This document shows, piece after piece, positions 1 through 64,000 of a DNA stretch of 64,000 nt. The notes under the pieces were generated by a model. The model did no database searches. It was not told the DNA's origin and was given only the letters and a program-made list of their open reading frames with translations. This DNA comes from Paraburkholderia edwinii. Lineage in GTDB: Bacteria > Pseudomonadota > Gammaproteobacteria > Burkholderiales > Burkholderiaceae. Location of the stretch: NCBI RefSeq assembly GCF_019428685.1, contig NZ_CP080096.1:1488001-1552000 (forward strand), read 5' to 3'. Each line of letters begins with the position of its first letter. Positions within the stretch are counted from its first letter, which is position 1. Both the position numbers and the translations under genes were made by a program.

Positions 1-1850
1 CGTGGCGCATCGATGGTCCGCACGACACGCAACTCACGGGCCGCGCGTTCGACGCTCAGAAAGAGTTGCTCGATCCGTTTGCGCGCGCGGTCGATAGCCG
101 GTTGTGGATTCGCCGTCCGGTTGGCGATCAGGTCAATCGCGCGCACGCGACGAACCGGGCGCTCGTCACGGAGCCGCTCAAGCCGTTGCAGACCACGACC
201 GCCCGACGTGCCGTGCGCACCCTCACCGACGCGGTGATCTACGAACTGCATGTAGGCGGCTTCACGCGCGATCCGTCGAGCGGCGTCGCGCACGCAGGAA
301 CCTTCGCCGGGTTGATCGAAAAAATTCCGTATCTGAAGGAACTCGGTGTGACGCATGTCGAACTCTTGCCGGTGATGGCGTTCGACGAACAGGATGTTCC
401 GCCCATCGCGGCCGGGCGAGGGCTCGTCAATTTCTGGGGGTATAGCACGCACAGCTACTACAGTCCGCATCCGCGCTATTGCCGCGACCCGGCGCGCGCG
501 CCGCAGGAATTCCGTGAGCTAACCGATGCGATGCACGAGGCCGGTATCGCGGTGCTCATCGACGTCGTGTTTAACCACACGGCCGAAGCGGGCGCGGCGG
601 GGCCAGTGATTAACTTCAAGGGCCTCGCTAACGATATCTTCTATCAGCACGATGCGGGCGACCGGCGTCAGTACCTCGATTACACCGGTTGCGGTAATAC
701 GGTGAACTGCAACCATCCGCTCGTCACCGCATTCATTGTTCACTGCCTCGAATACTGGGTGGAGGAACTCGGTGTCGATGGTTTTCGGTTCGATCTCGCG
801 AGCGTGTTCGCGCGCGGCCCGCATGGCGAGCTGATGGGCGATCCGCCACTGCCGTGGTCGCTCGAGGCGTCGCGCGTGCTGTCTCACGTGCCGTTGATCG
901 CGGAAGCGTGGGATGCGGCAGGCCTTTATCACGTCGGCGCGTTTCCGGGCATGGCATGGGCCGAATGGAACGGCCGCTATCGCGATCTGATCCGCCGCTT
1001 CGTTCGCGGCGAATCGGGGCTCGTCGGCCAGGTCGCCACCTGCATTGCAGGCAGTTCCGATATTTATGCGGACGACGGCAGACTCCCGACCAACAGCATC
1101 AACTTTGTGACGTGCCACGACGGCTTTACGCTGCACGATCTCGTCAGCTACGACATGAAACACAACGAGGCCAACGGCGACGACAATCGCGACGGCAGCA
1201 ACGACAATCTTTCGTGGAATTGCGGAACGGAGGGCGAAACGCACGATGCGGCGATCATGGCCTTGCGCCACCGTCAGGCACGCAATCTGATGGCGATTCT
1301 GCTGTTGAGCCAGGGTGTGCCGATGATTCTTGCCGGCGACGAAGCGCTGCGCAGCCAGCGCGGCAACAACAACGTCTATTGCCAGGACAACGCGCTTGCG
1401 TGGTTCGACTGGGAGCCTTCAAAAGCGGGCACGGACATGACGCGTTTCGTGCGCGAGCTGATCGCGTTGCGCAAGCGTCACGCGAATCTGCGACGAAGAC
1501 GATTTCTGACCGGCGCGGCTTCGGCCGGCCGGACGCAGCCGGACGTCGTGTGGCATGGCGAGCGCCTGAACGAAGCTGCGTGGCACGATCATGGCGCACG
1601 GCTGCTCGCGTTTACGCTCGGCGGTGAAGCCGCGGGTGAACCGGCGCTGCACGTGGTCTTCAATATGAATGCGTCGCCTCGCGATGTTGCGCTACCGGTA
1701 TTCGACGGGCGGTGCTGGCGGCGCATCGTCGATACCGCGCTGGAGAGTCCGCACGATATCGCGTCAGCAGAAGAGTGGATCGCGACGGAAAGCGGGCATT
1801 GCAGGGTGGAAGCCCGCAGCGTCGTGGTATTCGAAGAAGGCCCGGCGTAG
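1..1850 (+). CDS. glgX: Glycogen debranching enzyme GlgX, 5'-truncated by the window edge
   Basis: A GH13 isoamylase-type enzyme that cleaves alpha-1,6 branches of glycogen limit dextrin in the cytoplasm. The reading frame is open from base 3, and the residues before the first internal ATG (WRIDGPHDTQLTGRAF) already fit the family, so about 100 N-terminal residues lie outside the window. The catalytic triad is visible: nucleophile Asp in GFRFDLAS (codon 792), acid/base Glu in IAEAWD (codon 903) and the third Asp in CHDGFTLHD (codon 1119). The GDE(A)xRSQRGNNNVYCQDN stretch near 1335-1390 is also typical of GlgX. The rest of the glycogen operon would lie upstream. Confidence 0.95.
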   Translation, partial: WRIDGPHDTQLTGRAFDAQKELLDPFARAVDSRLWIRRPVGDQVNRAHATNRALVTEPLKPLQTTTARRAVRTLTDAVIYELHVGGFTRDPSSGVAHAGTFAGLIEKIPYLKELGVTHVELLPVMAFDEQDVPPIAAGRGLVNFWGYSTHSYYSPHPRYCRDPARAPQEFRELTDAMHEAGIAVLIDVVFNHTAEAGAAGPVINFKGLANDIFYQHDAGDRRQYLDYTGCGNTVNCNHPLVTAFIVHCLEYWVEELGVDGFRFDLASVFARGPHGELMGDPPLPWSLEASRVLSHVPLIAEAWDAAGLYHVGAFPGMAWAEWNGRYRDLIRRFVRGESGLVGQVATCIAGSSDIYADDGRLPTNSINFVTCHDGFTLHDLVSYDMKHNEANGDDNRDGSNDNLSWNCGTEGETHDAAIMALRHRQARNLMAILLLSQGVPMILAGDEALRSQRGNNNVYCQDNALAWFDWEPSKAGTDMTRFVRELIALRKRHANLRRRRFLTGAASAGRTQPDVVWHGERLNEAAWHDHGARLLAFTLGGEAAGEPALHVVFNMNASPRDVALPVFDGRCWRRIVDTALESPHDIASAEEWIATESGHCRVEARSVVVFEEGPA

Positions 1851-1915
1851 ATGCGAGCGCAAAAGTAGACGCAGAAAGTAGGCGCACCCATGCGTACGAC
1901 TTTGCCGGCGTGCGC

Positions 1916-2386
1916 TCAATCGAGGCGTTTGCGCGTAGTCAATCCACTCGCCTTATCCCACTGCTCGGGCGTCATCTTTTGCACGGTGACACCGAACGTC
2001 CAGATATGTCCTTCGGGATCTCTCGCGCGATAGGTCCGGTCGCCATAGAACTGCGTGGCCGGTTCCATCACGATCATCGCGCCGGCTGCGCGTGCGTGCG
2101 CGCAATGCGCATCGATGTCCTCGCCCTCCGCCAACTGCACATGAACGGACTGCGTGTTTCTGCCGCCGACCGAGCGCGGGCTTTTATGATCGTCGCTCCA
2201 TTCGCTGCCGACCATGACGACCGAATCGCCATACGACATTTCGGAATGGGCGAGATTGCCGTCGCCGTCGAGCAGGACGAAGAGCGGCTCGAACCCGAAT
2301 GCGGCTTCGAGCCATCGATATGCGGCTTTCGGGTCCTGATAGGAAACCGCGCTCGAAAGGCCTTTAGTGCGGTAGAAGTCGGTCAT
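1916..2386 (-). CDS. VOC/glyoxalase-fold protein (PhnB-like)
   Basis: A 156-residue single-domain vicinal-oxygen-chelate protein. It has the typical opening (SAVSYQDPKAAYRWLEAAFGFEP), a central strand HSEMSYGDSVVMVG and the C-terminal signature YGDRTYRARDPEGHIWTFG. Related proteins include bleomycin/fosfomycin resistance proteins and glyoxalase-like enzymes, but the substrate cannot be deduced. The start is supported by a GGAGGAG ribosome-binding site 6-9 bases upstream. It is divergent from the LysR gene across 148 bases, so it could be a target of that regulator. It is convergent with glgX. Confidence 0.85.
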   Translation of the reverse strand: MTDFYRTKGLSSAVSYQDPKAAYRWLEAAFGFEPLFVLLDGDGNLAHSEMSYGDSVVMVGSEWSDDHKSPRSVGGRNTQSVHVQLAEGEDIDAHCAHARAAGAMIVMEPATQFYGDRTYRARDPEGHIWTFGVTVQKMTPEQWDKASGLTTRKRLD

Positions 2387-2534
2387 CGTGCTCCTCCTGT
2401 TCGTTCGCGTAAGGGTATGACCTGGTAAGTATCGAATATTTATCGCAGGTTACAAGCCGTAGGGGCTTTCCATTGCAGACCCCTTTTGAGCGACTCCTTA
2501 AACTTCTACGCACAACGACCGACGTAGAGGCTCC

Positions 2535-3443
2535 ATGACCCTTCAGCAGCTGGAGACGTTTTTCTGGACCGTCAAGCTCGGCAGCTTCGCGGCAGCGGCC
2601 GAGCGCCTGTACGCAACGCAATCGGCGGTCTCGATGCGCTTGCGCGAACTCGAACGGGCGCTCGGCGTCGAGCTGTTCGACAGAACCCATCGTGCGGCGC
2701 GTCTCACGCCGAAGGGCCGCGAACTGATGGACTACGCGAGCCGGATCCTCGATCTGTCGACCGAGCTCGAACACCGCATCGGTGCGCCCGAAGCGGTGTC
2801 GGGTGTCGTGCGTTTCGGCGTGGCGGAAGTCGTGACGACGACCTGGTTGCCGCGGCTCATCACCGTGATTGCGGAGCGGTATCCGAACGTACGGCTCGAG
2901 ATCGAGGAGGCGCTGACGGCCGAACTGATGGCAAGCCTGCGCCAGGCGGAACTCGAACTCGTGCTTGCGCCGGGGCATACACGAACGCCTGAGCTGTCGA
3001 CGCTGTCGCTTGGCGTCGTCGACTTTCAATGGATGGCGAGCCCCGCACTGGGCCTTGGCGACCGTACGTACAGCCCTCGCGAGCTGGCCGGGTATCCGAT
3101 CATCGGTATGAAGCAGTCGTCGTTTCACTATGCCGCGCTCGAGGACTGGTTCATGAGCGAACACGCGCGTTGCCGGTATCTTGCGCGCTGCAAAAGCGTC
3201 GCGGTCGCGGCGTCGATGACGATTGCGGGCATGGGCGTGTCGTATCTGCCGGTGCGCTCGTATCTGCCGGAAATCACGCAGGGCAAGCTGACCGTGGTCC
3301 ATGTCACGAATCCGCTCGAGCCCGTCGAGTTTATTGCGGCCTGCCCCGCGGGCCATTCGTATTCGCTCCCAAGGGCGATCGCGGAACTGGCGCGCGAGGT
3401 CAGCGATTTCGAGCGTATCGAGATCCAGACCGACAGCCCATGA
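2535..3443 (+). CDS. LysR-family transcriptional regulator
   Basis: A 302-residue LysR protein, normal length for the family. It has an N-terminal winged helix (residues 3-62, FFWTVKLGSFAAAAERLYATQSAVSMRLRELE) and a periplasmic-binding-like co-inducer domain from about residue 90. The start has an AGAGG site just upstream. It lies directly ahead of, and in the same direction as, the reductase/oxygenase/transporter genes, with a 207-base gap that contains an ACTC-GTTT-GAGT dyad at 3542-3553, a possible LysR box. The likely job is control of that oxygenase unit in response to its aromatic or related substrate. This is inferred from position only. Confidence 0.9.
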   Translation: MTLQQLETFFWTVKLGSFAAAAERLYATQSAVSMRLRELERALGVELFDRTHRAARLTPKGRELMDYASRILDLSTELEHRIGAPEAVSGVVRFGVAEVVTTTWLPRLITVIAERYPNVRLEIEEALTAELMASLRQAELELVLAPGHTRTPELSTLSLGVVDFQWMASPALGLGDRTYSPRELAGYPIIGMKQSSFHYAALEDWFMSEHARCRYLARCKSVAVAASMTIAGMGVSYLPVRSYLPEITQGKLTVVHVTNPLEPVEFIAACPAGHSYSLPRAIAELAREVSDFERIEIQTDSP

Positions 3444-3650
3444 CCTGTTCGTACGACAAAAAGGTTAGACGAAGCGCGGCGGCGAAAATGCTGCGGCGCA
3501 TAACGACAGTTCAACAAACTTGATGCTTCAGCGCGCGAATTACTCGTTTGAGTTCATGCTTTCGCGAGCCTAATCTTTTCCTCAAGCACAGCGCATGAGC
3601 CTCACCAAAAGGCCTCACACAGACTGGTGCTGCGAATCAAGGAGGAAGAC

Positions 3651-4685
3651 ATGGAAGCGGTCCTCGTGCGGGAGGAGGCCCCCGTTCGTGCCAGTGACGA
3701 GCGGCACGCAAAGCTTGAAGTCCGTTTGAAGTCCATCACGGCGCTTGCCGACGATATCAACGCTTTCGAATTCGTGAGCGCAAATGGCGCGTTGCTGCCT
3801 GCGTTCACGGCCGGCTCGCATATCGACGTGTATCTCGCGGGCGGCGTCATCCGCCAGTATTCGCTCTGCAACTCGTCTCTGGAACGGCATCGTTACGTGG
3901 TCGCTGTGCTGCGCGACGAGCGGGGCCGCGGCGGCTCGGTTGCCATGCACGACACCCTGCGTGCGGGCCAGAAGCTGCAGATTTCTCAGCCACGCAATCA
4001 TTTCGCACTCTCGAGCGCTGCCGGCCTGCACGTGTTTATCGCCGGCGGGATCGGCATTACGCCGGTCATGGCAATGATCGACGAGGTGCGTAAACGTGGG
4101 CAGGCGTTTCATCTCTACTATTGCGCGCGCACGGCGCAACGCGCCGCGTTCCTTGACGAACTGAAGCCGCTGATCGAAAGCGGTCAAGCATCGCTTCATT
4201 TCGATAATGGCGACCCGCGTAACGGCCTCGACCTCGTATCGACACTGAGCGGTTATTCGTCCGGCACGCATCTCTACTATTGCGGTCCCGGCCCGCTGAT
4301 GGACGCGATCGAAGCGGCGAGCGCGCACTGGCCAGCGGCGACGCGCCATTGCGAGCGTTTTTCCGCGGGCGCCGCGGCGAACCCCACTCGAAGCAGCAAC
4401 ACCGATAGCGGCAGCGAAAAAGACGCGCCGTTCGACGTCGAACTGCGCCGCTCGCAGAAAACGCTGACCGTGCAGCCGGGCGAGTCGATTGTCGACGTGC
4501 TTCGATGCAATGGCGTCGACGTCGATACGTCGTGTTGCGAGGGGTATTGCGGCACCTGCATGACGCGCTATCTTGCCGGCGAGCCGATCCATCGCGACAC
4601 GGTGCTCGACGACGAAGACCGTGAGGAGTTCGTGATGATCTGCTGCGCGCGCGCGAAGAGCGCGACGCTCGTGCTCGACATCTGA
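3651..4685 (+). CDS. PDR/VanB-family oxidoreductase (Rieske oxygenase reductase)
   Basis: A 344-residue electron-transfer reductase passing electrons from NAD(P)H through flavin and a [2Fe-2S] cluster to a Rieske oxygenase. Domain order: ferredoxin-reductase flavin domain with RQYSL at 69-72, NAD-binding domain with GGIGITPVMAM at 132-142, and a C-terminal plant-type ferredoxin with Cys295, Cys300, Cys303 and a fourth Cys at 331/332. The start was chosen at 3651 because AAGGAGGAAGAC precedes it; an upstream in-frame start at 3627 lacks such a site. The partner oxygenase begins 90 bases downstream. Confidence 0.92.
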   Translation: MEAVLVREEAPVRASDERHAKLEVRLKSITALADDINAFEFVSANGALLPAFTAGSHIDVYLAGGVIRQYSLCNSSLERHRYVVAVLRDERGRGGSVAMHDTLRAGQKLQISQPRNHFALSSAAGLHVFIAGGIGITPVMAMIDEVRKRGQAFHLYYCARTAQRAAFLDELKPLIESGQASLHFDNGDPRNGLDLVSTLSGYSSGTHLYYCGPGPLMDAIEAASAHWPAATRHCERFSAGAAANPTRSSNTDSGSEKDAPFDVELRRSQKTLTVQPGESIVDVLRCNGVDVDTSCCEGYCGTCMTRYLAGEPIHRDTVLDDEDREEFVMICCARAKSATLVLDI

Positions 4686-4775
4686 TTGGCCGGGAAGACC
4701 ACATTTCAAGAAACAGGCCGGACCGCACTGTCCGGTTGCATCGATGTCCCCATTCTTCTGGAGAGGATGCTCGCC

Positions 4776-5894
4776 ATGAGTACATTCGAATACGTCAAAG
4801 ATTGCTGGTATCCGATCGGTTTTTCGTCGGAGTTTCCCGCGGGGCAACTGCAAGGCCACAAGATCGTCAACCGTCCGATCGTGATGTGGCGCTCGGCAGA
4901 AAGCGGCGAGGTCGTTGCATTCGATGACCGGTGCTGTCATAAGCGCTTTCCGCTGTCGCAAAGCAGGCTGCTCGACGACGGCCATCTCGAATGCGCCTAC
5001 CACGGCTTGTGCTACGACACGTCAGGCCGCTGCGTGGCGATTCCGTCCGCGCCGGACAAGCCGATTCCGCCTCAGGCACGCCTCAGTGTCGTGCCGGTCT
5101 GCGAGCAGGACGGCGTGGTATGGGTCTGGCCCGGCAGTCCCGCCGGCGCCCAGCGATTCGCGCCGCCGCGTACGTCCGAAGTAACCGACGCCGGCAACCT
5201 GTCGATCGGCTCGCCCGAGCCGCTGCGCGTGCCGGCGAACTACCTGTTGCTGATCGAGAACCTGCTCGACATCACGCACTTTTATCCGTTGCACGACGGC
5301 AATATCGGTGACAAGGAAAACAGCCGGATTCCGGTCGAACTGGAAGAAGGGGACAGCGAAGGACATACGTTCGTGCGCACCACGCGCCACGTGCACGGCT
5401 ACCGGCAGCCGCCGTATCTGAAGGAGTGGTTCCTGTATGACACGGTCGAACGGGTTCACACGCACTGCATGGTGACCCCGGGGCTGACGCGCGTCGTGAT
5501 GCGCGTCGCGCCCGAGGGCGAACTGGGCACGGACAAGGAACGCGGCTATACGCTGCTGCATCTGCATTTGCCCGTCGACGAGCGCAACCTGGTCTGGCGC
5601 TGGAACGTGTCGTGCAAGGAGTGGCATACGACGCTTAGCGATCCGAACATGCCGACCGCGCGCAAGGTTGCCGAGATGTTCCCGGCTGTCGTCGAGCAGG
5701 ATCAGTGGGCGCTCGAACGCCAGCAACGGATGATGGAATACCCGGACGACGGCTACTCGGAACTGTTCCTCAAAACCGATAAGGCCTTGCGTCGCGCGCG
5801 TCAGATTCTGATGGCGCTGCAGCGCAAGGAGCGCGAACTGCAGATTATGCCGGTTGGCGAGACGTCGGCGGCGAAGGTGTCGGAGCTGGCATAG
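4776..5894 (+). CDS. Rieske aromatic oxygenase / VanA-type O-demethylase alpha subunit
   Basis: A 372-residue terminal oxygenase. The N-terminal Rieske domain has Cys53-x-His55 and Cys73-x2-His76 ligating the [2Fe-2S] cluster. The C-terminal catalytic domain carries the mononuclear iron motif in ENLLDITHFYPLHDG. Length and layout match the vanillate demethylase/phthalate-dioxygenase class rather than three-component dioxygenases, and no beta subunit follows. The start at 4776 is preceded by GGAGAGG at about 9 bases; in-frame starts upstream are less likely. Together with the reductase it forms a two-component monooxygenase or demethylase. Vanillate is only one possible substrate. Confidence 0.9.
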   Translation: MSTFEYVKDCWYPIGFSSEFPAGQLQGHKIVNRPIVMWRSAESGEVVAFDDRCCHKRFPLSQSRLLDDGHLECAYHGLCYDTSGRCVAIPSAPDKPIPPQARLSVVPVCEQDGVVWVWPGSPAGAQRFAPPRTSEVTDAGNLSIGSPEPLRVPANYLLLIENLLDITHFYPLHDGNIGDKENSRIPVELEEGDSEGHTFVRTTRHVHGYRQPPYLKEWFLYDTVERVHTHCMVTPGLTRVVMRVAPEGELGTDKERGYTLLHLHLPVDERNLVWRWNVSCKEWHTTLSDPNMPTARKVAEMFPAVVEQDQWALERQQRMMEYPDDGYSELFLKTDKALRRARQILMALQRKERELQIMPVGETSAAKVSELA

Positions 5895-6022
5895 ATCGAA
5901 GCCCGACGCGTGGCTGCCGTACAGAAAAAGCCGGAGAACCGCGGTATATCAGTTTAACGAGCGGTTCAACGAGCGGTCGAACCTGGCAGCCCTGATAAAG
6001 ACCCATGGTCAGGAGACACATT

Positions 6023-7462
6023 GTGGAAACCCATGATACTTCGCCGCTCGCGGTCCGGCCGCAGTCCGCTCCCCGTTCCGAAGGGGACCACAAGACCTTG
6101 CTGCAGCGCGCTGTTTCGTCGTGCGTGTACGTGTTCGAGCGCGTGATGCCCGACCCGTTCGTGATCGTGATCCTGCTGACGGTGCTGGTCGCGGCGCTAT
6201 CGCTTGCGTTTGCGCCGAAAGGCACACCCGATACGATTCTCACCGGCTGGTACAAGGGCATCTTCGGCATCTTCACGTTCGCGTTCCAGATGGTGCTGGT
6301 TCTAGTGACCGGTTACGCACTCGCAAGTGCGCCGCTGATCAAGGCCGGCTTGCGCAGCGTGAGTCGGCTGGCGGTCGGGCCCGTATCGGCGGTGCTGCTC
6401 GTGTTCGGCGTCGGCGCCGTCGCCACGTTTCTGAACTGGGGCTTCGGGCTCGTCGTGGGCGCGCTGCTGTCGAAGCAGGTTGCCAGGCAGGTGCGCGTGG
6501 ATTTCGCGTGGCTCGTCGCTGCTGCCTACAGTTCATGGGTGCTGTGGGCGTTCACGGGCATGTCGAGTTCGATTGCGCTGTCGATCGCGTCGCCCGGCAA
6601 TCCGCTCAATATCGTCGAGCAGCACACGCACGCGGCGGTGCCGCTCACGCATACCGTGTTCACCGGATGGAACCTGCTTGCGGGCGTCGCGGCGATGGTC
6701 CTGATTCCGGTGGTGTTTATCCTGATGCGGCCCGCCGACAAGGATGTCATCGCCGCCGACGCCAGCCTGATCGAGGCCGAGGAGAAAAAGATCGAGCAAG
6801 CCGACGATTCACGCGCGGGAACATTCGCCGGCGTGCTCGAACGCTCGCGGATCTGCGCGCTCGTGTTCGTTCTGGCCGGCGCGGCTTATCTCGCCATGCA
6901 ATGGATTCGCCACGGCGTGAACCTCGACATCAACACGGTGATCTTTATCTTTCTGCTTGCCGGGCTGTGTTTGCACGGCAGTCCGCGCCGGTACGTTGGG
7001 GCGGTGACAGAGGCCGCGAAAGTGACCGGGCCGATGCTGCTGCAATACCCGTTTTATGGCGGAATCATGGGGATCATGGGCGCGACCGGGCTCGATGAAG
7101 TGGTGGCACATGCCTATATTCATGTCGCGTCGGGCAATACGCTGCCGTTTCTCAGCTATCTGGCTTCAGGCGTGATTACGCTCTTTATTCCGAGTGGCGG
7201 CGGCCATTGGGCGGTGCAGGGGCCGTTCACGATTCCGGCTGCGATGCAGTTGGGCGCGTCGTTGCCGGGCACCTCGATGGCGATCGCCGCAGGCGAAATG
7301 GCGGGCAGTTTGCTGCAGCCGTTCTGGGCCATTCCGGTGGTGGCGATTGCCGGTCTCGGCGTGCAGCGTGTTCTGGGCTTTACGCTTGTGATTTTCCTGA
7401 CGGCCGGTTCGTTGCTGGGGCTCGTCTATCTGTTCGTCGTGCCGGTGTGGGCGGGAGCGTAA
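6023..7462 (+). CDS. AtoE/TIGR00366-type short-chain fatty acid or carboxylate transporter
   Basis: An inner-membrane carrier of about 479 residues with at least ten hydrophobic segments. The family motif region (SLPGTSMAIAAGEMAGSLLQPFWAIPVVAIAGLG) and the GGGHWAVQGPF segment are characteristic. The GTG at 6023 is preferred because AGGAG lies 7 bases upstream; an ATG at 6005 is in frame but sits ahead of that site. It follows the Rieske oxygenase by 128 bases on the same strand, suggesting uptake of the oxygenase substrate or of a carboxylate co-substrate. Confidence 0.85.
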   Translation: METHDTSPLAVRPQSAPRSEGDHKTLLQRAVSSCVYVFERVMPDPFVIVILLTVLVAALSLAFAPKGTPDTILTGWYKGIFGIFTFAFQMVLVLVTGYALASAPLIKAGLRSVSRLAVGPVSAVLLVFGVGAVATFLNWGFGLVVGALLSKQVARQVRVDFAWLVAAAYSSWVLWAFTGMSSSIALSIASPGNPLNIVEQHTHAAVPLTHTVFTGWNLLAGVAAMVLIPVVFILMRPADKDVIAADASLIEAEEKKIEQADDSRAGTFAGVLERSRICALVFVLAGAAYLAMQWIRHGVNLDINTVIFIFLLAGLCLHGSPRRYVGAVTEAAKVTGPMLLQYPFYGGIMGIMGATGLDEVVAHAYIHVASGNTLPFLSYLASGVITLFIPSGGGHWAVQGPFTIPAAMQLGASLPGTSMAIAAGEMAGSLLQPFWAIPVVAIAGLGVQRVLGFTLVIFLTAGSLLGLVYLFVVPVWAGA

Positions 7463-7778
7463 GCGGCTCGACGAGATGACATGGCGCAGGCAGCGAACCT
7501 GAAATCAAGTAAAAATCGAATGCCGCCTGCGCAATTCGCCGGTCATGCCGGCCGCGATGATCGGTCCATGAAAGTGCGCGCGCAGGCTCTGCGCCGCCAC
7601 GGGCGTTTGATCGCGTGAGTCGTCTTCGACATTGCCTGCGATGCGCGGCTCGATCAGATGCCTTCAGGGCGCATGACGTCGCCCAAAGTGCGCGTCTTCG
7701 TCCGATTTCCTCATCAGCATCGGGTTCCCACCTGAAGACGTAGTGCTCTCGCCGAATCACGTCATCAGATGGATGCTT

Positions 7779-7795
7779 TTGGTACCGGTTACAAA
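7779..7795. promoter_or_regulatory. LacI-type operator, site A
   Basis: Core GGTACCGGTTACA, near-palindromic around CC|GG at 7786/7787. It matches the shared TGTAACCGGT core on the complementary strand. It lies upstream of the porin. Confidence 0.65.
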
Positions 7796-7891
7796 ATATC
7801 GTTAAAAAAGTCAACGTGTCCTGAAATAGCACTTTTTGTGGCGCGTTGTTGCGCGTGTTTTTAACGATTTTTCATCCTTGTCGATCCAAAA

Positions 7892-7907
7892 GAAACCGGT
7901 TACATTG
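7892..7907. promoter_or_regulatory. LacI-type operator, site B
   Basis: Core AAACCGGTTACATTG; the complementary strand reads CAATGTAACCGGTTT. Its centre is 111 bases from site A, so the porin promoter region carries a pair of sites. Confidence 0.7.
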
Positions 7908-8063
7908 ACGTAATCGCGGTGGCGTTCGTCCACGTGTAGCCGCGATGCGTCCAGCCAGGGCGCCCCCAGGCATTTCACCCGTAAATCGCGCATCCGCTTC
8001 GCGCATGCGCGTGGGATGGCTTTGTCTTCAATAACTGGCGCAACTAAAAGACAGGAGACGTTG

Positions 8064-9281
8064 ATGAAGCGGTTTGCAGGAACCGGAGCGCTGATCGCGG
8101 CGGCCGGAGCGGCGATTTGCGCGACGCCGGCATGCGCGCAGAGCAGCGTGACGCTGTACGGCATTATTGACACCGGCGTCGTCTATCAGAGCAGTTCGAC
8201 GTCGCTCGGCTCGACAAGCGGGGGCCACTCGGCTGTGAAGCTCGCCACCGGCATCTGGGCCGGCGATCGCATCGGATTCAAGGGTAACGAAGATCTCGGC
8301 GGCGGCAACCACGCGCTGTTCGTGCTCGAATCGGGCTATAACGGCACGACGGGCGGTGCGCAGTTCTCAGGTGCGATGTTCGGGCGGCAGGCATTCATCG
8401 GCCTTGCGAACGACAAATACGGCTCGCTCACGCTCGGCCGGCAGTACACGCCGTACTACCTGCTGCTGTCCACCTATAGCCCGACCACCTGGCTCACGGG
8501 CTTCTTCGGCGCACACCCCGGCGACCTCGATTCGCTCGATACGGTATTCCGCGCGAACAATACGGTGATGTACACATCGCCGACGCTGTACGGCCTCAAG
8601 GTCAGCGCTTCGTATTCGCTCGGCGGCGTGCCGGGCTCGTTCAACAGCGGCGCGACGTGGAGCGCGGCGGCGCTGTATCAGGCGGGCCCTGCGGGCATCG
8701 CGGTCGGCTTCATGCGCGTGAACAACTCGACGCCGGGCGGCGGGCCGTGGGGCGCGAATTCGACGCTGACCTCGGGCGGCCAGGTGGCGATTTCATCCGC
8801 GACCAACGGCTATGCGACCAACGCCGCGCAGCAGCGCGTGGCAGTGACGGCCGGGTACAACTTCACGCAGAACCTCGATCTGTCGTTGTCGTACTCGAAC
8901 GTGCAGTACATTCCCGGCATTCACTCGCTGTTCACCGACCAGGCGACCTTCAATACCGAAGGCGCGGTGCTGCATCTGCGCGTCGCGCCGGCGTGGGATT
9001 TCGCGGCAGGGTACAGCTACACGCGCGCGACGAAATCGAACGGCATTAGCGATAACGCGTCGTATAGCCAGTTCAATCTGTCCGAGTACTACGCATTATC
9101 GAAGCGAACCGGCATCTATGCGCTACAGGCCTATCAGCGCGCGAACGGCAAGACGCTCGGCACGGCGGGCGGTTCGAGCATCATTGCGGCGACTGCGTCG
9201 CTGGGCGACGGGTTCAATTCGACGCCGGCTTCGGGGCGCAGCATGTTTGCGGCAGGGCTTGCGATCATTCACCGGTTCTAA
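8064..9281 (+). CDS. Gram-negative porin (trimeric 16-strand type)
   Basis: A 405-residue outer-membrane general porin. It has a signal peptide (about residues 1-25, ending PACAQ), the family opening SSVTLYGIIDTGVVYQSS, the region FGRQAFIGLANDKYGSLTLGRQYTP, and a terminal Phe (IIHRF) needed for outer-membrane insertion. AGGAG precedes the start at 8064. Two LacI-type operators upstream tie it to the catabolic module that follows, so it is probably the outer-membrane entry route for that module's substrate. A terminator follows at 9364. Confidence 0.93.
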   Translation: MKRFAGTGALIAAAGAAICATPACAQSSVTLYGIIDTGVVYQSSSTSLGSTSGGHSAVKLATGIWAGDRIGFKGNEDLGGGNHALFVLESGYNGTTGGAQFSGAMFGRQAFIGLANDKYGSLTLGRQYTPYYLLLSTYSPTTWLTGFFGAHPGDLDSLDTVFRANNTVMYTSPTLYGLKVSASYSLGGVPGSFNSGATWSAAALYQAGPAGIAVGFMRVNNSTPGGGPWGANSTLTSGGQVAISSATNGYATNAAQQRVAVTAGYNFTQNLDLSLSYSNVQYIPGIHSLFTDQATFNTEGAVLHLRVAPAWDFAAGYSYTRATKSNGISDNASYSQFNLSEYYALSKRTGIYALQAYQRANGKTLGTAGGSSIIAATASLGDGFNSTPASGRSMFAAGLAIIHRF

Positions 9282-9285
9282 ATGG

Positions 9286-9343
9286 ATCGCGAGCCGGGTT
9301 GCGAACCGGGTTGCGAATCGATCGCGAGCCGGGTTGCGAACCG
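9286..9343. repeat. Two 23-bp direct repeats, 35-bp period
   Basis: Identical 23-base copies at 9286-9308 and 9321-9343, rich in GCGAGCCGGGTTGCGAACCG, lie immediately after the porin stop codon. A partial third motif lies between them. No function is evident. Confidence 0.8.
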
Positions 9344-9363
9344 ATCGCGAGCATCGAAAAACA

Positions 9364-9388
9364 GAAAGCCGGCGTGAGCCGGCTTTCG
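9364..9388. terminator. Hairpin terminator after the porin
   Basis: Perfect 10-base stem GAAAGCCGGC / GCCGGCTTTC with a GTGA loop. It sits between the converging porin and FAH-hydrolase genes, so it can serve both strands. Confidence 0.75.
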
Positions 9389-9443
9389 TATTGGCGGCGC
9401 TGTTTCGCACCGCGCATTCGTTGCGTTATTTACCGCGTGTTCC

Positions 9444-10298
9444 TCATTGCTCGTCCCACGTGCGCACGACCTGACGCTGCACGCCGAGACCTTCGACGCT
9501 CAGTTCCATCACGTCGCCGGGCTTCAGATACTTTTCCGGCTTCATGCCGAGACCCACGCCCGGCGGCGTACCCGTTGTGATGATATCGCCCGGTTCGAGC
9601 GCGACGAACTGGCTCGTGTACGACAACAGCTTCGCGATCGGGAAGATCATGTCCGACGTGTTCGAATTCTGGATGCGCTTGCCATTCAGTTCGAGCCACA
9701 GCGGCAATTGCTGCACGTCGGCAATTTCATCGGTGGTGACGAGCCACGGTCCGATCGGACCGAACGTCGGCGCCATCTTGCCTTTGACCCACTGGCCGCC
9801 ATGTTCGAGCTGAAATTCGCGCTCGGAAATATCGTTGCACACGCAAAAGCCAGCGATATACGAGAGCGCATCGCTTTGCTCGACGTAGTGCGCATGCTTG
9901 CCGATCACAAAGGCGATCTCCACTTCCCAATCGGTTTTAACCGAGTTGCGCGGCAAGCGCACGGGATCGTAAGGACCGGAAATGCACGAGGGCGCCTTGT
10001 TGAAAATGATCGGCTCTTCGGGAATCGGCGCGTTTGTTTCGATCGCGTGCTGCACGTAGTTCAGACCGATCGCGACAAAGTTGCCCGGCCGCGCGATGCA
10101 CGAGCCGACGCGCGCGTTGTCCGCAACGAGCGGCAGCGAGTCGACATCAACGCCACGCAGTTTTTCGAGGCCGCCGGAGGCGAAGAACGCCGGGCCATAG
10201 TCGCCGTCGACAAGCTTCGATGCGTCGCGCAGCTTGCCGTTTGCATCGACGAGTGCCGGCTTTTCGGCGCCGGGCTGGCCGTATCTTGCGAGTTTCAT
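9444..10298 (-). CDS. Fumarylacetoacetate hydrolase (FAH) family protein
   Basis: A 284-residue metal-dependent C-C hydrolase, isomerase or decarboxylase of the FAH superfamily. Visible family features are metal-site DWEVEIAFVIG, the conserved AGFCVCNDISERE, QWVKGK followed by FGPIGPW, and GDIITTGTPPGVG near the C-terminus. Members cleave or tautomerise 2,4-diketo acids and related compounds (fumarylpyruvate, 2,4-diketo-3-deoxy sugar acids, homoprotocatechuate intermediates), so it is a plausible late step of the operon. AAGGA precedes the ATG. It is the last gene of a four-gene minus-strand operon starting at 13553. Confidence 0.92.
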   Translation of the reverse strand: MKLARYGQPGAEKPALVDANGKLRDASKLVDGDYGPAFFASGGLEKLRGVDVDSLPLVADNARVGSCIARPGNFVAIGLNYVQHAIETNAPIPEEPIIFNKAPSCISGPYDPVRLPRNSVKTDWEVEIAFVIGKHAHYVEQSDALSYIAGFCVCNDISEREFQLEHGGQWVKGKMAPTFGPIGPWLVTTDEIADVQQLPLWLELNGKRIQNSNTSDMIFPIAKLLSYTSQFVALEPGDIITTGTPPGVGLGMKPEKYLKPGDVMELSVEGLGVQRQVVRTWDEQ

Positions 10299-10370
10299 CT
10301 GTTGTCCTTGGGTATCTTTGGATTGATGCCGGGTTGGTTCCGCGGTGGGTCTTTATGCCGCCTCGTTTCG

Positions 10371-11051
10371 TCAAGGCGATTGCGGTGCGCCGAGGCGCGT
10401 GATTTCCATCGCGTAGATATCGGCAGCAGGCGGGTTAGCGCAGAACGCGCGGAACGCCGGATGTAGAAACTGCTGCTGGGCGAATTCGGCTGCTTCCCGC
10501 GTCGCGGCTTCGACGAGCACGATGCGCGTCGGCACCGTGAATGCGCGTTCCTTCGCTTCGTTGGTCTCGATGTTGCTCGCCTGCGTATCGGCGTCGCAAA
10601 GGTGCGCGGCGAGTACGGAGGGGTGGCGGGTCAGCGCGGGGAACAGCGTGTCGCCGAGATGGCGTGCGAAGCCGTCAGCCGCGTCGGCGGCGATATCGAG
10701 GCGCGCGGCGCAGATCCATCCACCGGTGCTGATGCCGCTCGATAACGAAACCGTGCAGATCGAGCGCGCCGTATTGCGAAAGTGGCGCACTGTCGCGCGT
10801 GTTGCCGGCGTCGGATTGTTCAGGCGTTCGAGGTAGGTTTCACCGGTTAGCACCGGCAGATCGTCGGCTTCGTAGATCGTCAGCCATTCAGGGTGAGCAT
10901 CGTCGCCGCGCAGGCGACGGCCCCGATTGAAGCCCGGAATCGCTAGACGCTCCGGTATGTGTTCGTTGTTGTGCCATTCATAGAACGCGTCGCGGCCTTC
11001 GTCCGTGACGTCGTTCCAGATCAGCACGACGGCTTTACCTAGCATTGGCAT
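10371..11051 (-). CDS. EthD/DUF4286-like duplicated dimeric alpha-beta barrel protein
   Basis: A 226-residue soluble protein. The N-terminal half (AVVLIWNDVTDEGRDAFYEWHNNEHIPERLAIPGFNRGRR) has the H-N-x-E-H-x-x-E signature of EthD/ferredoxin-like barrel proteins. The second half (from about 110) looks like a degenerate repeat of the same fold. Such proteins bind or isomerise small pathway intermediates. No catalytic role can be assigned. GGGAGACAACA precedes the ATG. It sits between the dehydrogenase and FAH genes with gaps of 61 and 72 bases. Confidence 0.7.
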   Translation of the reverse strand: MPMLGKAVVLIWNDVTDEGRDAFYEWHNNEHIPERLAIPGFNRGRRLRGDDAHPEWLTIYEADDLPVLTGETYLERLNNPTPATRATVRHFRNTARSICTVSLSSGISTGGWICAARLDIAADAADGFARHLGDTLFPALTRHPSVLAAHLCDADTQASNIETNEAKERAFTVPTRIVLVEAATREAAEFAQQQFLHPAFRAFCANPPAADIYAMEITRLGAPQSP

Positions 11052-11112
11052 TGTTGTCTCCCAGGCGGATGTTGTGTGCTTCCATGGGGCAGGGCGCTAC
11101 GAATCCAGCACG

Positions 11113-11925
11113 CTACGAGTCCGCGCGACCAAGCAGAAAAGCAAGCAGCGCTTCCGTCTGCCCCGAATGCATATCGACGCCGGTCACCGTGGCGCAGCCG
11201 CGGCTCTGTGCGAAAGCAATGAGTGGCGTAAAGCCGCTGCTCAGCACGACGTCTCCCACTGCAATGCGCGACGAGAGCCCGTCGAGCGGCGCCGGCAAGC
11301 CGTCGCCCGCGCGCATGCCGACCGTCGACGCGTTGATGACGATATCGATACCATCGGTGCCGGCCGCGCCGAGCGACATCCGGCACGACGGGCAAGCATC
11401 GCCGAGCGCGGCGACGCGCGGCAGCGCATTCGCGTGATCAGGATCGACGAAGCGGATTTCGGCGACGCCGGCGTCCGCAAGCGACACCGCAATCGCAGCG
11501 CCTGCGCCGCCGCAGCCGAACATCAGCACGCGCGCATGGCGCAGCGGCACGTCGCGTTTTCTGAGCGCCGACACGAAGCCTTCGCCGTCGAACATATCGG
11601 CATGCCATTGCCCGTCCGCAGTACGCCTGAATGCATTCACCGCGCCGACGCGCTCGCCGCGCGAGCCGACCGTGTCCGCGAATTTCAGCATCGCGACCTT
11701 GTAGGGCGCGGTGACGAGCACGCCATCGAGATTGCCGAGCGCCATCAGCCCGGCCACCGTTTGCTCGAAGCGCTCGGGCTGGACGTGGCCGGGAATCATC
11801 ACCGCATTGATGCCGCGTTCCGCAAAAGCCTGCGTGTACACGAGCGGCGAGCGGACCTGCGCGATCGGGTCGCCGATGATCGCGTAGAGGCGGGTGGCGC
11901 CGGTGATGGTCGGAGCGGCCGTCAA
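11113..11925 (-). CDS. Shikimate/quinate dehydrogenase-like oxidoreductase (AroE/YdiB family)
   Basis: About 270 residues. AroE landmarks are the substrate lysine in VTAPYK (Lys76), Asn97, Asp113 in ADMFDGEGF, the Rossmann loop GCGGAGAA (137 on) and the terminal GxxMHSGQTEALLAF. Two departures from housekeeping AroE are visible. The N-terminal SxS pair reads QVRSP, so one substrate-contacting serine is missing. An Asp follows the second Rossmann strand (FVDPDH), which favours NAD+ over NADP+. The TTG at 11925 overlaps the stop of the upstream gene (TTGA), with GGGAG in front. It is probably catabolic. Confidence 0.85.
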   Translation of the reverse strand: MTAAPTITGATRLYAIIGDPIAQVRSPLVYTQAFAERGINAVMIPGHVQPERFEQTVAGLMALGNLDGVLVTAPYKVAMLKFADTVGSRGERVGAVNAFRRTADGQWHADMFDGEGFVSALRKRDVPLRHARVLMFGCGGAGAAIAVSLADAGVAEIRFVDPDHANALPRVAALGDACPSCRMSLGAAGTDGIDIVINASTVGMRAGDGLPAPLDGLSSRIAVGDVVLSSGFTPLIAFAQSRGCATVTGVDMHSGQTEALLAFLLGRADS

Positions 11926-13553
11926 GACTTGCTCCCGCGTTGTGAGGCGTGGCGTTCGGCGAGCCATTCGGCGAAACGCGCGCTGCGGTACTGGCGCCCG
12001 CGCCGCGTCACGTCTTCGCGCAGATTCATGAGGCCCGGATGGAACAGGCGGACATCCATTTCCTTCGCGTCGGCGGCAACGGGCGGGCGGAAATCCATAT
12101 GCTGGAACACGTCGCGTTCGAGATCGATGCCCGGCGCGTACTCAGTGAGTTCGAGCCCCTGTTTGCCAATGCGAAACACGGCGCGCTCGGTGACGAACAG
12201 CACCTTCTGATTGCGTTCGCGTCCGCCTGCCGCGCTATAGCAGATCTGCTCGAGCGTATTGACGAACTTGCGATGCCGGCCTTCCTGACGAATCTGCGTC
12301 TTGCCGTTCTCCCAGCCGATATCGAGTCCGCCCGCCGTCAACGTGCCGCTGAACACGACGGTGCGCGCATTGCGGCTGATGTTGATAAAACCGCCTACGC
12401 CGATGATCTTGTCGCCGAAGCGGCTGATATTGACGTTGCCTTGCGCGTCGACTTCGGCGAACGAGAGAAACGCGAGATCGAGGCCGCCGCCGTCGTAGAA
12501 GTCGAATTGCGAAGGTTGTTCGATCATCGCGGCGAAATTTTGCGCGCCGCCCGAGTCGCGGCCTGTGATCGGCGCACCGCCGATCAAGCCCTGTTCGTTG
12601 GTGAGGATCGCATCGTCGAGCACGCCTTCTTCGGCGGCGACCGTGGAGAGGCCGGTCGAGATGCCGGCGCCGAGATTGCAGACCGCGTTCGGGTAGAGCT
12701 CCATCGCCGCGCGGCGCACGACCACCTTGCGCGGGCCGAACGGCAGCGGCTTGATCTCGTCGAGCGGCACGCGCAGTTCGCCCGAATAGCTCGGGTCGTA
12801 GGCGGTCGCATACGTCTGGCGCTGCTCCGGTTCGACCACGATGAAATCCACCAGAATGCCTGGAATTTTCACGTGCTTCGGCGGCAGCGTACCGCGCCGC
12901 GCGATCCGTTTGACCTGCACGATCACAAGACCGCCCTGGCGGCGGGTTGCCTGCGCCATGGCGAGCATTTCGCCGAATACCGCTTCCTGTTCCATCGTCA
13001 CGTTGCCGTCTTCGTCGGCAGTGGTGCCGCGCAGGAAGGCGACATCGATCGGAAACGGCTTGAAGCGCAGCCATTCCTCGCCGTCGAGTTCCATCACTTC
13101 GACAAGGTCTTCGTGCGTGCGCGGGCTTTGCTTTGCGCCTTGCTGGCGCGGGTCGACAAAGGTGCCGAGGCCCGTTTTCGTGATGAGGCCGGGGCGGCCC
13201 GCGGCCATGTCGCGCATCAGTTGCGACAGCACGCCTTGCGGCAGCGTGTAGGCCTCGATCTTGTCCTCGGCGGCGAGCGTGACGAGGCCCGGCGAATCGA
13301 CGAGCGCGCTCGTAATCGCGCGCTTGAGCAGGCCTTCGCGCGCGAGATGCGTGGCGCCGAGCGCCGCGCGGTCGCCGATGCCGACCACGCTGATCGACGT
13401 GAGGGCCGTGGGCTGCTGCTCCGTTTCAAAACGGCGGCCGACGGCGGCCAGCAGTTCCTCCGGTACCGAATGCCCGCCGCCCGAGCCGCTGATCAGCACC
13501 GAGTCTCCGGATTTCAGAAGCCTTGCGGCTTCGTCGCTTGTAATTCGTTCCAT
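11922..13553 (-). CDS. Fused acyl-CoA:carboxylate CoA-transferase (YdiF/Pct type)
   Basis: A 543-residue CoA-transferase with alpha and beta halves fused, as in propionate CoA-transferase and E. coli YdiF. It moves CoA from an acyl-CoA donor to a carboxylic acid to activate it for degradation. The glycine-rich ISGSGGGHSVPEELL lies at residues 21-35. The catalytic glutamate is Glu320 in TNEQGLIGGAPITG, and a second conserved block is FYDGGGLDLAFLSFAEVDAQGNVN. It is the first gene of the minus-strand operon and overlaps the next by 4 bases. A near-perfect LacI-type operator lies 38-55 bases upstream of its ATG. Confidence 0.9.
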   Translation of the reverse strand: MERITSDEAARLLKSGDSVLISGSGGGHSVPEELLAAVGRRFETEQQPTALTSISVVGIGDRAALGATHLAREGLLKRAITSALVDSPGLVTLAAEDKIEAYTLPQGVLSQLMRDMAAGRPGLITKTGLGTFVDPRQQGAKQSPRTHEDLVEVMELDGEEWLRFKPFPIDVAFLRGTTADEDGNVTMEQEAVFGEMLAMAQATRRQGGLVIVQVKRIARRGTLPPKHVKIPGILVDFIVVEPEQRQTYATAYDPSYSGELRVPLDEIKPLPFGPRKVVVRRAAMELYPNAVCNLGAGISTGLSTVAAEEGVLDDAILTNEQGLIGGAPITGRDSGGAQNFAAMIEQPSQFDFYDGGGLDLAFLSFAEVDAQGNVNISRFGDKIIGVGGFINISRNARTVVFSGTLTAGGLDIGWENGKTQIRQEGRHRKFVNTLEQICYSAAGGRERNQKVLFVTERAVFRIGKQGLELTEYAPGIDLERDVFQHMDFRPPVAADAKEMDVRLFHPGLMNLREDVTRRGRQYRSARFAEWLAERHASQRGSKS

Positions 13554-13590
13554 CGCTTTTTCCTGTCACTTTGGCTTAACAGATATCGCT

Positions 13591-13608
13591 AATGTAACCG
13601 GATACATT
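13591..13608. promoter_or_regulatory. LacI-type operator, site C
   Basis: AATGTAACCGGATACATT, an 18-base palindrome with one mismatched pair, centred at 13599/13600. It lies just upstream of the CoA-transferase start on the minus strand. Confidence 0.75.
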
Positions 13609-13692
13609 AGCAAGGGCAAGTCGTCGCGTTACATCGCTGCATGGCTTTGAGTAGCTTGCAAAGGGTGGCATTCCGTAGCCGTTTACGGATGG

Positions 13693-13712
13693 TTGTGTAA
13701 CCGGTACCATTG
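13693..13712. promoter_or_regulatory. LacI-type operator, site D
   Basis: TTGTGTAACCGGTACCATTG, centred 103 bases from site C and about 66-85 bases before the MaoC-type gene. Sites C and D together occupy the divergent promoter region. Confidence 0.7.
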
Positions 13713-13777
13713 TCGACAGGCGATGGACGTGTCCGCGCGGCGCGGACGCAATCGGCTCATCTCAAACGGAGGCAATA

Positions 13778-14227
13778 GTGGCAATCAAGGGCGTGGAAAT
13801 CGGACAGGTGTTCAAGTTTTCGAAAACGGTCGGCGAGACGGACGTCACGCTGTTCGCCGGGCTGACCGGCGACTTCAGCGATACGCATATCAACGAGCAG
13901 TACATGCAGGAGAAGTCGAGCATCGGCACGCGCATCGCGCATGGCGCGCTGATCGTCGGCTATATGTCGACCGCATCGACGATCAGCATCGCGCATGTGA
14001 TTCACCGCGACGATCTCGACGAATTCCCGGTGTCCGCCGGTTACGACCGGATCCGCTTCATCAAGCCGGTCCTGCTCGGCGATACGGTGACGGTCATCTA
14101 CCGGGTCGCCGAAATCGACGAGGAAAAGCGCCGCAGCATGGCCGAAATGGAAGTGATCAACCAGCGCGGCGAAGTCGTCGCGGCGGGCCGTCATCTGATG
14201 AAGTGGGCGAAGAAGCTGAAGAACTGA
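13778..14227 (+). CDS. MaoC-type (R)-specific enoyl-CoA hydratase
   Basis: A 149-residue hot-dog-fold protein. The hydratase motif region reads LTGDFSDTHINEQYM, a variant of the D-x-N-P-x-H signature that keeps the Asp and His. It is followed by GTRIAHGALIVGYMS. It would hydrate an enoyl-CoA or dehydrate a hydroxyacyl-CoA, which fits a pathway whose first gene across the intergenic region is a CoA-transferase. It starts with GTG preceded by GGAGG at 5 bases; no ATG alternative is as good. Confidence 0.88.
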   Translation: MAIKGVEIGQVFKFSKTVGETDVTLFAGLTGDFSDTHINEQYMQEKSSIGTRIAHGALIVGYMSTASTISIAHVIHRDDLDEFPVSAGYDRIRFIKPVLLGDTVTVIYRVAEIDEEKRRSMAEMEVINQRGEVVAAGRHLMKWAKKLKN

Positions 14228-14287
14228 TGGCCGTGATGGTTGTGCGGCAGCCTGAACCGGGTGCGGCTTGCGCGCTCACCCTGTCGC

Positions 14288-14293
14288 TATAAT
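14288..14293 (+). promoter_or_regulatory. Perfect -10 hexamer of the LacI-regulator gene
   Basis: TATAAT at 14288-14293 with a poor -35 (TTGCGC-like, short spacing) upstream. A transcript from here would begin near 14300, which excludes translation starts at 14268 and 14292 and supports the ATG at 14322 with a short leader. Confidence 0.5.
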
Positions 14294-14321
14294 GGGCGCA
14301 TTGAATCGGTGCCCCCAAAAC

Positions 14322-15398
14322 ATGGCAAGAGCAGAAAACTCCGGCGACGAGGTATCGAGCGAGCCGCCGCCGCGACGTGCTCGCGGCGGTTCGGTCACGT
14401 TGCGCGACGTGGCGAGATTTGCGGGCGTATCGTCCGCCACCGTGTCGCGCGTGATGAATAACCCCGAGGCGGTGTCCGAACAGCTGCGCGCGCGCATCGA
14501 AGTGGCGATCAAGCATCTGGGCTGGGTGCCGAGCGCCGCGGCCCGCGCGCTTGCCACGCAGCGCACCGGCACGATCGGCGCGATCTTTCCGACGGTCGCG
14601 AACGAGCACTATGCGAGTGCCATCCAGTCCTTGCAGGAGGCTTTCGAACAGCAGGGCTATACGTTGCTGCTCGGGTGCTCCGAATACGAAACCGACCGTG
14701 AGCTGCGCCAGGTGCGCAAGATGCTCGAGCGTGGCGTCGACGCCTTCGTCGTGGTCGGCGATACCCATCGGCCCGAACTCTATCCGCTGCTCGAGCAGCG
14801 CGAAACGCCGGTCGTCAGTACGTTCAACTATTCGGCGAAGAGCCACGTGCCTTGCGTGGGCGTCGATAACTATCGCGCGTTCTTCGATCTCACCACCTAT
14901 CTGCTCGAACTCGGGCATCGCAGCTTCGGCATGCTTGCGCAATCGGCCGACAGCAACGACCGCGCGCGTGCGCGCCGCGAAGGCGTGCGCGATGCGCTGG
15001 CGGTGCAGGGGCTCGGCATGAATCCGGCGCACTTCGTCGAAGGATTCTGGAGCGTCAACGAGGGGCGGCGCCTGTTCCGGCAGGTTGTCGATTCCCCGAA
15101 GCGGCCGACCGCGATGATTTGCGGCAACGGTTCGTTTGCGATGGGTGCGATGCTCGAAGCGATGTCGTGCGGTATCGATGTGCCGCGCGAGATGACGATT
15201 GCGGGCTTCGACGATTTCGAACTGATGGCCGAACTGCCGATTCCGATTACGACAGTACGTGTGCCGAGCGTGGAAATCGGTCGCAAGGCGGCCGAAATGA
15301 TTATTGCGCAGCTCGACGGCAAGCAGGTGGAAAGCCTTGAATTCCGTGCCGAGCTGATCGTGCGCGCTTCTTCGGCGCCGCCGCCGAAGAAGCGGTAA
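14322..15398 (+). CDS. LacI-family transcriptional regulator of the module
   Basis: A 358-residue regulator. A 24-residue arginine/proline-rich leader precedes the helix-turn-helix (VTLRDVARFAGVSSATVSRVMNN, 25-47), then the hinge helix PSAAARALATQ, then a periplasmic-binding-type effector domain. LacI proteins bind palindromes with a central CG pair, which is exactly the form of the six sites around it (TGTAACCGGTTACA-like). It sits between the MaoC gene and the MFS gene, inside the set it probably controls. The start at 14322 follows from the promoter position. No operator was seen at its own promoter. Confidence 0.9.
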   Translation: MARAENSGDEVSSEPPPRRARGGSVTLRDVARFAGVSSATVSRVMNNPEAVSEQLRARIEVAIKHLGWVPSAAARALATQRTGTIGAIFPTVANEHYASAIQSLQEAFEQQGYTLLLGCSEYETDRELRQVRKMLERGVDAFVVVGDTHRPELYPLLEQRETPVVSTFNYSAKSHVPCVGVDNYRAFFDLTTYLLELGHRSFGMLAQSADSNDRARARREGVRDALAVQGLGMNPAHFVEGFWSVNEGRRLFRQVVDSPKRPTAMICGNGSFAMGAMLEAMSCGIDVPREMTIAGFDDFELMAELPIPITTVRVPSVEIGRKAAEMIIAQLDGKQVESLEFRAELIVRASSAPPPKKR

Positions 15399-15435
15399 GC
15401 GGCGTTCGCAAACCGCCGCGCCGCGCTGCGCTCAG

Positions 15436-16710
15436 TCAGGACTTGTCGATATCCTGCAACCGCAGGCCCTTCGTTTCACGCACGAACTTCAGCACGATGA
15501 GCGCCGCGACCGCGGCGCCCACCGAAAACGCGGCAATGCCGATCGCGAGCGTCGTGTTCACGCGATGAATGGTGGACAGCACGATAAACGGCGCCATGCC
15601 GCCGCCGATCACGCCGACGTTGTAGAGCAGGCCGACGCCCGACGCGCGCACGTCGCGCGGCAGGTTCTCGGTGAGCACGGTGCCCCAGATACCCGACGAG
15701 CCGACGAGAAAGAAGCCTGCCAGAAACGCGAGCGGCAATGCGATGCCGAAGCTCGATGCGCTGAACACGAGCGCCGCGACGAACAGCGATCCGATGGCCA
15801 GCATGCCACCGAGCGCGAGGCGCCGGCCGATGCGTTCCGCGATAAAGCCCGACGCGAAGAAGCCGCACACCTGGCCGATCGCCGATGCGCTCGTGATCCA
15901 GCTGATCGCGCCGGGCGCCATCTGCAGCGACTTCAGGTAAGTGGGCAGCAAACCCTGGAACGGCCACGAGCCGAAGCACAGCACGAGCATCAGCAGCCCG
16001 AGATAGGCGACCCGCCGCGGATAACGCGCGAATAGCACGACGGCCGGATTGTCGCGCCACGACATGATCGGCTCGCGCTTCGCTTCTTTCCACGCTTGCG
16101 CCTCGGGCACCATGAAGACGATGAAGAGGCCGAGCAAGATCGCAGGCGGAATGCCGATAAAGAACATGCCGCGCCAGCCGAACGCCGGGTACACCCAGTT
16201 GTAGGCCATGGCCGCGCCAATTGCGCCGAGGCCCCAGCCGGTATCGAGGATGCCGATGCCGATCGCGCGATGCTTTTCAGGCCACGCTTCAGCGACCATC
16301 GTCGCGCCGAGCGAGAAACCCGGCGCCATGCCGAAGCCGAGAAACAGCCGGAATGCCGCGAGCAGCGCAAAGGTGGGCGCGGCGCCGGTCAGTGCCGCAC
16401 CGACGGTGAACCATGTCAGCGTGATCAGCAGCGGAATCTTGCGGCCGATCCGGTCGCTCAGGCTGCCGAACAGCAGGCCGCCGATCCAGCGTACGCCGTA
16501 GGTGGCGAGCAGCAGCAGCGATGCGGTGTCGAGCGTGACGTTGAAGGTCGTCGCGATGTCGCGCAATACGAAGGTGATCGCGAGAAAGTCGACTGCATCC
16601 ATCACCCAAACGCCCCATGCGGCAATCAGCACCTTCCACTGAGCCCATGTGATGTCGTGATACCAGCGCCGCGTCTTGTCTGTCTCTGAGCTGATCGCTC
16701 TCGTCTTCAT
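15436..16710 (-). CDS. MFS transporter, sialate/carboxylate:H+ symporter type
   Basis: A 424-residue 12-helix major-facilitator protein. The N-terminal block TWAQWKVLIAAWGVWVMDAVDF and the loop motif GSLSDRIGRKIPLL (2-3 loop) place it near the NanT/JEN and aromatic-acid symporter group. The likely substrate is an organic acid. The ATG at 16710 has AGAGG upstream; longer in-frame starts add an arginine-rich stretch unlike a membrane-protein N-terminus. Operator E lies 68-87 bases upstream, so it should be co-regulated with the CoA-transferase operon and the porin as the inner-membrane importer. Confidence 0.9.
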   Translation of the reverse strand: MKTRAISSETDKTRRWYHDITWAQWKVLIAAWGVWVMDAVDFLAITFVLRDIATTFNVTLDTASLLLLATYGVRWIGGLLFGSLSDRIGRKIPLLITLTWFTVGAALTGAAPTFALLAAFRLFLGFGMAPGFSLGATMVAEAWPEKHRAIGIGILDTGWGLGAIGAAMAYNWVYPAFGWRGMFFIGIPPAILLGLFIVFMVPEAQAWKEAKREPIMSWRDNPAVVLFARYPRRVAYLGLLMLVLCFGSWPFQGLLPTYLKSLQMAPGAISWITSASAIGQVCGFFASGFIAERIGRRLALGGMLAIGSLFVAALVFSASSFGIALPLAFLAGFFLVGSSGIWGTVLTENLPRDVRASGVGLLYNVGVIGGGMAPFIVLSTIHRVNTTLAIGIAAFSVGAAVAALIVLKFVRETKGLRLQDIDKS

Positions 16711-16777
16711 GTGCATCCTCTGATTTCTGGCCACCCTTGCTCGGGTCGCGGATCTTGTCTTGTCGCCACGCATATCG

Positions 16778-16797
16778 CAATGTAACCGGTCTCATTG
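16778..16797. promoter_or_regulatory. LacI-type operator, site E
   Basis: CAATGTAACCGGTCTCATTG, with flanking GC extending the dyad. It is centred at 16787/16788, just upstream of the MFS transporter. Confidence 0.75.
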
Positions 16798-16963
16798 CAG
16801 TGGCAAACTTATATTGAAAGCGCATCGGGCGAACTTCGGGATTACCCTGATTATCGATGTATACGGTGTGGGATGGCGATCAGCAGTGTGACGCTCAGGC
16901 ACAATGGCTCGCGGTAATGACCCTTGGGCAGTGCAAGCCAAATAGCAATATTGGAGTTTTTTA

Positions 16964-16980
16964 GATACCGGTTACATTGT
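16964..16980. promoter_or_regulatory. LacI-type operator, site F
   Basis: GATACCGGTTACATTGT; the complementary strand reads CAATGTAACCGGTATC. It could pair with site E by looping, or act on the response-regulator promoter. Confidence 0.7.
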
Positions 16981-17215
16981 AAATTGATGCGTGACGACGG
17001 CGCCGCTGCGTGAGCGGGTCGCTTGTCGAAAAGAAGGACAGACAGGCACGGTGCGCGCCATGGCCGCAACTGCATATGCCATACCCACTTTCACCGGTGG
17101 ACTTGCCGGCCGCGCGCGAAGCTGCGTGCATAACAAGGGCGGGAATGGCCGATGCTCGAAAACAGCAGTACACGGTAAATGCAGCAGTTGGGCAGTCGGG
17201 CAAAGGGAGGGAGCC

Positions 17216-18010
17216 ATGACACGCGTGCTTCTGGTTGATGACGATGTAAATCTGCGCGAGGCGCTCGAATCGGCAATGACCGCGGCGGGTCACGACGTGA
17301 CGGTCGCAAACAATGGTCTCGAAGCGCTGACGACCGCGGTAACGGCTTCGCCGCAAGTAATCGTGACGGATGTGAATATGCCGGTGCTCGAAGGCCCGGA
17401 CATGGTCCGGATGTTGCGGGCGATTCCGCGTCTTTCACGTGTGCCGGTCATTCTGATGTCGGGTGTCGATACCCAGGCGGATATTCCGGTCGAGCGTCAT
17501 TTGAGAAAGCCGTTTGACCCGACGGCGTTGGTCGATTCGGTGTCTCGCGTCGCGGCAGGCGTTGTGAATGCCCCAGCAACGGAGAAAAAAAATCGCACGT
17601 GCGAAGGCGTTGCCGCGCGCGAGCAAATAGATGATGCGCAGGAGGATTACGGGCAGGAATCCGCCGCGGCGGACGGCGTGTCGAGATACATTCGTCGCGG
17701 CCTCGAACTGGTCTATGAACAGCAAGCGCGCATGCAGACGCTGCGCAGGCTCGGCGCCGACGTGGATCTCGCCGAACAGTTGCACGAGGCGCTGGTTTCG
17801 AGCGTCGCCGCATTGTCGGAGATCGATAGGTCAGGCGGCGTCATGCCGCTGCTCGCGTCGCTGCACGAATCGCCGCAGTACGGACCGCATCCAGCCGGCA
17901 ACCGGATGGAGTCGTGTGTGCGCGAATGCTCGCGCATGCATGCGCTCGGCTACTTCCTCGAGCACGCGAAGCGGGTCACGTCAGTTTCGCCTGCGCGGAA
18001 GAGGTGCTAA
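17216..18010 (+). CDS. Orphan response regulator with an unassigned C-terminal region
   Basis: A 264-residue protein. Residues 1-120 form a CheY-like receiver: acidic pocket DDD at 8-10, phospho-acceptor Asp52 in VTDVNMP, and the conserved Lys in HLRKPF. Residues from about 120 to 264 contain no recognisable helix-turn-helix, GGDEF or other output domain. They are helical-looking with a Cys/Met-rich tail segment. There is no histidine kinase beside it. The ATG at 17216 has GGGAGGGAGCC upstream. It is followed closely by the DUF2946 gene. Confidence 0.82.
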   Translation: MTRVLLVDDDVNLREALESAMTAAGHDVTVANNGLEALTTAVTASPQVIVTDVNMPVLEGPDMVRMLRAIPRLSRVPVILMSGVDTQADIPVERHLRKPFDPTALVDSVSRVAAGVVNAPATEKKNRTCEGVAAREQIDDAQEDYGQESAAADGVSRYIRRGLELVYEQQARMQTLRRLGADVDLAEQLHEALVSSVAALSEIDRSGGVMPLLASLHESPQYGPHPAGNRMESCVRECSRMHALGYFLEHAKRVTSVSPARKRC

Positions 18011-18038
18011 ACTCGCACCGCTTATCCGCTTCGACACC

Positions 18039-18422
18039 ATGATCCCTCGCGCACATAAACGGCTTACCGCATGGCTTGGCATTTTCGCCATGTGCCTTGT
18101 CGTGTTCGTGCCGCTTGTGAGTCAACTGGCCATGGCGGCGCATGCGAACGAGCCCAATGCGGCGCTCTGTTCCGCGTTCGACACGAGTGTCGATCATTCG
18201 CAAGCGCATTCGATGAGCGGCGACTCGCTCGCCGCCTGCGCTTACTGCGATCTGCTGGCGAATCATGTTGCCGTGACCGCGGTGCCGCCCGTCATGCCGG
18301 TGCTGATCCTGCTGATCGCCATCGCAGCGGCGCCCGTGCTGTCCACGCGTTTCACGCCGCTTGGCGCATTTCCCTCGGGCCGTCCACGCGCCCCTCCTGC
18401 TTCCCTCGCATCGAGCCTGTAA
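18039..18422 (+). CDS. DUF2946 family protein
   Basis: A 127-residue exported or membrane-anchored small protein. It has an N-terminal hydrophobic segment (12-33), the family motif CAYCDLLANH (Cys67, Cys70, His76) and a second hydrophobic segment near 80-100. DUF2946 genes are often found next to TonB-dependent receptors and are suspected of metal, notably copper, handling. The Cys/His motif supports metal binding, but this is not proven. It lies 28 bases after the response regulator and 123 bases before the receptor. Confidence 0.8.
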   Translation: MIPRAHKRLTAWLGIFAMCLVVFVPLVSQLAMAAHANEPNAALCSAFDTSVDHSQAHSMSGDSLAACAYCDLLANHVAVTAVPPVMPVLILLIAIAAAPVLSTRFTPLGAFPSGRPRAPPASLASSL

Positions 18423-18545
18423 AAGAATCGCGGCGCTTTGGCCTTTAAAGCTTTAGAAGCTTTTAGGCCTTTGAAGCGTGCATCGCGACCCTGCCGCGCC
18501 TTTATCCGGGAATGCGGCCAGCTTTGCTTTGAGGGGAAGTTTCAC

Positions 18546-21059
18546 ATGTCCAATCCGCATCTTGCGGGCGTGGCGCGCAGCGCGCCGCGTGTGCCTGCTC
18601 GCGTGCTGTGGCTGTTTGCCGCAGCGGGTCTGAGCCTGGCGAATGGCGTCGCTGTCGCGGCGAGTGGTGATATCAATGCGGACACCCATGCGTCCGCACC
18701 TGCATCGGCTTCAGCCGAAGCTGCTGCGGCATCGGCAGAGGCCGCGGCCAATGAAGACCCATCCACGTCCGACGAAAACACCGCAGCCGGCAAATCCGGC
18801 GACAACACGAAGTCCTTGCCGGCCGTCCAGATCACGGGCTCGCGCTCGTACGCGGAAAAGAACCAGCTGCCGCAGACCACCGAAAGCATCACCGCGAAGC
18901 AGGTCAGCGAGACGATCAATGCGACGGACGCGTCCGACGCACTGAAATACATGCCCGACGTGCTCGTGCGCAAGCGCTATATCGGCGACACGAACGCGCC
19001 GATGTCCACGCGCACGACCGGCATCAACGCGAGCGCGCGCAGCCTGATCTATGCGGACGGCGTGTTGCTCAGCACGCTGATCAACAACAATAACCAGAAC
19101 GGCTCGCCGCAGTGGTTCATGGTGTCGCCGCAGCAGATCGAACGCGTCGACGTGCTGTACGGGCCGTTTGCCGCGCAATTCCCCGGCAACTCGTATGGCG
19201 CCGTGACCGAAATCACGACACGCATGCCGAAGCAGTTCGAAGCGAGCGTCGACGTGCTCGGTTCGATCCAGCACTTCGGCCTCTACAACACGCACGAAAA
19301 CGAGCCGGCGCAGCAGTACAGCGCGACGCTCGGAGACAGGGCCGGCAAGTTGTCGTGGTTCCTCACGGCGAGCCACCTCGATAGCTTCAGCCAGCCGATC
19401 ACGATCGGCGAGGTCACGCAGTCGACCACGCGCGCGGCCGCCAACCTGCCCGTTGTGACCGGCGCGATTGCCGACCGGAACCGCACCGGGCAACCGGTGC
19501 AGGTGATCGGCGCGGGCAACTTCGTCCATACGATTCAGGACAACGCGACGCTCAAGCTCGCCTACGATTTCACGCCGACCTTGAGCGCGACGTACGCGCT
19601 CGGCTACTGGCAGAACAGTCAGAAGGCGCGCGCGCAGACCTATCTGCAGACCGCGAACGGCACGCCGTTTTACGGCGCGACCACCGGCAATGTGAATATC
19701 GGCGGCTATTCATACAGCGCGGCGACGATCGCGGGGCAGTTCACCGCGAACAACGTCGAGCAGGAACACCTGATGCAAAGCCTGACCCTCGATAGCCACA
19801 CGAACGGGCCGTTCGACTGGCAACTGGTGGTCAGCAACTTCTATTACCTGCAGGACCTGAGCGGTCTATCCACCGGCGTTTATCCGGCCGCGCTGGCGGG
19901 CGGTCCGGGACGGACGACCGATATGGGCGGCACGGGCTGGACCACGGTGGACCTGAAAGGCACGTGGCGGCCGCAAGGCGTTGCCGGCGCGAATATCGCG
20001 AGCTTCGGCGCGCATTTCGATCAGTTCAAGCTCGTGAGCCCCACGTACAACACATCGAGTTGGGCTTCCGAGGGCGAGGACGGCTCGCTGTTCAGCAACT
20101 CGCTCGGCAAGACGCAGACGTTCGCGTTGTGGGCGCAGGACGTCTGGCGTATTTCGCCTTCGCTGCAGGCCACGCTCGGCGGGCGCTACGAGATGTGGCG
20201 CGCCTATGACGGCTTTAACTTCGCGACCGGCAGCAATGGCATCGGCGTGTCGATCAACCAGCCGGGTCTCGATCGCAATGCCTTTTCACCGAAGGCATCG
20301 CTGCGCTGGGATCTTTCGGATATCTGGTCGATTACCGGTTCGTTCGGCAAGGCCGTGCGTTTCCCGACCGTCGGCGAGCTCTATCAGACCGTGCAGACCG
20401 GTTCGACCTTCGTGCAGGCGAACCCGTTTCTGAAGCCCGAAAGCGTGCTGTCCGGCGAGCTCGCGCTCGAGCGCGATGTTAGCGACGGCAAGCTGCGCCT
20501 GTCTGTGTTCGACGAATATGTGTCGAATGCGCTGATCTCGCAGACGTCGACGGTGCCCGGTTTCGCGACGCCGGTGTCGGTCACGCAGAACGTCGGCCGG
20601 ACGCGCGAGACGGGTGCTGAAATCGCGGGGACGCAGGACAATGTGCTGATCAAGGGCCTCACGCTGTCCGGCAACCTCACGTACGTGAACGCGCGCATTC
20701 TGGAGGACGACGGTTTTGTGTCGGCCACGGGCAGTACCGCGGTCGGCAAGCAGGTGCCCTACGTGCCGACGTGGCGCGCCACGCTGGCGGCGACCTATCG
20801 GCCTGATAACCGATGGGCGTATACGCTGGCCGCGCGGTACAGCACGCGGCTTTTTGCGACCGTCGATAACAGCGACAGCAATCCGGCCACGTATCAGGGT
20901 TTCCAGAGCTTCTTCGTGATGGATGCGCGCGTGCATCTGCAAGTCGACAAGCACTGGGGCGCGGCGCTCGGCGTCGACAATCTGAATAACCGCAAGTACT
21001 ACCTGTTCCATCCGTTTCCGCAGCGCACGTTCTACGCGGAGCTGAAATACGATCTTTGA
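18546..21059 (+). CDS. TonB-dependent outer-membrane receptor
   Basis: An 837-residue receptor. It has a signal peptide (about 1-39), an Ala/Ser-rich spacer, a plug domain from LPAVQITGSRSYAEKNQLPQ through MVSPQQIERVDVLYGPFAAQFPGNSYGAVTEITTR, and a long beta-barrel ending KYYLFHPFPQRTFYAELKYDL. It uses TonB energy to import a scarce ligand. Association with DUF2946 suggests a metal or metal complex, possibly copper, but the barrel itself does not identify the ligand. GAGGGGAAG precedes the ATG at 18546; the frame is open further upstream without a better start. Confidence 0.92.
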   Translation: MSNPHLAGVARSAPRVPARVLWLFAAAGLSLANGVAVAASGDINADTHASAPASASAEAAAASAEAAANEDPSTSDENTAAGKSGDNTKSLPAVQITGSRSYAEKNQLPQTTESITAKQVSETINATDASDALKYMPDVLVRKRYIGDTNAPMSTRTTGINASARSLIYADGVLLSTLINNNNQNGSPQWFMVSPQQIERVDVLYGPFAAQFPGNSYGAVTEITTRMPKQFEASVDVLGSIQHFGLYNTHENEPAQQYSATLGDRAGKLSWFLTASHLDSFSQPITIGEVTQSTTRAAANLPVVTGAIADRNRTGQPVQVIGAGNFVHTIQDNATLKLAYDFTPTLSATYALGYWQNSQKARAQTYLQTANGTPFYGATTGNVNIGGYSYSAATIAGQFTANNVEQEHLMQSLTLDSHTNGPFDWQLVVSNFYYLQDLSGLSTGVYPAALAGGPGRTTDMGGTGWTTVDLKGTWRPQGVAGANIASFGAHFDQFKLVSPTYNTSSWASEGEDGSLFSNSLGKTQTFALWAQDVWRISPSLQATLGGRYEMWRAYDGFNFATGSNGIGVSINQPGLDRNAFSPKASLRWDLSDIWSITGSFGKAVRFPTVGELYQTVQTGSTFVQANPFLKPESVLSGELALERDVSDGKLRLSVFDEYVSNALISQTSTVPGFATPVSVTQNVGRTRETGAEIAGTQDNVLIKGLTLSGNLTYVNARILEDDGFVSATGSTAVGKQVPYVPTWRATLAATYRPDNRWAYTLAARYSTRLFATVDNSDSNPATYQGFQSFFVMDARVHLQVDKHWGAALGVDNLNNRKYYLFHPFPQRTFYAELKYDL

Positions 21060-21114
21060 TGTTAGACGGCGGTGACCAGAATGGGCGGCGGCTGTCGTGC
21101 AAGGCCGCAAGACG

Positions 21115-22854
21115 CTACCGCGCGGCCGCCAGATAACTGTGAATCTGCGCGACGACCGCCGCGCCTTCGCCGACTGCCGACGCCACACGCTTCGTCGACC
21201 CCGAGCGCACATCGCCGATCGAGAACACCCCTTCGACGCTCGTTTGCAACGGCATCGACGGCACGCCGGCTTCGGCCAGATCGGTGCCGGTCAGCACGAA
21301 GCCGTTGCTATCGCGTAGCACACCGCATTGGCTCAACCAGCTCGTATTCGGCTGCGCGCCGATAAACACGAATAGATGATGCGTGGTCATGCTGCCTTCG
21401 ATGCCGCCTGCGCCGCGGTAATGCACGCGCTCGAGACGCGCGCCGCCTTCGAGCGCGGTCAGCTCGATACGCGTGTGCACGGTCACGTTCGGCAACGACG
21501 TCACGCGCTCGGCCAGATAGTGCGACATGCTCTTCGCGAGACTCGCGCCGCGGATAAACACATGAATGTGCTCGGCATGCGCGGCGAGAAAGACGATCGC
21601 CTGGCCAGCCGAATTGCCGCCGCCTACCAGCAGCACGGGTTCCTTGCGGCACAGCCTCGCTTCGATCGGCGTGGCCCAGTAATAGACGCCACTGCGCTCG
21701 AAGCGCCCGAGGTCATCGACGGCGGGGCGCCGGTATTCGGCGCCGCTTGCGATGACGACGGTGCGCGCCGTGATGCGGCGGCCGTCCGCCAGTTCGACGA
21801 CGGGCGGCTGCCTGTCGCAATGCAAGGCCGTGACTTCGCACGGAATGCCGATGTGCGCGCCGAACTTCTGCGCCTGGAAAAAGGCGCGATCCGCGAGCGC
21901 CTGGCCCGTGATGCCGGTTGGAAAGCCCAGATAGTTCTCGATGCGCGAACTCGTGCCCGCCTGGCCACCGGGGGCGCGACAGTCGAGTGCGGCAACCGAA
22001 AGTCCTTCGGAAGCCGCATACACGGCCGCCGCGAGCCCGGCCGGTCCGGCGCCGATAATGGCGACGTCGTAGACGTGCGTCGGATCGAACTCCGGAATCA
22101 GGCCCAGACACGAGGCGAGCTGGCCTTCATCGGGGTTGCGCAACACGGCGCCGTTCGGGCACACGACGAGCGGAAAATCGTCGGGCTGAGGCGTCAGGCG
22201 CTCCAGCAGCGCGATGGCTTCGGCGTCCTGAGCGGCATCGAGCGTCAAATTCGGAAATGCGTTGCGTCGCAGGAAGTTCTGCAACGCGAGCAGTCGCGCA
22301 TCGCTCGACGAGCCGACCAGCACGACGCCGTGGCCGCGCTCGATCACGAGCATGCGCCGCAGGATCAGCGCGCGCATGATTTTTTCGCCGATGTCGGCCT
22401 CGCTGATCATCATGTTGCTGAGACCGTCGGTTCGCAGCAGGACCGCCTCGACGTCCTCGATCACATGCGCGTCGACGACGGCGGGCTTGTTCGATAGCTG
22501 CGTCACGTCCGACGTGAAATCGCCGCGATGCGTATAGGTATGAATAATCCGCTCGTGCCCGAGGCCATCGCGGCCGACAATCCGCACCTTGCCCGCAAGC
22601 AGAACGAACATACCGGGGCACAGGCTGCCCGCACGATAGAGCAGTTCGCCTTTGCTAAAGCGGGAAAGGCTACCGAAGCGGCGCACGCGTTCCACTTCCG
22701 CCTCGGCGAGCACCGGAAACATTTGCGCGAAGCGCGGATGGGCAACGACCGACGGGTCTTCGACGATCGATTGATCGTCGAGTCCGGCCGCGTCGTCGAC
22801 CGGCTGGTCGGGGTTGAAAGCACTGCCTGGTGTCGAGCTTGACTCGTTGCTCAT
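21115..22854 (-). CDS. cNMP-binding-domain / thioredoxin-reductase-like FAD oxidoreductase
   Basis: A 579-residue fusion. Residues about 40-160 are a cyclic-nucleotide-binding fold (FSKGELLYRAGSLCPGMFVLLAGKVRIVGRD). A short thioredoxin-like linker region follows (about 185-250). Residues 265-579 are a thioredoxin-reductase-type flavoprotein (DVAIIGAGPAGLAAAVYAASEG; second nucleotide loop LLVGGGNSAGQA; FAD tail GVFSIGDVRSGSTKRVASAVGEGA). The redox CxxC normally found between the nucleotide loops is absent; that region reads VYYWATPIEARLC. It is divergent from the Ohr/OsmC gene, suggesting a shared oxidative-stress theme. Confidence 0.88.
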   Translation of the reverse strand: MSNESSSTPGSAFNPDQPVDDAAGLDDQSIVEDPSVVAHPRFAQMFPVLAEAEVERVRRFGSLSRFSKGELLYRAGSLCPGMFVLLAGKVRIVGRDGLGHERIIHTYTHRGDFTSDVTQLSNKPAVVDAHVIEDVEAVLLRTDGLSNMMISEADIGEKIMRALILRRMLVIERGHGVVLVGSSSDARLLALQNFLRRNAFPNLTLDAAQDAEAIALLERLTPQPDDFPLVVCPNGAVLRNPDEGQLASCLGLIPEFDPTHVYDVAIIGAGPAGLAAAVYAASEGLSVAALDCRAPGGQAGTSSRIENYLGFPTGITGQALADRAFFQAQKFGAHIGIPCEVTALHCDRQPPVVELADGRRITARTVVIASGAEYRRPAVDDLGRFERSGVYYWATPIEARLCRKEPVLLVGGGNSAGQAIVFLAAHAEHIHVFIRGASLAKSMSHYLAERVTSLPNVTVHTRIELTALEGGARLERVHYRGAGGIEGSMTTHHLFVFIGAQPNTSWLSQCGVLRDSNGFVLTGTDLAEAGVPSMPLQTSVEGVFSIGDVRSGSTKRVASAVGEGAAVVAQIHSYLAAAR

Positions 22855-23090
22855 CGCGAATCGTCCTCCGGCGGCGAGTCGGCGCCGCTATTGATAGGAG
22901 CACTAGGGGGCACTGAATGGGCACTGTATGGACACGGCGCGGGCGCTGAATGGGCACTGCGGCGCCCTCGCTGGTTTTCAGCTTGCCTTCAAGAGCGTAG
23001 ACGAATTGATGCGGTGCAGGCGGAAATTCACGCTGGCGCTTGCTGGGCGGGGCACGACCCGTCATGGCTATGGATCTTTACGAACGATTA

Positions 23091-23104
23091 AATCGCATGC
23101 GATT
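23091..23104. promoter_or_regulatory. Perfect 14-bp palindrome, candidate OhrR/MarR operator 1
   Basis: AATCGCATGCGATT reads identically on both strands. It lies about 92-105 bases upstream of the Ohr/OsmC start. Confidence 0.65.
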
Positions 23105-23146
23105 GACTTTTCGCCGCGTGTCGACCATTATTCCGTTCGCGCAATT

Positions 23147-23162
23147 AGATCGCATGCGACTT
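23147..23162. promoter_or_regulatory. Candidate OhrR/MarR operator 2
   Basis: AGATCGCATGCGACTT, with a perfect 10-base core TCGCATGCGA shared with operator 1. It lies 34-49 bases upstream of the Ohr/OsmC start. Confidence 0.65.
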
Positions 23163-23195
23163 AAAAGCCTGAAACCTGTCTCCAAGGAGTTGACC

Positions 23196-23642
23196 ATGAG
23201 CAAGATCGAAACTGTCCTGACCACCGGCAAGACCCACACGACCGTTCACCACGACAGCGCATCGCGCAGCCGGGAAGAGCGCCTCGACATCAAGCTGACG
23301 GCGCCGCGTAATCGCGCACTGCCCGAATATGCGTTCCCCGCCATTCAGGCGCATCCGACGGCGGAGCAGCTGTTTGCGGGCGCGTGGTCGGCCTGTCTGA
23401 TTTCGGCGATCGGTCTCGCGGCGAAGGAGAAAGACGTGGCGCTGCCGCATGATCTCGCGCTCGATATCGAAGTCGATCTCGGCAAAACCGGCAATGCGTA
23501 CTTCCTGCAAGCGCGCATCGATGTCAGCTTGCCCGGCATCGCACGCGATGTTGCCGAGGCCATCGTGCATGCCGCCGATGAAATGTGTCCGTATTCGAAG
23601 GCGACGCGCGGCAATATCGACGTGGCGATCAACGTGATCTGA
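23196..23642 (+). CDS. Ohr/OsmC-family organic hydroperoxide reductase
   Basis: A 148-residue thiol peroxidase that reduces organic hydroperoxides. The two redox cysteines are present: Cys67 in LFAGAWSACLIS and Cys131 in HAADEMCPYSKATRGN, which is the Ohr-type arrangement. AAGGAG lies 8 bases before the ATG; an in-frame upstream start at 23040 runs through the operators and is rejected. Two palindromes upstream suggest peroxide-responsive MarR/OhrR control. A strong terminator follows. Confidence 0.93.
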   Translation: MSKIETVLTTGKTHTTVHHDSASRSREERLDIKLTAPRNRALPEYAFPAIQAHPTAEQLFAGAWSACLISAIGLAAKEKDVALPHDLALDIEVDLGKTGNAYFLQARIDVSLPGIARDVAEAIVHAADEMCPYSKATRGNIDVAINVI

Positions 23643-23677
23643 CGCGAAGCGCTGGCCGCTAGCCGAATGACGCGAGG

Positions 23678-23712
23678 CGCGCGCTGGAACAAGGCGCGCG
23701 CTTTTCTTTTTA
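23678..23712. terminator. Rho-independent terminator after ohr
   Basis: An 8-base GC stem (GCGCGCGC at 23678-23685 and 23695-23702) followed on the plus strand by TTTTCTTTTT. It separates the convergent ohr and marR genes. Confidence 0.85.
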
Positions 23713-24189
23713 CGCTCGCGGCGCGTCTTCGTTTGCTCCGACAAACGCGTCGGCGAACTCATCGGAATAGAGTTCGGCGAGCGCGACGCGCAGCGCTGCC
23801 GCGCGCTTTGCACCGTAGACCTCTTCGAAGCGGCCCTGTGCTTTGCGCCATAGGCGGTTTGCCTGCGTCAGTTTTGCTTTGCCTTCCGCGGTGAGCTCGA
23901 CGCGCTTGCTGCGGCCGTCGACTTCATCCGGAACCTGCACCAGAAGACCGGCGCGCTCGAGCGGCTTGATATTGCGCGCAAGCGCCGAACGGTCCAGCAC
24001 CATGGCGTACGCGAGCTCGCTCATCGTCGGACTGTGCGCGCGGTCGATGTGCACCAGCATTGACCGCTGCGACACGTTGAGCCCGCATGGCAGCAGGAAC
24101 GCGTCGTAGAGCTGGCTGATGCGCCGCGTTGCCTTGCGCAGCGCGGCGTTATTGCAGACAAGCGGATCTTTTGGAACGGACGGCGGCAC
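23710..24189 (-). CDS. MarR-family transcriptional regulator
   Basis: A 159-residue winged-helix regulator. The DNA-binding core reads LNVSQRSMLVHIDRAHSPTMSELAYAMVLDRSALARNIKPLERAGLLVQVPDEVDGRSKRVELTAEGK, the standard MarR helix-turn-helix plus beta-wing. GTG at 24189 is preferred: AAGGAG lies 8 bases before it, while longer in-frame starts lack any such site and add an atypical N-terminus. It is divergent from the MATE exporter and convergent with ohr, so both are candidate targets. An inverted repeat in the divergent region is the probable binding site. Confidence 0.88.
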   Translation of the reverse strand: MPPSVPKDPLVCNNAALRKATRRISQLYDAFLLPCGLNVSQRSMLVHIDRAHSPTMSELAYAMVLDRSALARNIKPLERAGLLVQVPDEVDGRSKRVELTAEGKAKLTQANRLWRKAQGRFEEVYGAKRAAALRVALAELYSDEFADAFVGANEDAPRA

Positions 24190-24311
24190 AGGCTTGGCTC
24201 CTTGCAGGCAGACGCGATGCACAACGATGGCGCACGTGCGCTGCCGATTTGATTCATGCGACTCGCGATTCATGTGACTCGCGGCAAGTGTACTGCAGCT
24301 TGACCGATATC

Positions 24312-24356
24312 GGCATATGCAAGTAAATTGCGATGATCGATTTGCTTGCATATGCC
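24312..24356. promoter_or_regulatory. Long inverted repeat in the marR/MATE divergent promoter
   Basis: Arms GGCATATGCAAG (24312-24323) and CTTGCATATGCC (24345-24356) are perfect complements. Including flanks, 16 of 17 bases match. Each arm also contains the 8-base palindrome GCATATGC, so it can be read as two MarR operators in opposite orientation. The right arm overlaps the predicted start of the exporter. Confidence 0.7.
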
Positions 24357-25827
24357 AATACTTTTTCGTGAGTTGTCATCCTTGAGCAGCCATTCCACTT
24401 CGCCTGGCGCGCCGCGCGCCGATAATCCACGCCTGCGTTCGATGCTCGCTGCGCCGATCGCGCCGACGCTGATTCGCATGGCGTGGCCGAACATGCTGAT
24501 GATGCTCGCGCAATCCTCGACGGGCCTCGTCGAAACCTGGTTTCTCGCGAAGCTCGGCACCAACGTGCTCGCGGGCGTTGCCGTCGTTGTGCCGGTGCTG
24601 ATGCTGATGCAGAACATGTCGCAGGGCGCGATGGGCGGTGGTATTTCGTCGGCGGTTGCGCGTGCGCTCGGCGCGGGGGATGCATCGCTTGTCGACCGGT
24701 TGCCGCGTCATGCGGTCGCAATGAATGCGGCGCTCGGCATCGTGTTTTCAGCCGTGCTCGTATCGATTGCGCGGCCGCTGTTTGCGTTGCTCGGCGCGCG
24801 CGGCGCCGCGCTCGATGCAGCCACCACCTATGGCCATGTGCTCTTCGCGGGTCTCGTGTTCATGTGGATCATGAATGCGCTCGCCAGCGTGATTCGCGGC
24901 ACCGGCAACATGATGGTGCCGGGCGTGGTGATCTGCGGCGGCGCCGTGCTGCTGATTCCGTTGTCGCCATGCCTGATTTTCGGCATCGGTCCGGCTCCGC
25001 GCCTCGGCGTGGCCGGAGGGGCATATGCGCTCGTCGCTTATTACGCGGCGGGCACGGCGATTCTCGCGTGGTACTGCGTGAGCGGCCGCAACGCGGCGCG
25101 TTTGATGCGCGGTTCGTTCGAATGGGCGACGCTACGCAATATCCTGACCGTCGGCGGTCTTGCATGCGTGAACCCGATTCTCACCAATGCGCTGATTGCG
25201 GCGACGACCGCAGCCGTCGGTGCGCATGCGGGGACCGCCGCGCTTGCCGGTTACGCGACCGGCGCGCGCCTCGAATATCTGCTGATGCCGATCGCGTTCG
25301 GTCTTGGCGCGCCGATGGTCGCGCTGGTCGGTGCGAATATCGGCGCCGGCCAGATAGACCGCGCACGCAATATCGCGCTGACGGGCGGCATGATTGCGTT
25401 TGCGATCTCGGAAGCCATCGGTGTCGCGGCGGCGCTCTGGCCGCACGCGTGGCTGCGTCTGTTCGGCGGGGACGAGCGTCTGCTCGAGACCGGCACGCTG
25501 TATCTGCACATCGTCGGCCCGTTCTACGGATTCTTTGCGCTTGGGTTTTCGCTGTACTTCGCGTCGCAGGGCGCCGGCCGGCTCGTGTGGCCGTTGACGG
25601 CCGGCGCTCTGCGGCTTGCGCTGTTTGCGGGCGTGGGCTCGCTGGTGCTCGCGATCACATCGTCGCTGACGGTGTTCTTCGCGATCGGCGCGTGCGCGAT
25701 GACGCTTTACGGCGCATGCGTGACATGGTCCGTTGCGTCGGGACGCTGGTTACCGCCACGCATGCGTCCCGCACGAGGAGCGCCGGCCACGATCGGCAGC
25801 GCGGGGGAGGGGGAAGAAATTCGATGA
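24352..25827 (+). CDS. MATE-family efflux transporter
   Basis: About 491 residues with twelve hydrophobic segments and the duplicated MATE layout (first half from PIAPTLIRMAWPNMLMMLAQSSTGLVETWFLAKLG; second half from GGLACVNPILTNALIAATTAAVGAHAGTAALAGYATGARLEYLLMPIAFGLG). These are Na+- or H+-coupled exporters of cationic drugs and metabolites. The exact start is uncertain: ATG 24352 has no clear ribosome-binding site and lies in the operator, so a leaderless or later start is possible. The adjacent MarR gene is the likely repressor. Confidence 0.88.
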   Translation: MPILFRELSSLSSHSTSPGAPRADNPRLRSMLAAPIAPTLIRMAWPNMLMMLAQSSTGLVETWFLAKLGTNVLAGVAVVVPVLMLMQNMSQGAMGGGISSAVARALGAGDASLVDRLPRHAVAMNAALGIVFSAVLVSIARPLFALLGARGAALDAATTYGHVLFAGLVFMWIMNALASVIRGTGNMMVPGVVICGGAVLLIPLSPCLIFGIGPAPRLGVAGGAYALVAYYAAGTAILAWYCVSGRNAARLMRGSFEWATLRNILTVGGLACVNPILTNALIAATTAAVGAHAGTAALAGYATGARLEYLLMPIAFGLGAPMVALVGANIGAGQIDRARNIALTGGMIAFAISEAIGVAAALWPHAWLRLFGGDERLLETGTLYLHIVGPFYGFFALGFSLYFASQGAGRLVWPLTAGALRLALFAGVGSLVLAITSSLTVFFAIGACAMTLYGACVTWSVASGRWLPPRMRPARGAPATIGSAGEGEEIR

Positions 25828-25858
25828 AGCGACAACGCGCACATAGTGTGAGCATCGG

Positions 25859-25878
25859 GTCGCGGCACTTGCCGCGAC
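25859..25878. terminator. Hairpin between converging MATE and PRISE genes
   Basis: GTCGCGGCA and TGCCGCGAC form a perfect short stem-loop. There is no clear T-run, so it may be a bidirectional or Rho-assisted terminator. Confidence 0.5.
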
Positions 25879-25903
25879 ACACACGTACCGCGCGATTGCA
25901 TCG

Positions 25904-26974
25904 TCAGGCCGGAATGATCTTCTCCGCCTTCAACCGGTCGAACAACGCGAAGAACGCATCGGGCGTGCTCTGATAGTCGAGAAAACCCGCCTTACGGCTT
26001 TTGCTCATATCCGTCAGCACTTCCATCGGCCGGCCCAGATCGGCATCCGTGTGCCACCACGAAACCAGTGCATCGACATTGGGCTCTTTCAGCTGATGGC
26101 GCGCCGCGATCTCTTTCCACTGCTTGCCGGCGTCCTGCATGCGGCTTTCGAGCGGCCGCGTCTGACCATCGAACGGTGCCGGCTCGAGGCCAAAATATTC
26201 CGCAATGCGCGACCACATCCATTTCCAGCGGAACACATCGCCATTGACGACGTTGAAGTCTTCGTTGCGTGCGTTCGGCGACGTGGCCGCCCATTCGAGC
26301 TGCCGCGCGAGCAACCGCGCGTCGGTCATATCCGTGAGGCTTTCCCATTGCGCCTTGGAGCCGGGGAAGATGAACGGCTGGCCGGTCTGCTTGCACAGCG
26401 TTGCATAGACGGCGAGCGTGACGCCCATATTCATCGCATTGCCGAGCGCAAAGCCGATAATCGTATGCGGGCGATGCACGCTCCATCCGAAGTCATATTG
26501 CTTCGCTGCTTCGAATACGCGGTCTTCCTGCTCGTAGTAGAAGTTATCGACTGGCTGCCGGCCCTGTTCCTCGCGAAACGGCGTCATCGGCACATTGCCT
26601 TGCGCGTACGCTTCGAAAGGCCCGAGATAGTGCTTGAGCCCCGTGACGAGCGCCGCATGCTTGAGTTGCCCGGTCGGGCCGAGCGCATCGAGCACATGCT
26701 TGACCATCGCGCCGTTGACGCGAATATTCTCGCGCTCGGTGGCCTGCCGCGACCACGCGGTAAAGAACACATGACTGAACTGGCGGCCGCGCAATGCATT
26801 CGCGACCGATTCCGGCGCAGTGAGATCCGCGGTGACGGAGTCGATGCCGACTTGCAGTGGCGTGCGTCCGCGAGAAAGGCCCGTTACGTGCCAGCCGCCG
26901 CACGCGAGCAGATGCTGCGCGAGATTGCCGCCGACAATACCCGTCGCGCCAATAATGAGTGCCTGTTTTTCCAT
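25904..26974 (-). CDS. PRISE-type short-chain reductase (iridoid synthase/progesterone 5-beta-reductase-like)
   Basis: A 356-residue atypical short-chain dehydrogenase/reductase. The Rossmann motif is GATGIVGGNLA (9-19). The family's catalytic pair is present in its characteristic motifs: Lys114 in TGLKHYLGPF and Tyr146 in NFYYEQED, 32 residues apart. These enzymes reduce the C=C bond of enones using NADPH. It follows maleylacetate reductase by 58 bases on the same strand and may be the last gene of that operon. ATG 26974 was chosen because the protein begins there like its family; a TTG at 27001 is possible. Confidence 0.85.
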   Translation of the reverse strand: MEKQALIIGATGIVGGNLAQHLLACGGWHVTGLSRGRTPLQVGIDSVTADLTAPESVANALRGRQFSHVFFTAWSRQATERENIRVNGAMVKHVLDALGPTGQLKHAALVTGLKHYLGPFEAYAQGNVPMTPFREEQGRQPVDNFYYEQEDRVFEAAKQYDFGWSVHRPHTIIGFALGNAMNMGVTLAVYATLCKQTGQPFIFPGSKAQWESLTDMTDARLLARQLEWAATSPNARNEDFNVVNGDVFRWKWMWSRIAEYFGLEPAPFDGQTRPLESRMQDAGKQWKEIAARHQLKEPNVDALVSWWHTDADLGRPMEVLTDMSKSRKAGFLDYQSTPDAFFALFDRLKAEKIIPA

Positions 26975-27032
26975 GGAATAGAGAAATTCAAAAGTGCCCA
27001 ACTGCCTGGGGAGTGTTACGACTCTATAGCGG

Positions 27033-28112
27033 TTACATCGCTACGAAGGTCCGGCAATCCGAGCGGATGCCTTCGAGAGCGAACTGCAGCAAGCGGTGGA
27101 CCGCTTCGTACGACATCGGTCGCGGATTGTAATAGGGCGCGCGCATCGCGGCAGCGGCGGCCGCGTCGAGATCCGCCGCACGAAAACCGAGCTCGGCAAG
27201 CGAGGCCGGCGTGCCGAGCGCGCGTCCGAGGTCGTGCAATGCGCCGGCCGGATCATCGGTATCGAGCGCACTGCGCAGGCGCTGCATCGCGGCCGGCGCC
27301 GCGGGCAGGTTGAACGCCATCGAGTAGGGCAGGATCACCGCGTGCGTTTCGGCGTGCGGCAGATTGAACATGCCGCCGAGCGTATGGCACAGCTTGTGAT
27401 GCAAGGCCATGCCGACATTGCCGAGCACGGTTCCGCACAGCCACGCGCCGTATTGGGCGGCTTCGCGCGCTTCGACCTCGTCGGGCTGCGCGACCACGCG
27501 CGGCAACGCGCGCGCAAGGCTGCGTATGCCTTCTTCGGCGAACAGCGACATCACCGGGTTTGCGTCCTCCGCATATAAACCTTCGGCAGCATGCGCGATC
27601 GCATTCAGACCGCTCGTGGCGGAAAGCGCGGCCGGCAAGGTCAGCGTCAGGCAAGCGTCGTAAATCACCGTACGCGGCAGCACGCGATAGCTCTTGCCGG
27701 TCTTCTTTTCGCTGCCCGATGTCAAACCGTAGATCGGCGTCACCTCCGAGCCGGCGTAGGTCGTCGGAATCGCGACGATCGGCAGCGAGGTTTCAAGCGC
27801 GATTGCTTTCGCGAGGCCGAGCGTCGAGCCGCCGCCCGCTGCGACGAGTCCGTCCGCGTGCGCCGCGTGCGCGGCCGCGACGCCGGCCTGGGCGATCTCG
27901 ACCGGCACATGCATGACAGCCTGGTCAAAGATGTCCGCGCAACGCTCGCCCGCGAGCTTGCGTACGCGATCGGCGAGAAAGCGCTGCTCCGGCGTGCACA
28001 GGACGAGCGCGCGGCGGATGCCCAGTTCGTCGAGCTCGGCTGCGAGCTGGTCGATCGAGCCCGTGCCGAAAACGATGCGGCCGGGACGGCTGGTATACGT
28101 GAATGAGATCAT
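27033..28112 (-). CDS. Maleylacetate reductase (iron-type alcohol dehydrogenase family)
   Basis: A 359-residue NAD(P)H-dependent enzyme reducing maleylacetate to 3-oxoadipate, the second lower step of hydroxyquinol degradation. The opening PGRIVFGTGSIDQLAAELDELGIRRALVLCTPEQ, the nucleotide loop GGGSTLGLAKAIAL and IPTTYAGSEVTPIYGLT are typical of the family, as is HHKLCHTLGGMFNLPHAETHAVILPY. The ATG at 28112 overlaps the stop of the dioxygenase gene (ATGA), showing translational coupling. Longer in-frame upstream starts would run deep into that gene and are rejected. Confidence 0.93.
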   Translation of the reverse strand: MISFTYTSRPGRIVFGTGSIDQLAAELDELGIRRALVLCTPEQRFLADRVRKLAGERCADIFDQAVMHVPVEIAQAGVAAAHAAHADGLVAAGGGSTLGLAKAIALETSLPIVAIPTTYAGSEVTPIYGLTSGSEKKTGKSYRVLPRTVIYDACLTLTLPAALSATSGLNAIAHAAEGLYAEDANPVMSLFAEEGIRSLARALPRVVAQPDEVEAREAAQYGAWLCGTVLGNVGMALHHKLCHTLGGMFNLPHAETHAVILPYSMAFNLPAAPAAMQRLRSALDTDDPAGALHDLGRALGTPASLAELGFRAADLDAAAAAAMRAPYYNPRPMSYEAVHRLLQFALEGIRSDCRTFVAM

Positions 28113-28972
28113 GATGACCGGTTCAAGACGAAATCGAACTCGAGTGTGCTGAAGGGCGTGGCCATTACGGTGCCGTCGGGCGCGGTGCCGCTCGCATGAT
28201 GGTGCCACGGCGCGATCAGCGATGAGCGCACGCCGAACACGGCATCCGAGTCGAGGTAGCGGTCGCCTTCGCGAAACACATGGGTGACGAGCCGCTCGTA
28301 GCCGGGCGCCGTAATCATGAAATGCAGATGCGCGGGGCGCCACGGGTGACGTCCGAGCGCGTCGAGCATGCGTCCGACCGGACCGTCATGCGGAATCGGA
28401 TACGGCTCGGCGACGATCGAACGGAAATGATAGCGCCCATCCGGCAGGCTGTGCAGCACGCCGCGCGCGCGATGGTTTTCTACATCGCTGTACTGCACGT
28501 CATAGAAGCCGGCCGCGTCGGCCTGCCAGACTTCGATGCGCGCGCCGGCCACCGGTTCGCCGCGAGACCCGCGCACGACGCCCGATACGAAACACGGCTC
28601 GCCTTGCGCGCCGTTGGCGACGTCGCCGCCGTTGTCGTAGGCGGGTGCGTCATCGACGAAGAACGGACCGAACACCGTCGCTTCGGTGCAGCCCTCGGGC
28701 TTGCGATGCGCCATCGCGGTCACGAGCATCGAGAGGCCGAGCGTGTCCGACAGCAGAATGAATTCCTGGCGGCGCGCATCGGTCATGTGGCCGACTTCGG
28801 TCAGAAAGCGGATGCCGGCTTCCCATTCCGCTTCGGTCAGGTTCACTTCGCGTGCAAAGGCATGCAGGTGCCGCACGAGGCTCGTGACAATGTCCTTGAG
28901 GCGCGCATCGGTCGCGTTGGCATGACGCGCGAGCACGGCATCGGTGATCGTGTTCTCGTCGAGATTTCGCAT
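28109..28972 (-). CDS. Hydroxyquinol 1,2-dioxygenase (intradiol ring cleavage)
   Basis: A 287-residue non-haem Fe(III) enzyme that opens hydroxyquinol (1,2,4-trihydroxybenzene) to maleylacetate. The four iron ligands can be placed: Tyr157 (AAGFYDVQ), Tyr191 (AEPYPIP), His215 and His217 (RPAHLHF). The N-terminal helical dimerisation segment (about 20-100, ending PEGCTEATVFGPFF) is typical of the catechol/hydroxyquinol group. Pairing with maleylacetate reductase rather than muconate cycloisomerase identifies it as the hydroxyquinol type. No aromatic hydroxylase gene accompanies it. Confidence 0.92.
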   Translation of the reverse strand: MRNLDENTITDAVLARHANATDARLKDIVTSLVRHLHAFAREVNLTEAEWEAGIRFLTEVGHMTDARRQEFILLSDTLGLSMLVTAMAHRKPEGCTEATVFGPFFVDDAPAYDNGGDVANGAQGEPCFVSGVVRGSRGEPVAGARIEVWQADAAGFYDVQYSDVENHRARGVLHSLPDGRYHFRSIVAEPYPIPHDGPVGRMLDALGRHPWRPAHLHFMITAPGYERLVTHVFREGDRYLDSDAVFGVRSSLIAPWHHHASGTAPDGTVMATPFSTLEFDFVLNRSS

Positions 28973-28992
28973 GAGTCGAATCCGTTTGTGTT

Positions 28993-29277
28993 TTACCGGT
29001 TATCGACGCGCTTGAGAAACGGCCGGATATCGACCGTGCGCCAGATGCCTGCCTTGTTGAACGGGTCGTTGCTGTTAAAGCGCATCACGTCGCCGATATC
29101 GTCGGCTTCGTACAGAAAGAAGCTGCCGATCATGGTTTTTTCGTCGCCTGCCAGCAGCGGCCCCGACATCACCATTTTGACGGGCGACGTCGCAAGATAT
29201 GCCTTGTGGTCTTCGTAATGTTCAAGCCTGCGCTCGACCATGTTGTCGTGATCGAGGCAATAGACGGTGTAGTGCAT
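28993..29277 (-). CDS. YciI-like small protein
   Basis: A 94-residue ferredoxin-like-fold protein (HYTVYCLDHDNMVERRLEHYEDHKAYLA; GSFFLYEADDIGDVMRFNSNDPFNKAGIW). It keeps the family His and Asp pairs. YciI proteins occur in aromatic and chloroaromatic pathways as small isomerase- or hydrolase-like helpers, mostly untested. It sits between the beta-hydroxyacid dehydrogenase and the dioxygenase with gaps of 27 and 20 bases. A dehydration or tautomerisation step before ring cleavage would be a fitting, unproven role. Confidence 0.8.
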   Translation of the reverse strand: MHYTVYCLDHDNMVERRLEHYEDHKAYLATSPVKMVMSGPLLAGDEKTMIGSFFLYEADDIGDVMRFNSNDPFNKAGIWRTVDIRPFLKRVDNR

Positions 29278-29304
29278 TTACGGCTCCAGAAGGTGAGGAA
29301 AGAA

Positions 29305-30225
29305 TCAGCGCGAGATGCCGGCTTGCGCTTCGATCGCGCGGACGATCGAAAAGAAGTCGAGCTGCGCGCCGTCGCCGCGCGCGTAGCTGGCGAACTGATC
29401 GCGCACAAGCGTGGCCGCGGCCATCGGCACGCCGGCTTCGTCGCCCGCGGCGACGACGAGCGACATGTCCTTCAGCATTTGTATGGACGAGAACGCCGGT
29501 GCGAAGTTGCGCTGTTTGAGCGGCTCGAGCTTGTATTTGACGAGCGGCGATGCGGCTACGCTATCACCGATCACGTTGAGCATGTCGGACCAGTCGAGCC
29601 CGCCTTTCGTGCCGAGCGTCAACGCTTCGGCGAGCAGCACCGCGGTGGAGCCGACCAGATGATTGATCGCGAGCTTCAGATAGCGTGCCTGCTGATCGCC
29701 GCCGACGTAGTACTGGCGTGCCGAAATCGCCTGAAACACGGGCAGGACCTGTGCGTAGGCGCTATCGGGTCCCGATGCGAAGACGGTCAATTGCGCTTTT
29801 TCAGCGAGCACGGTGCTGCCCGACACCGGCGCGCAGATGTAGCCGATGCCACGCTTGCGCGCTGCGTCGCGCACTTCGCCGGAAGCGGTCGGCGACACGG
29901 TGCTCATATCGACCAACACCATGCCGTTGCCGGCGTTGTCGATCACGCCGTTTTCGCCCAACGCGATGTTGCGCAGCACGCTGTCGTCGGGAATGATCGA
30001 CAAGACGAAGGGCGCCGCGCGGGCCAGGCCGCCGATATCGTCGGCACGATGCGCGCCGTGTTGCACGGCTTCGTCCACGCGCTGCGGATCGACGTCGTAG
30101 ACGGTGACATCGAAGCCCGCGCCGAGCAGATTGCGCACGATCGGCGTGCCCATCTTGCCGAGGCCGATCCAGCCGATCTTGCGGGCGTCGGCCCCATTCT
30201 GTTCCTGCGATTGAGATTGCGCCAT
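29305..30225 (-). CDS. NAD(P)-dependent beta-hydroxyacid dehydrogenase (3-hydroxyisobutyrate dehydrogenase family)
   Basis: A 306-residue enzyme. The Rossmann loop is WIGLGKMGTPIVRNLL near residue 19. Other landmarks are the substrate-binding PVSGSTVLAEKAQLTV and the catalytic Lys in LKLAINHLVGSTAVLLAEAL. The family oxidises or reduces 3-hydroxyacids, tartronate semialdehyde and similar compounds. The nature of the hydroxyacid in this pathway is unknown. It is only 4 bases from the zinc dehydrogenase upstream, so they are surely cotranscribed. Confidence 0.88.
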   Translation of the reverse strand: MAQSQSQEQNGADARKIGWIGLGKMGTPIVRNLLGAGFDVTVYDVDPQRVDEAVQHGAHRADDIGGLARAAPFVLSIIPDDSVLRNIALGENGVIDNAGNGMVLVDMSTVSPTASGEVRDAARKRGIGYICAPVSGSTVLAEKAQLTVFASGPDSAYAQVLPVFQAISARQYYVGGDQQARYLKLAINHLVGSTAVLLAEALTLGTKGGLDWSDMLNVIGDSVAASPLVKYKLEPLKQRNFAPAFSSIQMLKDMSLVVAAGDEAGVPMAAATLVRDQFASYARGDGAQLDFFSIVRAIEAQAGISR

Positions 30226-30229
30226 AGCG

Positions 30230-31300
30230 TCACCGTGTCTGGGGATTGATCAGAATCTTCATCTTGTCGCTGCCTTTGTCGCTCAGCACGTCGAAGCCTT
30301 TTTCGACGACGTCGTCGGCGTCGATCAGATCGTGAATCAGCTTTTCGACCGGAAACTTGCCGTTCGCGATCATGCCGATGATGCGCGGCCAGATCGTGAC
30401 CGGGTAGCACCAGGTGCCTTCGATGCGGATGTCCTTGAGCGACCACTTCATCGGATCGACCTGCGCGTTGCCGACATGCAGGCCTGCTTGCACGACGGCG
30501 CCCGCCGAGCGCACCGTATCGACGCACGCGTTGAGCGCATGCTGGTTGCCCGCGCATTCGATGGCCACGTCGACACCCACACCCTCGGTCAAATCGCGGA
30601 TCTTTTGCGCCAGTTCTCCGTCGGACGGATCGAAAATTTCGGTCGCGACGCCGAAGCCCGCCATCTTCGCGGCGCGCGCCGCATTCGGTTCGCTGACGAA
30701 GATTTTCGTCGCGCCGGCCGCGTGGCAGGCAAGTGCGGCCAGCACGCCGATCGGCCCCGCACCGGTGATCAGCACCGTCGAACCCGCAGTGACGCCGCCG
30801 CGGTCCACTGCGTACAGCGCGACGGCGGCCGGTTCGATCAGCGCGCCTTGCTTGTCGCTGACGGTGTCGGGCAGGCGGTTCGCGTGATAGTCGTTGATCA
30901 CCGTGTATTCGGCCATCCCGCCGCCGTCCCAGCTCAAACCGACGCAGCCCATCTTCGTGCACAGATGGCGCATGCCGCGCGCGCAGTAGTAGCACTGGCC
31001 GCAGGAGGCGAGCGGCATGACCGAGATCCGGTCGCCGCGCTGCACGTTCTTCACATCCTTGCCCACCTCGACCACTTCGGCGCTGAATTCGTGGCCGAGC
31101 ACTTGCGGTGCTTTCGCGCCCGTCAGCGCGTGCGGCTCGGTCGGCACCACGATGGGCCCGGCCTGGTATTCGTGCAGATCGGTGCCGCAGATGCCGCACC
31201 ATAGCGGCTTGACGATCATCTGGTTCGCGCCCATTCCGTCCGGGTCCGGTACGTTCTCGACGCGGATATCGTGTGCACAGTGAAAACGCACTGCTCTCAT
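30230..31300 (-). CDS. Zinc-dependent polyol/alcohol dehydrogenase (MDR family)
   Basis: A 356-residue medium-chain dehydrogenase. The catalytic zinc site includes Cys38 (CGICGTDLHEY) and the GHEF His-Glu. The structural zinc is bound by four cysteines (CGQCYYCARGMRHLC). The nucleotide loop is GAGPIGVLAAL, followed by an acidic FVSEPN that favours NAD+. Closest types are 2,3-butanediol, sorbitol and threonine dehydrogenases. Coupled to a sugar-type importer, it is the likely first oxidation of the imported polyol or cyclitol. The start at 31300 follows GAGGAGCAAAGAG. Confidence 0.9.
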   Translation of the reverse strand: MRAVRFHCAHDIRVENVPDPDGMGANQMIVKPLWCGICGTDLHEYQAGPIVVPTEPHALTGAKAPQVLGHEFSAEVVEVGKDVKNVQRGDRISVMPLASCGQCYYCARGMRHLCTKMGCVGLSWDGGGMAEYTVINDYHANRLPDTVSDKQGALIEPAAVALYAVDRGGVTAGSTVLITGAGPIGVLAALACHAAGATKIFVSEPNAARAAKMAGFGVATEIFDPSDGELAQKIRDLTEGVGVDVAIECAGNQHALNACVDTVRSAGAVVQAGLHVGNAQVDPMKWSLKDIRIEGTWCYPVTIWPRIIGMIANGKFPVEKLIHDLIDADDVVEKGFDVLSDKGSDKMKILINPQTR

Positions 31301-31359
31301 CTCTTTGCTCCTCTGATTTGGCGGGCCATTGCGCATGGCCTCATGTCACCTGAAGTTTT

Positions 31360-32331
31360 TTAGCGTCGCCGGCGGCTCACGTAACACGCCGATGCGCCGA
31401 TGATGATTGCGCCTTTCACGATGATTTGCGCCTGCACCGGCATGCCGATCAGCAACACGATGTTGAATACGACGACAAGAATGGCTGCGCCCGCGAGGCC
31501 GCCCCATAGCGAACCGCGACCACCCGTGAGCGCGAGTCCGCCCATCACGGCCGCCACGATCGAATCGAGTTCGAAGCCGCGCCCGACCCAGTTGTCGACG
31601 ATGCCCACGTAACCGGACAGAATCAGCCCCGCGAGCCCGGCCAGCAGCGCGCTGATCACGTAGCACGCAATCCGTATGACGTCGGGACTCACACCGACCA
31701 GCTTTGCCGCAACCGCGTTGCCGCCCACCATGTAGACGCGCCGGCCGAACGTCGACAGATGCAGCAGCGTGCCGAACACGAGCGCGCATAGCGCGAGCAG
31801 CAGTACATTCACGGGAATGCCGGCGACGGCGCCCGTTCCCATCGCATGAAACAGCGGTGGCACGTTGCCCGAAGGCGCGCCCTGCGTGTAGGCAAAGCGC
31901 AGGCCGTCGAGCACGACGGCCGTGGCGAACGTTGCGAGAAACGGCGAGACCTGACGCTTCGTGACGAGCAAGCCATTGAGCAGGCCTGCGGCAGCGCATA
32001 GCACCAGCGTCGTGCCGAAGATTTCGGGTGCGGAATGGTTCGTGCCGTCGAACGCGGTCGCAATCACCGCCGCGGTCGCCATGACCGACGCGACTGAGAG
32101 ATCGAGGCCGCCCACGAGAATCACAAAGATCTGCCCGATCACGACAATGCCGAGCGGTGCAAACTGCACGAGCATATTGAGCACATTGTCGGTATGCAGA
32201 AACGTCGGCGACCATGCACCGGAAAGCGCGATCAGCAGCACGAGGAAGATATAGATGCCGTAACGCCGCGCGACATCGAGAGAAAGCATGCGCGCAGGGG
32301 CACTGTCACGACGAGGAGCAACCGAATTCAT
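31360..32331 (-). CDS. Sugar ABC transporter permease 2 (RbsC type)
   Basis: A 323-residue inner-membrane permease with 8-10 hydrophobic segments. The RbsC/BPD_transp_2 signatures GGLDLSVASVMATAAVIATAF and SIVAAVMGGLALTGGRGSLWGGLAGA are present. Its ATG overlaps the stop of the preceding permease (ATGA). Two different permeases in tandem indicate a heterodimeric channel, unlike RbsC homodimers. Confidence 0.92.
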   Translation of the reverse strand: MNSVAPRRDSAPARMLSLDVARRYGIYIFLVLLIALSGAWSPTFLHTDNVLNMLVQFAPLGIVVIGQIFVILVGGLDLSVASVMATAAVIATAFDGTNHSAPEIFGTTLVLCAAAGLLNGLLVTKRQVSPFLATFATAVVLDGLRFAYTQGAPSGNVPPLFHAMGTGAVAGIPVNVLLLALCALVFGTLLHLSTFGRRVYMVGGNAVAAKLVGVSPDVIRIACYVISALLAGLAGLILSGYVGIVDNWVGRGFELDSIVAAVMGGLALTGGRGSLWGGLAGAAILVVVFNIVLLIGMPVQAQIIVKGAIIIGASACYVSRRRR

Positions 32332-33302
32332 GCGATCCCCCGTTTCTGCTGAACGTTGATGCACACGGCGGCGATAATCGCGACGCCTTGCACGATAAGC
32401 TGATACTGCGAAGGCACACCGGCGAAGTTGATCAGGTTGTTGAGCATGCTGAGCAGATACACGCCGAGCAGCGTGCCGATCACGCCGCCGCGTCCGCCGC
32501 TCAGGATCGTGCCGCCCACGACAACCGGCGTGATCGATGCGAGCGTGTAGTTAAAGCCGAGATACGGCTGACCCGAGCCGAACTGGGCAGCGAGATAGAT
32601 GCCGGTCAGGCCCGCGCACAGCGAGGAAAACGTGTAGACGAACACGATCACGCGTTTGCGAGGAATGCCCGATAGCGTCGCGGCGTGCTCGTCGTCGCCG
32701 ACGAGGTATACGTAGCGGCCGAGGCGCGCATTGCGCATGAAGTACGACACGGCGAGATAAAGCAGCAGCACGATCGTTGCGGTGACCGGCACGTTTGCGT
32801 ATCGGCCGTATGCGAGCGCGTCGAAACCGTCGGGCACGCTGCCCGCGGGGCCATTCGCGTAGTACAGGATGCCGCCCTGCAGCACCGCGCCCATGCCGAG
32901 CGTGACGATCAGCGGATGCACACGCAGCCACAGCACGAGCAGGCCGTTCAGCAGGCCGACCGCGAGCGAGACGGCGAGCGCAGCCGCGATGGCGATTTGC
33001 CATCCGCCTTGCGTGCTTTCGGAAAGACCGGACGTGAGCGTTGCCGTCACGCTGATCAGCGATCCGACCGACAGATCGATGCCTCCCGTCAGCACGGCGA
33101 GCGTCTGGCCCAGCGCAACCAGCGCGAGCCCGGTCGACTGCTGATGGATGTTGAGCACGTTGGAGAGCGTCGAAAAGCGGTCGTTGACGGTTGCGCCCGC
33201 AACGAACAACGCGAGGATCAGGGCGAGCACGATATAGCCTGCGCCGTTCGGCGCGACATGACGCCTGAAAAAGCCGGATCGGTTTTCAGTGAGCGAGTGC
33301 AT
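32328..33302 (-). CDS. Sugar ABC transporter permease 1 (RbsC type)
   Basis: A 324-residue permease with signatures GGIDLSVGSLISVTATLTSGL and ITPVVVGGTILSGGRGGVIGTLLG. The ATG at 33302 is preferred over an in-frame GTG two codons earlier because GGGAGG lies 5 bases before the ATG. The gene overlaps the end of the ATPase gene by 17 bases, consistent with a tightly coupled transporter operon. Confidence 0.92.
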   Translation of the reverse strand: MHSLTENRSGFFRRHVAPNGAGYIVLALILALFVAGATVNDRFSTLSNVLNIHQQSTGLALVALGQTLAVLTGGIDLSVGSLISVTATLTSGLSESTQGGWQIAIAAALAVSLAVGLLNGLLVLWLRVHPLIVTLGMGAVLQGGILYYANGPAGSVPDGFDALAYGRYANVPVTATIVLLLYLAVSYFMRNARLGRYVYLVGDDEHAATLSGIPRKRVIVFVYTFSSLCAGLTGIYLAAQFGSGQPYLGFNYTLASITPVVVGGTILSGGRGGVIGTLLGVYLLSMLNNLINFAGVPSQYQLIVQGVAIIAAVCINVQQKRGIA

Positions 33303-34863
33303 GCGCACCTCCCATGTGTGCGGAACGCGAGCCGGTGGCGAGCGCCATGATGTCTTGCTCGGTCATCTGTTCGCCGCTGACTTCTCCGGCGATCCGGCCT
33401 TCGCGCATCACGAGCACGCGGTCGGACATGCCGAGCACTTCCTGCAGTTCCGAGCTGATCATCAGGATGCCGAGGCCGCGGCCCGTCAACTCGCGCATCA
33501 GGCGATAGATTTCCGCCTTCGCGCCGATATCGACGCCGCGTGTCGGTTCATCGAGAATCAGCACGCTGGTGCACACGCGAACCCAGCGGCTGATCAGCAC
33601 CTTCTGCTGATTGCCGCCCGACAGCGTGGCGACGCTGCCCGTGGGCGTCGCGCCCGCGATGCCGTATTCGCGAATCGAGGCCGCGCCGGCCGCGCGCTCG
33701 GCTTTCGCGCGCAGCAGTCCGCCGCGGGAAAAGCGTGGCAGCGTCGAGGCGGTGACGTTCTGCGCGACATTCAGGTACATCAGCAGGCCCTCGGATTTGC
33801 GATCTTCGGTGACGAAGCCGAGGCCGAGCCGGATGGCGGTGGCGGGCGTCATGCGCGTGTGACGCGCGCCGTGTACTTCGACGGTGCCGCGTGCGGGCAG
33901 CGCACCGAAAATGCCCGAGGCCAGTTCGGTGCGCCCTGAGCCCACCATGCCCGCCAGACCGACGATTTCGCCCGCGCGCACCGATAGCGACGCGTCGAAT
34001 ACGCGGTTGCCGACATGCAGGCCTTCGACCTTCATCAGTACCTTGCGGCCTGCATCGGCACGCGTTTTCGGCGGATAAATGTCCTTCATTTCGCGGCCCA
34101 CCATCATCCGCACGAGCTCGTCGTGCGAGGTGCGCGCGACCTCCTGCGTGCCGATCTTGCAGCCGTCTTTCATGACCGTCACGCGATCGCAGAGCTCGAA
34201 TATTTCGTCGAGGCGATGCGAGATATAGACGATTGCCACACCGCGCTCGCGCAGCAAACGCAAGCGCCGGAACAGCAACTGCACTTCCTTGCCCGCGATC
34301 ACGGCGGTCGGCTCGTCGAGGATCAGCACGCGCACGTCACTTGCCATCGCCTTCGCGATTTCGACCATCTGCTGGCTCGCCACCGAAAGCGCGCCGACCC
34401 GTTCGCGCGGATCGAGCGCGACGCCGAGTTCGAGCAGCAGCGCCGCCGCGCGCTCGTTCATCGCGCGATGGTCGATCGTGCCGAGGCGCGTGCGCGGCTC
34501 GATGCCCGCGAAGATGTTCTGCGCGACGCTCGATTGCGGAAACAGCACGAGTTCCTGATAGATGATGTGAATGCCGCGTGCTTTCGCTTCGGCCGGCGAC
34601 TTCCATGCGACCGGATGGCCGTCGAAGCGCAGGTCGCCTTCGTCTGCCGTGTAGGCGCCGACCAGCACTTTCATCAGCGTCGATTTGCCTGCGCCGTTTT
34701 CGCCGACGAGCGCATGGATCTCACCGCCGCGCACGCCGAAGCTCACCGCGTCGAGGCTTTTGACGCCGGGAAACTGCTTCGTAATGCCGATGGCCTCGAT
34801 CGCGTCGGGCTTTGTCGATGCGTTATCCGCCGCGTCAGCCGGCGTGGAGTCGGGCCCGTTCAT
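33286..34863 (-). CDS. Sugar ABC transporter ATP-binding protein (RbsA/MglA type, two NBDs)
   Basis: A 525-residue tandem ATPase. NBD1 (about 25-250) has Walker A GENGAGKSTLMK, the signature region LSVASQQMVEIAKAM and Walker B VLILDEPTAV. NBD2 (about 275-510) has a degenerate Walker A (GLAGMVGSGRTEL), signature LSGGNQQKVLISRWV and LILDEPTRGVDIGAK. This is the normal asymmetry of ribose, galactose and inositol ATPases. Its ATG overlaps the stop of the binding-protein gene (ATGA). Confidence 0.95.
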   Translation of the reverse strand: MNGPDSTPADAADNASTKPDAIEAIGITKQFPGVKSLDAVSFGVRGGEIHALVGENGAGKSTLMKVLVGAYTADEGDLRFDGHPVAWKSPAEAKARGIHIIYQELVLFPQSSVAQNIFAGIEPRTRLGTIDHRAMNERAAALLLELGVALDPRERVGALSVASQQMVEIAKAMASDVRVLILDEPTAVIAGKEVQLLFRRLRLLRERGVAIVYISHRLDEIFELCDRVTVMKDGCKIGTQEVARTSHDELVRMMVGREMKDIYPPKTRADAGRKVLMKVEGLHVGNRVFDASLSVRAGEIVGLAGMVGSGRTELASGIFGALPARGTVEVHGARHTRMTPATAIRLGLGFVTEDRKSEGLLMYLNVAQNVTASTLPRFSRGGLLRAKAERAAGAASIREYGIAGATPTGSVATLSGGNQQKVLISRWVRVCTSVLILDEPTRGVDIGAKAEIYRLMRELTGRGLGILMISSELQEVLGMSDRVLVMREGRIAGEVSGEQMTEQDIMALATGSRSAHMGGAHALAH

Positions 34864-36014
34864 TTCTCACCCGGCAGCTTGACCTTGAACGTCGTCGGGT
34901 TGTAGCCCGGTCCCATGCCGCTGTCGATGATTTCGTCGGGTGGTCCTTTGGCATCCACGACCTGATCGATGTACTGGTCCGGATGCGGTACCGACGCGGT
35001 TTCGTCGCCACGCGTCAGCGCGATTTGCGGGCTGATTTCATAGATCTTCGGCAGTGGCTGGCCTTGCAAGACCTTGAGCGCGACGTCGAGCGACGTGCCG
35101 CCCATCGAAGGCGGATAGCCGATTTCAAGCATCGGAATCTTGTACTTCAGCGCGAGTTGCAGCGGACCGTTGAGATCGGCTGTCGTATGCGGCGGAATTT
35201 CGCCAGGCTTGAAGCCGGCCGCGACGAATGCGTCGATCGAGCCCGCGACGGGCAGGCCGTGTGCGCACCAGACGGCGTTGATGCTGTGGCCATACTTCGC
35301 GATCATCGCCTGCATCTGCTGTCTCGCCTTCACCGGGCTCCAGTCGGAGTAGACCGTATCGAGCACCTTGATGCCCGGATACTGCGAAAACACCTGATGC
35401 GCGGCCGCTTCGCGATCGGCGCTGACGCTCGAACCGGCCTGGCCCGCGAGCATGATCACGTTGCCTTTGCCATGCAGCTTCTCGACAATCCACTGCGCCC
35501 ACAGCCGGCCCATCATCGCGTCCGAACCCGTGACGAACGACACGAAGTTATCGGAGGAAATGCGCCGGTCGACCATCACCACGGGAATACCCTGCTTCAT
35601 TGCACGCGTGACGACCGGATCGAGCGCTTTCTGCGTATTCGCGCTGACGATCAGAAGATCGACGCCGCGCGAGATCAGGTCCTGAATGTCGGCGGCCTGC
35701 TTCGCGTCGTCCATGTTGCCGTTCGTGATCAGCAACTGCTTGATGAGGTCGGAGTGTTCCGAGGCGGCTTTCATCAGCGATTGCTGCATCACGACACGCC
35801 AGCTGTCGCCGAGGCCCGCATTCGAAAAGCCGATTACATAAGGCGGCTTTTTCTTGAACTTGGCGGTGTCGGAGAACGGAATCTGCACCGTCGGGTTGAA
35901 GAGAAACGTGCGGGGCGCGCCGGTGTAATCCGCGCGCGCGGCCAATGGAGCCGCCAGAGTGAAAGCCGCGGCGGCGAGTACGATCGCACGCTGAAAACGG
36001 GTCGAACGACGCAT
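34860..36014 (-). CDS. Periplasmic sugar/cyclitol-binding protein of the ABC importer
   Basis: A 384-residue binding protein: signal peptide (1-29, ending AARAD), then a type-I periplasmic fold of the RbsB class (PPYVIGFSNAGLGDSWRVVMQQSLMKAA; DLISRGVDLLIVSANTQKALDPVV; GIPVVMVDRR; NVIMLAGQAGSSVSADREAA). It is longer than RbsB, with an N-terminal extension of about 30 residues and a C-terminal tail. The ligand cannot be read from sequence. It is the first gene of a ten-gene operon. GGAG precedes the ATG at 36014. The divergent XRE gene is 206 bases away. Confidence 0.92.
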   Translation of the reverse strand: MRRSTRFQRAIVLAAAAFTLAAPLAARADYTGAPRTFLFNPTVQIPFSDTAKFKKKPPYVIGFSNAGLGDSWRVVMQQSLMKAASEHSDLIKQLLITNGNMDDAKQAADIQDLISRGVDLLIVSANTQKALDPVVTRAMKQGIPVVMVDRRISSDNFVSFVTGSDAMMGRLWAQWIVEKLHGKGNVIMLAGQAGSSVSADREAAAHQVFSQYPGIKVLDTVYSDWSPVKARQQMQAMIAKYGHSINAVWCAHGLPVAGSIDAFVAAGFKPGEIPPHTTADLNGPLQLALKYKIPMLEIGYPPSMGGTSLDVALKVLQGQPLPKIYEISPQIALTRGDETASVPHPDQYIDQVVDAKGPPDEIIDSGMGPGYNPTTFKVKLPGEK

Positions 36015-36177
36015 GAATGTCTCCGTGAATGTTTTGGTATGCGTCGGGAGATTCAACCGCTTGCCGCGGTCGTGTGTGCCGATAACGCGATCTATAATCT
36101 GGCGCTACCTGTACGCGACATCAGCATCCCGACGGCGCAAATGTGGCATGGTTGACGGGGTGCATCTAGCAATTGGT

Positions 36178-36189
36178 ATTACTAGTAAT
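36178..36189. promoter_or_regulatory. 12-bp perfect palindrome upstream of the XRE regulator
   Basis: ATTACTAGTAAT lies 32 bases before the regulator's start in the divergent region with the ABC operon. It is a candidate autoregulatory operator. A TATAAT at 36093-36098 lies further upstream on the plus strand without a clear -35. Confidence 0.5.
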
Positions 36190-36220
36190 GGCAGTAACAG
36201 GGAACGCGAGGAGACGGGAC

Positions 36221-37141
36221 ATGGAGAAGCAGCAGCGCCTGAATGAACTGGCCGATTTCCTGAAGACGCGCCGCGCGCGCCTTCGGCCTGAAGACGTCGA
36301 TTTTCCTTGCGGCAGCCGGCGCAAAACGCCGGGGCTGCGTCGCGAGGAAGTCGCGGAGCGTGCGGGAATCAGCGTGACCTGGTATGCGTGGCTTGAACAG
36401 GGCCGGGAAGTGAATGTCTCGTTCAAGACAATCGAAAGCCTGGCGAACGCACTGAAGCTATCGCCGCATGAGAGAACACATCTGTTCGAACTGGCCAATC
36501 ACTACACGCCGCCGGGGCCATACCCGATCGCGCAGAACGTGACCGATACCGTGCGCCGCATGCTCGACCAGCTCGGCAACATGCCCGCGTACGTGGTTGA
36601 CGGCAACTGGAACTATGTGACGTGGAACGAGGCGGCGGTCAGGGTGTTCACCGATTTCCGCAAGTTGCCGGCGGGGCGTTGCAATCTGCTGTGGTTCACG
36701 TTTCAGCAGGACGGCGCGCGTGTGTTGTTCCGCGGCTGGGATGCCTACGCGAAGTGCGTGCTTGCGCAGTTTCGCGGAGATTACATCCTGAGGCCATCCG
36801 GCGAGGTGTTTCTGCGCGATCTCGTCGAAGAACTGAACGATACCGATGCCGATTTTTGCCGCTGGTGGGCCGAGCACGAAGTGCTCAAGCGCAGCGACTG
36901 GCGCAAGGTCATCGAGCACCCCGTTGCGGGTTTACTCGAACTCGATGCGTTGTCGCTCGAAGTGCCCGACGCGCCGGGCATGCGCATCATGGTCTATACG
37001 CCGGCGCCGTCAACCGACACCGCGCAGCGTATCGATGCGTTGATGAAGAGCACGAAAACCGTGAATGGGCCGTTTGAGGCGGCAACGGTGCTCGACACGT
37101 TTCGCAAGGCGCGAGCGTCGGGCAGCGGGTTCGTAGGGTGA
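36221..37141 (+). CDS. XRE-family regulator with MmyB-like ligand-binding domain
   Basis: A 306-residue protein. The N-terminal helix-turn-helix is LRREEVAERAGISVTWYAWLEQGREVNVSFKTIESLANALKLS. From about residue 100 there is a PAS-like MmyB domain (PAYVVDGNWNYVTWNEAAVRVF; NLLWFTF; HPVAGLLELDALSLEVPDAPGMRIMVYTP). In related proteins this domain binds fatty-acyl-type ligands. GGAGACGGGAC precedes the ATG at 36221. Being divergent from the ABC-hydroxyquinol operon it is a candidate regulator of it, though this family more often controls adjacent dehydrogenase genes. Confidence 0.88.
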   Translation: MEKQQRLNELADFLKTRRARLRPEDVDFPCGSRRKTPGLRREEVAERAGISVTWYAWLEQGREVNVSFKTIESLANALKLSPHERTHLFELANHYTPPGPYPIAQNVTDTVRRMLDQLGNMPAYVVDGNWNYVTWNEAAVRVFTDFRKLPAGRCNLLWFTFQQDGARVLFRGWDAYAKCVLAQFRGDYILRPSGEVFLRDLVEELNDTDADFCRWWAEHEVLKRSDWRKVIEHPVAGLLELDALSLEVPDAPGMRIMVYTPAPSTDTAQRIDALMKSTKTVNGPFEAATVLDTFRKARASGSGFVG

Positions 37142-37170
37142 CAGCGCTCACCTGACGATGGGCCGCTTGA

Positions 37171-38034
37171 TCAGCGTCGTCTGAACGATGCGAGCACGAC
37201 TGCGCCGCAGATCAGCACGCCGCCGAGCGCGGTCCGTAAAGCCGGCGTTTCACCGATCAGCAGCCATGCCAGCGCGATGCCGTACACGGGCTCGAGGCCG
37301 AACACGACACTCGTCGTTTGCGCGTTGAGGTGCTTGAGGCTCGCCACGACGAGCCCTTGCCCAAGCGCCGTAAAAACGACGCCGAGCACGATCAGATACA
37401 GCCAGTCGGTTCCCGATATCGGGTTTTGCGCGTGCAATGCGAAAGGCACGATGCATAGCGCCGCCACGGCCTGCTGATAGAAGGACACGCACGCCGACGG
37501 GTAACGCGCCGTGTATTGGCGGCTCAATAGCGCGAGCACCGCATAAGCGAGCGCGGACACGATGCCCCACAGCACGCCTTGCGTAAGGTGATTGCTGAAA
37601 TCGAGACTCGGTGTGACGAGCGCAAGGCCTAGCGTGACGACGAACGCCGTCACCATGTCCTCGCGGCGGATTCGTTCGCCGAACACAAGGGGCTCGAGAA
37701 ACGTCGTGAATAGCGGAAAAGTCGAAAACGACAGCAAGCCGATTGCGACCGTGGAAACCTGGATGGAATGGAAAAAGCTGAACCAGTGCAGCGCCAGAAT
37801 AACGCCCGAAAGCGCCAGGGCAGCGGCGTCTTTACGCGTCGCGAGCCGCAGGCTTTTTCCTGTAATCAATGCGAACGCCAGTAAAGCCATGCTTCCGAAG
37901 ACGGTGCGCCCGGCCGTCAATTGCGCGGCGCTGACAGTCAGTAATTTGGCGAAAAGGCCGGCGCAGCCCGCCAGCAATACGGCGAAATGAATCTGAGCAA
38001 GACCGAGCGTGTGATTTCTTTCGTATTTATGCAT
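37171..38034 (-). CDS. DMT-superfamily transporter (EamA, two repeats)
   Basis: A 287-residue ten-helix membrane protein with two EamA repeats (first from IHFAVLLAGCAGLFAKLLTVSAAQLTAGR; second from LTQGVLWGIVSALAYAVLALLSRQY, with FGLEPVYGIALAWLLIGETP). Members export amino acids and other metabolites. The substrate is unknown. It is convergent with the XRE gene, 29 bases between stops, and unlinked in function to its neighbours as far as can be seen. Confidence 0.9.
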   Translation of the reverse strand: MHKYERNHTLGLAQIHFAVLLAGCAGLFAKLLTVSAAQLTAGRTVFGSMALLAFALITGKSLRLATRKDAAALALSGVILALHWFSFFHSIQVSTVAIGLLSFSTFPLFTTFLEPLVFGERIRREDMVTAFVVTLGLALVTPSLDFSNHLTQGVLWGIVSALAYAVLALLSRQYTARYPSACVSFYQQAVAALCIVPFALHAQNPISGTDWLYLIVLGVVFTALGQGLVVASLKHLNAQTTSVVFGLEPVYGIALAWLLIGETPALRTALGGVLICGAVVLASFRRR

Positions 38035-38204
38035 CGGCCAAGGATACCGCAGTTAGCCGTTCTCAAACGCGCCGGTAATCGGGTCATTCCGGATTGGGTT
38101 TCGCCTGAATTGCTTATTGGCGCAATATTCTGTCTAATATGCGCCGCGAAGGAGTCTGATTTATTTTGGTTTTATAACCCGAACAACAGCCCTCGATAAC
38201 AACG

Positions 38205-39812
38205 ATGAACCCACTGCTACCGCTCAAAGTCCAGGTGAGCCGCCATGCGCGCATGCTTGCCGGATATTTTCCCGCCACGTTTGCACGCGATGAATCGGAT
38301 GGTGTCGATATTCGCGGCGTCATTACGCCGAGGCTGTTGAACGGCAACGCGGTGCTCAATCTTAATTACGGCGACGTCGACCGATTTACGTCAAATACCG
38401 GCTCGACCGCGACGCTTTTCGTCACGAGAGGCGAAGACCTTGTGCGCGTCACGACGTCGGTCAAACAGCAAAACGGCGAGCGTGCCGTGGGCACCGTGCT
38501 CGATCGCTCGCATCCCGCTTATCGGCTGTTGCGTGGCGGGCAGTCCTATATCGGTTATGCGACCTTGTTCGGCAAGCAATACATGACGCGGTATGAGCCG
38601 ATCACGAATAGCGCGGGGCAGGTGATCGGCGCGCTGTACGTGGGCTTCGACGTCAGCAACGCATGGACGTTATCGATGGGGGCCAAGCTCGCGCTGCTGA
38701 CCTTCGTTGCCGCTACCGTGGTTCTGTCGGGCTATGGGTGGCTTGTGCGTGCGGTTGTTCTACCCGGCGACCATTCCAGCGCCGACGGAGCGCGTGCATT
38801 GAGTTCGTCGCAATGGGGCGAAATCGTCGGCCTGGCGCTGATCGGCGCGCTGCTTGTCAGCGTGCTGGTTTACGTCGCGATGCGGCGCGGCCTCGGCGTG
38901 TCATTGCGCGAAGCGAAAGCCGCCGCGGAAAAACTGGCTGCCGGCGACCTCACGGCGCAGGTCCATGTCAGCCGGCGCGACGACCTCGGGCAACTGATGC
39001 AGGCGATCAACGGCATCAGTGTCGGCCTCGCATCGGTGGTCGGCAATGTGCGGCGTGCGTCCGATACGATCGCGCTCGCCGCGCGCGAAATCGCAGCCGG
39101 CAATGCGGATCTCTCCGCGCGTACTGAGGCGCAGGCCGGTTCGCTCGAAGAGACTGCGTCGGCGATCAGCCAATTGACGTCGATGGTTCGCACGAATGCC
39201 GAGCATGCATTGAATGCGAACGGGCATGTGGCCTCGGTATCGGGGCTCGCGGTGAAGGGCGGCGACGTGGTTGGCGAAGTGGTCAATACGATGTCGCTGA
39301 TCCGCGGCAGTTCACAGAAGATCGTCGACATCATCAGCGTGATCGACGGCATTGCGTTTCAAACCAATATCCTTGCGTTGAACGCGGCCGTCGAAGCCGC
39401 CCGCGCGGGAGAAGAAGGGCGCGGCTTCGCGGTGGTGGCCGGCGAGGTGCGCGGTCTTGCGCAACGCAGTGCGGCGGCGGCGAAAGAAATCAAGGCGCTG
39501 ATCGGCGATTCGGTCGGCAATGTCGATGCGGGCGGTGCGCTCGTCGACGAGGCCGGCCGCAATATGAACGAGATTGTCACGGCTGTCGAGAATGTTGTGA
39601 GCCTGATGAATGAGATTACGCGCGCGAGCAACGAACAAAGCACGGGCATCAGCGAAGTAAATCGCGCGATCGTTCAGATGGACGAAATGACGCAGCAAAA
39701 CGTCGCGCTCGTCGAAGAAGCGGCGGCCGCCGCGGCCAGCATGCGCGAACAGGCGCGCGGGCTCGAAGATGCGGTGCGCGTGTTCCGCCTCGCCGGCGAC
39801 GCATTGCACTGA
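38205..39812 (+). CDS. Methyl-accepting chemotaxis protein with single-Cache-type sensor
   Basis: A 535-residue chemoreceptor. Residues about 25-155 form a Cache-like sensor ([64 protein letters not shown]). Two hydrophobic helices follow (about 160-180 and 205-225), then a HAMP region and the signalling hairpin with [44 protein letters not shown]. Unusually, no membrane helix precedes the sensor. No ribosome-binding site is obvious at 38205. It ends without a CheR-binding pentapeptide. Confidence 0.88.
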
Positions 39813-39818
39813 ATGCAT

Positions 39819-39890
39819 CGGCGCGAACCGGAGACCCGGCTCATCGGCGAACCGGCGACCCGGCGAACCGGCGCGAACCGGCGCAACGCG
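39819..39890. repeat. Short GGCGAACC-type repeats after the chemoreceptor
   Basis: Irregular tandem copies of a GGCG(C)GAACCGG-like unit fill the gap between the converging chemoreceptor and GlxA-type genes. They resemble the repeats after the porin in composition. Confidence 0.5.
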
Positions 39891-39900
39891 GCCGCTTCGC

Positions 39901-40869
39901 TTAAGAAAACCGCTCGCGATACACCTGCGGCGCCACGCCGAGCAGACGAATAAAACTGCGCCGCATCGTCTCTTCGCTGCCGAATCCGCAGCGCGTGGCG
40001 ATCCGCTTTGCGGGCCACGACGTTTCGCCGAGCATGCGCTGCGCGGCTTCGACACGCAGCTGTTCGACCGTGCGCGCGGGCGTGCGGCCCGTTTCCGCCT
40101 TGTAGTGCCGCATAAAGCTGCGTTCGCTCATATGCAGGCGCTTCGCGAGCAGCGGCACGGAAAGATCCGACGCAATATGCGACGCCATCCACGAATGCAA
40201 TTCGCCGAAGCGGTCATCGGCCCGTTGCATCGACAGCATGGCGCTGAACTGCGACTGGCCGCCCGGCCGCTTCAGAAATACGACGAGTTCGCGCGCCACA
40301 TCGAGCGCCATCGAACGCCCGTGATCTTCTTCGACAAGCGCGAGCGCAAGATCGATTCCCGCGGTGACGCCGGCCGACGTCCAGACATTGCCGTCGCGGA
40401 TGAAAATGGGATCGGTCTCGACGCGCAAGTGCGGATAACGCTCGGCCAGTTCGTCGCAACGCGCCCAATGCGTGACGACGCGACGCCCATCGAGCAAGCC
40501 GGCCTCGGCGAGTAAAAACGCCCCCGAACAGACCGACGCAATCCGCGTTGAACGCGCTGCCTGCCGCTGTGTCCATCGGGTCAGTCGCGCGTCTTCCGAC
40601 GCCGGGATCACGCCGCGTCCGCCAGGAATGATCAGCGTATGCACTGCGCCTTTCACGGAGCGGATCGAATCGGCCAGCAACGCGACGCCCGACGAAGACG
40701 TGATGGGACCGCGTTCGGCCGCCACGATTCGAGGAACGTATGGCTGGGCGAGCCCGCGTTGCGCCGCGAGTTCGTTCGCAGACGCAAACACCTGCAGCGG
40801 ACCGCAGACGTCGAGCAGTTGCACATTCGCAAACGCGAGCAACAGAATGGTTCGGGCTTCGCTGGACAT
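39901..40869 (-). CDS. GlxA-type regulator (DJ-1/PfpI domain plus AraC helix-turn-helix)
   Basis: A 322-residue two-domain regulator. The N-terminal DJ-1/PfpI-like domain (residues 8-185) has the nucleophile-elbow sequence IASVCSGAFLLAEAGLLDGRRVVTHW. The C-terminal AraC domain (about 215-315) has two helix-turn-helices (LSVPLLAKRLHMSERSFMRHYKAETGRTPARTVEQLRVEAAQRML; IATRCGFGSEETMRRSFIRLLGVAPQVYRERF). ATG 40869 was chosen over an upstream TTG. It is divergent from isonitrile hydratase, which it probably regulates. Confidence 0.9.
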   Translation of the reverse strand: MSSEARTILLLAFANVQLLDVCGPLQVFASANELAAQRGLAQPYVPRIVAAERGPITSSSGVALLADSIRSVKGAVHTLIIPGGRGVIPASEDARLTRWTQRQAARSTRIASVCSGAFLLAEAGLLDGRRVVTHWARCDELAERYPHLRVETDPIFIRDGNVWTSAGVTAGIDLALALVEEDHGRSMALDVARELVVFLKRPGGQSQFSAMLSMQRADDRFGELHSWMASHIASDLSVPLLAKRLHMSERSFMRHYKAETGRTPARTVEQLRVEAAQRMLGETSWPAKRIATRCGFGSEETMRRSFIRLLGVAPQVYRERFS

Positions 40870-40992
40870 GGTTGGCAGAAACAGTGGGGCAAATGGCAAT
40901 TTTGCCAAAGGCTACCTGCATAGAATTGAGATGTCCACCTCGCAAATTCAGCACGCGGGTGCTCGCTGTTCCACCATTCCACGAGGTATCCC

Positions 40993-41679
40993 ATGACGCT
41001 GCAAATCGGCTTTCTGGTGTTTCCGCAAGTCCAGCAACTCGATCTGACGGGGCCGCACGAGGTGCTCGCCTCGGTGCCCGGCACCGCGACGCATCTGATC
41101 TGGAAGACACGCGAACCGGTTGTATCGAGCAACGGACTCGCGCTGACGCCGACCACCACCTATGACGAATGTCCGCCACTCGACGTGATCTGCATTCCCG
41201 GCGGTTCCGGCGTCACGCCGCTTCTACAGGACGCGGAAACGATCGCGTTTGTTCAGAAGCAGGCGGCCGGCGCGCGTTATATCACGTCGGTCTGCACCGG
41301 CTCGCTGCTGCTCGGTGCAGCCGGGTTGCTTCGCGGGCGGCGCGCCACCACGCATTGGGCGTTCCATTCGCTGCTCGAACCGCTTGGCGCGATTCCGACG
41401 CAGGGCCGCGTCGTGCGCGACGGCAATCTGATGACGGGCGGAGGCGTGACTGCGGGCATCGACTTCGGCCTGACGCTGGCCGCCGAACTGGCGGGGCTGC
41501 AGGAAGCGTATGCGATCCAGCTTGAACTCGAATATGCGCCGGCACCGCCGTTCAACGCGGGCGATCCGGAAACGGCGCCGCGCGAGGTGCTCGAGTTGAT
41601 GAAGCAACGCTCGGCGCCGGGATTCGCCGCGCGAAGCCGCGCAATCGAGGAAATCGCGCGGGCCCGAGACGCACGCTGA
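40993..41679 (+). CDS. inhA: Isonitrile hydratase
   Basis: A 228-residue DJ-1/PfpI-fold enzyme converting isonitriles to N-substituted formamides. Asp17, Cys101 (ITSVCTGSLLLGAAGLL) and Thr102 fall at the positions of the catalytic residues of the Pseudomonas enzyme. The DLTGPHEVLASVPG and ATTHWAFHSLLE blocks match the family. GAGG precedes the ATG. It is separated by 123 bases from the divergent GlxA-type regulator, whose N-terminal domain shares the same fold. The pair is common and suggests substrate sensing by the regulator. Confidence 0.88.
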   Translation: MTLQIGFLVFPQVQQLDLTGPHEVLASVPGTATHLIWKTREPVVSSNGLALTPTTTYDECPPLDVICIPGGSGVTPLLQDAETIAFVQKQAAGARYITSVCTGSLLLGAAGLLRGRRATTHWAFHSLLEPLGAIPTQGRVVRDGNLMTGGGVTAGIDFGLTLAAELAGLQEAYAIQLELEYAPAPPFNAGDPETAPREVLELMKQRSAPGFAARSRAIEEIARARDAR

Positions 41680-41876
41680 CGGGTTGCATTCCGGCGTGCG
41701 CGACGGGCCGCGATGGGTGGGCGTGGCGCCGTGCGGTGCCAGGCCGGGCCACGTAATACCCAATGTCTCTCTCCGATCACTTCCTATACTTTTCAAAACC
41801 GCAGTGCTGTAGGCGACGACCCGCGATGCCCCATGCCGCCGCCATGCTGCGATGCGAAAAACATCAGGAGGAAGAC

Positions 41877-43802
41877 ATGGGACATCCCGCATCCGCGGCG
41901 CCCGGCGCGCAGGAAATCGGCGTGCCCGGCCCGCACCGGCCCGCGCTTCCGGCCCTTTCGCTGGCGGCGCTCGGCGTGGTGTACGGCGACATCGGCACGA
42001 GTCCGCTTTATACGTTGTCCACGGTGTTCGATGCGGAGACCGGGCTGCCGCTCAATGCTTTCAATATCGTAGGCATTGTGTCGCTGATCTTCTGGTCGCT
42101 GATGATCCTCGTGTCGCTCAAGTACGTCGCGCTCGTTCTGCGTGCGCACAATCACGGCGAGGGCGGCATCATGGCGCTGCTCGCGCTGGCGGCTTCGTCG
42201 GTGGCGGGGCAGCGGCGCTTGCGCCATATGCTGCTGATCGTCGGCGTGATAGGTGCGTCGCTGTTTTTCGGCGACAGCGTGATTACACCCGCGATATCGG
42301 TGTTGAGCGCCGTTGAGGGGCTCGAGGTCGCGGCGCCGGTGCTGAAAACCTGCGTGGTTCCCGTGACGCTGGTCGCGCTCGTCGCCCTGTTTCTGCTGCA
42401 GAGGCGCGGCACGGCCGGCATCGGCGTGGTGTTCGGGCCGGTGATGGTGCTGTGGTTCGTCGTGATCGGCATTGCGGGGCTCGTCAATATCGTCGCGGCG
42501 CCGATCATTCTGGTGGCGCTTAATCCGCTGCAAGGGCTCGGCTTTTTCCTGCATCACCGCTGGCTGGCGTTTGTCGCGCTGGGCGCGGTCGTGCTGTCGC
42601 TGACGGGCGCCGAAGCGTTGTATGCCGATATGGGCCATTTCGGCAAACGGCCGATTCGCCTGACGTGGTTCGGCATCGTGTTTCCGGCGCTCGCGCTCAA
42701 CTATCTGGGCCAGGGCGCGCTGCTGCTCACACATCCGGCCGCGCAACAGAATCCGTTCTATCACCTGTTTCCGGACTGGGCGCTGTTTCCGATGGTTGCG
42801 CTCGCGACGGCCGCCACGGTGATTGCTTCGCAGGCCGTCATTTCAGGCACCTATTCGATGGCGAAGCAGGCCATGCAGCTATCGTTTCTGCCGCGCATGA
42901 ATGTGGTTCATACGTCCGAGCAGGAAATCGGCCAGATCTACGTGCCAGGCATCAACTGGATACTGCTGGTGGCCGTTGTGGCGGCGGTGCTCGGTTTCGG
43001 TTCGTCGACCGCGCTTGGCGCCGCATACGGCATCGCGGTGACGGGCACGATGCTGATCACGACGTTCCTCACGTTCTTCGTGGTGCGGTATGCGTGGCAC
43101 TACAACTGGCTGCTGTGCGTATTCGCCACGCTGTTCTTCTTCGTGATCGATGCGACGTTCTTCGCCTCGAACCTGCTGAAAATCGCCGCGGGTGGCTGGT
43201 TTCCGCTTGTGATCGGCGCAGTGATGTTCACGATTATGGCCACCTGGGGGCGCGGCTGGGAACGCATGCTCGCCGAGGCCCGTGTGCGCGCGGGCACGAC
43301 GCCGCTCAAATCGTATCTGACGACACTGCTGGCGAGCTCACCGTTGCGCGTCGAGGGCACGGCGATCTTTCTCACACCGAATCCCGATGCGGTGCCGCAT
43401 GCGCTTGCCAACAATCTGCTGCACAACCATGTGCTGCACGAACGCGTGCTGTTTCTGACGGTGATCACGAAAGAGGTGCCCTATGTACCGGTCGCTGAGC
43501 GTGTGGTGGCCCGGGCGCTCGGTTCAGGCTGCTTTCAGGTCTCGGTGACCTACGGTTTCAAGGACGAGATCGATCTGCCGAGATCGCTCGTCGAGTGCAA
43601 GGTGGAAGGGATGTCGTGCGAACCGATCGCCGCGTCATGGTTCCTGAGCCGCGCGACGCTCGTGCCGAAGCCAGGTAGCGGCATGGCATTGTGGCGCGGG
43701 CGGCTCTTCGCGGTGATGCTGCACAACGTGGGCAATATCGCCGCGTTCTTCAAGCTGCCCGCTAACCGTGTGTTCGAAGTCGGTGCGCAGATCGAGCTTT
43801 AG
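41877..43802 (+). CDS. kup: Kup low-affinity potassium uptake protein
   Basis: A 641-residue K+/H+ symporter with about twelve membrane helices and a cytoplasmic C-terminal domain. The signature opening SLAALGVVYGDIGTSPLYTLSTVF is complete, as are VKYVALVLRAHNHGEGGIMALLAL-like and GDSVITPAISVLSAVEGLEV. The C-terminal region (HNHVLHERVLFLTVITKEVPYVP) matches full-length Kup. AGGAGGAAGAC lies before the ATG at 41877; the frame is open to 41763 but without a start signal. Confidence 0.95.
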   Translation: MGHPASAAPGAQEIGVPGPHRPALPALSLAALGVVYGDIGTSPLYTLSTVFDAETGLPLNAFNIVGIVSLIFWSLMILVSLKYVALVLRAHNHGEGGIMALLALAASSVAGQRRLRHMLLIVGVIGASLFFGDSVITPAISVLSAVEGLEVAAPVLKTCVVPVTLVALVALFLLQRRGTAGIGVVFGPVMVLWFVVIGIAGLVNIVAAPIILVALNPLQGLGFFLHHRWLAFVALGAVVLSLTGAEALYADMGHFGKRPIRLTWFGIVFPALALNYLGQGALLLTHPAAQQNPFYHLFPDWALFPMVALATAATVIASQAVISGTYSMAKQAMQLSFLPRMNVVHTSEQEIGQIYVPGINWILLVAVVAAVLGFGSSTALGAAYGIAVTGTMLITTFLTFFVVRYAWHYNWLLCVFATLFFFVIDATFFASNLLKIAAGGWFPLVIGAVMFTIMATWGRGWERMLAEARVRAGTTPLKSYLTTLLASSPLRVEGTAIFLTPNPDAVPHALANNLLHNHVLHERVLFLTVITKEVPYVPVAERVVARALGSGCFQVSVTYGFKDEIDLPRSLVECKVEGMSCEPIAASWFLSRATLVPKPGSGMALWRGRLFAVMLHNVGNIAAFFKLPANRVFEVGAQIEL

Positions 43803-43985
43803 CGGTTGGGGTCGCACTTTTAAGCGTGTGTGACATTTTCCAGTTGGTGTAACTGTTAATTAGTTAAATTAAAGGTTATAAGGAAAAAATACGATTCGTG
43901 GAATGTTCAAAGAGGTCAGGTGTTCTGATCGCAGGGGCTTGCATTTAGCGGGTGCCGTTCCTGACCATCCACGAAGGAGTATTCA

Positions 43986-44636
43986 ATGTCTGCTGCCAGC
44001 GCGGTTATCGCGATTCTGGGCGCGGTGTTCCTCGGCGTTATCAGCCCGGGCCCGAGTTTTATTGTGGTCGCGCGCAACGCGATCGGCCTTTCACGCCGCG
44101 CGGGGCTTGCCACCGCGCTCGGCATGGGCACCGGAGGCGTGATTTTCAGCGGTCTCGCGCTGCTTGGCCTCTTCACCTTGCTCGCGCAAGTGCAGTGGCT
44201 ATACATCGGCCTGAAGATCGCGGGCGGTCTGTATCTGGTCTATATCGGTTACCGGATGTGGCGCGGCGCGGCCGAGCCGCTGTCGTTCGACGATCTGCAA
44301 AACGTTGCGGTCCCAACGGCGCACACGCATAGCTTGCGCGCGTACTGGGTGGGCTTGACGACGCAACTGAGCAACCCGAAGGCTGCGATCGTCTATGCAA
44401 GCATTTTCGCGGCGCTGTTGCCGCAGCATCCGCCCGCGCGGTGCTATGCGGTGCTACCGCCGGCGCTCTTTGCAATCGAGGCGGGGTGGTACGCGGCTGT
44501 CGCCGTGCTGTTTTCGAGCGGCGGTGCACGGCAGCTCTATGGAAAAGCGAAGGCGCTGATCGACCGTGTTGCCGCAACGGCCATCACGGCGCTTGGGCTG
44601 CGGCTGATTCTGACCGCGCATCGCACGGGTATCTGA
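43986..44636 (+). CDS. LysE/RhtB-family amino-acid exporter
   Basis: A 216-residue six-helix exporter with the family opening LGVISPGPSFIVVARNAIGLSRRAGLATALGMGTG, then YIGLKIAGGLYLVYIGYRMWRG and QLSNPKAAIVYASIFAALLP. Substrates of relatives are homoserine lactone, threonine, lysine and arginine. AAGGAG lies before the ATG. The 183 bases between kup and this gene include an AT-rich patch (43850-43892) that could be its promoter. Confidence 0.9.
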   Translation: MSAASAVIAILGAVFLGVISPGPSFIVVARNAIGLSRRAGLATALGMGTGGVIFSGLALLGLFTLLAQVQWLYIGLKIAGGLYLVYIGYRMWRGAAEPLSFDDLQNVAVPTAHTHSLRAYWVGLTTQLSNPKAAIVYASIFAALLPQHPPARCYAVLPPALFAIEAGWYAAVAVLFSSGGARQLYGKAKALIDRVAATAITALGLRLILTAHRTGI

Positions 44637-44648
44637 TACGGAGCCGCC

Positions 44649-44864
44649 ATGACATCGGAATCCGACCATGCCGGGTCGACGCCAATATCGACGCAAATCG
44701 CCGATCACGAGCGGTTCGGCACGCCGGACGATCGCGCCAGGATGACGGAGATGATGACCGGCTACCGGGTCACCCAGATCGTCAGCCTGGCGGCCGCGTA
44801 TTCGCTGACCGAGCATATGAGCGCGACGGTGGCGCTATTGATTCGCCGCCGCGCTCGCGCTTGA
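44649..44864 (+). pseudogene. N-terminal remnant of an O-methyltransferase-like gene
   Basis: A 71-codon frame starting 12 bases after the LysE-type gene. Its middle (RMTEMMTGYRVTQIVSLAAAYSLTEHM) looks like the first dimerisation helices of acetylserotonin-O-methyltransferase-type enzymes (MTGYxxTQIVxVAAxLGIADHL). It then ends abruptly in a stop within the 3' end of the efflux gene on the other strand. The SAM-binding domain is missing. It is probably a truncated relic left where the efflux operon joined this locus. A short functional peptide cannot be excluded. Confidence 0.6.
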
Positions 44865-46397
44865 GTTTGCGCTTGGCCCTGTGCTTGAACCCTCGCTTGA
44901 AGCCGCACTTGAACCCGCATTTGCATCCGGTGCCGGCAACGCTTTCTCCGGATGCAGCGGATCATGCAACACTCCCGACCATCCTCCACCCAGATCGCCG
45001 ATCAACGCCGCTGCATCGAGCAACCGCTGCTGCTGCACGCTCAATGCGGTCTGCTGATCGTTGAGCTGCGTGGTTTGTGCAGTGGCTACCGTCGTGTAGT
45101 CGACGGTGCCGGCCTGGTATTCGTTCTGCGCGATCTCGGTGCCGCGGATCGCGTCCTTCACGGCGGCATCGAGTGCCTGCGCCTGGTCCGCGAGAATGCG
45201 CAAGCCGGAGAGATCGTTTTCGACGTCTTCGAATGCGAGGAGCACGGTGCCGCGATAGTTCGCGAGCGCCGCATCGTAGCCGGCCCGAGCGGCCGCTACT
45301 TGTCCGCTGCGCAGGCCACCGTCGAAGATCGTCTCGCTCGCATTCGCGCCCAGCGACCACACGTAGTTGCTGATATGCAGCAGGCCATTGAGCGGCGATT
45401 GTGTGAAGCCATCGAGCGCGGACAGCGAAATGTCCGGATAGTAAGCAGAGATGGCCACGCCGATCGACGCATTGGCGGCCGCCATCTGCCTCTCTGCGGT
45501 CGCGATATCGGGCCTGCGCTGCAGAATCGTCGACGGCACGCCCGCCGGAATATCGGGCAGCGCCGGCAGCGCGGTGCTGTGCGGGATGGTCAGTTCTCCG
45601 GGATTTTTCCCGACCAGCACCGCAATCGCATGCTGGAACTGCGCGCGCGACACGCCCAGTGCAATCAGATTCGCCTGGGCGTTTTCAAGCTGGGTGCGCG
45701 CCTGGACGAGGTTCGAAGGCGGCACGGTGCCCGCGCGATCCTGCTCGTTGACCACACGCAGAAACTCGCGGAATGCTTCGACGGTCTGCGTGAGCAGATC
45801 GACATTCGCATCGGTAATGCGAATGTCGATCACGGCATTCGCGAGCGCAATCTGCTCGGACAGCGTCGCATTGGCCAGCGTCGCTTCGCTCGCTTGCGCG
45901 GTCGCCGAATTCTGTTCGATCGTGCGGCGCACCTGGCCCCACAGATCGAGGTCCCAGCTTGCGCTGCCCTGCAGCGATCCGCCGTTGTTGATGCGTGCGC
46001 CGCCCGCTTGCGGAAGGAATGCCGAACTGCCGAACGTGCTGGTCGGACTGCGCTCGCGAGTGAACGAGCCTTGCGCGGCGAGCGTCGGGAACAGCCCCGC
46101 GCGCGCGATGCGCACTTCGGCGATCGCCTGCTGATAGTTCGCGTAACTCTGGCGCACGGTCTGGTTCGACACCGCGACCTGCGGTTCGAGTTCGTTGAGC
46201 AGCGGATCGTTGAACGCGGTCCACCAGTCGCCTTTCGGGCCCTCGGCGGCGGTGGGTTGCGCCTGCGTCCAGCCCGGCAATTCGGACCACGTCGCCGGCA
46301 CGGCCACCTGGGGCCGCTTGTAGTCGGGACCGACCATACAGCCGCTCGTCAACGCGACGAGCGAGAGCGCGAGTAGCGTGCGGGTCATGTTCATCAT
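44835..46397 (-). CDS. RND efflux outer-membrane lipoprotein (OprM/NodT/OpmB type)
   Basis: A 520-residue TolC-like channel subunit. The lipobox LTSGC follows a short signal, then the family start MVGPDYKRPQVAVPATW. Two repeated outer-membrane-efflux domains follow, the second ending in AFEDVENDLSGLRILADQAQ and GTVDYTTVATAQTTQLNDQQTALSVQQQRLLDAAALIGDLGGGW. The last 30 residues are an unusual Ser/Ala-rich tail. Its ATG overlaps the stop of the pump gene upstream (ATGA). It ends the mdtABC-type operon and overlaps the methyltransferase relic by 30 bases. Confidence 0.93.
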   Translation of the reverse strand: MMNMTRTLLALSLVALTSGCMVGPDYKRPQVAVPATWSELPGWTQAQPTAAEGPKGDWWTAFNDPLLNELEPQVAVSNQTVRQSYANYQQAIAEVRIARAGLFPTLAAQGSFTRERSPTSTFGSSAFLPQAGGARINNGGSLQGSASWDLDLWGQVRRTIEQNSATAQASEATLANATLSEQIALANAVIDIRITDANVDLLTQTVEAFREFLRVVNEQDRAGTVPPSNLVQARTQLENAQANLIALGVSRAQFQHAIAVLVGKNPGELTIPHSTALPALPDIPAGVPSTILQRRPDIATAERQMAAANASIGVAISAYYPDISLSALDGFTQSPLNGLLHISNYVWSLGANASETIFDGGLRSGQVAAARAGYDAALANYRGTVLLAFEDVENDLSGLRILADQAQALDAAVKDAIRGTEIAQNEYQAGTVDYTTVATAQTTQLNDQQTALSVQQQRLLDAAALIGDLGGGWSGVLHDPLHPEKALPAPDANAGSSAASSEGSSTGPSANSSASAAANQ

Positions 46398-49300
46398 TGC
46401 GCGCCCGTATCCGGTGCGTCCGGGGTGTCGGTTATGGGAGGCTGGCGGTTCCACGGCAGCCGCGCGGACCAGCGCGCCACCTTCGAACGCAGGCGGTCGA
46501 GATAGAGGTAAATCACGGGCGTCGTGTACAGCGTGAAGACCTGGCTCAGCACGAGGCCACCCATCACGGTGACGCCGAGCGGCTGTCGCAGCGACGCACC
46601 CTGGCCGATGCCGATCGCGAGCGGCAGCGCGCCGAGCACCGCGGCGGCGGTCGTCATCATGATCGGACGCAGACGCACGACGGCGGCTTCGTGAATCGCC
46701 GCGCGCGCATCCATTTTCTCGTGGCGCTGCAACTGGATCGCAACGTCGACCATCATGATGCCGTTCTTCTTGACGATACCGATCAGCAGAATAATGCCGA
46801 TCATCGCGATGACCGAGAACGGCGTGCCGAAAATCAGCAGCGCGAGCGTTGCGCCGATGCCGGCCGACGGCAAGGTCGAAAGAATCGTGAGCGGGTGGAT
46901 CGTGTTCTCGTACAGCACGCCGAGCACGATATACACGACGAGCAACGCGGCAAGAATCAGCAGCGGCACCGTGCCCATCGACTGCGCGTACGCTTGCGCG
47001 GCGCCCGCGAATGCGCCGTGCACAGACGCCGGAATGCCGATTTCGCGCGACGCCTGCTCGATCGCGGCATCGGCCGCGCTCAGCGAACCGCCGGCCGGCA
47101 GGTTGAACGAAATCGTGCCGGCCACGAGGCCGCCCTGGTGGTTGACCTGCGTCGCGGTATGGCTGCTGGTCCAGTTGATCATGGCCGAGAGCGGCACCAT
47201 CGTTTCGGCGGCCGTACTATCGGCGCTGCCGGTGGAACTGCCGCCTTTGCTGTTGGCAATGCTGTTGGTCTGCGCGTTGGCCTGCGCATTCGAATTGAGC
47301 GCATTGGTGGCGGCGGCAGCGGTGGCTGCCGCGGCGATCGCAACCGGCTGCGTGACGCCGGAGACGGTCGCGCCTTGCATCTGCGTCTGCTGCGTGCCGC
47401 TCGCGTTGCCGGCAGCGGTGCTCAGATAGATGCCGCTCAGCGACTGCGGGTACTGCCAATACTCGGGGGCGACCTCCATCACGACAAAGTACTGGTTCAG
47501 CGGATTGAAAATCGTCGATACCGTGCGTTGTCCAAATGCGTCGTAAAGCACGTTGTCGATCTGGTTCGCGACAAAGCCGTAACGCATCGCGGTGCTGCGG
47601 CTTATGTTCACGTAGGCCTGCAGGCCGTTTTGCTGCAGGTCCGAATTGACGTCGACGATCTGGCTCCGATGTTTGCCAAGCGCGGTGACAAGCCTCGGAA
47701 CCCATTTGAACAGCGCGTCCGGGTCGTCGCTGGTCAGCGTGTACTGGTATTCGGCTGCCGATTGCCGTCCGCCGATGCGCAAGTCCTGCTGCGCCTGCAG
47801 GAACAGCTGCGCGCCGGACACCGCACTGAGCTTCGGACGCAGCCGGTTCACTATTTGCGTGGCGGAAAGATGCCGTTGCGCAAGCGGCTTGAGCTCGATA
47901 AACACATTGGCCGTATTCAACGCGCGGCCGCCGGTGAAGCCTGCTACCGATTGCACGGCCGGGTCTTTTTGCACGATGGCCTGCAATTGCGCGAGCTTCT
48001 TTTGCATCGCGTTGAACGAGATGCTCTGGTCGGCGATGATCTGGCCGATCAGAATGCCGGTGTCCTGCTCGGGGAAAAACGTCGCTGAGAGAAAGCGGAA
48101 CAGGAACACATTCGCGACGAGCAGCGCGATCAGCGAAAGGCCGATCAGCAGTGCATGATCCAGCACGAGATTGAGTGAGCGGCTATAGGCGTTGCGAAAA
48201 CGGGTGAAGCCATTGTCGATCCACTGTGCGATACGCCACTTCTGATGGCCCGCCTGTTCGCGCTTTAACACATACGCGCACATCGTCGGCGTGATGGTCA
48301 GCGAGATAACGAGCGACAGCAGAATCGCAATGGACAGCGTCACCGCGAACTCATGGAACAGCAGGCCGACAATGCCCGGCATCAGCAGAATCGGCAGAAA
48401 GACGGCGATTAGCGAGAGGCTCATCGATATGACGGTGAAGCCGACTTCGCCGGCGCCGCGTATCGCCGCTTCTTTCGGGTCGAGCCCGGCCTCGATATGG
48501 CGCACGATGTTTTCGAGCACCACCACCGCATCGTCGACGACGAAGCCCGTGCCGATTGTCAGCGCCATCAGCGACAGATTGTCGATGCTATAGCCGAGCA
48601 GATACATCGGGCCGAATGTACCGACAATCGAAAGCGGCAGCGCAACGGCCGGAATCAACGTCGCGCGTGGCGACAGCAGGAAGATAAACACCACGCCGAC
48701 CACGAGCAGCACCGCGATAAACAGCGTGCGCTCGGTGTCCGATGTCGATGCGCGCACCGACTCCGAGCGGTCGATCGCGACGTTGATATGAATCGAACTC
48801 GGCATGGCCGCTTCGATCGCGGGCAGCCGCGCCTGAATCTGGCTGACCGTCTTCACGACATTGCTGCCCGGCAGCGGATAGACGATCACGAGCACCGCGG
48901 ATTTGCCGTTATAAAGGCCCGCGTTGCGGATGTTCTCGTTCGAATCGATCACGCTCGCGACGTCGCGCAAGAACACCGGTGCGCCTTGCCGGTACGCGAT
49001 CACGATGTCGCGATACGGCGCCGCGTTGCTGATCTGATCGTTCGACAGGATCTCGAAGCGCTGGCCGTTCTGGTCGATATGACCTTTCGCGCTATCGGCA
49101 TTGGCCGCGCTGACGGCGGCGCGCACGTCCTCGAGGCCGATGCCATAGCTGTTGAGCTTGCCCGGCTGCAGTTCGACGCGCACCGACGGCAGCGCGCCGC
49201 CGCCGAGCGTGATCTGGCCGACGCCGTCCACTTGCGACAACTGCTGCTGAATGACCGAATCGGCGGAATCGTAGAGCTGCGCTTTAGTGAGCGTGTCGGA

Positions 49301-49735
49301 CGTTAGCGCGAGCACCATGACCGGCGCGCTCGCGGGGTTGTACTGCCGGTAAGTCGGATTCGCGCGCAAGGTGGTCGGCAGATCGGCGCGCGCGGCCTGA
49401 ATCGCCGCCTCGACATCGCGCGCGGCGCCGTTGATATCGCGATTCAGGCCGAACACGACGACGATCATCGAGGTGCCGACATAGCTCGTCGACGTCAGTT
49501 CGGCGACGTCGGCGATCGTGCCCAGGCGCCGCTCGAGCGGCTCGGCGACGGTCGAAGCCATCGTCTCGGGGCTCGCGCCGGCCATCTGTGCCTGCACGAC
49601 GATCACCGGATACGCGACATTCGGCAGCGGCGCGACCGGCAGCTGGAAATACGCAAGAAAACCCGCCAGCAGAATCGCGACCGCTAACAGACTGGTCGCG
49701 ACAGGCCGCCGGATAAACAGCGCCGGGATGTTCAC
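46394..49735 (-). CDS. mdtC: RND multidrug efflux pump subunit, MdtC/MuxC-like
   Basis: An 1113-residue inner-membrane H+/drug antiporter with two sets of six helices and large periplasmic loops. It begins MNIPALFIRRPVATSLLAVAILLAGFLAYFQLPVAPLPNVAYPVIVV and has the helix-4 GTGFVVDDAVVVLENI. It is about 75 residues longer than usual: an Ala/Asn/Ser/Gln-rich low-complexity stretch fills about residues 775-845 (plus-strand 47200-47410), in the second periplasmic loop. It starts with GTG overlapping the previous stop (GTGA). Confidence 0.92.
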   Translation of the reverse strand: MNIPALFIRRPVATSLLAVAILLAGFLAYFQLPVAPLPNVAYPVIVVQAQMAGASPETMASTVAEPLERRLGTIADVAELTSTSYVGTSMIVVVFGLNRDINGAARDVEAAIQAARADLPTTLRANPTYRQYNPASAPVMVLALTSDTLTKAQLYDSADSVIQQQLSQVDGVGQITLGGGALPSVRVELQPGKLNSYGIGLEDVRAAVSAANADSAKGHIDQNGQRFEILSNDQISNAAPYRDIVIAYRQGAPVFLRDVASVIDSNENIRNAGLYNGKSAVLVIVYPLPGSNVVKTVSQIQARLPAIEAAMPSSIHINVAIDRSESVRASTSDTERTLFIAVLLVVGVVFIFLLSPRATLIPAVALPLSIVGTFGPMYLLGYSIDNLSLMALTIGTGFVVDDAVVVLENIVRHIEAGLDPKEAAIRGAGEVGFTVISMSLSLIAVFLPILLMPGIVGLLFHEFAVTLSIAILLSLVISLTITPTMCAYVLKREQAGHQKWRIAQWIDNGFTRFRNAYSRSLNLVLDHALLIGLSLIALLVANVFLFRFLSATFFPEQDTGILIGQIIADQSISFNAMQKKLAQLQAIVQKDPAVQSVAGFTGGRALNTANVFIELKPLAQRHLSATQIVNRLRPKLSAVSGAQLFLQAQQDLRIGGRQSAAEYQYTLTSDDPDALFKWVPRLVTALGKHRSQIVDVNSDLQQNGLQAYVNISRSTAMRYGFVANQIDNVLYDAFGQRTVSTIFNPLNQYFVVMEVAPEYWQYPQSLSGIYLSTAAGNASGTQQTQMQGATVSGVTQPVAIAAAATAAAATNALNSNAQANAQTNSIANSKGGSSTGSADSTAAETMVPLSAMINWTSSHTATQVNHQGGLVAGTISFNLPAGGSLSAADAAIEQASREIGIPASVHGAFAGAAQAYAQSMGTVPLLILAALLVVYIVLGVLYENTIHPLTILSTLPSAGIGATLALLIFGTPFSVIAMIGIILLIGIVKKNGIMMVDVAIQLQRHEKMDARAAIHEAAVVRLRPIMMTTAAAVLGALPLAIGIGQGASLRQPLGVTVMGGLVLSQVFTLYTTPVIYLYLDRLRSKVARWSARLPWNRQPPITDTPDAPDTGAQ

Positions 49736-52700
49736 GGCGTGCTCCGCGGCGCGTTGCCTTCATCGCGCTCGCGGCGCTTGCGCGAGAAGCGCTGCGCGAG
49801 GCGGTCGAAGAACAGATAGATGACGGGCGTCGTGAATAGCGTGAGCACCTGGCTTAACGTCAGACCGCCGATAATCGCAAGGCCGAGCGGCCGGCGCAGT
49901 TCGGAGCCCGTGCCGGTGCCGAGCAGCATCGGCAGGGCGCCCAGCATGGCGGCGAGCGTCGTCATCAGGATCGGGCGGAAGCGCAGCAGCGAGGCCTCGA
50001 AAATCGCTTCGCGTGGCGACTTGCCGTGCACGCGCTCGGCTTCGAGCGCGAAGTCGACCATCATGATCGCGTTCTTCTTCACGATGCCGATCAGCAGCAC
50101 GATGCCGATAATGCCGATCACGTCGAGGTCGCTGCCCGCGATCATCAGCGCGAGCAGTGCGCCGATGCCGGCCGATGGCAGCGTCGACAGAATCGTGACC
50201 GGGTGGATATAGCTTTCGTACAGCACACCGAGCACGATATAGACGGCCGCCAGCGCGGCGATCAGCAGATACACCTCGCTCGAAAGCGAATCTTCGAATG
50301 CCTGTGCGGCGCCCTGGAACGTCGACGTGATCGACGGCGGCAGGTTCACCGCGCTTTCCGCGTCGCGAATCGCGCGCACGGCGGCGCTTAGCGAGGCGTC
50401 TTTCGCGAGATTGAAGGAGATCGTCACCGACGGGAACTGCGCGAGGTGGCTCACCACGAGCGGCGTGCGCACGATGCGCAGCTTCGCGATGCCCGAGAGC
50501 TGCACCTGACCGCTGCTGCCCGTCTGGCTCGGCAGATACAGGTTGCCGAGCGATTGCACGTCCGCCATCGCTTCGGGCTTAGCGACAAGAATGACGCGGT
50601 ACTGGTCCGACTGCTGGAAGATCGTCGATACGATACGCTGGCCAAGGGCGTCGTAAAGCGCGTTGTCGATCGTCGCCGCGGTGATGCCGTAGCGCGCCGC
50701 GAGCTGACGGTTCACGTCGACGTAAATGCCGAGCCCGTCCACATTGAGGTCGCTTGCGACGTCGGTGATCGATGGAATCTTCTTCATGCGATCGATCAGC
50801 GTCGGCACGTATTGCTGGAAGGCCTGCTCGTTCGGACCGCGCAGCACGAAGTTGTACTGGTTCTTCGTGACGGTCGTATCGAGCGTCAGATCCTGCTCGG
50901 GCTGCAGATAGAGCCGGATGCCCGGCACTTTCTCCGTTTCTTCCTGAATGCGGCGGCCGATTTCCTCGGCCGTTTCCGACCGGTCGTCGCGTGTGCGCAG
51001 GTTGATCAGAAAGCGCCCGTTGTTGAGCGTCGTGTTCGTGCCGTCGATGCCGATGTACGACGTGAGTGACACGACGTCCGGATCTTTGAGGATCGCCTGC
51101 GCGAGCTCGTTTTGCCGTTTGACCATCGCCGAGTACGAGACGGAGTTGTCGGCCACGCTGATGCCTTGCAGGACGCCGACGTCCTGCACCGGGAACAGAC
51201 CCTTCGGTATGACGATGTAGAGAATGAGTGTGAGCGCGACGGTGCCGAGCGCGACGAAAAGCGTCAGTGTCTGGTGGTCGAGCACCCAACGCAGGCCGCG
51301 CTCGTATGCGGCCAGCGTCTTGTCGAAAAGCCCTTCGCTGATGCGTTCGAAACGGCTCGGATGCCGTTCGGCCTGGGCTCGCAGAATGCGCGCGCACATC
51401 ATTGGCACGACTGTCAGCGAAACGACGGCCGACAGCACGATCGTTACCGCAAGCGTAATGGCGAACTCGCTGAAGAGCCGGCCGATCACGCCGCCCATAA
51501 ACAACAGCGGAATCAGCACCGCGATCAGCGATACCGTCAGCGACAGAATCGTGAAGCCGATTTGCCCCGCGCCCTTTAACGCGGCCTCGAGCGGGCCCAT
51601 CCCTTCTTCGAGGTAGCGGACGATATTCTCGATCATCACGATCGAGTCGTCGACGACGAAGCCCGTTGCGATGATCAGCGCCATCAGCGACAGATTGTCG
51701 ATCGAATAGTTGAGCTGGTACATCACCGCGAGCGTGCCGATCAACGAAACCGGCACCGAGATGCTCGGGATGATCGTCGCGGGCACGTTGCGCAGGAATA
51801 CGAAAATCACCCCCACGACAAGCACGATCGCGAGAATCAGCTCGAACGCGGCGTCGCGCACCGACGAGCGGATCACGCCGGTGCTGTCCGCGACCACGGT
51901 CACTTTCATGCCGGCCGGCAGCGTCGATTCGAGCTTCGGCAACTGCTGCATGATCTGGTTCACCGTGCGGATCACGTTCGCGCCCGGTTGACGCTGCACG
52001 TTGATCACGATCGCCGGCGTTTTGTTGAACCATGCGCCGCGCTCGACGTCCTGCGGCGCCTGGCTCGCGCGCGCGACGTCGCGCAGGAACACGGGCGCGC
52101 CGTTCTGATACGCGATCACCGAGTTCATATAGTCTTCGGGCGCGGTGATCTGATCGTTGCCGTTGATCGTGTAGTCGAGCTCGGGGCCGTCGAAGTTGCC
52201 TTTCGGCTGGCTCACGTTGATGTTCGCGAGCAGCGTGCGCAGATCGTCGATATTGAGGCCGTAGCCCGCGAGTTTTTGCGGATCGGCTTCGACGCGCACG
52301 GCCGGCACGTTGCCGCCCGCCGTCGTGACGAGACCGACGCCTTGCACTTCGGAAATCTTTGTCGCGAGGCGATTGTTTGCGACGTCCTGCAACTGCGTGA
52401 GCGACATCGACTTCGATGTGAGCGCGAGCGTGAGGATCGGCTGGTCCGCGGGGTTGACCTTCGCGTAGGTGGGTGGGGCGGGCAAGCCCGCCGGCAGAAA
52501 GCTGTTGGCCGCGTTGATCGCCTGTTGCACGTTCTGCTGCGCGACGTCGAGGTTCAGCGCCAGGTCGAACTGCAGCGTGATGATCGACGCGCCTTCGGAG
52601 CTGTACGAAATCATCTGCTGCAGACCCGGGATCTGGCCGAGCTGCACTTCGAGCGGCGCGGTCACCGTGGTCGCCATCACGTGCGGACTCGCGCCGGGGT

Positions 52701-52851
52701 AGAAGGTCTGCACCTGGATCGTCGGGTAGTCGACCGACGGCAGCGATGAGACCGGCAGGAATTTCATCGCAACGAGGCCGATGAGCACAAGCGCGATCAT
52801 CAGCAGCGATGTCGCTACCGGTCTCAGGATAAACAGGCGGGAGAAATTCAT
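49732..52851 (-). CDS. mdtB: RND multidrug efflux pump subunit, MdtB/MuxB-like
   Basis: A 1039-residue RND antiporter of standard length. It opens MNFSRLFILRPVATSLLMIALVLIGLVAMKFLPVSSLPSVDYPTIQV and has the proton-relay helix segment ATGFVVDDSIVMIENIVRYLEEGMGP. In MdtABC and MuxABC systems two different RND proteins assemble in one trimer, and the tandem arrangement here predicts the same. The adaptor gene ends 84 bases upstream. The next pump gene overlaps by 4 bases. Confidence 0.93.
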   Translation of the reverse strand: MNFSRLFILRPVATSLLMIALVLIGLVAMKFLPVSSLPSVDYPTIQVQTFYPGASPHVMATTVTAPLEVQLGQIPGLQQMISYSSEGASIITLQFDLALNLDVAQQNVQQAINAANSFLPAGLPAPPTYAKVNPADQPILTLALTSKSMSLTQLQDVANNRLATKISEVQGVGLVTTAGGNVPAVRVEADPQKLAGYGLNIDDLRTLLANINVSQPKGNFDGPELDYTINGNDQITAPEDYMNSVIAYQNGAPVFLRDVARASQAPQDVERGAWFNKTPAIVINVQRQPGANVIRTVNQIMQQLPKLESTLPAGMKVTVVADSTGVIRSSVRDAAFELILAIVLVVGVIFVFLRNVPATIIPSISVPVSLIGTLAVMYQLNYSIDNLSLMALIIATGFVVDDSIVMIENIVRYLEEGMGPLEAALKGAGQIGFTILSLTVSLIAVLIPLLFMGGVIGRLFSEFAITLAVTIVLSAVVSLTVVPMMCARILRAQAERHPSRFERISEGLFDKTLAAYERGLRWVLDHQTLTLFVALGTVALTLILYIVIPKGLFPVQDVGVLQGISVADNSVSYSAMVKRQNELAQAILKDPDVVSLTSYIGIDGTNTTLNNGRFLINLRTRDDRSETAEEIGRRIQEETEKVPGIRLYLQPEQDLTLDTTVTKNQYNFVLRGPNEQAFQQYVPTLIDRMKKIPSITDVASDLNVDGLGIYVDVNRQLAARYGITAATIDNALYDALGQRIVSTIFQQSDQYRVILVAKPEAMADVQSLGNLYLPSQTGSSGQVQLSGIAKLRIVRTPLVVSHLAQFPSVTISFNLAKDASLSAAVRAIRDAESAVNLPPSITSTFQGAAQAFEDSLSSEVYLLIAALAAVYIVLGVLYESYIHPVTILSTLPSAGIGALLALMIAGSDLDVIGIIGIVLLIGIVKKNAIMMVDFALEAERVHGKSPREAIFEASLLRFRPILMTTLAAMLGALPMLLGTGTGSELRRPLGLAIIGGLTLSQVLTLFTTPVIYLFFDRLAQRFSRKRRERDEGNAPRSTP

Positions 52852-52935
52852 CGGCGCTGGATAGGCGGCTTAGGGTCGGCTTGTGCGGTGCTGGTCGATC
52901 GCTTGTCGCTCGCTGTCGGGTCGGTCATCGGGGGC

Positions 52936-54150
52936 TCACGAATCCTGCGCTTCCGCGTTGGCGTCCGATGCGGCCGGCGCCGCGCTTGCGCCGCTCGCAG
53001 GCACTGGGCGTGCGGCGCTCGGCCTGATATGCGCGCCGTCCGACAAACGGTCGAGCCCGTCGGTCACGACGCGCTGACCTGCCGTGAGGCCCGATGCGAT
53101 CGCGGTGTACGCCCCGTTGGTCGGCCCAACCGTGACCTTGTGCACCGACACCGTATTGTTGGCGTTCACGACATAGACGTAGTCGCCGGGTGCGCCGGTC
53201 TGCACCGCCGAGGTCGGCACGAGCACCGCGTCTTGCAGCGTGTCGACGAGCAGCGTCACATTGACGAATTCATTAGGGAACAGCGCTTCGTCGTCATTCG
53301 GCAGACTTGCGCGCAGCGTGACGGTGCCGGTGGCGGTCGCCATCTGGTTGTTGATGGTGTAGAGCTCGCCGGTTGCGAGCTTCTTCGAGTTGTCGCTGCT
53401 AAAGACTGTAACCGGCAGCTTCGCGCCCGTATTGAAGCGCCGCAGAACATGCTCGAGCGAGTTTTGCGGCACGGTGAATTCGACGGTGGTCGGTTTCATC
53501 TGCGTAATCACGGCGATGCCGGGCTGGCTCGACGCAGTGACGTAGTTGCCCGGATCGATAAGCCGCAGGCCGATGCGGCCTGAGATCGGCGCGGTGATAT
53601 GGCAGTAGATCAGGTCGAGATCGAACTGCGCGATGTTCGCGAGATCCGCCTTGACGGCGGCTTCGTCCTGCTGCACGAGGAACTGCTGGTCGACGTAAGT
53701 CTGCTCGGCGATCGACTTGCGCTCGTTCAGTTGCGTAAAGCGCGCGAGGTCGGCACGGGCTTGCGCGAGCGATGCCTTGTCTTTAGCGAGTTGCGCCTGA
53801 GCTTGCTGCTTGCTGATTTCGAACTGACGCGGATCGATCTGCGCGAGGAACTGGCCTTTCTCGACATCCTGACCTTCGCGATAGCCGACGGCGGTCAGAT
53901 AGCCGCTCAATTGCGGCAGCACGGTGACGGTTGCGATCGGCGTAATCGTGCCGAGTGCGCTCAGCGTTTCCGGCATCGAACCTACCGTTGCCGTTGCGAC
54001 GGTTACGACTTGCGGGGCCGCCGCGCGTGCCGGCTTTTTGCCGCGCAGCACGTGTAGCACGGCGAGGGCGATCAGCACGATCACGATGACGGCGATGATC
54101 AGCAGGCCGCGGCGCCTGGGTTTCTGTTGTGGGGTCGTCACGGCGTTCAT
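52936..54150 (-). CDS. mdtA: RND efflux periplasmic adaptor, MdtA/MuxA-like
   Basis: A 404-residue membrane-fusion protein. It has an N-terminal membrane anchor (14-35), a lipoyl/hairpin region (VTVATATVGSMPETLSALGTITPIATVTVLPQLSGYLTAVGYREGQDVEKGQFLAQIDPRQFE), a coiled-coil hairpin rich in Ala/Gln/Asp (about 110-165) and beta-barrel domains. It links the two pumps to the outer-membrane channel. GAGGAAGCC precedes the ATG. It is the first gene of the operon. There is no adjacent two-component or TetR regulator. Confidence 0.93.
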   Translation of the reverse strand: MNAVTTPQQKPRRRGLLIIAVIVIVLIALAVLHVLRGKKPARAAAPQVVTVATATVGSMPETLSALGTITPIATVTVLPQLSGYLTAVGYREGQDVEKGQFLAQIDPRQFEISKQQAQAQLAKDKASLAQARADLARFTQLNERKSIAEQTYVDQQFLVQQDEAAVKADLANIAQFDLDLIYCHITAPISGRIGLRLIDPGNYVTASSQPGIAVITQMKPTTVEFTVPQNSLEHVLRRFNTGAKLPVTVFSSDNSKKLATGELYTINNQMATATGTVTLRASLPNDDEALFPNEFVNVTLLVDTLQDAVLVPTSAVQTGAPGDYVYVVNANNTVSVHKVTVGPTNGAYTAIASGLTAGQRVVTDGLDRLSDGAHIRPSAARPVPASGASAAPAASDANAEAQDS

Positions 54151-54879
54151 GGCTTCCTCGCGCGTATTGTTTTTAAGCCTGAGCTTGAGCCTGAGCGGGA
54201 TGGCGATCGTAACCGTGACGCGAGCGTTGGCCGCTGACCGAGCCGCGGTGCGAGCGCGACGATGCGTCGGCCGATGCCGGGCGGATAGCTATGCTGCATA
54301 CACCTTCTCATCGATTTGGTTTCCCCGTTCCGAAGGAGCGCCCCGTCCAACCAGGATCGAGAATTAAAACGAGCTTTCGAATCATGCGCCGCCCTGCACA
54401 CAAAATGCATAGGATGCCGTGAGGTACGGCACGGACACCTTACGATTAGCTAGCAATGCGTTCGGGATCGGCAGTGACCCATCACTTTAACCGGTCAGAT
54501 GAGGAAGACGCACAATTCGTGTAACGCGGCGTAAACGGAGTGTGGCGTCGGATGGGCGCGGTAAGCGTCGGTCATCAAGGTGTCAAGCAAGCGATGCAAG
54601 ACGCAAAGCGCGTGCGATGCGGTTAGCGCGATGAGAGGGTGTCGCGCTTGACAGTAATGGTCAGGAATTGTGAGGCCGATGGGTGACGCCTGTATGCGGC
54701 GCAGAGATGTTCGTTGAGGACAACGTTGTGCTGGCTGATTGCTTTCAGAAAGCTTGGCATTCTGTGTGTTGTTAGTCTCAGGGTTTCTACCGTGTTGCCG
54801 TGTTGCTCGTGATTTGCCGGATCAGCGGTTACGACGCTTTTTGCCAGGATGTAAGTGTCCGGTTTAACCTGGTGCACGT
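54151..54879. other. 729-base gene-free region upstream of the efflux operon
   Basis: I see no convincing gene. Near 54170-54200 there is a short CTGAGCTTGAGCCTGAGC repeat just ahead of mdtA. A minus-strand frame at 54623-54877 (84 codons) has no family-like sequence and begins right behind the porin remnant, so I treat it as non-coding. The promoter of mdtABC presumably lies at the left end. Confidence 0.5.
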
Positions 54880-55190
54880 TTAGAACCGGTGGCGGATGCC
54901 TGTCGCGACGAGCAGCTGATTGCGGCTGCTCGATGGATCGATCGAATTGATCACCGCGAGCGTGCCGGCCGATGCGCGCTGATAGACCGCTTCCGCGTAG
55001 ACGTCGGTGCGCTTCGACAATTGATAGTCGGCTTGCAGCGCGCCCTGGTGCCAGTGTTGCGATGACGCATTGGAATACACGTACATGCCGGCCAATACAA
55101 GCGTGGGAGTAGCGAGCCAGACGGCGCTGACCTGTTCGTGACCGGCCTTCCGATGAAAAAGGTCAACGTCATGAACAAGCCGAACGCAAT
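54880..55190 (-). pseudogene. 3' remnant of a Gram-negative porin gene
   Basis: About 100 in-frame codons match the last strands of Burkholderia-type porins (DLFHRKAGHEQVSAVWLATP, then LSKRTDVYAEAVYQRASAG and the terminal IRHRF with C-terminal Phe). There is no start codon, signal peptide or N-terminal 270 residues upstream. The frame begins next to the T6SS cassette, so the porin was probably cut by insertion or deletion there. Confidence 0.75.
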
Positions 55191-55212
55191 GTCATGATCA
55201 TTGCATCACTCG

Positions 55213-55497
55213 TCAGGTCTTTCGACGGCTTCTTAAGCGTCGCACTGCGCGCGCGAGTTGCCATAACACGATGCCGGTGAGCGTCCACGAGATGCAGGCA
55301 ACGATAATCGTTGCCATAACTTCCGCGTCGTCATTGCTGTCAACCTCGCCAAGTCCGGTGACGCGAATCGTGAACATGGTTGCGTGGTACAGCCAGCGAG
55401 GCATATCCATAGGCCAGTTCAAGTAGATGTTCGCGAGAGCACCTCCGATGAAATAGGTTGATATAACGAAGGCGCAGATGCGTACTACCCGCTTCAT
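55213..55497 (-). CDS. Small two-helix membrane protein, candidate immunity protein
   Basis: A 94-residue protein with two hydrophobic helices (about 6-26 and 62-84), a loop of about 35 residues between them and a basic C-terminus (RRLRSRRKT). It has no family that I recognise. Its ATG overlaps the stop of the DUF2778 toxin gene (ATGA), the typical effector-immunity coupling. The loop between helices is likely periplasmic, where a peptidoglycan-directed toxin would act. Immunity function is inferred from position and topology only. Confidence 0.6.
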   Translation of the reverse strand: MKRVVRICAFVISTYFIGGALANIYLNWPMDMPRWLYHATMFTIRVTGLGEVDSNDDAEVMATIIVACISWTLTGIVLWQLARAVRRLRSRRKT

Positions 55498-55976
55498 CGA
55501 ACCTCCACGATTCCGTAGGCCTTGGCGGTTGTGCCTGGCACGGGAATATCAGGGTGGCGCGAGCGGATGTGACGTTCCAGCCTGTCAAATTCAACCGACG
55601 ACTGCACAGTGATGCACCCTTGGCTAAGCTGTCGCGAACCCGCCGGATGTAAACGGAATTCGCCCCGCCTCACACCGTTAATCATGGTTGTGTCACCTGT
55701 TCGCTCGTTCCAAAGCATGAACCACTTCGAACGGTCGGTTGTTCCAATGTCGGTCTGCGAAATCATGTCGTAGAACCATCCCAAGCGCCCGCCCGATTGC
55801 CGGTCGAGCAGATAGTACTTGCCGGGCGGGATCGGCCCAATGTCTTGAAGGTCGACGGCCTGCGGGTTGTCGCGACCGTTCAACTGCCCCGAATACGCCG
55901 TCACCTCACCAAACCCCGAACACGACAGCGTCGACGTCTGCTGTTTATTCAGCCTGAAAGTGCACTGTACTGGCAT
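55494..55976 (-). CDS. DUF2778/Tlde1-like L,D-transpeptidase toxin (T6SS effector)
   Basis: A 160-residue protein without signal peptide. The L,D-transpeptidase-like active site is visible as His110 (FRLHPAG) and Cys121 (SQGCITV). The N-terminal half (LSCSGFGEVTAYSGQ; IGPIPPGKYYLLDR) is typical of DUF2778. Tlde1 effectors of this family are delivered by type VI secretion and damage peptidoglycan by modifying its stem peptides. It lies 12 bases after an hcp gene and is coupled to a small membrane protein. Lack of its own export signal agrees with delivery through the Hcp tube. Confidence 0.8.
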   Translation of the reverse strand: MPVQCTFRLNKQQTSTLSCSGFGEVTAYSGQLNGRDNPQAVDLQDIGPIPPGKYYLLDRQSGGRLGWFYDMISQTDIGTTDRSKWFMLWNERTGDTTMINGVRRGEFRLHPAGSRQLSQGCITVQSSVEFDRLERHIRSRHPDIPVPGTTAKAYGIVEVR

Positions 55977-55988
55977 CGCCGATCCCGC

Positions 55989-56471
55989 TCAGACCGTGCG
56001 CCACACATCGGCAAACAGCAGATTGCCGTCGTGGTAGTTCCACGAAATTTCGCCGTAGCGGAATTCGACAATCTCGAAGTGGTTCCGGTGAGCGAACTGT
56101 TGCTCCTTGATATTGAGCAGCTTCGGCGAGATCGACGCGATCTTCACGTCCTTCATCGACATCGTGAAGTAGTTCTCCTCGTTGCCCGCTTCGGTTGTCC
56201 GGTACCACCGGAGCACCGCACCCGCCAGCGTCTGTCCGCGCACAACGGCCTGATAGAGCAACGGCGACGACCGGTCGATTTCTTTTTCGATCGTCAGCGG
56301 CCGGTGCGAGTGATGTCCCAGCAGCCTGCCGGTCTGGTGATCGACTGGCGCATCCACGCCATGCGTCACGCTCAGGACTTCAATGCTTCCTTCGCGTCCC
56401 GATACTTCGCTGCCGCCGCGAATTGGTGTGTTTCCGTCGTCGGTGAGCCAGAGATGCAAGGGTGTGCCCAT
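55989..56471 (-). CDS. hcp: Type VI secretion tube protein Hcp
   Basis: A 160-residue Hcp of standard length (GTPLHLWLTDDGNTPIRGGSEVSGREGSIEVLSVTHGVD; HRPLTIEKEIDRSSPLLYQAVVRGQTLAGAVLRWYR; FTMSMKDVKIASISP; EIVEFRYGEISWNYHDGN). Hexameric rings stack into the tube that carries small effectors in its lumen. AGGAG lies about 10 bases before the ATG at 56471; the frame is open further upstream without features. No other T6SS structural gene is in the window, so this is an orphan hcp linked to its cargo. Confidence 0.92.
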   Translation of the reverse strand: MGTPLHLWLTDDGNTPIRGGSEVSGREGSIEVLSVTHGVDAPVDHQTGRLLGHHSHRPLTIEKEIDRSSPLLYQAVVRGQTLAGAVLRWYRTTEAGNEENYFTMSMKDVKIASISPKLLNIKEQQFAHRNHFEIVEFRYGEISWNYHDGNLLFADVWRTV

Positions 56472-56643
56472 CGTCGTTGTTCTCCTGTTGGATATGGTTA
56501 AAGTCAGGCATGCAAACTTTTTAACATGCGACTCTTTACGCGTTGTAAAAAACTGTCGCGTCATATCCAGCAAAAACACGGACGGCACAAGGAGGAGCGT
56601 TAATTACCGATCAGGAAAATTGTCGCGCAACTTAAAGCCAACG

Positions 56644-56680
56644 TTGATGCGGATGCGTGTACCTCACGCATCCGCATCAA
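56644..56680. terminator. Strong hairpin with 16-bp perfect stem downstream of yfiB
   Basis: Arms at 56644-56659 and 56665-56680 are exact complements around a TACCT loop. It follows the minus-strand yfiB stop (56697) and insulates the hcp cassette from the yfi operon. No long T-run follows. Confidence 0.8.
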
Positions 56681-56696
56681 ATGCAATAGCAATGAT

Positions 56697-57251
56697 TTAT
56701 TGCGTCGAAATAACGATCGCCACGCGGCGATTCTGCGCACGGCCTTCGGCGGTGCTGTTGTCCGCAACCGGATGTGACTTCCCCGCACCGATCGCGGTGA
56801 GCCCATCGCGCGCCATGCCCGCGACGACCAGCGCATCGGCCACTGCCTTCGCCCGCTGTTGCGACAACAGTTCGTTATGCGCATCGCTGCCGGTCGAATC
56901 GGTGTAGCCGTAAACGCGCACCGTTGAAATGCCGACCTTGATCAGCGTCGACGATACGCGTGTGATGACGTCATGCGCGGCCGGTTGCAGTTCGAACTTG
57001 TCTGTTTCGAACAGAACCTTGTCACTGATGCCAAACTCCCAGCCTTCGTCGGTTTCATGAAAGCCTGCTTCCTTGAGCGCCGCGATCTGTGCAGCAGTCA
57101 GACCATGTTTAGGCGGCGCGCTCTGGCACCCGGCCAATAGCGTCAGCATCAGCAACAGGCTTGCTGCAATAAGCGCCGGAAAATACCACTTCGTTAAGGT
57201 CCTGCTTGCGTTTTTTGTTCTTCCAACCGAGCATTCCACTTCAATCCCCAT
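56697..57251 (-). CDS. yfiB: OmpA-like lipoprotein YfiB
   Basis: A 184-residue outer-membrane lipoprotein. An N-terminal hydrophobic segment ends in lipobox LLAGC (Cys42). A C-terminal OmpA/MotB peptidoglycan-binding domain follows (VLFETDKFELQPAAHDVITRV; VYGYTDSTGSDAHNELLSQQRAKAVADALV; SHPVADNSTAEGRAQNRRVAI). In Pseudomonas, YfiB sequesters the periplasmic inhibitor YfiR and so activates the cyclase YfiN. It is the last gene of the three, 16 bases after yfiN. A longer in-frame N-terminus overlaps yfiN and is not used. Confidence 0.88.
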   Translation of the reverse strand: MGIEVECSVGRTKNASRTLTKWYFPALIAASLLLMLTLLAGCQSAPPKHGLTAAQIAALKEAGFHETDEGWEFGISDKVLFETDKFELQPAAHDVITRVSSTLIKVGISTVRVYGYTDSTGSDAHNELLSQQRAKAVADALVVAGMARDGLTAIGAGKSHPVADNSTAEGRAQNRRVAIVISTQ

Positions 57252-57267
57252 TTGCGTGTGTGACTGG

Positions 57268-58533
57268 TTAGCGTGCCATCTGCCACGCACGTTCTCCGGT
57301 GCGTTTGGCTTCGTACATCGCGCTATCGGCGGTGCGCAGCAGGCTTGCAACGTCATGCGCATGCGAAGGAAACATCGCGATGCCAATGCTCACCGACGTG
57401 GTGACTTGATGTCCACCTGGTAAGGTTATCGGCTCGAGCATCGATTCACTTAATGCCTGCGCAATGCCGATCGCGTCGTCTTCGTCTTCGAGCCCCGGCA
57501 GCAGCGCCGCGAATTCGTCGCCGCCGAGGCGCGCGACGACATCGTCCTTGCGCAGCGTTTCACGTAGCCGCGAGGCGATCGTGACGAGCACTGCATCGCC
57601 GGCATCATGGCCCAGCGTGTCGTTGATTTCCTTGAAGCGGTCGCTGTCGATGTACAGCACACCGACGGCCGTGTCCAACGCGCGCGCGTCGCGAATCGTC
57701 TGTTCGAGCCGCGCCACGAAGTGCGTGCGGTTCGGCAGGCCGGTCAGCGGATCGTGATTCGCCCGGTGACTGAGCGTCGCGTTCTGCTCGCGCAGCGAAT
57801 GCTGCCAGCCCTCGAATTCGTCGAGCAAGGCGTTGAAGTCGTTTCCAAGCTCCTGCAATTCCATGATCGGCGTGGCGGCCACGCGGCGATCGAAAGCGCG
57901 GTCGCGGCGCACGGCATGCGCCACTTCGGCGAGCGCGCGCAACGGTTCGACGATATCGCGATGCATTTGCCGCGCGATAAACGTACCCGCGCCGAGAATG
58001 ATGAGCAGACACGCCAGCACGCCGCCGATGCCGCCAACGAGGAAAATCGCGAACTGGTGTCCGCGTCCGCGCACGCGAATCTTTGCGAGCACCTTGCCGT
58101 TATGCATCACCGGTACGACCGCGCCGCCGGGCAGCGCGAGGTCGGCAATGCGATGCACGCTGCGCGAAAGCGGCCCGTCGCCCGTGCGTTCCCAGAACAC
58201 AAACGTCGCGCCATGATTGTCGACCACGCGCACTTGGGCGATATCTTCATTGCCCGCTATTTGCGCAATCGCATCTTCCGCGGCGGGCGCGTCGTTGAAT
58301 ACGACGGCGGCTTCGACCGTGTAGGAGATCGAGCGCGCGAGCAGCATCAGATTGTCGTTCGCGTAGGCGCGCAGGACGGTCCATGAGACGAGCACGAGAC
58401 ACACGGCCGCGAGCGAAACCGCGGAAAACGCGAGGCGCACGTAGGTGCGGCGCAAGACGCGCTCGAGGGAGGGGCGTTGCATCACGGCGCTTTGCGCGCG
58501 CACGCGGTTGCGCGGTCGAACGATGCGTTTCAT
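57268..58533 (-). CDS. yfiN: Diguanylate cyclase YfiN/TpbB-like
   Basis: A 421-residue membrane cyclase making c-di-GMP from GTP. Two membrane helices (about 34-56 and 162-187) flank a periplasmic CHASE8-like sensor. A HAMP segment and a GGDEF domain follow, with the intact motif GGDEF at 337-341. The allosteric inhibition site RxxD (Arg328-Asp331) lies five residues before it, so product feedback should work. The start overlaps the stop of yfiR (ATGA). In the known system YfiR holds this cyclase off until periplasmic stress releases it. Confidence 0.92.
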   Translation of the reverse strand: MKRIVRPRNRVRAQSAVMQRPSLERVLRRTYVRLAFSAVSLAAVCLVLVSWTVLRAYANDNLMLLARSISYTVEAAVVFNDAPAAEDAIAQIAGNEDIAQVRVVDNHGATFVFWERTGDGPLSRSVHRIADLALPGGAVVPVMHNGKVLAKIRVRGRGHQFAIFLVGGIGGVLACLLIILGAGTFIARQMHRDIVEPLRALAEVAHAVRRDRAFDRRVAATPIMELQELGNDFNALLDEFEGWQHSLREQNATLSHRANHDPLTGLPNRTHFVARLEQTIRDARALDTAVGVLYIDSDRFKEINDTLGHDAGDAVLVTIASRLRETLRKDDVVARLGGDEFAALLPGLEDEDDAIGIAQALSESMLEPITLPGGHQVTTSVSIGIAMFPSHAHDVASLLRTADSAMYEAKRTGERAWQMAR

Positions 58534-59177
58534 GGCGTGCTCCGTTTGCGCGCGAGCTCCAGCACTTTCGGGCTCACACGGACGCCGCTGCGCGCCACGC
58601 TGTCCAGGTTCATATCGAACGCCACGCGATTTTTATCGGTCGTGAGGCAAAACATCGCGCCGAGCGTACAGGTGCTGTCACTCTCGGCGATGGTGAGAAC
58701 GGGATGTCCGGCACGGTTCGCGTCGACCTGCCGGCGTTCGGCATCGGACAGCCTGCCGATGTATAGCGCATCGCATGCGGTGCCGAGTGTGGGATCGTTA
58801 GCCGATGCTCTTTGGGTCGCGACTGCGGGTCCCGACGGCGAAGCAAGTTTGTCGATGCCGTCCAGCGAGAAGCGTGTGTTGCCGACGGCGCACAGATGCA
58901 CAGGCGTGCGCGGTTGCGGCCAGTGCGTGAAGCTGATGATGCCGAGCACGACTTGTTGGACAGCGGTGTCCAGCGTGGCCGGTGACGCATCGGGAGCCTG
59001 CTCCTGCGCGCGGCTCGAAATCGCGAAGATGGACATAAGTATGCTGCTGACCCACACGCCGATCCTGCAACTCAGCTTCGCGCGCACGATCGTGGCTTGT
59101 TTTTCTCTCTGCACAATATCTCGTCGGGGCCATGACGCCGCATTCGCCAGGCAGCGAAACAAAAGGTCGTATTGCAC
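58530..59177 (-). CDS. yfiR: Periplasmic repressor YfiR (DUF4154)
   Basis: A 215-residue protein with a signal/anchor region (about 38-58) ending SSRAQ, then the YfiR fold (LGIISFTHWPQPRTPVHLCAVGN; TACDALYIGRLSDAERRQV; GHPVLTIAESDSTCTLGAMFCL). The four cysteines at 96, 135, 170 and 177 have exactly the spacing (39, 35, 7) of the redox-sensing disulfides in Pseudomonas YfiR. It starts with GTG, GGAGGG 6 bases upstream. The N-terminal stretch before the signal is longer than usual, so a later start is possible. Confidence 0.88.
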   Translation of the reverse strand: MQYDLLFRCLANAASWPRRDIVQREKQATIVRAKLSCRIGVWVSSILMSIFAISSRAQEQAPDASPATLDTAVQQVVLGIISFTHWPQPRTPVHLCAVGNTRFSLDGIDKLASPSGPAVATQRASANDPTLGTACDALYIGRLSDAERRQVDANRAGHPVLTIAESDSTCTLGAMFCLTTDKNRVAFDMNLDSVARSGVRVSPKVLELARKRSTP

Positions 59178-59460
59178 GAGGAACCCTCCGGAATCCCACT
59201 AATGTACGGAGGTCAGCGTGATAACGATTCGGAACGCATGCTTTAAGGGTTAAAGCGCGATCCTGATGAATAGCGTGTTGCCGAAAGTGCCTTAGCAGCA
59301 CTTCGAAAGCTAAGGACGTTCGGCAGCCGGATATCCGATCTGGATATGCAATGCGGTTACGGTCGGCGCAATTTTGCCATGCATTCGCGCATGACAAAAG
59401 CAGGCAAACTCAGAGGAGGTTGAGGGATAGGTGCGCTGGCGCACGCAAACGTTTTATCTA

Positions 59461-60717
59461 TCAGAGAAGGCTCTTCAGCTTCACTTCGCTGTCCGCCAGC
59501 GTTTCGGGCGCAATCGTATTGCCGCTATCGACGAGCATGCGCGCGAGCCGCATCTCTCTCGCCAGGCCGCCGAGCCGACCGTAACCGCTCGCACCGACGA
59601 GGCGCAGGTTCGCGTCGAAATGGAAATGGATTTCCGCGTCGCTGTCGAGCGCGCGAGTGGTGGAACTGACGCCGAGCGCCGGCTCGCCTGCTACCTGCAA
59701 TTGATGATCGTACTGATCGGACCAGAACCACGGCAGCGCGCGATACGGTTCCGCGGCGCCGAGCATATTGCGCGCGGCGACACGTGACTGCGTTTCCGCG
59801 TTATGCCACGTTTCCTGACGGATCAGCTGGGCGGTATAGCGGCTTGGAAAAAGCGCGACGTCGCCGGCGGCAAACACGCCGCGCGCCGACGTTTCGAGCG
59901 ACGCATCGACGACAATGCCGCGATTCACCGCGAGGCCGGCTTCACGCGCGAGTTCGTCTGCAGGCTCGATGCCGATGCCGACGATCACCGTGTCGGCCGT
60001 TAGCACGTCGCCGTTCGTCAATGTCACCGCGAGCGCGCTGTCGTCTCGCCGATCGATCGATGAGGGCATGGTGTTCACGTGAATTTGCGCGCCGTTCTGC
60101 TCGTGCAGCGCGTGCACGCGTGCCGCGATCGAGGCAGGCACGTTGCGACCCAAAAGACGTGGCGCACCTTCGAGCACGGTCACTTCGCAGCCGCGCTTGC
60201 GCGCCGATGCGGCAACCTCGAGCCCGATAAACCCGCCGCCGACCAGCACGATGCGTGCATCGGGCACGAAGCGGCGCTCGATCGTCGCTGCGTCGTCGAG
60301 CGTGCGCAACACGATCACGCCGTCGAGTTCGGCGCCGGGTATCGTGAGGCGCCGAGGGCGGCCGCCGGTCGCCAGCAATAACGCTTCGTACGCGAACGTG
60401 CGGCCGTCGCTCATCTGTAGCGTGCGTGCTTGCGGATCGAACGATTGCACGTGGCCGACGATATGATCGATCCTGTCCTCGCGCCATGCATCGGAGGTCC
60501 GCAACTGGCACTGCACCGCTTCACGCTCGCCGGTAAGTAAGCCTTTCGAAAGCGGTGGCCGCTCATAGGGCAAATGCGTTTCGGCGCCGATCATCGCAAT
60601 CGCGCCGTTCCAGCCGGCCTGACGCAGCGTTTGCGCGGCGCGCCCGCCGACATGTCCGGCACCGACGATGGCCATTAAACGTTCGGAAGTCGTTGCGGAT
60701 TTCATTGCGGCTGTCAT
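59461..60717 (-). CDS. Ferredoxin reductase, FAD/NADH-dependent (MocF-like)
   Basis: A 418-residue flavoprotein of the rubredoxin/ferredoxin reductase class. It has an FAD loop (IVGAGHVGGRAAQTLRQAGW), the NAD loop (VLVGGGFIGLEVAASARKRGCEVTVLEG), the second FAD block (GVFAAGDVALFP) and a C-terminal dimer domain. It would pass electrons from NADH to the Rieske ferredoxin encoded just upstream (17-base gap). GAGG precedes the ATG at 60717. Third gene of a ferredoxin reductase-ferredoxin-oxygenase operon. Confidence 0.9.
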   Translation of the reverse strand: MTAAMKSATTSERLMAIVGAGHVGGRAAQTLRQAGWNGAIAMIGAETHLPYERPPLSKGLLTGEREAVQCQLRTSDAWREDRIDHIVGHVQSFDPQARTLQMSDGRTFAYEALLLATGGRPRRLTIPGAELDGVIVLRTLDDAATIERRFVPDARIVLVGGGFIGLEVAASARKRGCEVTVLEGAPRLLGRNVPASIAARVHALHEQNGAQIHVNTMPSSIDRRDDSALAVTLTNGDVLTADTVIVGIGIEPADELAREAGLAVNRGIVVDASLETSARGVFAAGDVALFPSRYTAQLIRQETWHNAETQSRVAARNMLGAAEPYRALPWFWSDQYDHQLQVAGEPALGVSSTTRALDSDAEIHFHFDANLRLVGASGYGRLGGLAREMRLARMLVDSGNTIAPETLADSEVKLKSLL

Positions 60718-60734
60718 TGCTTAAGACCTCGACT

Positions 60735-61043
60735 TCAAACCTCGATGAATATACGTCCGCCTTCGACTTTGGCCGGATACGTCCGCAGTTTTTCGCACAC
60801 CGGTGCGCATAGCGGTCGGCCATCGCGGACATCGAAACGGCCGTTGTGTTTGGGGCACTCGATCACGTGGCCCATCACGAGGCCGTCGGCCAGATGCACG
60901 TGTTCGTGCGTGCACAGGCCGTCGCTTGCGAATACGTTGTCTTCGATCCGATAGATCGCGAAGGTACGCCCTTCATGATCGAAGCGCGCGACGTCTTCGT
61001 CTTCGATATCGTTGAATGCCGCTGCGTCGAGCCACTGCGTCAT
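60735..61043 (-). CDS. Rieske [2Fe-2S] ferredoxin (MocE-like)
   Basis: A 102-residue Rieske ferredoxin with Cys44-x-His46 (CTHEHVHL) and Cys63-x2-His66 (CPKHNGRFD) holding the cluster. The C-terminal EGGRIFIEV is typical. It shuttles electrons between the reductase and the membrane oxygenase on either side of it in the operon. ATG 61043 has a GAGAGA site; the longer frame to 61091 overlaps the oxygenase gene. Confidence 0.92.
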   Translation of the reverse strand: MTQWLDAAAFNDIEDEDVARFDHEGRTFAIYRIEDNVFASDGLCTHEHVHLADGLVMGHVIECPKHNGRFDVRDGRPLCAPVCEKLRTYPAKVEGGRIFIEV

Positions 61044-61087
61044 GGTTTGTCTCTCAGGTTCTTTGGTCTCTATACCGCCGATTCGGT

Positions 61088-62188
61088 TCACGCACGCGCG
61101 GCCGTTTCGGGCACGGGCCTCGCAATCGAATACGACGGATCGCTTGTCTGGCGCACGAGCGCCGGAATGATTTCGGCGTAAGCGGCAATCGTGCTGCTGT
61201 AAGGCGGCGGCATATCGGCCTTAACCACTTCGTGCAACTGCGGTAACGCATGAAACGGCACCATCGGAAACATGTGATGCTCGACGTGATAGTTCATGTT
61301 CCAGTAGAGAAAGCGGAACACGGGGTTCATGCGCACAGTGCGGCAATTGCGACGATGATCGAGCACATTCTCGGGCATGCCCGCGTGCTGCGTCAGGCCG
61401 AAGTACAGATAGAGCCATCCGCCGTAAAGACTCGGCAGCCCGATATAAAGCAGCGGCAGCACCGAACGGAAATAAAGGCATGCGGCGATAACGACCGCAT
61501 AGATCGCGAGGCTGATGCGCGCTTCGCGAATGACCTTCGGCCATTCGGACTCCGGCACGAAGGTCTTTTCTTCTTCGCCGACGCGGCCGAACGCGGCGCC
61601 GATCATTTTCGGCAATTCATGCGAGACATGCTTGATCGCGAAGATGCTAAGCGCGAGCCCAAGCCAATCGGTGGGTTTTTGTGCGGCAATCTCGGGGTCG
61701 CGCCCGACGATCAGCGTATCGGTATGGTGGCGCGCATGACTGTAGCGCCATACGGTGGCGCGCCGGAAAATCTGGAACGAAGCGATCTGATAGAGCACGT
61801 CGTTCATCCAGCGCGTCTTGAACGCGGTGCCGTGACCGCATTCATGCCAGCGCGAATCGGCCGGGCTGCAATAAAGCGTGCCGTACAGCCAGAACGCGGG
61901 AATCGCCCACCACGAATGCGCGTGCCACGCGAACCAGGCCACGATGCCGCTCGCAACGATGGCGGCGTACCAGATCGCCGTATCGCGAATCGCACGCGCG
62001 TCGCTGCGCTGCATCAATTGCTTCATCACCGGGCGTGGAACGGGGGATTTATACCAGGTCGCGTTGACAAGGCCCGCGGCACGCGCCCGTTCACCCGCGC
62101 CGCCGATCAGCCGGTAGGCGTCGTGTCGCGCTGCGCGCGAAGCTTCGTGCGAAGGCGTTTGCGGCGTCTGTGTATTGGTATTGGCCAC
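61088..62188 (-). CDS. Fatty-acid-desaturase-like di-iron oxygenase (MocD-like)
   Basis: A 366-residue membrane di-iron enzyme. Three histidine boxes are clear: HECGH (115-119), HARHH (151-155) and HVEHH (about 310), among four hydrophobic helices. The combination with a Rieske ferredoxin and its reductase is the mocD-mocE-mocF arrangement known from rhizopine catabolism, where it removes a methyl group from 3-O-methyl-scyllo-inosamine. Desaturation or hydroxylation of another substrate is equally possible. GTG 62188 is chosen because AAGGAG lies 6 bases upstream; the frame is open to 62275. Confidence 0.88.
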   Translation of the reverse strand: MANTNTQTPQTPSHEASRAARHDAYRLIGGAGERARAAGLVNATWYKSPVPRPVMKQLMQRSDARAIRDTAIWYAAIVASGIVAWFAWHAHSWWAIPAFWLYGTLYCSPADSRWHECGHGTAFKTRWMNDVLYQIASFQIFRRATVWRYSHARHHTDTLIVGRDPEIAAQKPTDWLGLALSIFAIKHVSHELPKMIGAAFGRVGEEEKTFVPESEWPKVIREARISLAIYAVVIAACLYFRSVLPLLYIGLPSLYGGWLYLYFGLTQHAGMPENVLDHRRNCRTVRMNPVFRFLYWNMNYHVEHHMFPMVPFHALPQLHEVVKADMPPPYSSTIAAYAEIIPALVRQTSDPSYSIARPVPETAARA

Positions 62189-62284
62189 CTGTGTCTCCTT
62201 GATCTTTATTGCACTGCACGCAAACGAGCGTGCGATGCGTGTGATCAACATAGCTGACGGCCCGCTAACGCTCAACTGGAAGGT

Positions 62285-62300
62285 TGACGAAATTTCGTCA
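62285..62300. promoter_or_regulatory. Perfect 16-bp palindrome between mocD-like and LacI genes
   Basis: TGACGAAATTTCGTCA is fully self-complementary. It lies 50-65 bases before the LacI-family start and about 97-112 bases before the oxygenase start on the other strand. It is a strong operator candidate for the adjacent regulator. Confidence 0.7.
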
Positions 62301-62349
62301 TTCTTCTAGCGTACGGGGAGGTTTTAGGCGGGTCGGCAAAGGAGACGGC

Positions 62350-63411
62350 GTGTCGATAGATACCCCACCGCGATGGCGCAAGCGTACGGCGCGTTTCGTT
62401 GAAATTGCAGAACGGGCCGGCGTCAGCACGGCGACTGTAGACCGCGTGCTGAACGAACGCGGCAGCGTGTCGGCGAAAACGCGCGAGCGCGTCGTGGCCG
62501 CGGCGCGCGAACTTGCCTTGCCGAGGCTCTTGCCCGAAACGCAGCACGGCCTTATTCATATCGACGTGCTGTTACCCGACAGCGATGCACCATTTTTCTG
62601 CCGGCTGCGCGATGCCGTGCAACGCGCGATGCAGATGCTTGACAAGCGTGTCGTGGTGCATCGCGCGCTGATGTCGACGGCGGACGAAGCGCGCTTACCG
62701 CAAACCCTCGCTCAGTCCGGTTACCGGCGCGCGGCGCTGATCGTCACGACACATGACACGCCGCAGGTGCGCGAGGCACTGGCCGCGGCGATTGCCCGCG
62801 GCGAACCGGTGGTGACGATGGTGACCGATGTCGGCGGCATCGAGCGGCTGCACTATGCGGGCATCGACAATCTTCGCGCCGGGCGCACGGCCGGCTATTT
62901 CATCGGACGGCTTGCGCGGGAGCCGGGCAGGGTGCTACTGCTGCCGGCACGCATGGACTATCGCGCGCATGTCGAGCGTATCGAAGGCTGCCGCGTGCAG
63001 CTCGCTGAGCGCTTTGCGCATCTCGCCTGCGAAATCGCCGATGAGCCGACACTCGATCAAGACGATCGCAGCTTCCGATCCGTGAGTGCCGCGTTAAAGC
63101 GCGGTGGCCTCGTCGGCATCTATAACAGCGGATACGGTTCGGCCGGCATCGATGCGGCGCTGCGCAAGTTCGGCGCGGCGGGCAGTGTCGTTTGGGTCGG
63201 CCATGAGATGCTCGATCAGCACCGCGCGCTGATCGATGCCGGCGTGATGGATATCGTGATCGATCAGGATCCGGACGGGCAGGTTATCTCAGCACTGCAG
63301 CATGTCCTGCATGCATGCGGTGTGGTCGACGAAATGCCGCACGGCGAGCCTGTCGAATTTCGCGTGTTCTGCTCGGCGAATGTGCGGGACACCGGTTATC
63401 TCGGCGGCTAA
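62350..63411 (+). CDS. LacI-family transcriptional regulator
   Basis: A 353-residue regulator with N-terminal helix-turn-helix (FVEIAERAGVSTATVDRVLNERGSVSAKTRERVVAAARELAL, about 14-60) and a sugar-binding-protein-like effector domain (IHIDVLLPDSDAPFFCRLRDAVQRAM; AALIVTTHD; GLVGIYNSGYGSAGIDAAL; IDQDPDGQVISALQHVL) of the type that senses sugars or cyclitols. GTG 62350 follows AAAGGAGA; the frame begins further upstream inside the palindrome, which would disrupt the promoter. Divergent from, and probably controlling, the oxygenase operon. Confidence 0.9.
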   Translation: MSIDTPPRWRKRTARFVEIAERAGVSTATVDRVLNERGSVSAKTRERVVAAARELALPRLLPETQHGLIHIDVLLPDSDAPFFCRLRDAVQRAMQMLDKRVVVHRALMSTADEARLPQTLAQSGYRRAALIVTTHDTPQVREALAAAIARGEPVVTMVTDVGGIERLHYAGIDNLRAGRTAGYFIGRLAREPGRVLLLPARMDYRAHVERIEGCRVQLAERFAHLACEIADEPTLDQDDRSFRSVSAALKRGGLVGIYNSGYGSAGIDAALRKFGAAGSVVWVGHEMLDQHRALIDAGVMDIVIDQDPDGQVISALQHVLHACGVVDEMPHGEPVEFRVFCSANVRDTGYLGG

Positions 63412-63527
63412 AGCATCGCGTCGCCGGCGTTGCCTTTGCAAACCCCGACGTCGCGCTATCTTCACAGGAATCCGCCGCCTTTGGCGCCCAGCCTTTACCC
63501 CTTAAAGGCGCACGCGTCCAACGCTGC

Positions 63528-63854
63528 TCAGTGATGCTCAAAAAGCTTGAGCTGGCCGCTCTTGTACATCGACCGCACTTTCGTATGCAGCGACGCCTTC
63601 GGCGTTTTCTGGCATTCGCCCACGAGCACGGCGATCGGCGTAGCGGTATCCACCGTCATCGTATCGGTCTCCGTAATGCCGAGCTTGTCGACGCCCGCCA
63701 GGTAATAGACGACGGCAGGCCGATAGGCTTCGTCGACTGCGAGGAAGTCCTCGCATTTCATTTTCATCGGATTGGTTTTCTGCGGGGTTTGCGCGGATGC
63801 GGGAATGGCGATAACTGCACCCAGAAGGCACGCGACCATCACTTTGCGGTTCAT
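63528..63854 (-). CDS. HdeA/HdeB-family periplasmic acid-stress chaperone
   Basis: A 108-residue secreted protein. It has a signal peptide (1-21, ending ASAQ), then a small helical domain with two cysteines (Cys34 in MKCEDFLAVDEAYRP and Cys81 in GECQKTP) positioned for the HdeA disulfide. HdeA-type proteins bind unfolded periplasmic proteins at low pH. GGAGAATGAA precedes the ATG at 63854. The neighbouring genes give no further clue. Confidence 0.85.
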   Translation of the reverse strand: MNRKVMVACLLGAVIAIPASAQTPQKTNPMKMKCEDFLAVDEAYRPAVVYYLAGVDKLGITETDTMTVDTATPIAVLVGECQKTPKASLHTKVRSMYKSGQLKLFEHH

Positions 63855-64000
63855 TTCATTCTCCGGACAGGGGGATCGTGCGAATACGTAAAGCACCGAA
63901 TGAATTTGCATCGAGCAGTATCGTCCGCGGGGCAGATAAAACAATTGGACTTTGGTCTAATGTCGCGTCAGTCTTACGCGTAGCGACCCGGACGGCGTAA

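Follow-up and report, generated by a model that had tools for sequence, protein, structure and literature searches.

A conserved gene unit joining a CUT2-type importer, polyol-type dehydrogenases and hydroxyquinol cleavage in Paraburkholderia edwinii, with a possible route from cyclitols to beta-ketoadipate

Within the 64,000-nucleotide stretch of Paraburkholderia edwinii DNA analysed here (the window), an importer, polyol-type dehydrogenases and hydroxyquinol cleavage lie in one gene row, and comparison with other genomes supports, at the level of sequence, their being one conserved unit. For this unit we tentatively propose, at somewhat short of an even chance, that the cell would take up an alicyclic polyol, oxidise it, remove water to give hydroxyquinol and pass this on through beta-ketoadipate.

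Composition of the gene row

A sequence-only reading had described ten minus-strand genes with overlaps or short gaps between positions 25904 and 36014. This layout was borne out: with starts as called, the successive intergenic gaps are -4, -23, -37, 23, 4, 27, 20, -4 and 31 bases (-37 to +31). The count of ten holds with the gene for a 94-aa YciI protein included (28993-29277), which that reading had left unnamed. Read from 36014 to 25904, the row and the gene divergent from it are as follows (SBP, periplasmic binding protein; HQD, hydroxyquinol 1,2-dioxygenase; MAR, maleylacetate reductase).

34860..36014, minus strand: CUT2-type SBP, 384 aa (Peripla_BP_4, E 5.8e-54)
33286..34863, minus strand: CUT2 double ATPase (two ABC_tran stretches)
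32328..33308, minus strand: CUT2 permease 1 (BPD_transp_2, E 5.2e-39; called from a GTG, the true start perhaps being internal)
31360..32364, minus strand: CUT2 permease 2 (BPD_transp_2, E 3.3e-28; likewise called from a GTG, the true start perhaps being internal)
30230..31336, minus strand: zinc polyol-type dehydrogenase (zinc ADH family; GHE and CxxCxxCx7C motifs)
29305..30225, minus strand: beta-hydroxyacid dehydrogenase, HIBADH/GarR family (NAD_binding_2 and NAD_binding_11; GxGxMG, PVSG and KxxxN motifs)
28993..29277, minus strand: YciI protein, 94 aa, candidate dehydratase/aromatase (YCII, E 2.7e-13)
28109..28972, minus strand: HQD (Dioxygenase_N and Dioxygenase_C; best PDB match 1tmx, E 1.3e-96)
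27033..28112, minus strand: MAR (Fe-ADH; PDB 3jzd, 3w5s, 3hl0)
25904..27001, minus strand: PRISE-type SDR, putative enone/quinone reductase (PRISE, E 4.3e-22; TTG start as called, internal ATG at residue 10 more likely)
36173..37141, plus strand: divergent helix-turn-helix regulator with an MmyB-like ligand-binding domain (MLTR_LBD, E 2.4e-46); from its place, likely the regulator of the row

With a Peripla_BP_4 SBP, a double ATPase and BPD_transp_2 permeases, the importer is of the CUT2 type. Its ATPase matches the xylose, arabinose and ribose ATPase models at E 1e-159 to 1e-153, all below their cut-offs, and the nearest solved relatives of the SBP include fructose, arabinose and galactofuranose binders. 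D149, R150 and R201 are invariant in an eight-row alignment of the SBP. The N-D motif of sugar SBPs in the second lobe, which we take to contact the ligand, was not found; four printed alignments (two of one protein) show H252-G253 instead, and both residues are invariant across the eight rows. An AlphaFold model of the SBP from eight rows had a mean pLDDT of 56, and a fold search with it added nothing beyond sequence (TMq 0.29-0.37 among the 50 rows listed).

There is strong support, by sequence family, for the ring-cleavage enzyme being a hydroxyquinol 1,2-dioxygenase: it has both dioxygenase domains and matches the hydroxyquinol 1,2-dioxygenase 1tmx with 326.6 bits, against at most 137 bits for all catechol and chlorocatechol enzymes among its solved relatives. 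The Fe-ADH has its top match in 3jzd (432 bits), deposited as an iron-containing alcohol dehydrogenase, and scores 363.5 and 351.9 bits against the maleylacetate reductases 3w5s and 3hl0, as is expected of a MAR. Beta-ketoadipate is the likely predicted destination of the pathway. PcaF in the P. edwinii genome is over its cut-off, as are PcaF and a PcaI-type gene in locus L052 and a PcaJ-type gene in L053, and the Acidisoma loci hold PcaF-, PcaI- and PcaJ-type genes.

The best NCBIfam match of the zinc dehydrogenase is IolM scyllo-inosose 3-dehydrogenase, at 212 bits where the cut-off is 450, and its best PDB match is (R,R)-butanediol dehydrogenase 6ie0. We take the GxGxMG, PVSG and KxxxN motifs of the HIBADH-family protein to play their roles in a beta-hydroxyacid dehydrogenase. 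The YciI family is largely of unassigned function. A PDB search gave as closest solved relative of the window protein TftG, a 5-chloro-2-hydroxyhydroquinone dehydrochlorinase (E 1.8e-11) that removes HCl from a chloro-hydroxyquinol. Six TftG residues that are presumably catalytic (D9, R17, H24, S56, D75 and P76) are all matched in YciI; the generic relative HI0828 also has all six in the printed alignment, so this residue set is unspecific.

Conservation of the unit across genomes

A search of named genomes with the SBP gave 22 loci, and 19 of them have an HQD within the fetched stretch; the others are L044, L050 and L054, the last a 30%-identical outlier. All ten genes are conserved in 12 of the 13 named Burkholderiaceae loci, and the divergent regulator stands at the same place in every one of the 13 loci L033-L045. 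Soil bacteria such as Paraburkholderia graminis (strain C4D1M, locus L038) are among those in which the locus is conserved. Most of the set is also present, split over two divergent strands, in six loci from Acetobacteraceae, whose SBPs are 59-69% identical; there HIBADH lies on the strand of HQD and MAR, YciI and the zinc dehydrogenase come behind the importer, and SDRs are added. The one GFO/IDH gene tested there, in L048, scores E 1.3e-33 against the IolG model, short of its cut-off. Because the gene set is conserved in Burkholderiaceae and Acetobacteraceae in different arrangements, chance assembly is ruled out.

These arrangements also bear on whether the two halves of the row share regulation only, the importer half degrading a sugar-like compound and HQD, MAR, YciI and PRISE degrading or detoxifying hydroxyquinol and its quinone from the same plant or fungal material. 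Such independence would fit the L044 and L050 genomes, in which HQD and MAR lie close together elsewhere than the ABC operon, L080, in which HQD and PRISE occur together and ABC genes are absent, and the related importer locus L259, whose 20 kb contain no HQD. However, the halves are mixed in the Acetobacteraceae loci and the unit persists as one in two classes, and we consider regulation alone a distinctly unlikely explanation.

The PRISE gene was considered as a marker of the pathway and rejected as unspecific, being widespread and mostly away from HQD. It is present in 17 of the 22 SBP-found loci and has a match at 1e-60 in 24 of 398 genomes, P. edwinii included. When loci were fetched by the PRISE protein itself (20 of the 23 other matching genomes), HQD was absent nearby in 19, L080 being the sole exception.

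Among 69 HQD loci, none of the 15 with a CUT2 ATPase carries a hydroxylase, against 18 of the 54 others (Fisher p 0.007), in a set that is neither random nor independent: the window locus is the query, 21 loci (L216-L236) were hand-picked, L140, whose HQD reads in two frames, came from the YciI search alone, YciI also led to L139 and L141-L145, which are in the HQD match list as well, six of the 54 HQD matches were unfetched with L080 left out, and seven of the 15 CUT2-bearing loci are near copies within a single family (f81). For the 45 loci of the HQD search, with the window locus and L055 removed, the exclusion has p 0.086, and 0.30 with the f81 copies collapsed. The association of YciI and that of HIBADH each fall from p 6.7e-5 uncollapsed to 0.19 collapsed. 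Because significance is lost when near-identical loci are collapsed, our argument rests on conservation across lineages, not on association tests.

Origin of the aromatic ring

Family searches of all ten genes agreed with the earlier observation that no flavin monooxygenase is among them. Hydroxylases of three reference types were not found in 18 kb around the window HQD, nor were near homologues of these types in the P. edwinii genome; each type was represented by one or two reference proteins, so that other types would be missed. The absence had been read as a clue to an unusual route; the absence itself stands, and its weight is less than supposed, since by the same references no hydroxylase lies near 36 of the 54 HQD loci that have no CUT2 importer. 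That figure counts for an ordinary resorcinol- or hydroquinone-type route with its hydroxylase elsewhere in the genome, as do an FAD_binding_3 relative (34%) and four GraA-like relatives (at most 29%) in P. edwinii. Yet the 18 kb around the FAD_binding_3 relative contain no HQD, an HpaB-type hydroxylase has no match at 1e-10 in the genome, none of the 18 hydroxylase-bearing surveyed loci has a CUT2 ATPase, and resorcinol would be an odd ligand for a sugar-type SBP. We regard this route as improbable.

Other loci that combine HQD with CUT2 genes vary in their enzymes. L227 has an IolG that passes its cut-off, along with the zinc dehydrogenase (48%) and YciI (71%); L222, L223 and L215 have a GFO/IDH protein and a TIM barrel, for which the sole NCBIfam match in L223 is the 3-dehydroshikimate dehydratase QuiC (E 3.6e-18, well short of the cut-off). 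At the threshold used, L215, L222 and L223 are the only ones of the 69 loci to have a dehydroshikimate-dehydratase-like enzyme, and none lies near the window HQD. Related HQD and CUT2 loci contain a GlcD-like oxidase and an AtzA-type amidohydrolase, and these would suit a ring that is already aromatic at import, a hydroxyquinol- or methoxyhydroquinone-type phenolic whose sugar or polyol side chain is read by the importer and processed by the dehydrogenases. This would explain why a hydroxylase is missing and why the SBP is of a sugar type, and a side chain suits beta-hydroxyacid and alcohol dehydrogenases. We nevertheless think it unlikely: glycosidase, esterase and demethylase are all absent from the ten genes, and GFO/IDH dehydrogenases occur in loci of the L223 and L227 types, among them the IolG of L227.

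In the cyclitol reading that we prefer, the CUT2 importer, assigned by family, would take in an inositol, a deoxy-inositol such as quercitol, or an aminocyclitol. The zinc dehydrogenase would make a ring ketone, the beta-hydroxyacid dehydrogenase and/or the PRISE reductase may adjust the oxidation level, and YciI would carry out one or more ketone-assisted eliminations ending in aromatisation to hydroxyquinol. Aromatisation would rest on YciI because the window operon has no dedicated cyclitol dehydratase of the IolE or dehydroshikimate-dehydratase type. HQD is then strongly expected, by family, to open the ring to maleylacetate, and MAR to reduce this to beta-ketoadipate. The balance closes for quercitol (C6H12O5 - 2H - 2H2O = C6H6O3). 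A deoxy-cyclitol, the substrate first suggested, is not required, because an ordinary inositol that loses three waters arrives at the same formula (C6H12O6 - 3H2O = C6H6O3, a single oxidation being offset by a single reduction). The precedent offered for it, dehydration of 2-deoxy-scyllo-inosose to 1,2,4-trihydroxybenzene, was unconfirmed: passages of PMC6170601 report only conversion to catechol with hydrogen iodide. Among the literature matches listed, no title or abstract start dealt with this locus or a cyclitol-to-hydroxyquinol route.

An SBP relative at 46% identity adjoins a GMC oxidoreductase, an aldehyde dehydrogenase and an SMP-30/gluconolactonase-like gene, which we count for the cyclitol reading; its ligand may differ, because it has S-A at the H252-G253 position. 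Also in favour, the L044 and L050 genomes, whose operons are devoid of HQD and MAR, have these two close together at another place. Against the reading, the zinc dehydrogenase stays under the IolM cut-off, the six YciI residues are unspecific, PRISE is mostly found apart from HQD, and the associations lose significance on collapsing. Further, HIBADH-family enzymes usually work on a carboxylate, and a plain cyclitol has none; the importers of the other HQD and CUT2 loci are non-orthologous, with SBPs 25-28% identical where found; and in genome G152 an SBP relative and a strong YciI lie on different contigs, with no HQD at 1e-60. The original idea of a sugar-like route into beta-ketoadipate is partly supported, by its conserved unit, its likely destination, the lack of near homologues of three hydroxylase types and the IolG-type or dehydroshikimate-dehydratase-like enzymes of single other HQD and CUT2 loci, and falls short on the ligand, the aromatisation step and the choice of a deoxy-cyclitol over an inositol or aminocyclitol.

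A broader and more doubtful possibility is that these loci form an undescribed class, in which imported cyclitols (inositols, deoxy- and aminocyclitols) would become hydroxyquinol by oxidation and serial dehydration, with a YciI-family protein as dehydratase/aromatase and no oxygenase before ring cleavage, joining carbohydrate uptake to beta-ketoadipate. The IolG, dehydroshikimate-dehydratase-like, GlcD-like or amidohydrolase variants might then serve different cyclitols. If true, a sugar-like nutrient would be aromatised in order to be degraded, by an oxygenase-free enzymatic way from cyclitols to 1,2,4-trihydroxybenzene, and a YciI protein would gain a function and an orphan CUT2 importer a substrate class.

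Comparison with known pathways

To our knowledge, aromatising a sugar-like nutrient for degradation is a known route only for quinate and shikimate, whose catabolism runs through 3-dehydroshikimate dehydratase and protocatechuate to beta-ketoadipate. The proposed route is alike in that an alicyclic polyol would be oxidised, dehydrated to an aromatic and channelled to the same exit; it differs in cleaving hydroxyquinol, in its CUT2 ABC importer and in having no dehydroshikimate dehydratase in the operon. The tft pathway of 2,4,5-T degradation employs the YciI-family dehydrochlorinase TftG, a hydroxyquinol dioxygenase and a maleylacetate reductase, and thus shares with this row a YciI-family elimination enzyme, HQD and MAR on hydroxyquinol-type rings, whereas here a sugar importer and polyol dehydrogenases stand in place of a monooxygenase. 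The Gra-type resorcinol/gamma-resorcylate pathway has a decarboxylase and a hydroxylase in addition to HQD and MAR. Its surveyed look-alikes L177, L191 and L219 carry decarboxylase- and GraA-like genes and no CUT2 ATPase, in contrast to the window row, from which decarboxylase and hydroxylase are absent. Finally, inositol catabolism with IolM, of the Thermotoga type, likewise pairs an IolM-like zinc dehydrogenase with a sugar or cyclitol importer. It ends in ring hydrolysis, whereas the row described here, with a zinc dehydrogenase below the IolM cut-off, would end in an aromatic ring and a dioxygenase.

An operon from a CUT2 importer to hydroxyquinol cleavage

Annotated gene calls and families confirmed the row described in the sequence-only reading, in which ten minus-strand genes run from an importer through hydroxyquinol 1,2-dioxygenase (HQD) and maleylacetate reductase (MAR). 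Intergenic gaps range from -37 to +31 bases, the permease and PRISE starts being uncertain.

Features of the operon and its flank
36014 down to 25904, minus strand: in order from 36014, periplasmic binding protein (SBP), CUT2 ATPase, permease, permease, zinc polyol-type dehydrogenase (ZnADH), beta-hydroxyacid dehydrogenase (HIBADH), YciI protein of 94 aa, HQD, MAR, PRISE-type SDR
36173-37141, opposite direction to the operon: divergent regulator with an MmyB-like ligand domain

Elsewhere in the window, ferredoxin-reductase-like and Rieske oxygenase-like genes lie in a row (3627-5894) and, judged by eye, resemble a VanB/VanA-type demethylase pair.

Conservation was examined in 22 loci found by the SBP in named genomes. 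The SBP, ABC genes, ZnADH, HIBADH, YciI, PRISE and regulator are kept in all 13 loci from Paraburkholderia, Caballeronia, Pararobbsia and Burkholderia sp. (L033-L045), and HQD and MAR in 12 of them. The exception is Pararobbsia alpina (L044); in its genome, as in that of the MAG carrying L050, HQD and MAR lie close together elsewhere than the importer locus. In six loci from Acetobacteraceae (Acidisoma and Lichenicoccus among them), MAR, HQD and HIBADH share a strand, opposite the SBP, ABC genes and an SDR; YciI and ZnADH come next in only five because the L046 contig stops earlier, and PRISE was seen in two (17/22 loci overall). The arrangement differs again in a beta-proteobacterial MAG (L047). 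Since the same genes recur in differing arrangements in two classes, chance assembly is untenable. The trait is sporadic, as the SBP occurs in 8 of 77 genomes of the genus sample; at 1e-70 it occurs in 2/398 of the phylum sample, P. edwinii counted in both. Compared with P. humisilvae and P. rhizosphaerae, the SBP is 96-97% identical. L048:5080-6852 and L046:7086-8777 encode proteins of 560-590 aa that carry an SBP_bac_1 domain, the former with a weak, below-cut-off MarR-like N-terminus; they are candidates for cytoplasmic regulators that sense sugars and are fused to a binding-protein domain.

Ring cleavage and the source of hydroxyquinol

The nearest solved relative of the HQD is hydroxyquinol 1,2-dioxygenase 1tmx (326.6 bits), and in the same solved-structure comparison no catechol or chlorocatechol enzyme exceeded 137 bits. 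The nearest to the MAR, an iron-type alcohol dehydrogenase, are 3jzd, whose deposited name is iron-containing alcohol dehydrogenase, and two maleylacetate reductases, 3w5s and 3hl0. Enzyme family thus strongly indicates hydroxyquinol ring cleavage, then reduction, as the pathway end. One 3-oxoadipyl-CoA thiolase in the genome is over cut-off; PcaF over cut-off adjoins the locus in L052 and L047, and the PcaI-type gene of L052 and PcaJ-type gene of L053 also pass theirs.

The absence of a hydroxylase had been taken as a distinguishing mark, but it carries less weight than was given to it. We scanned a non-random set of 69 HQD loci for the CUT2 ATPase and three hydroxylase types (FAD_binding_3, HpaB, GraA-like). 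The ATPase is present in 15, none of which has such a hydroxylase, versus 18 of the other 54; this exclusion is not significant on the 45 HQD-search loci alone, nor with near copies collapsed. HQD loci without a hydroxylase are common, since 36 of the 54 have neither. A hydroxylase of another kind may lie elsewhere in the 8.3 Mb, two-contig genome. A co-regulated resorcinol-type hydroxylase, named earlier as evidence against the route, was addressed in part, by sequence search: HpaB gave no match at 1e-10, four GraA-like proteins reach at most 29% each, and the single FAD_binding_3 protein related to a hydroxylase from a hydroxyquinol locus (34%) has no HQD in the 18 kb around it. The genome's second HQD, 82% identical (L055:5031-9317, C1), adjoins a PuuE-like polysaccharide-deacetylase-type protein, and the three types were not found in the 17 kb around it. 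Further along come permease-looking genes and an SBP that has a TAT signal and is weakly BMP-like.

The top solved relative of YciI is TftG (E 1.8e-11), which removes HCl from 5-chlorohydroxyquinol via ketonisation and elimination. What we take to be its catalytic residues (D9, R17, H24, S56, D75, P76) are all matched in the window protein and invariant across six aligned YciI sequences from these loci. Because the generic relative HI0828 shows the same six in a printed alignment, the match supports catalysis and not the specific reaction. Water loss from a beta-hydroxyketone en route to hydroxyquinol, the step YciI may perform, would be the same kind of chemistry.

Individual related hydroxyquinol loci say more than the survey counts; they fit alicyclic chemistry ahead of hydroxyquinol, without proving it. 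L227 has HQD-Dabb-MAR-YciI (YciI 71% to the window's), adjoined by ZnADH (48%) and CUT2 genes, and an inositol 2-dehydrogenase at 12646-13638 (386 bits; curated cut-off 355). L222, L223 and L215 combine HQD and CUT2 genes with GFO/IDH dehydrogenases and a TIM-barrel protein. For the one barrel tested, from L223, the only NCBIfam match is 3-dehydroshikimate dehydratase QuiC (E 3.6e-18, 65 bits against a cut-off of 1200); among solved structures it is related best to Lmo2234 and also to 5hmq (its listed name is 4-hydroxyphenylpyruvate dioxygenase, but it is presumably of QuiC type), to IolI and to three weaker matches. L223:1134-16643 and L222 also share Dabb, FMN reductase, amidohydrolase and PhyH genes beside HQD, the dehydroshikimate-dehydratase-like barrel, GFO/IDH and CUT2 genes; of the two, YciI was found only in L223 at the threshold used. 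In another class, family f81 (L139:9937-19981, L140-L145) lines up MAR, AtzA-type amidohydrolase, HIBADH, HQD, GlcD-like FAD oxidase, a CUT2 importer and YciI, lacks the three hydroxylase types, and has SBPs just 25-28% identical to the window's. It would be a sister pathway, but its importer is not orthologous, which counts against the comparison.

Importer ligand and proposed route

Among the solved relatives of the SBP are binders of fructose, arabinose, galactofuranose and ribose. It is sugar-type with an altered site, because D149-R150 and R201 are retained but H252-G253 replaces the N-D that its partners show in all four alignments printed, two of which are with the same protein. A 46% relative in genome G152 (L259:963-10696) shares its row with ABC genes, two of them for permeases, and with genes for a GMC oxidoreductase, an aldehyde dehydrogenase and an SMP-30/gluconolactonase-like protein; the 20-kb stretch contains no HQD. 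Such neighbours favour a polyol or sugar as SBP ligand, although the relative's own ligand may differ since S-A replaces H252-G253. G152 also has, on a different contig, a strong YciI adjoining a MAR-like gene. The top model for ZnADH is IolM scyllo-inosose 3-dehydrogenase (212 bits, short of the cut-off of 450) and its best solved relative is butanediol dehydrogenase; it is polyol-type and may be inositol-type.

The earlier proposal of a cyclitol import route to hydroxyquinol stands in part: YciI, the SBP context and the sister loci speak for it, and ligand and aromatisation are inferred. The CUT2 importer, assigned by family, would bring in the substrate; ZnADH would oxidise a ring hydroxyl; YciI would aid elimination and aromatisation while PRISE or HIBADH adjusts the oxidation level, and this is the weakest step. 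Ring cleavage and reduction, which enzyme family supports strongly, would follow. The deoxy-cyclitol originally proposed is not required. Quercitol would need one oxidation and two dehydrations, and inositol would balance with one more dehydration and a reduction. The imported substrate may, less probably, be a preformed aromatic bearing a side chain, because a carboxylated ring or side chain would better suit a HIBADH-family enzyme. In its logic the cyclitol route most resembles quinate/shikimate catabolism among known schemes, and this operon would be a hydroxyquinol variant of that scheme supplied by a CUT2 importer.
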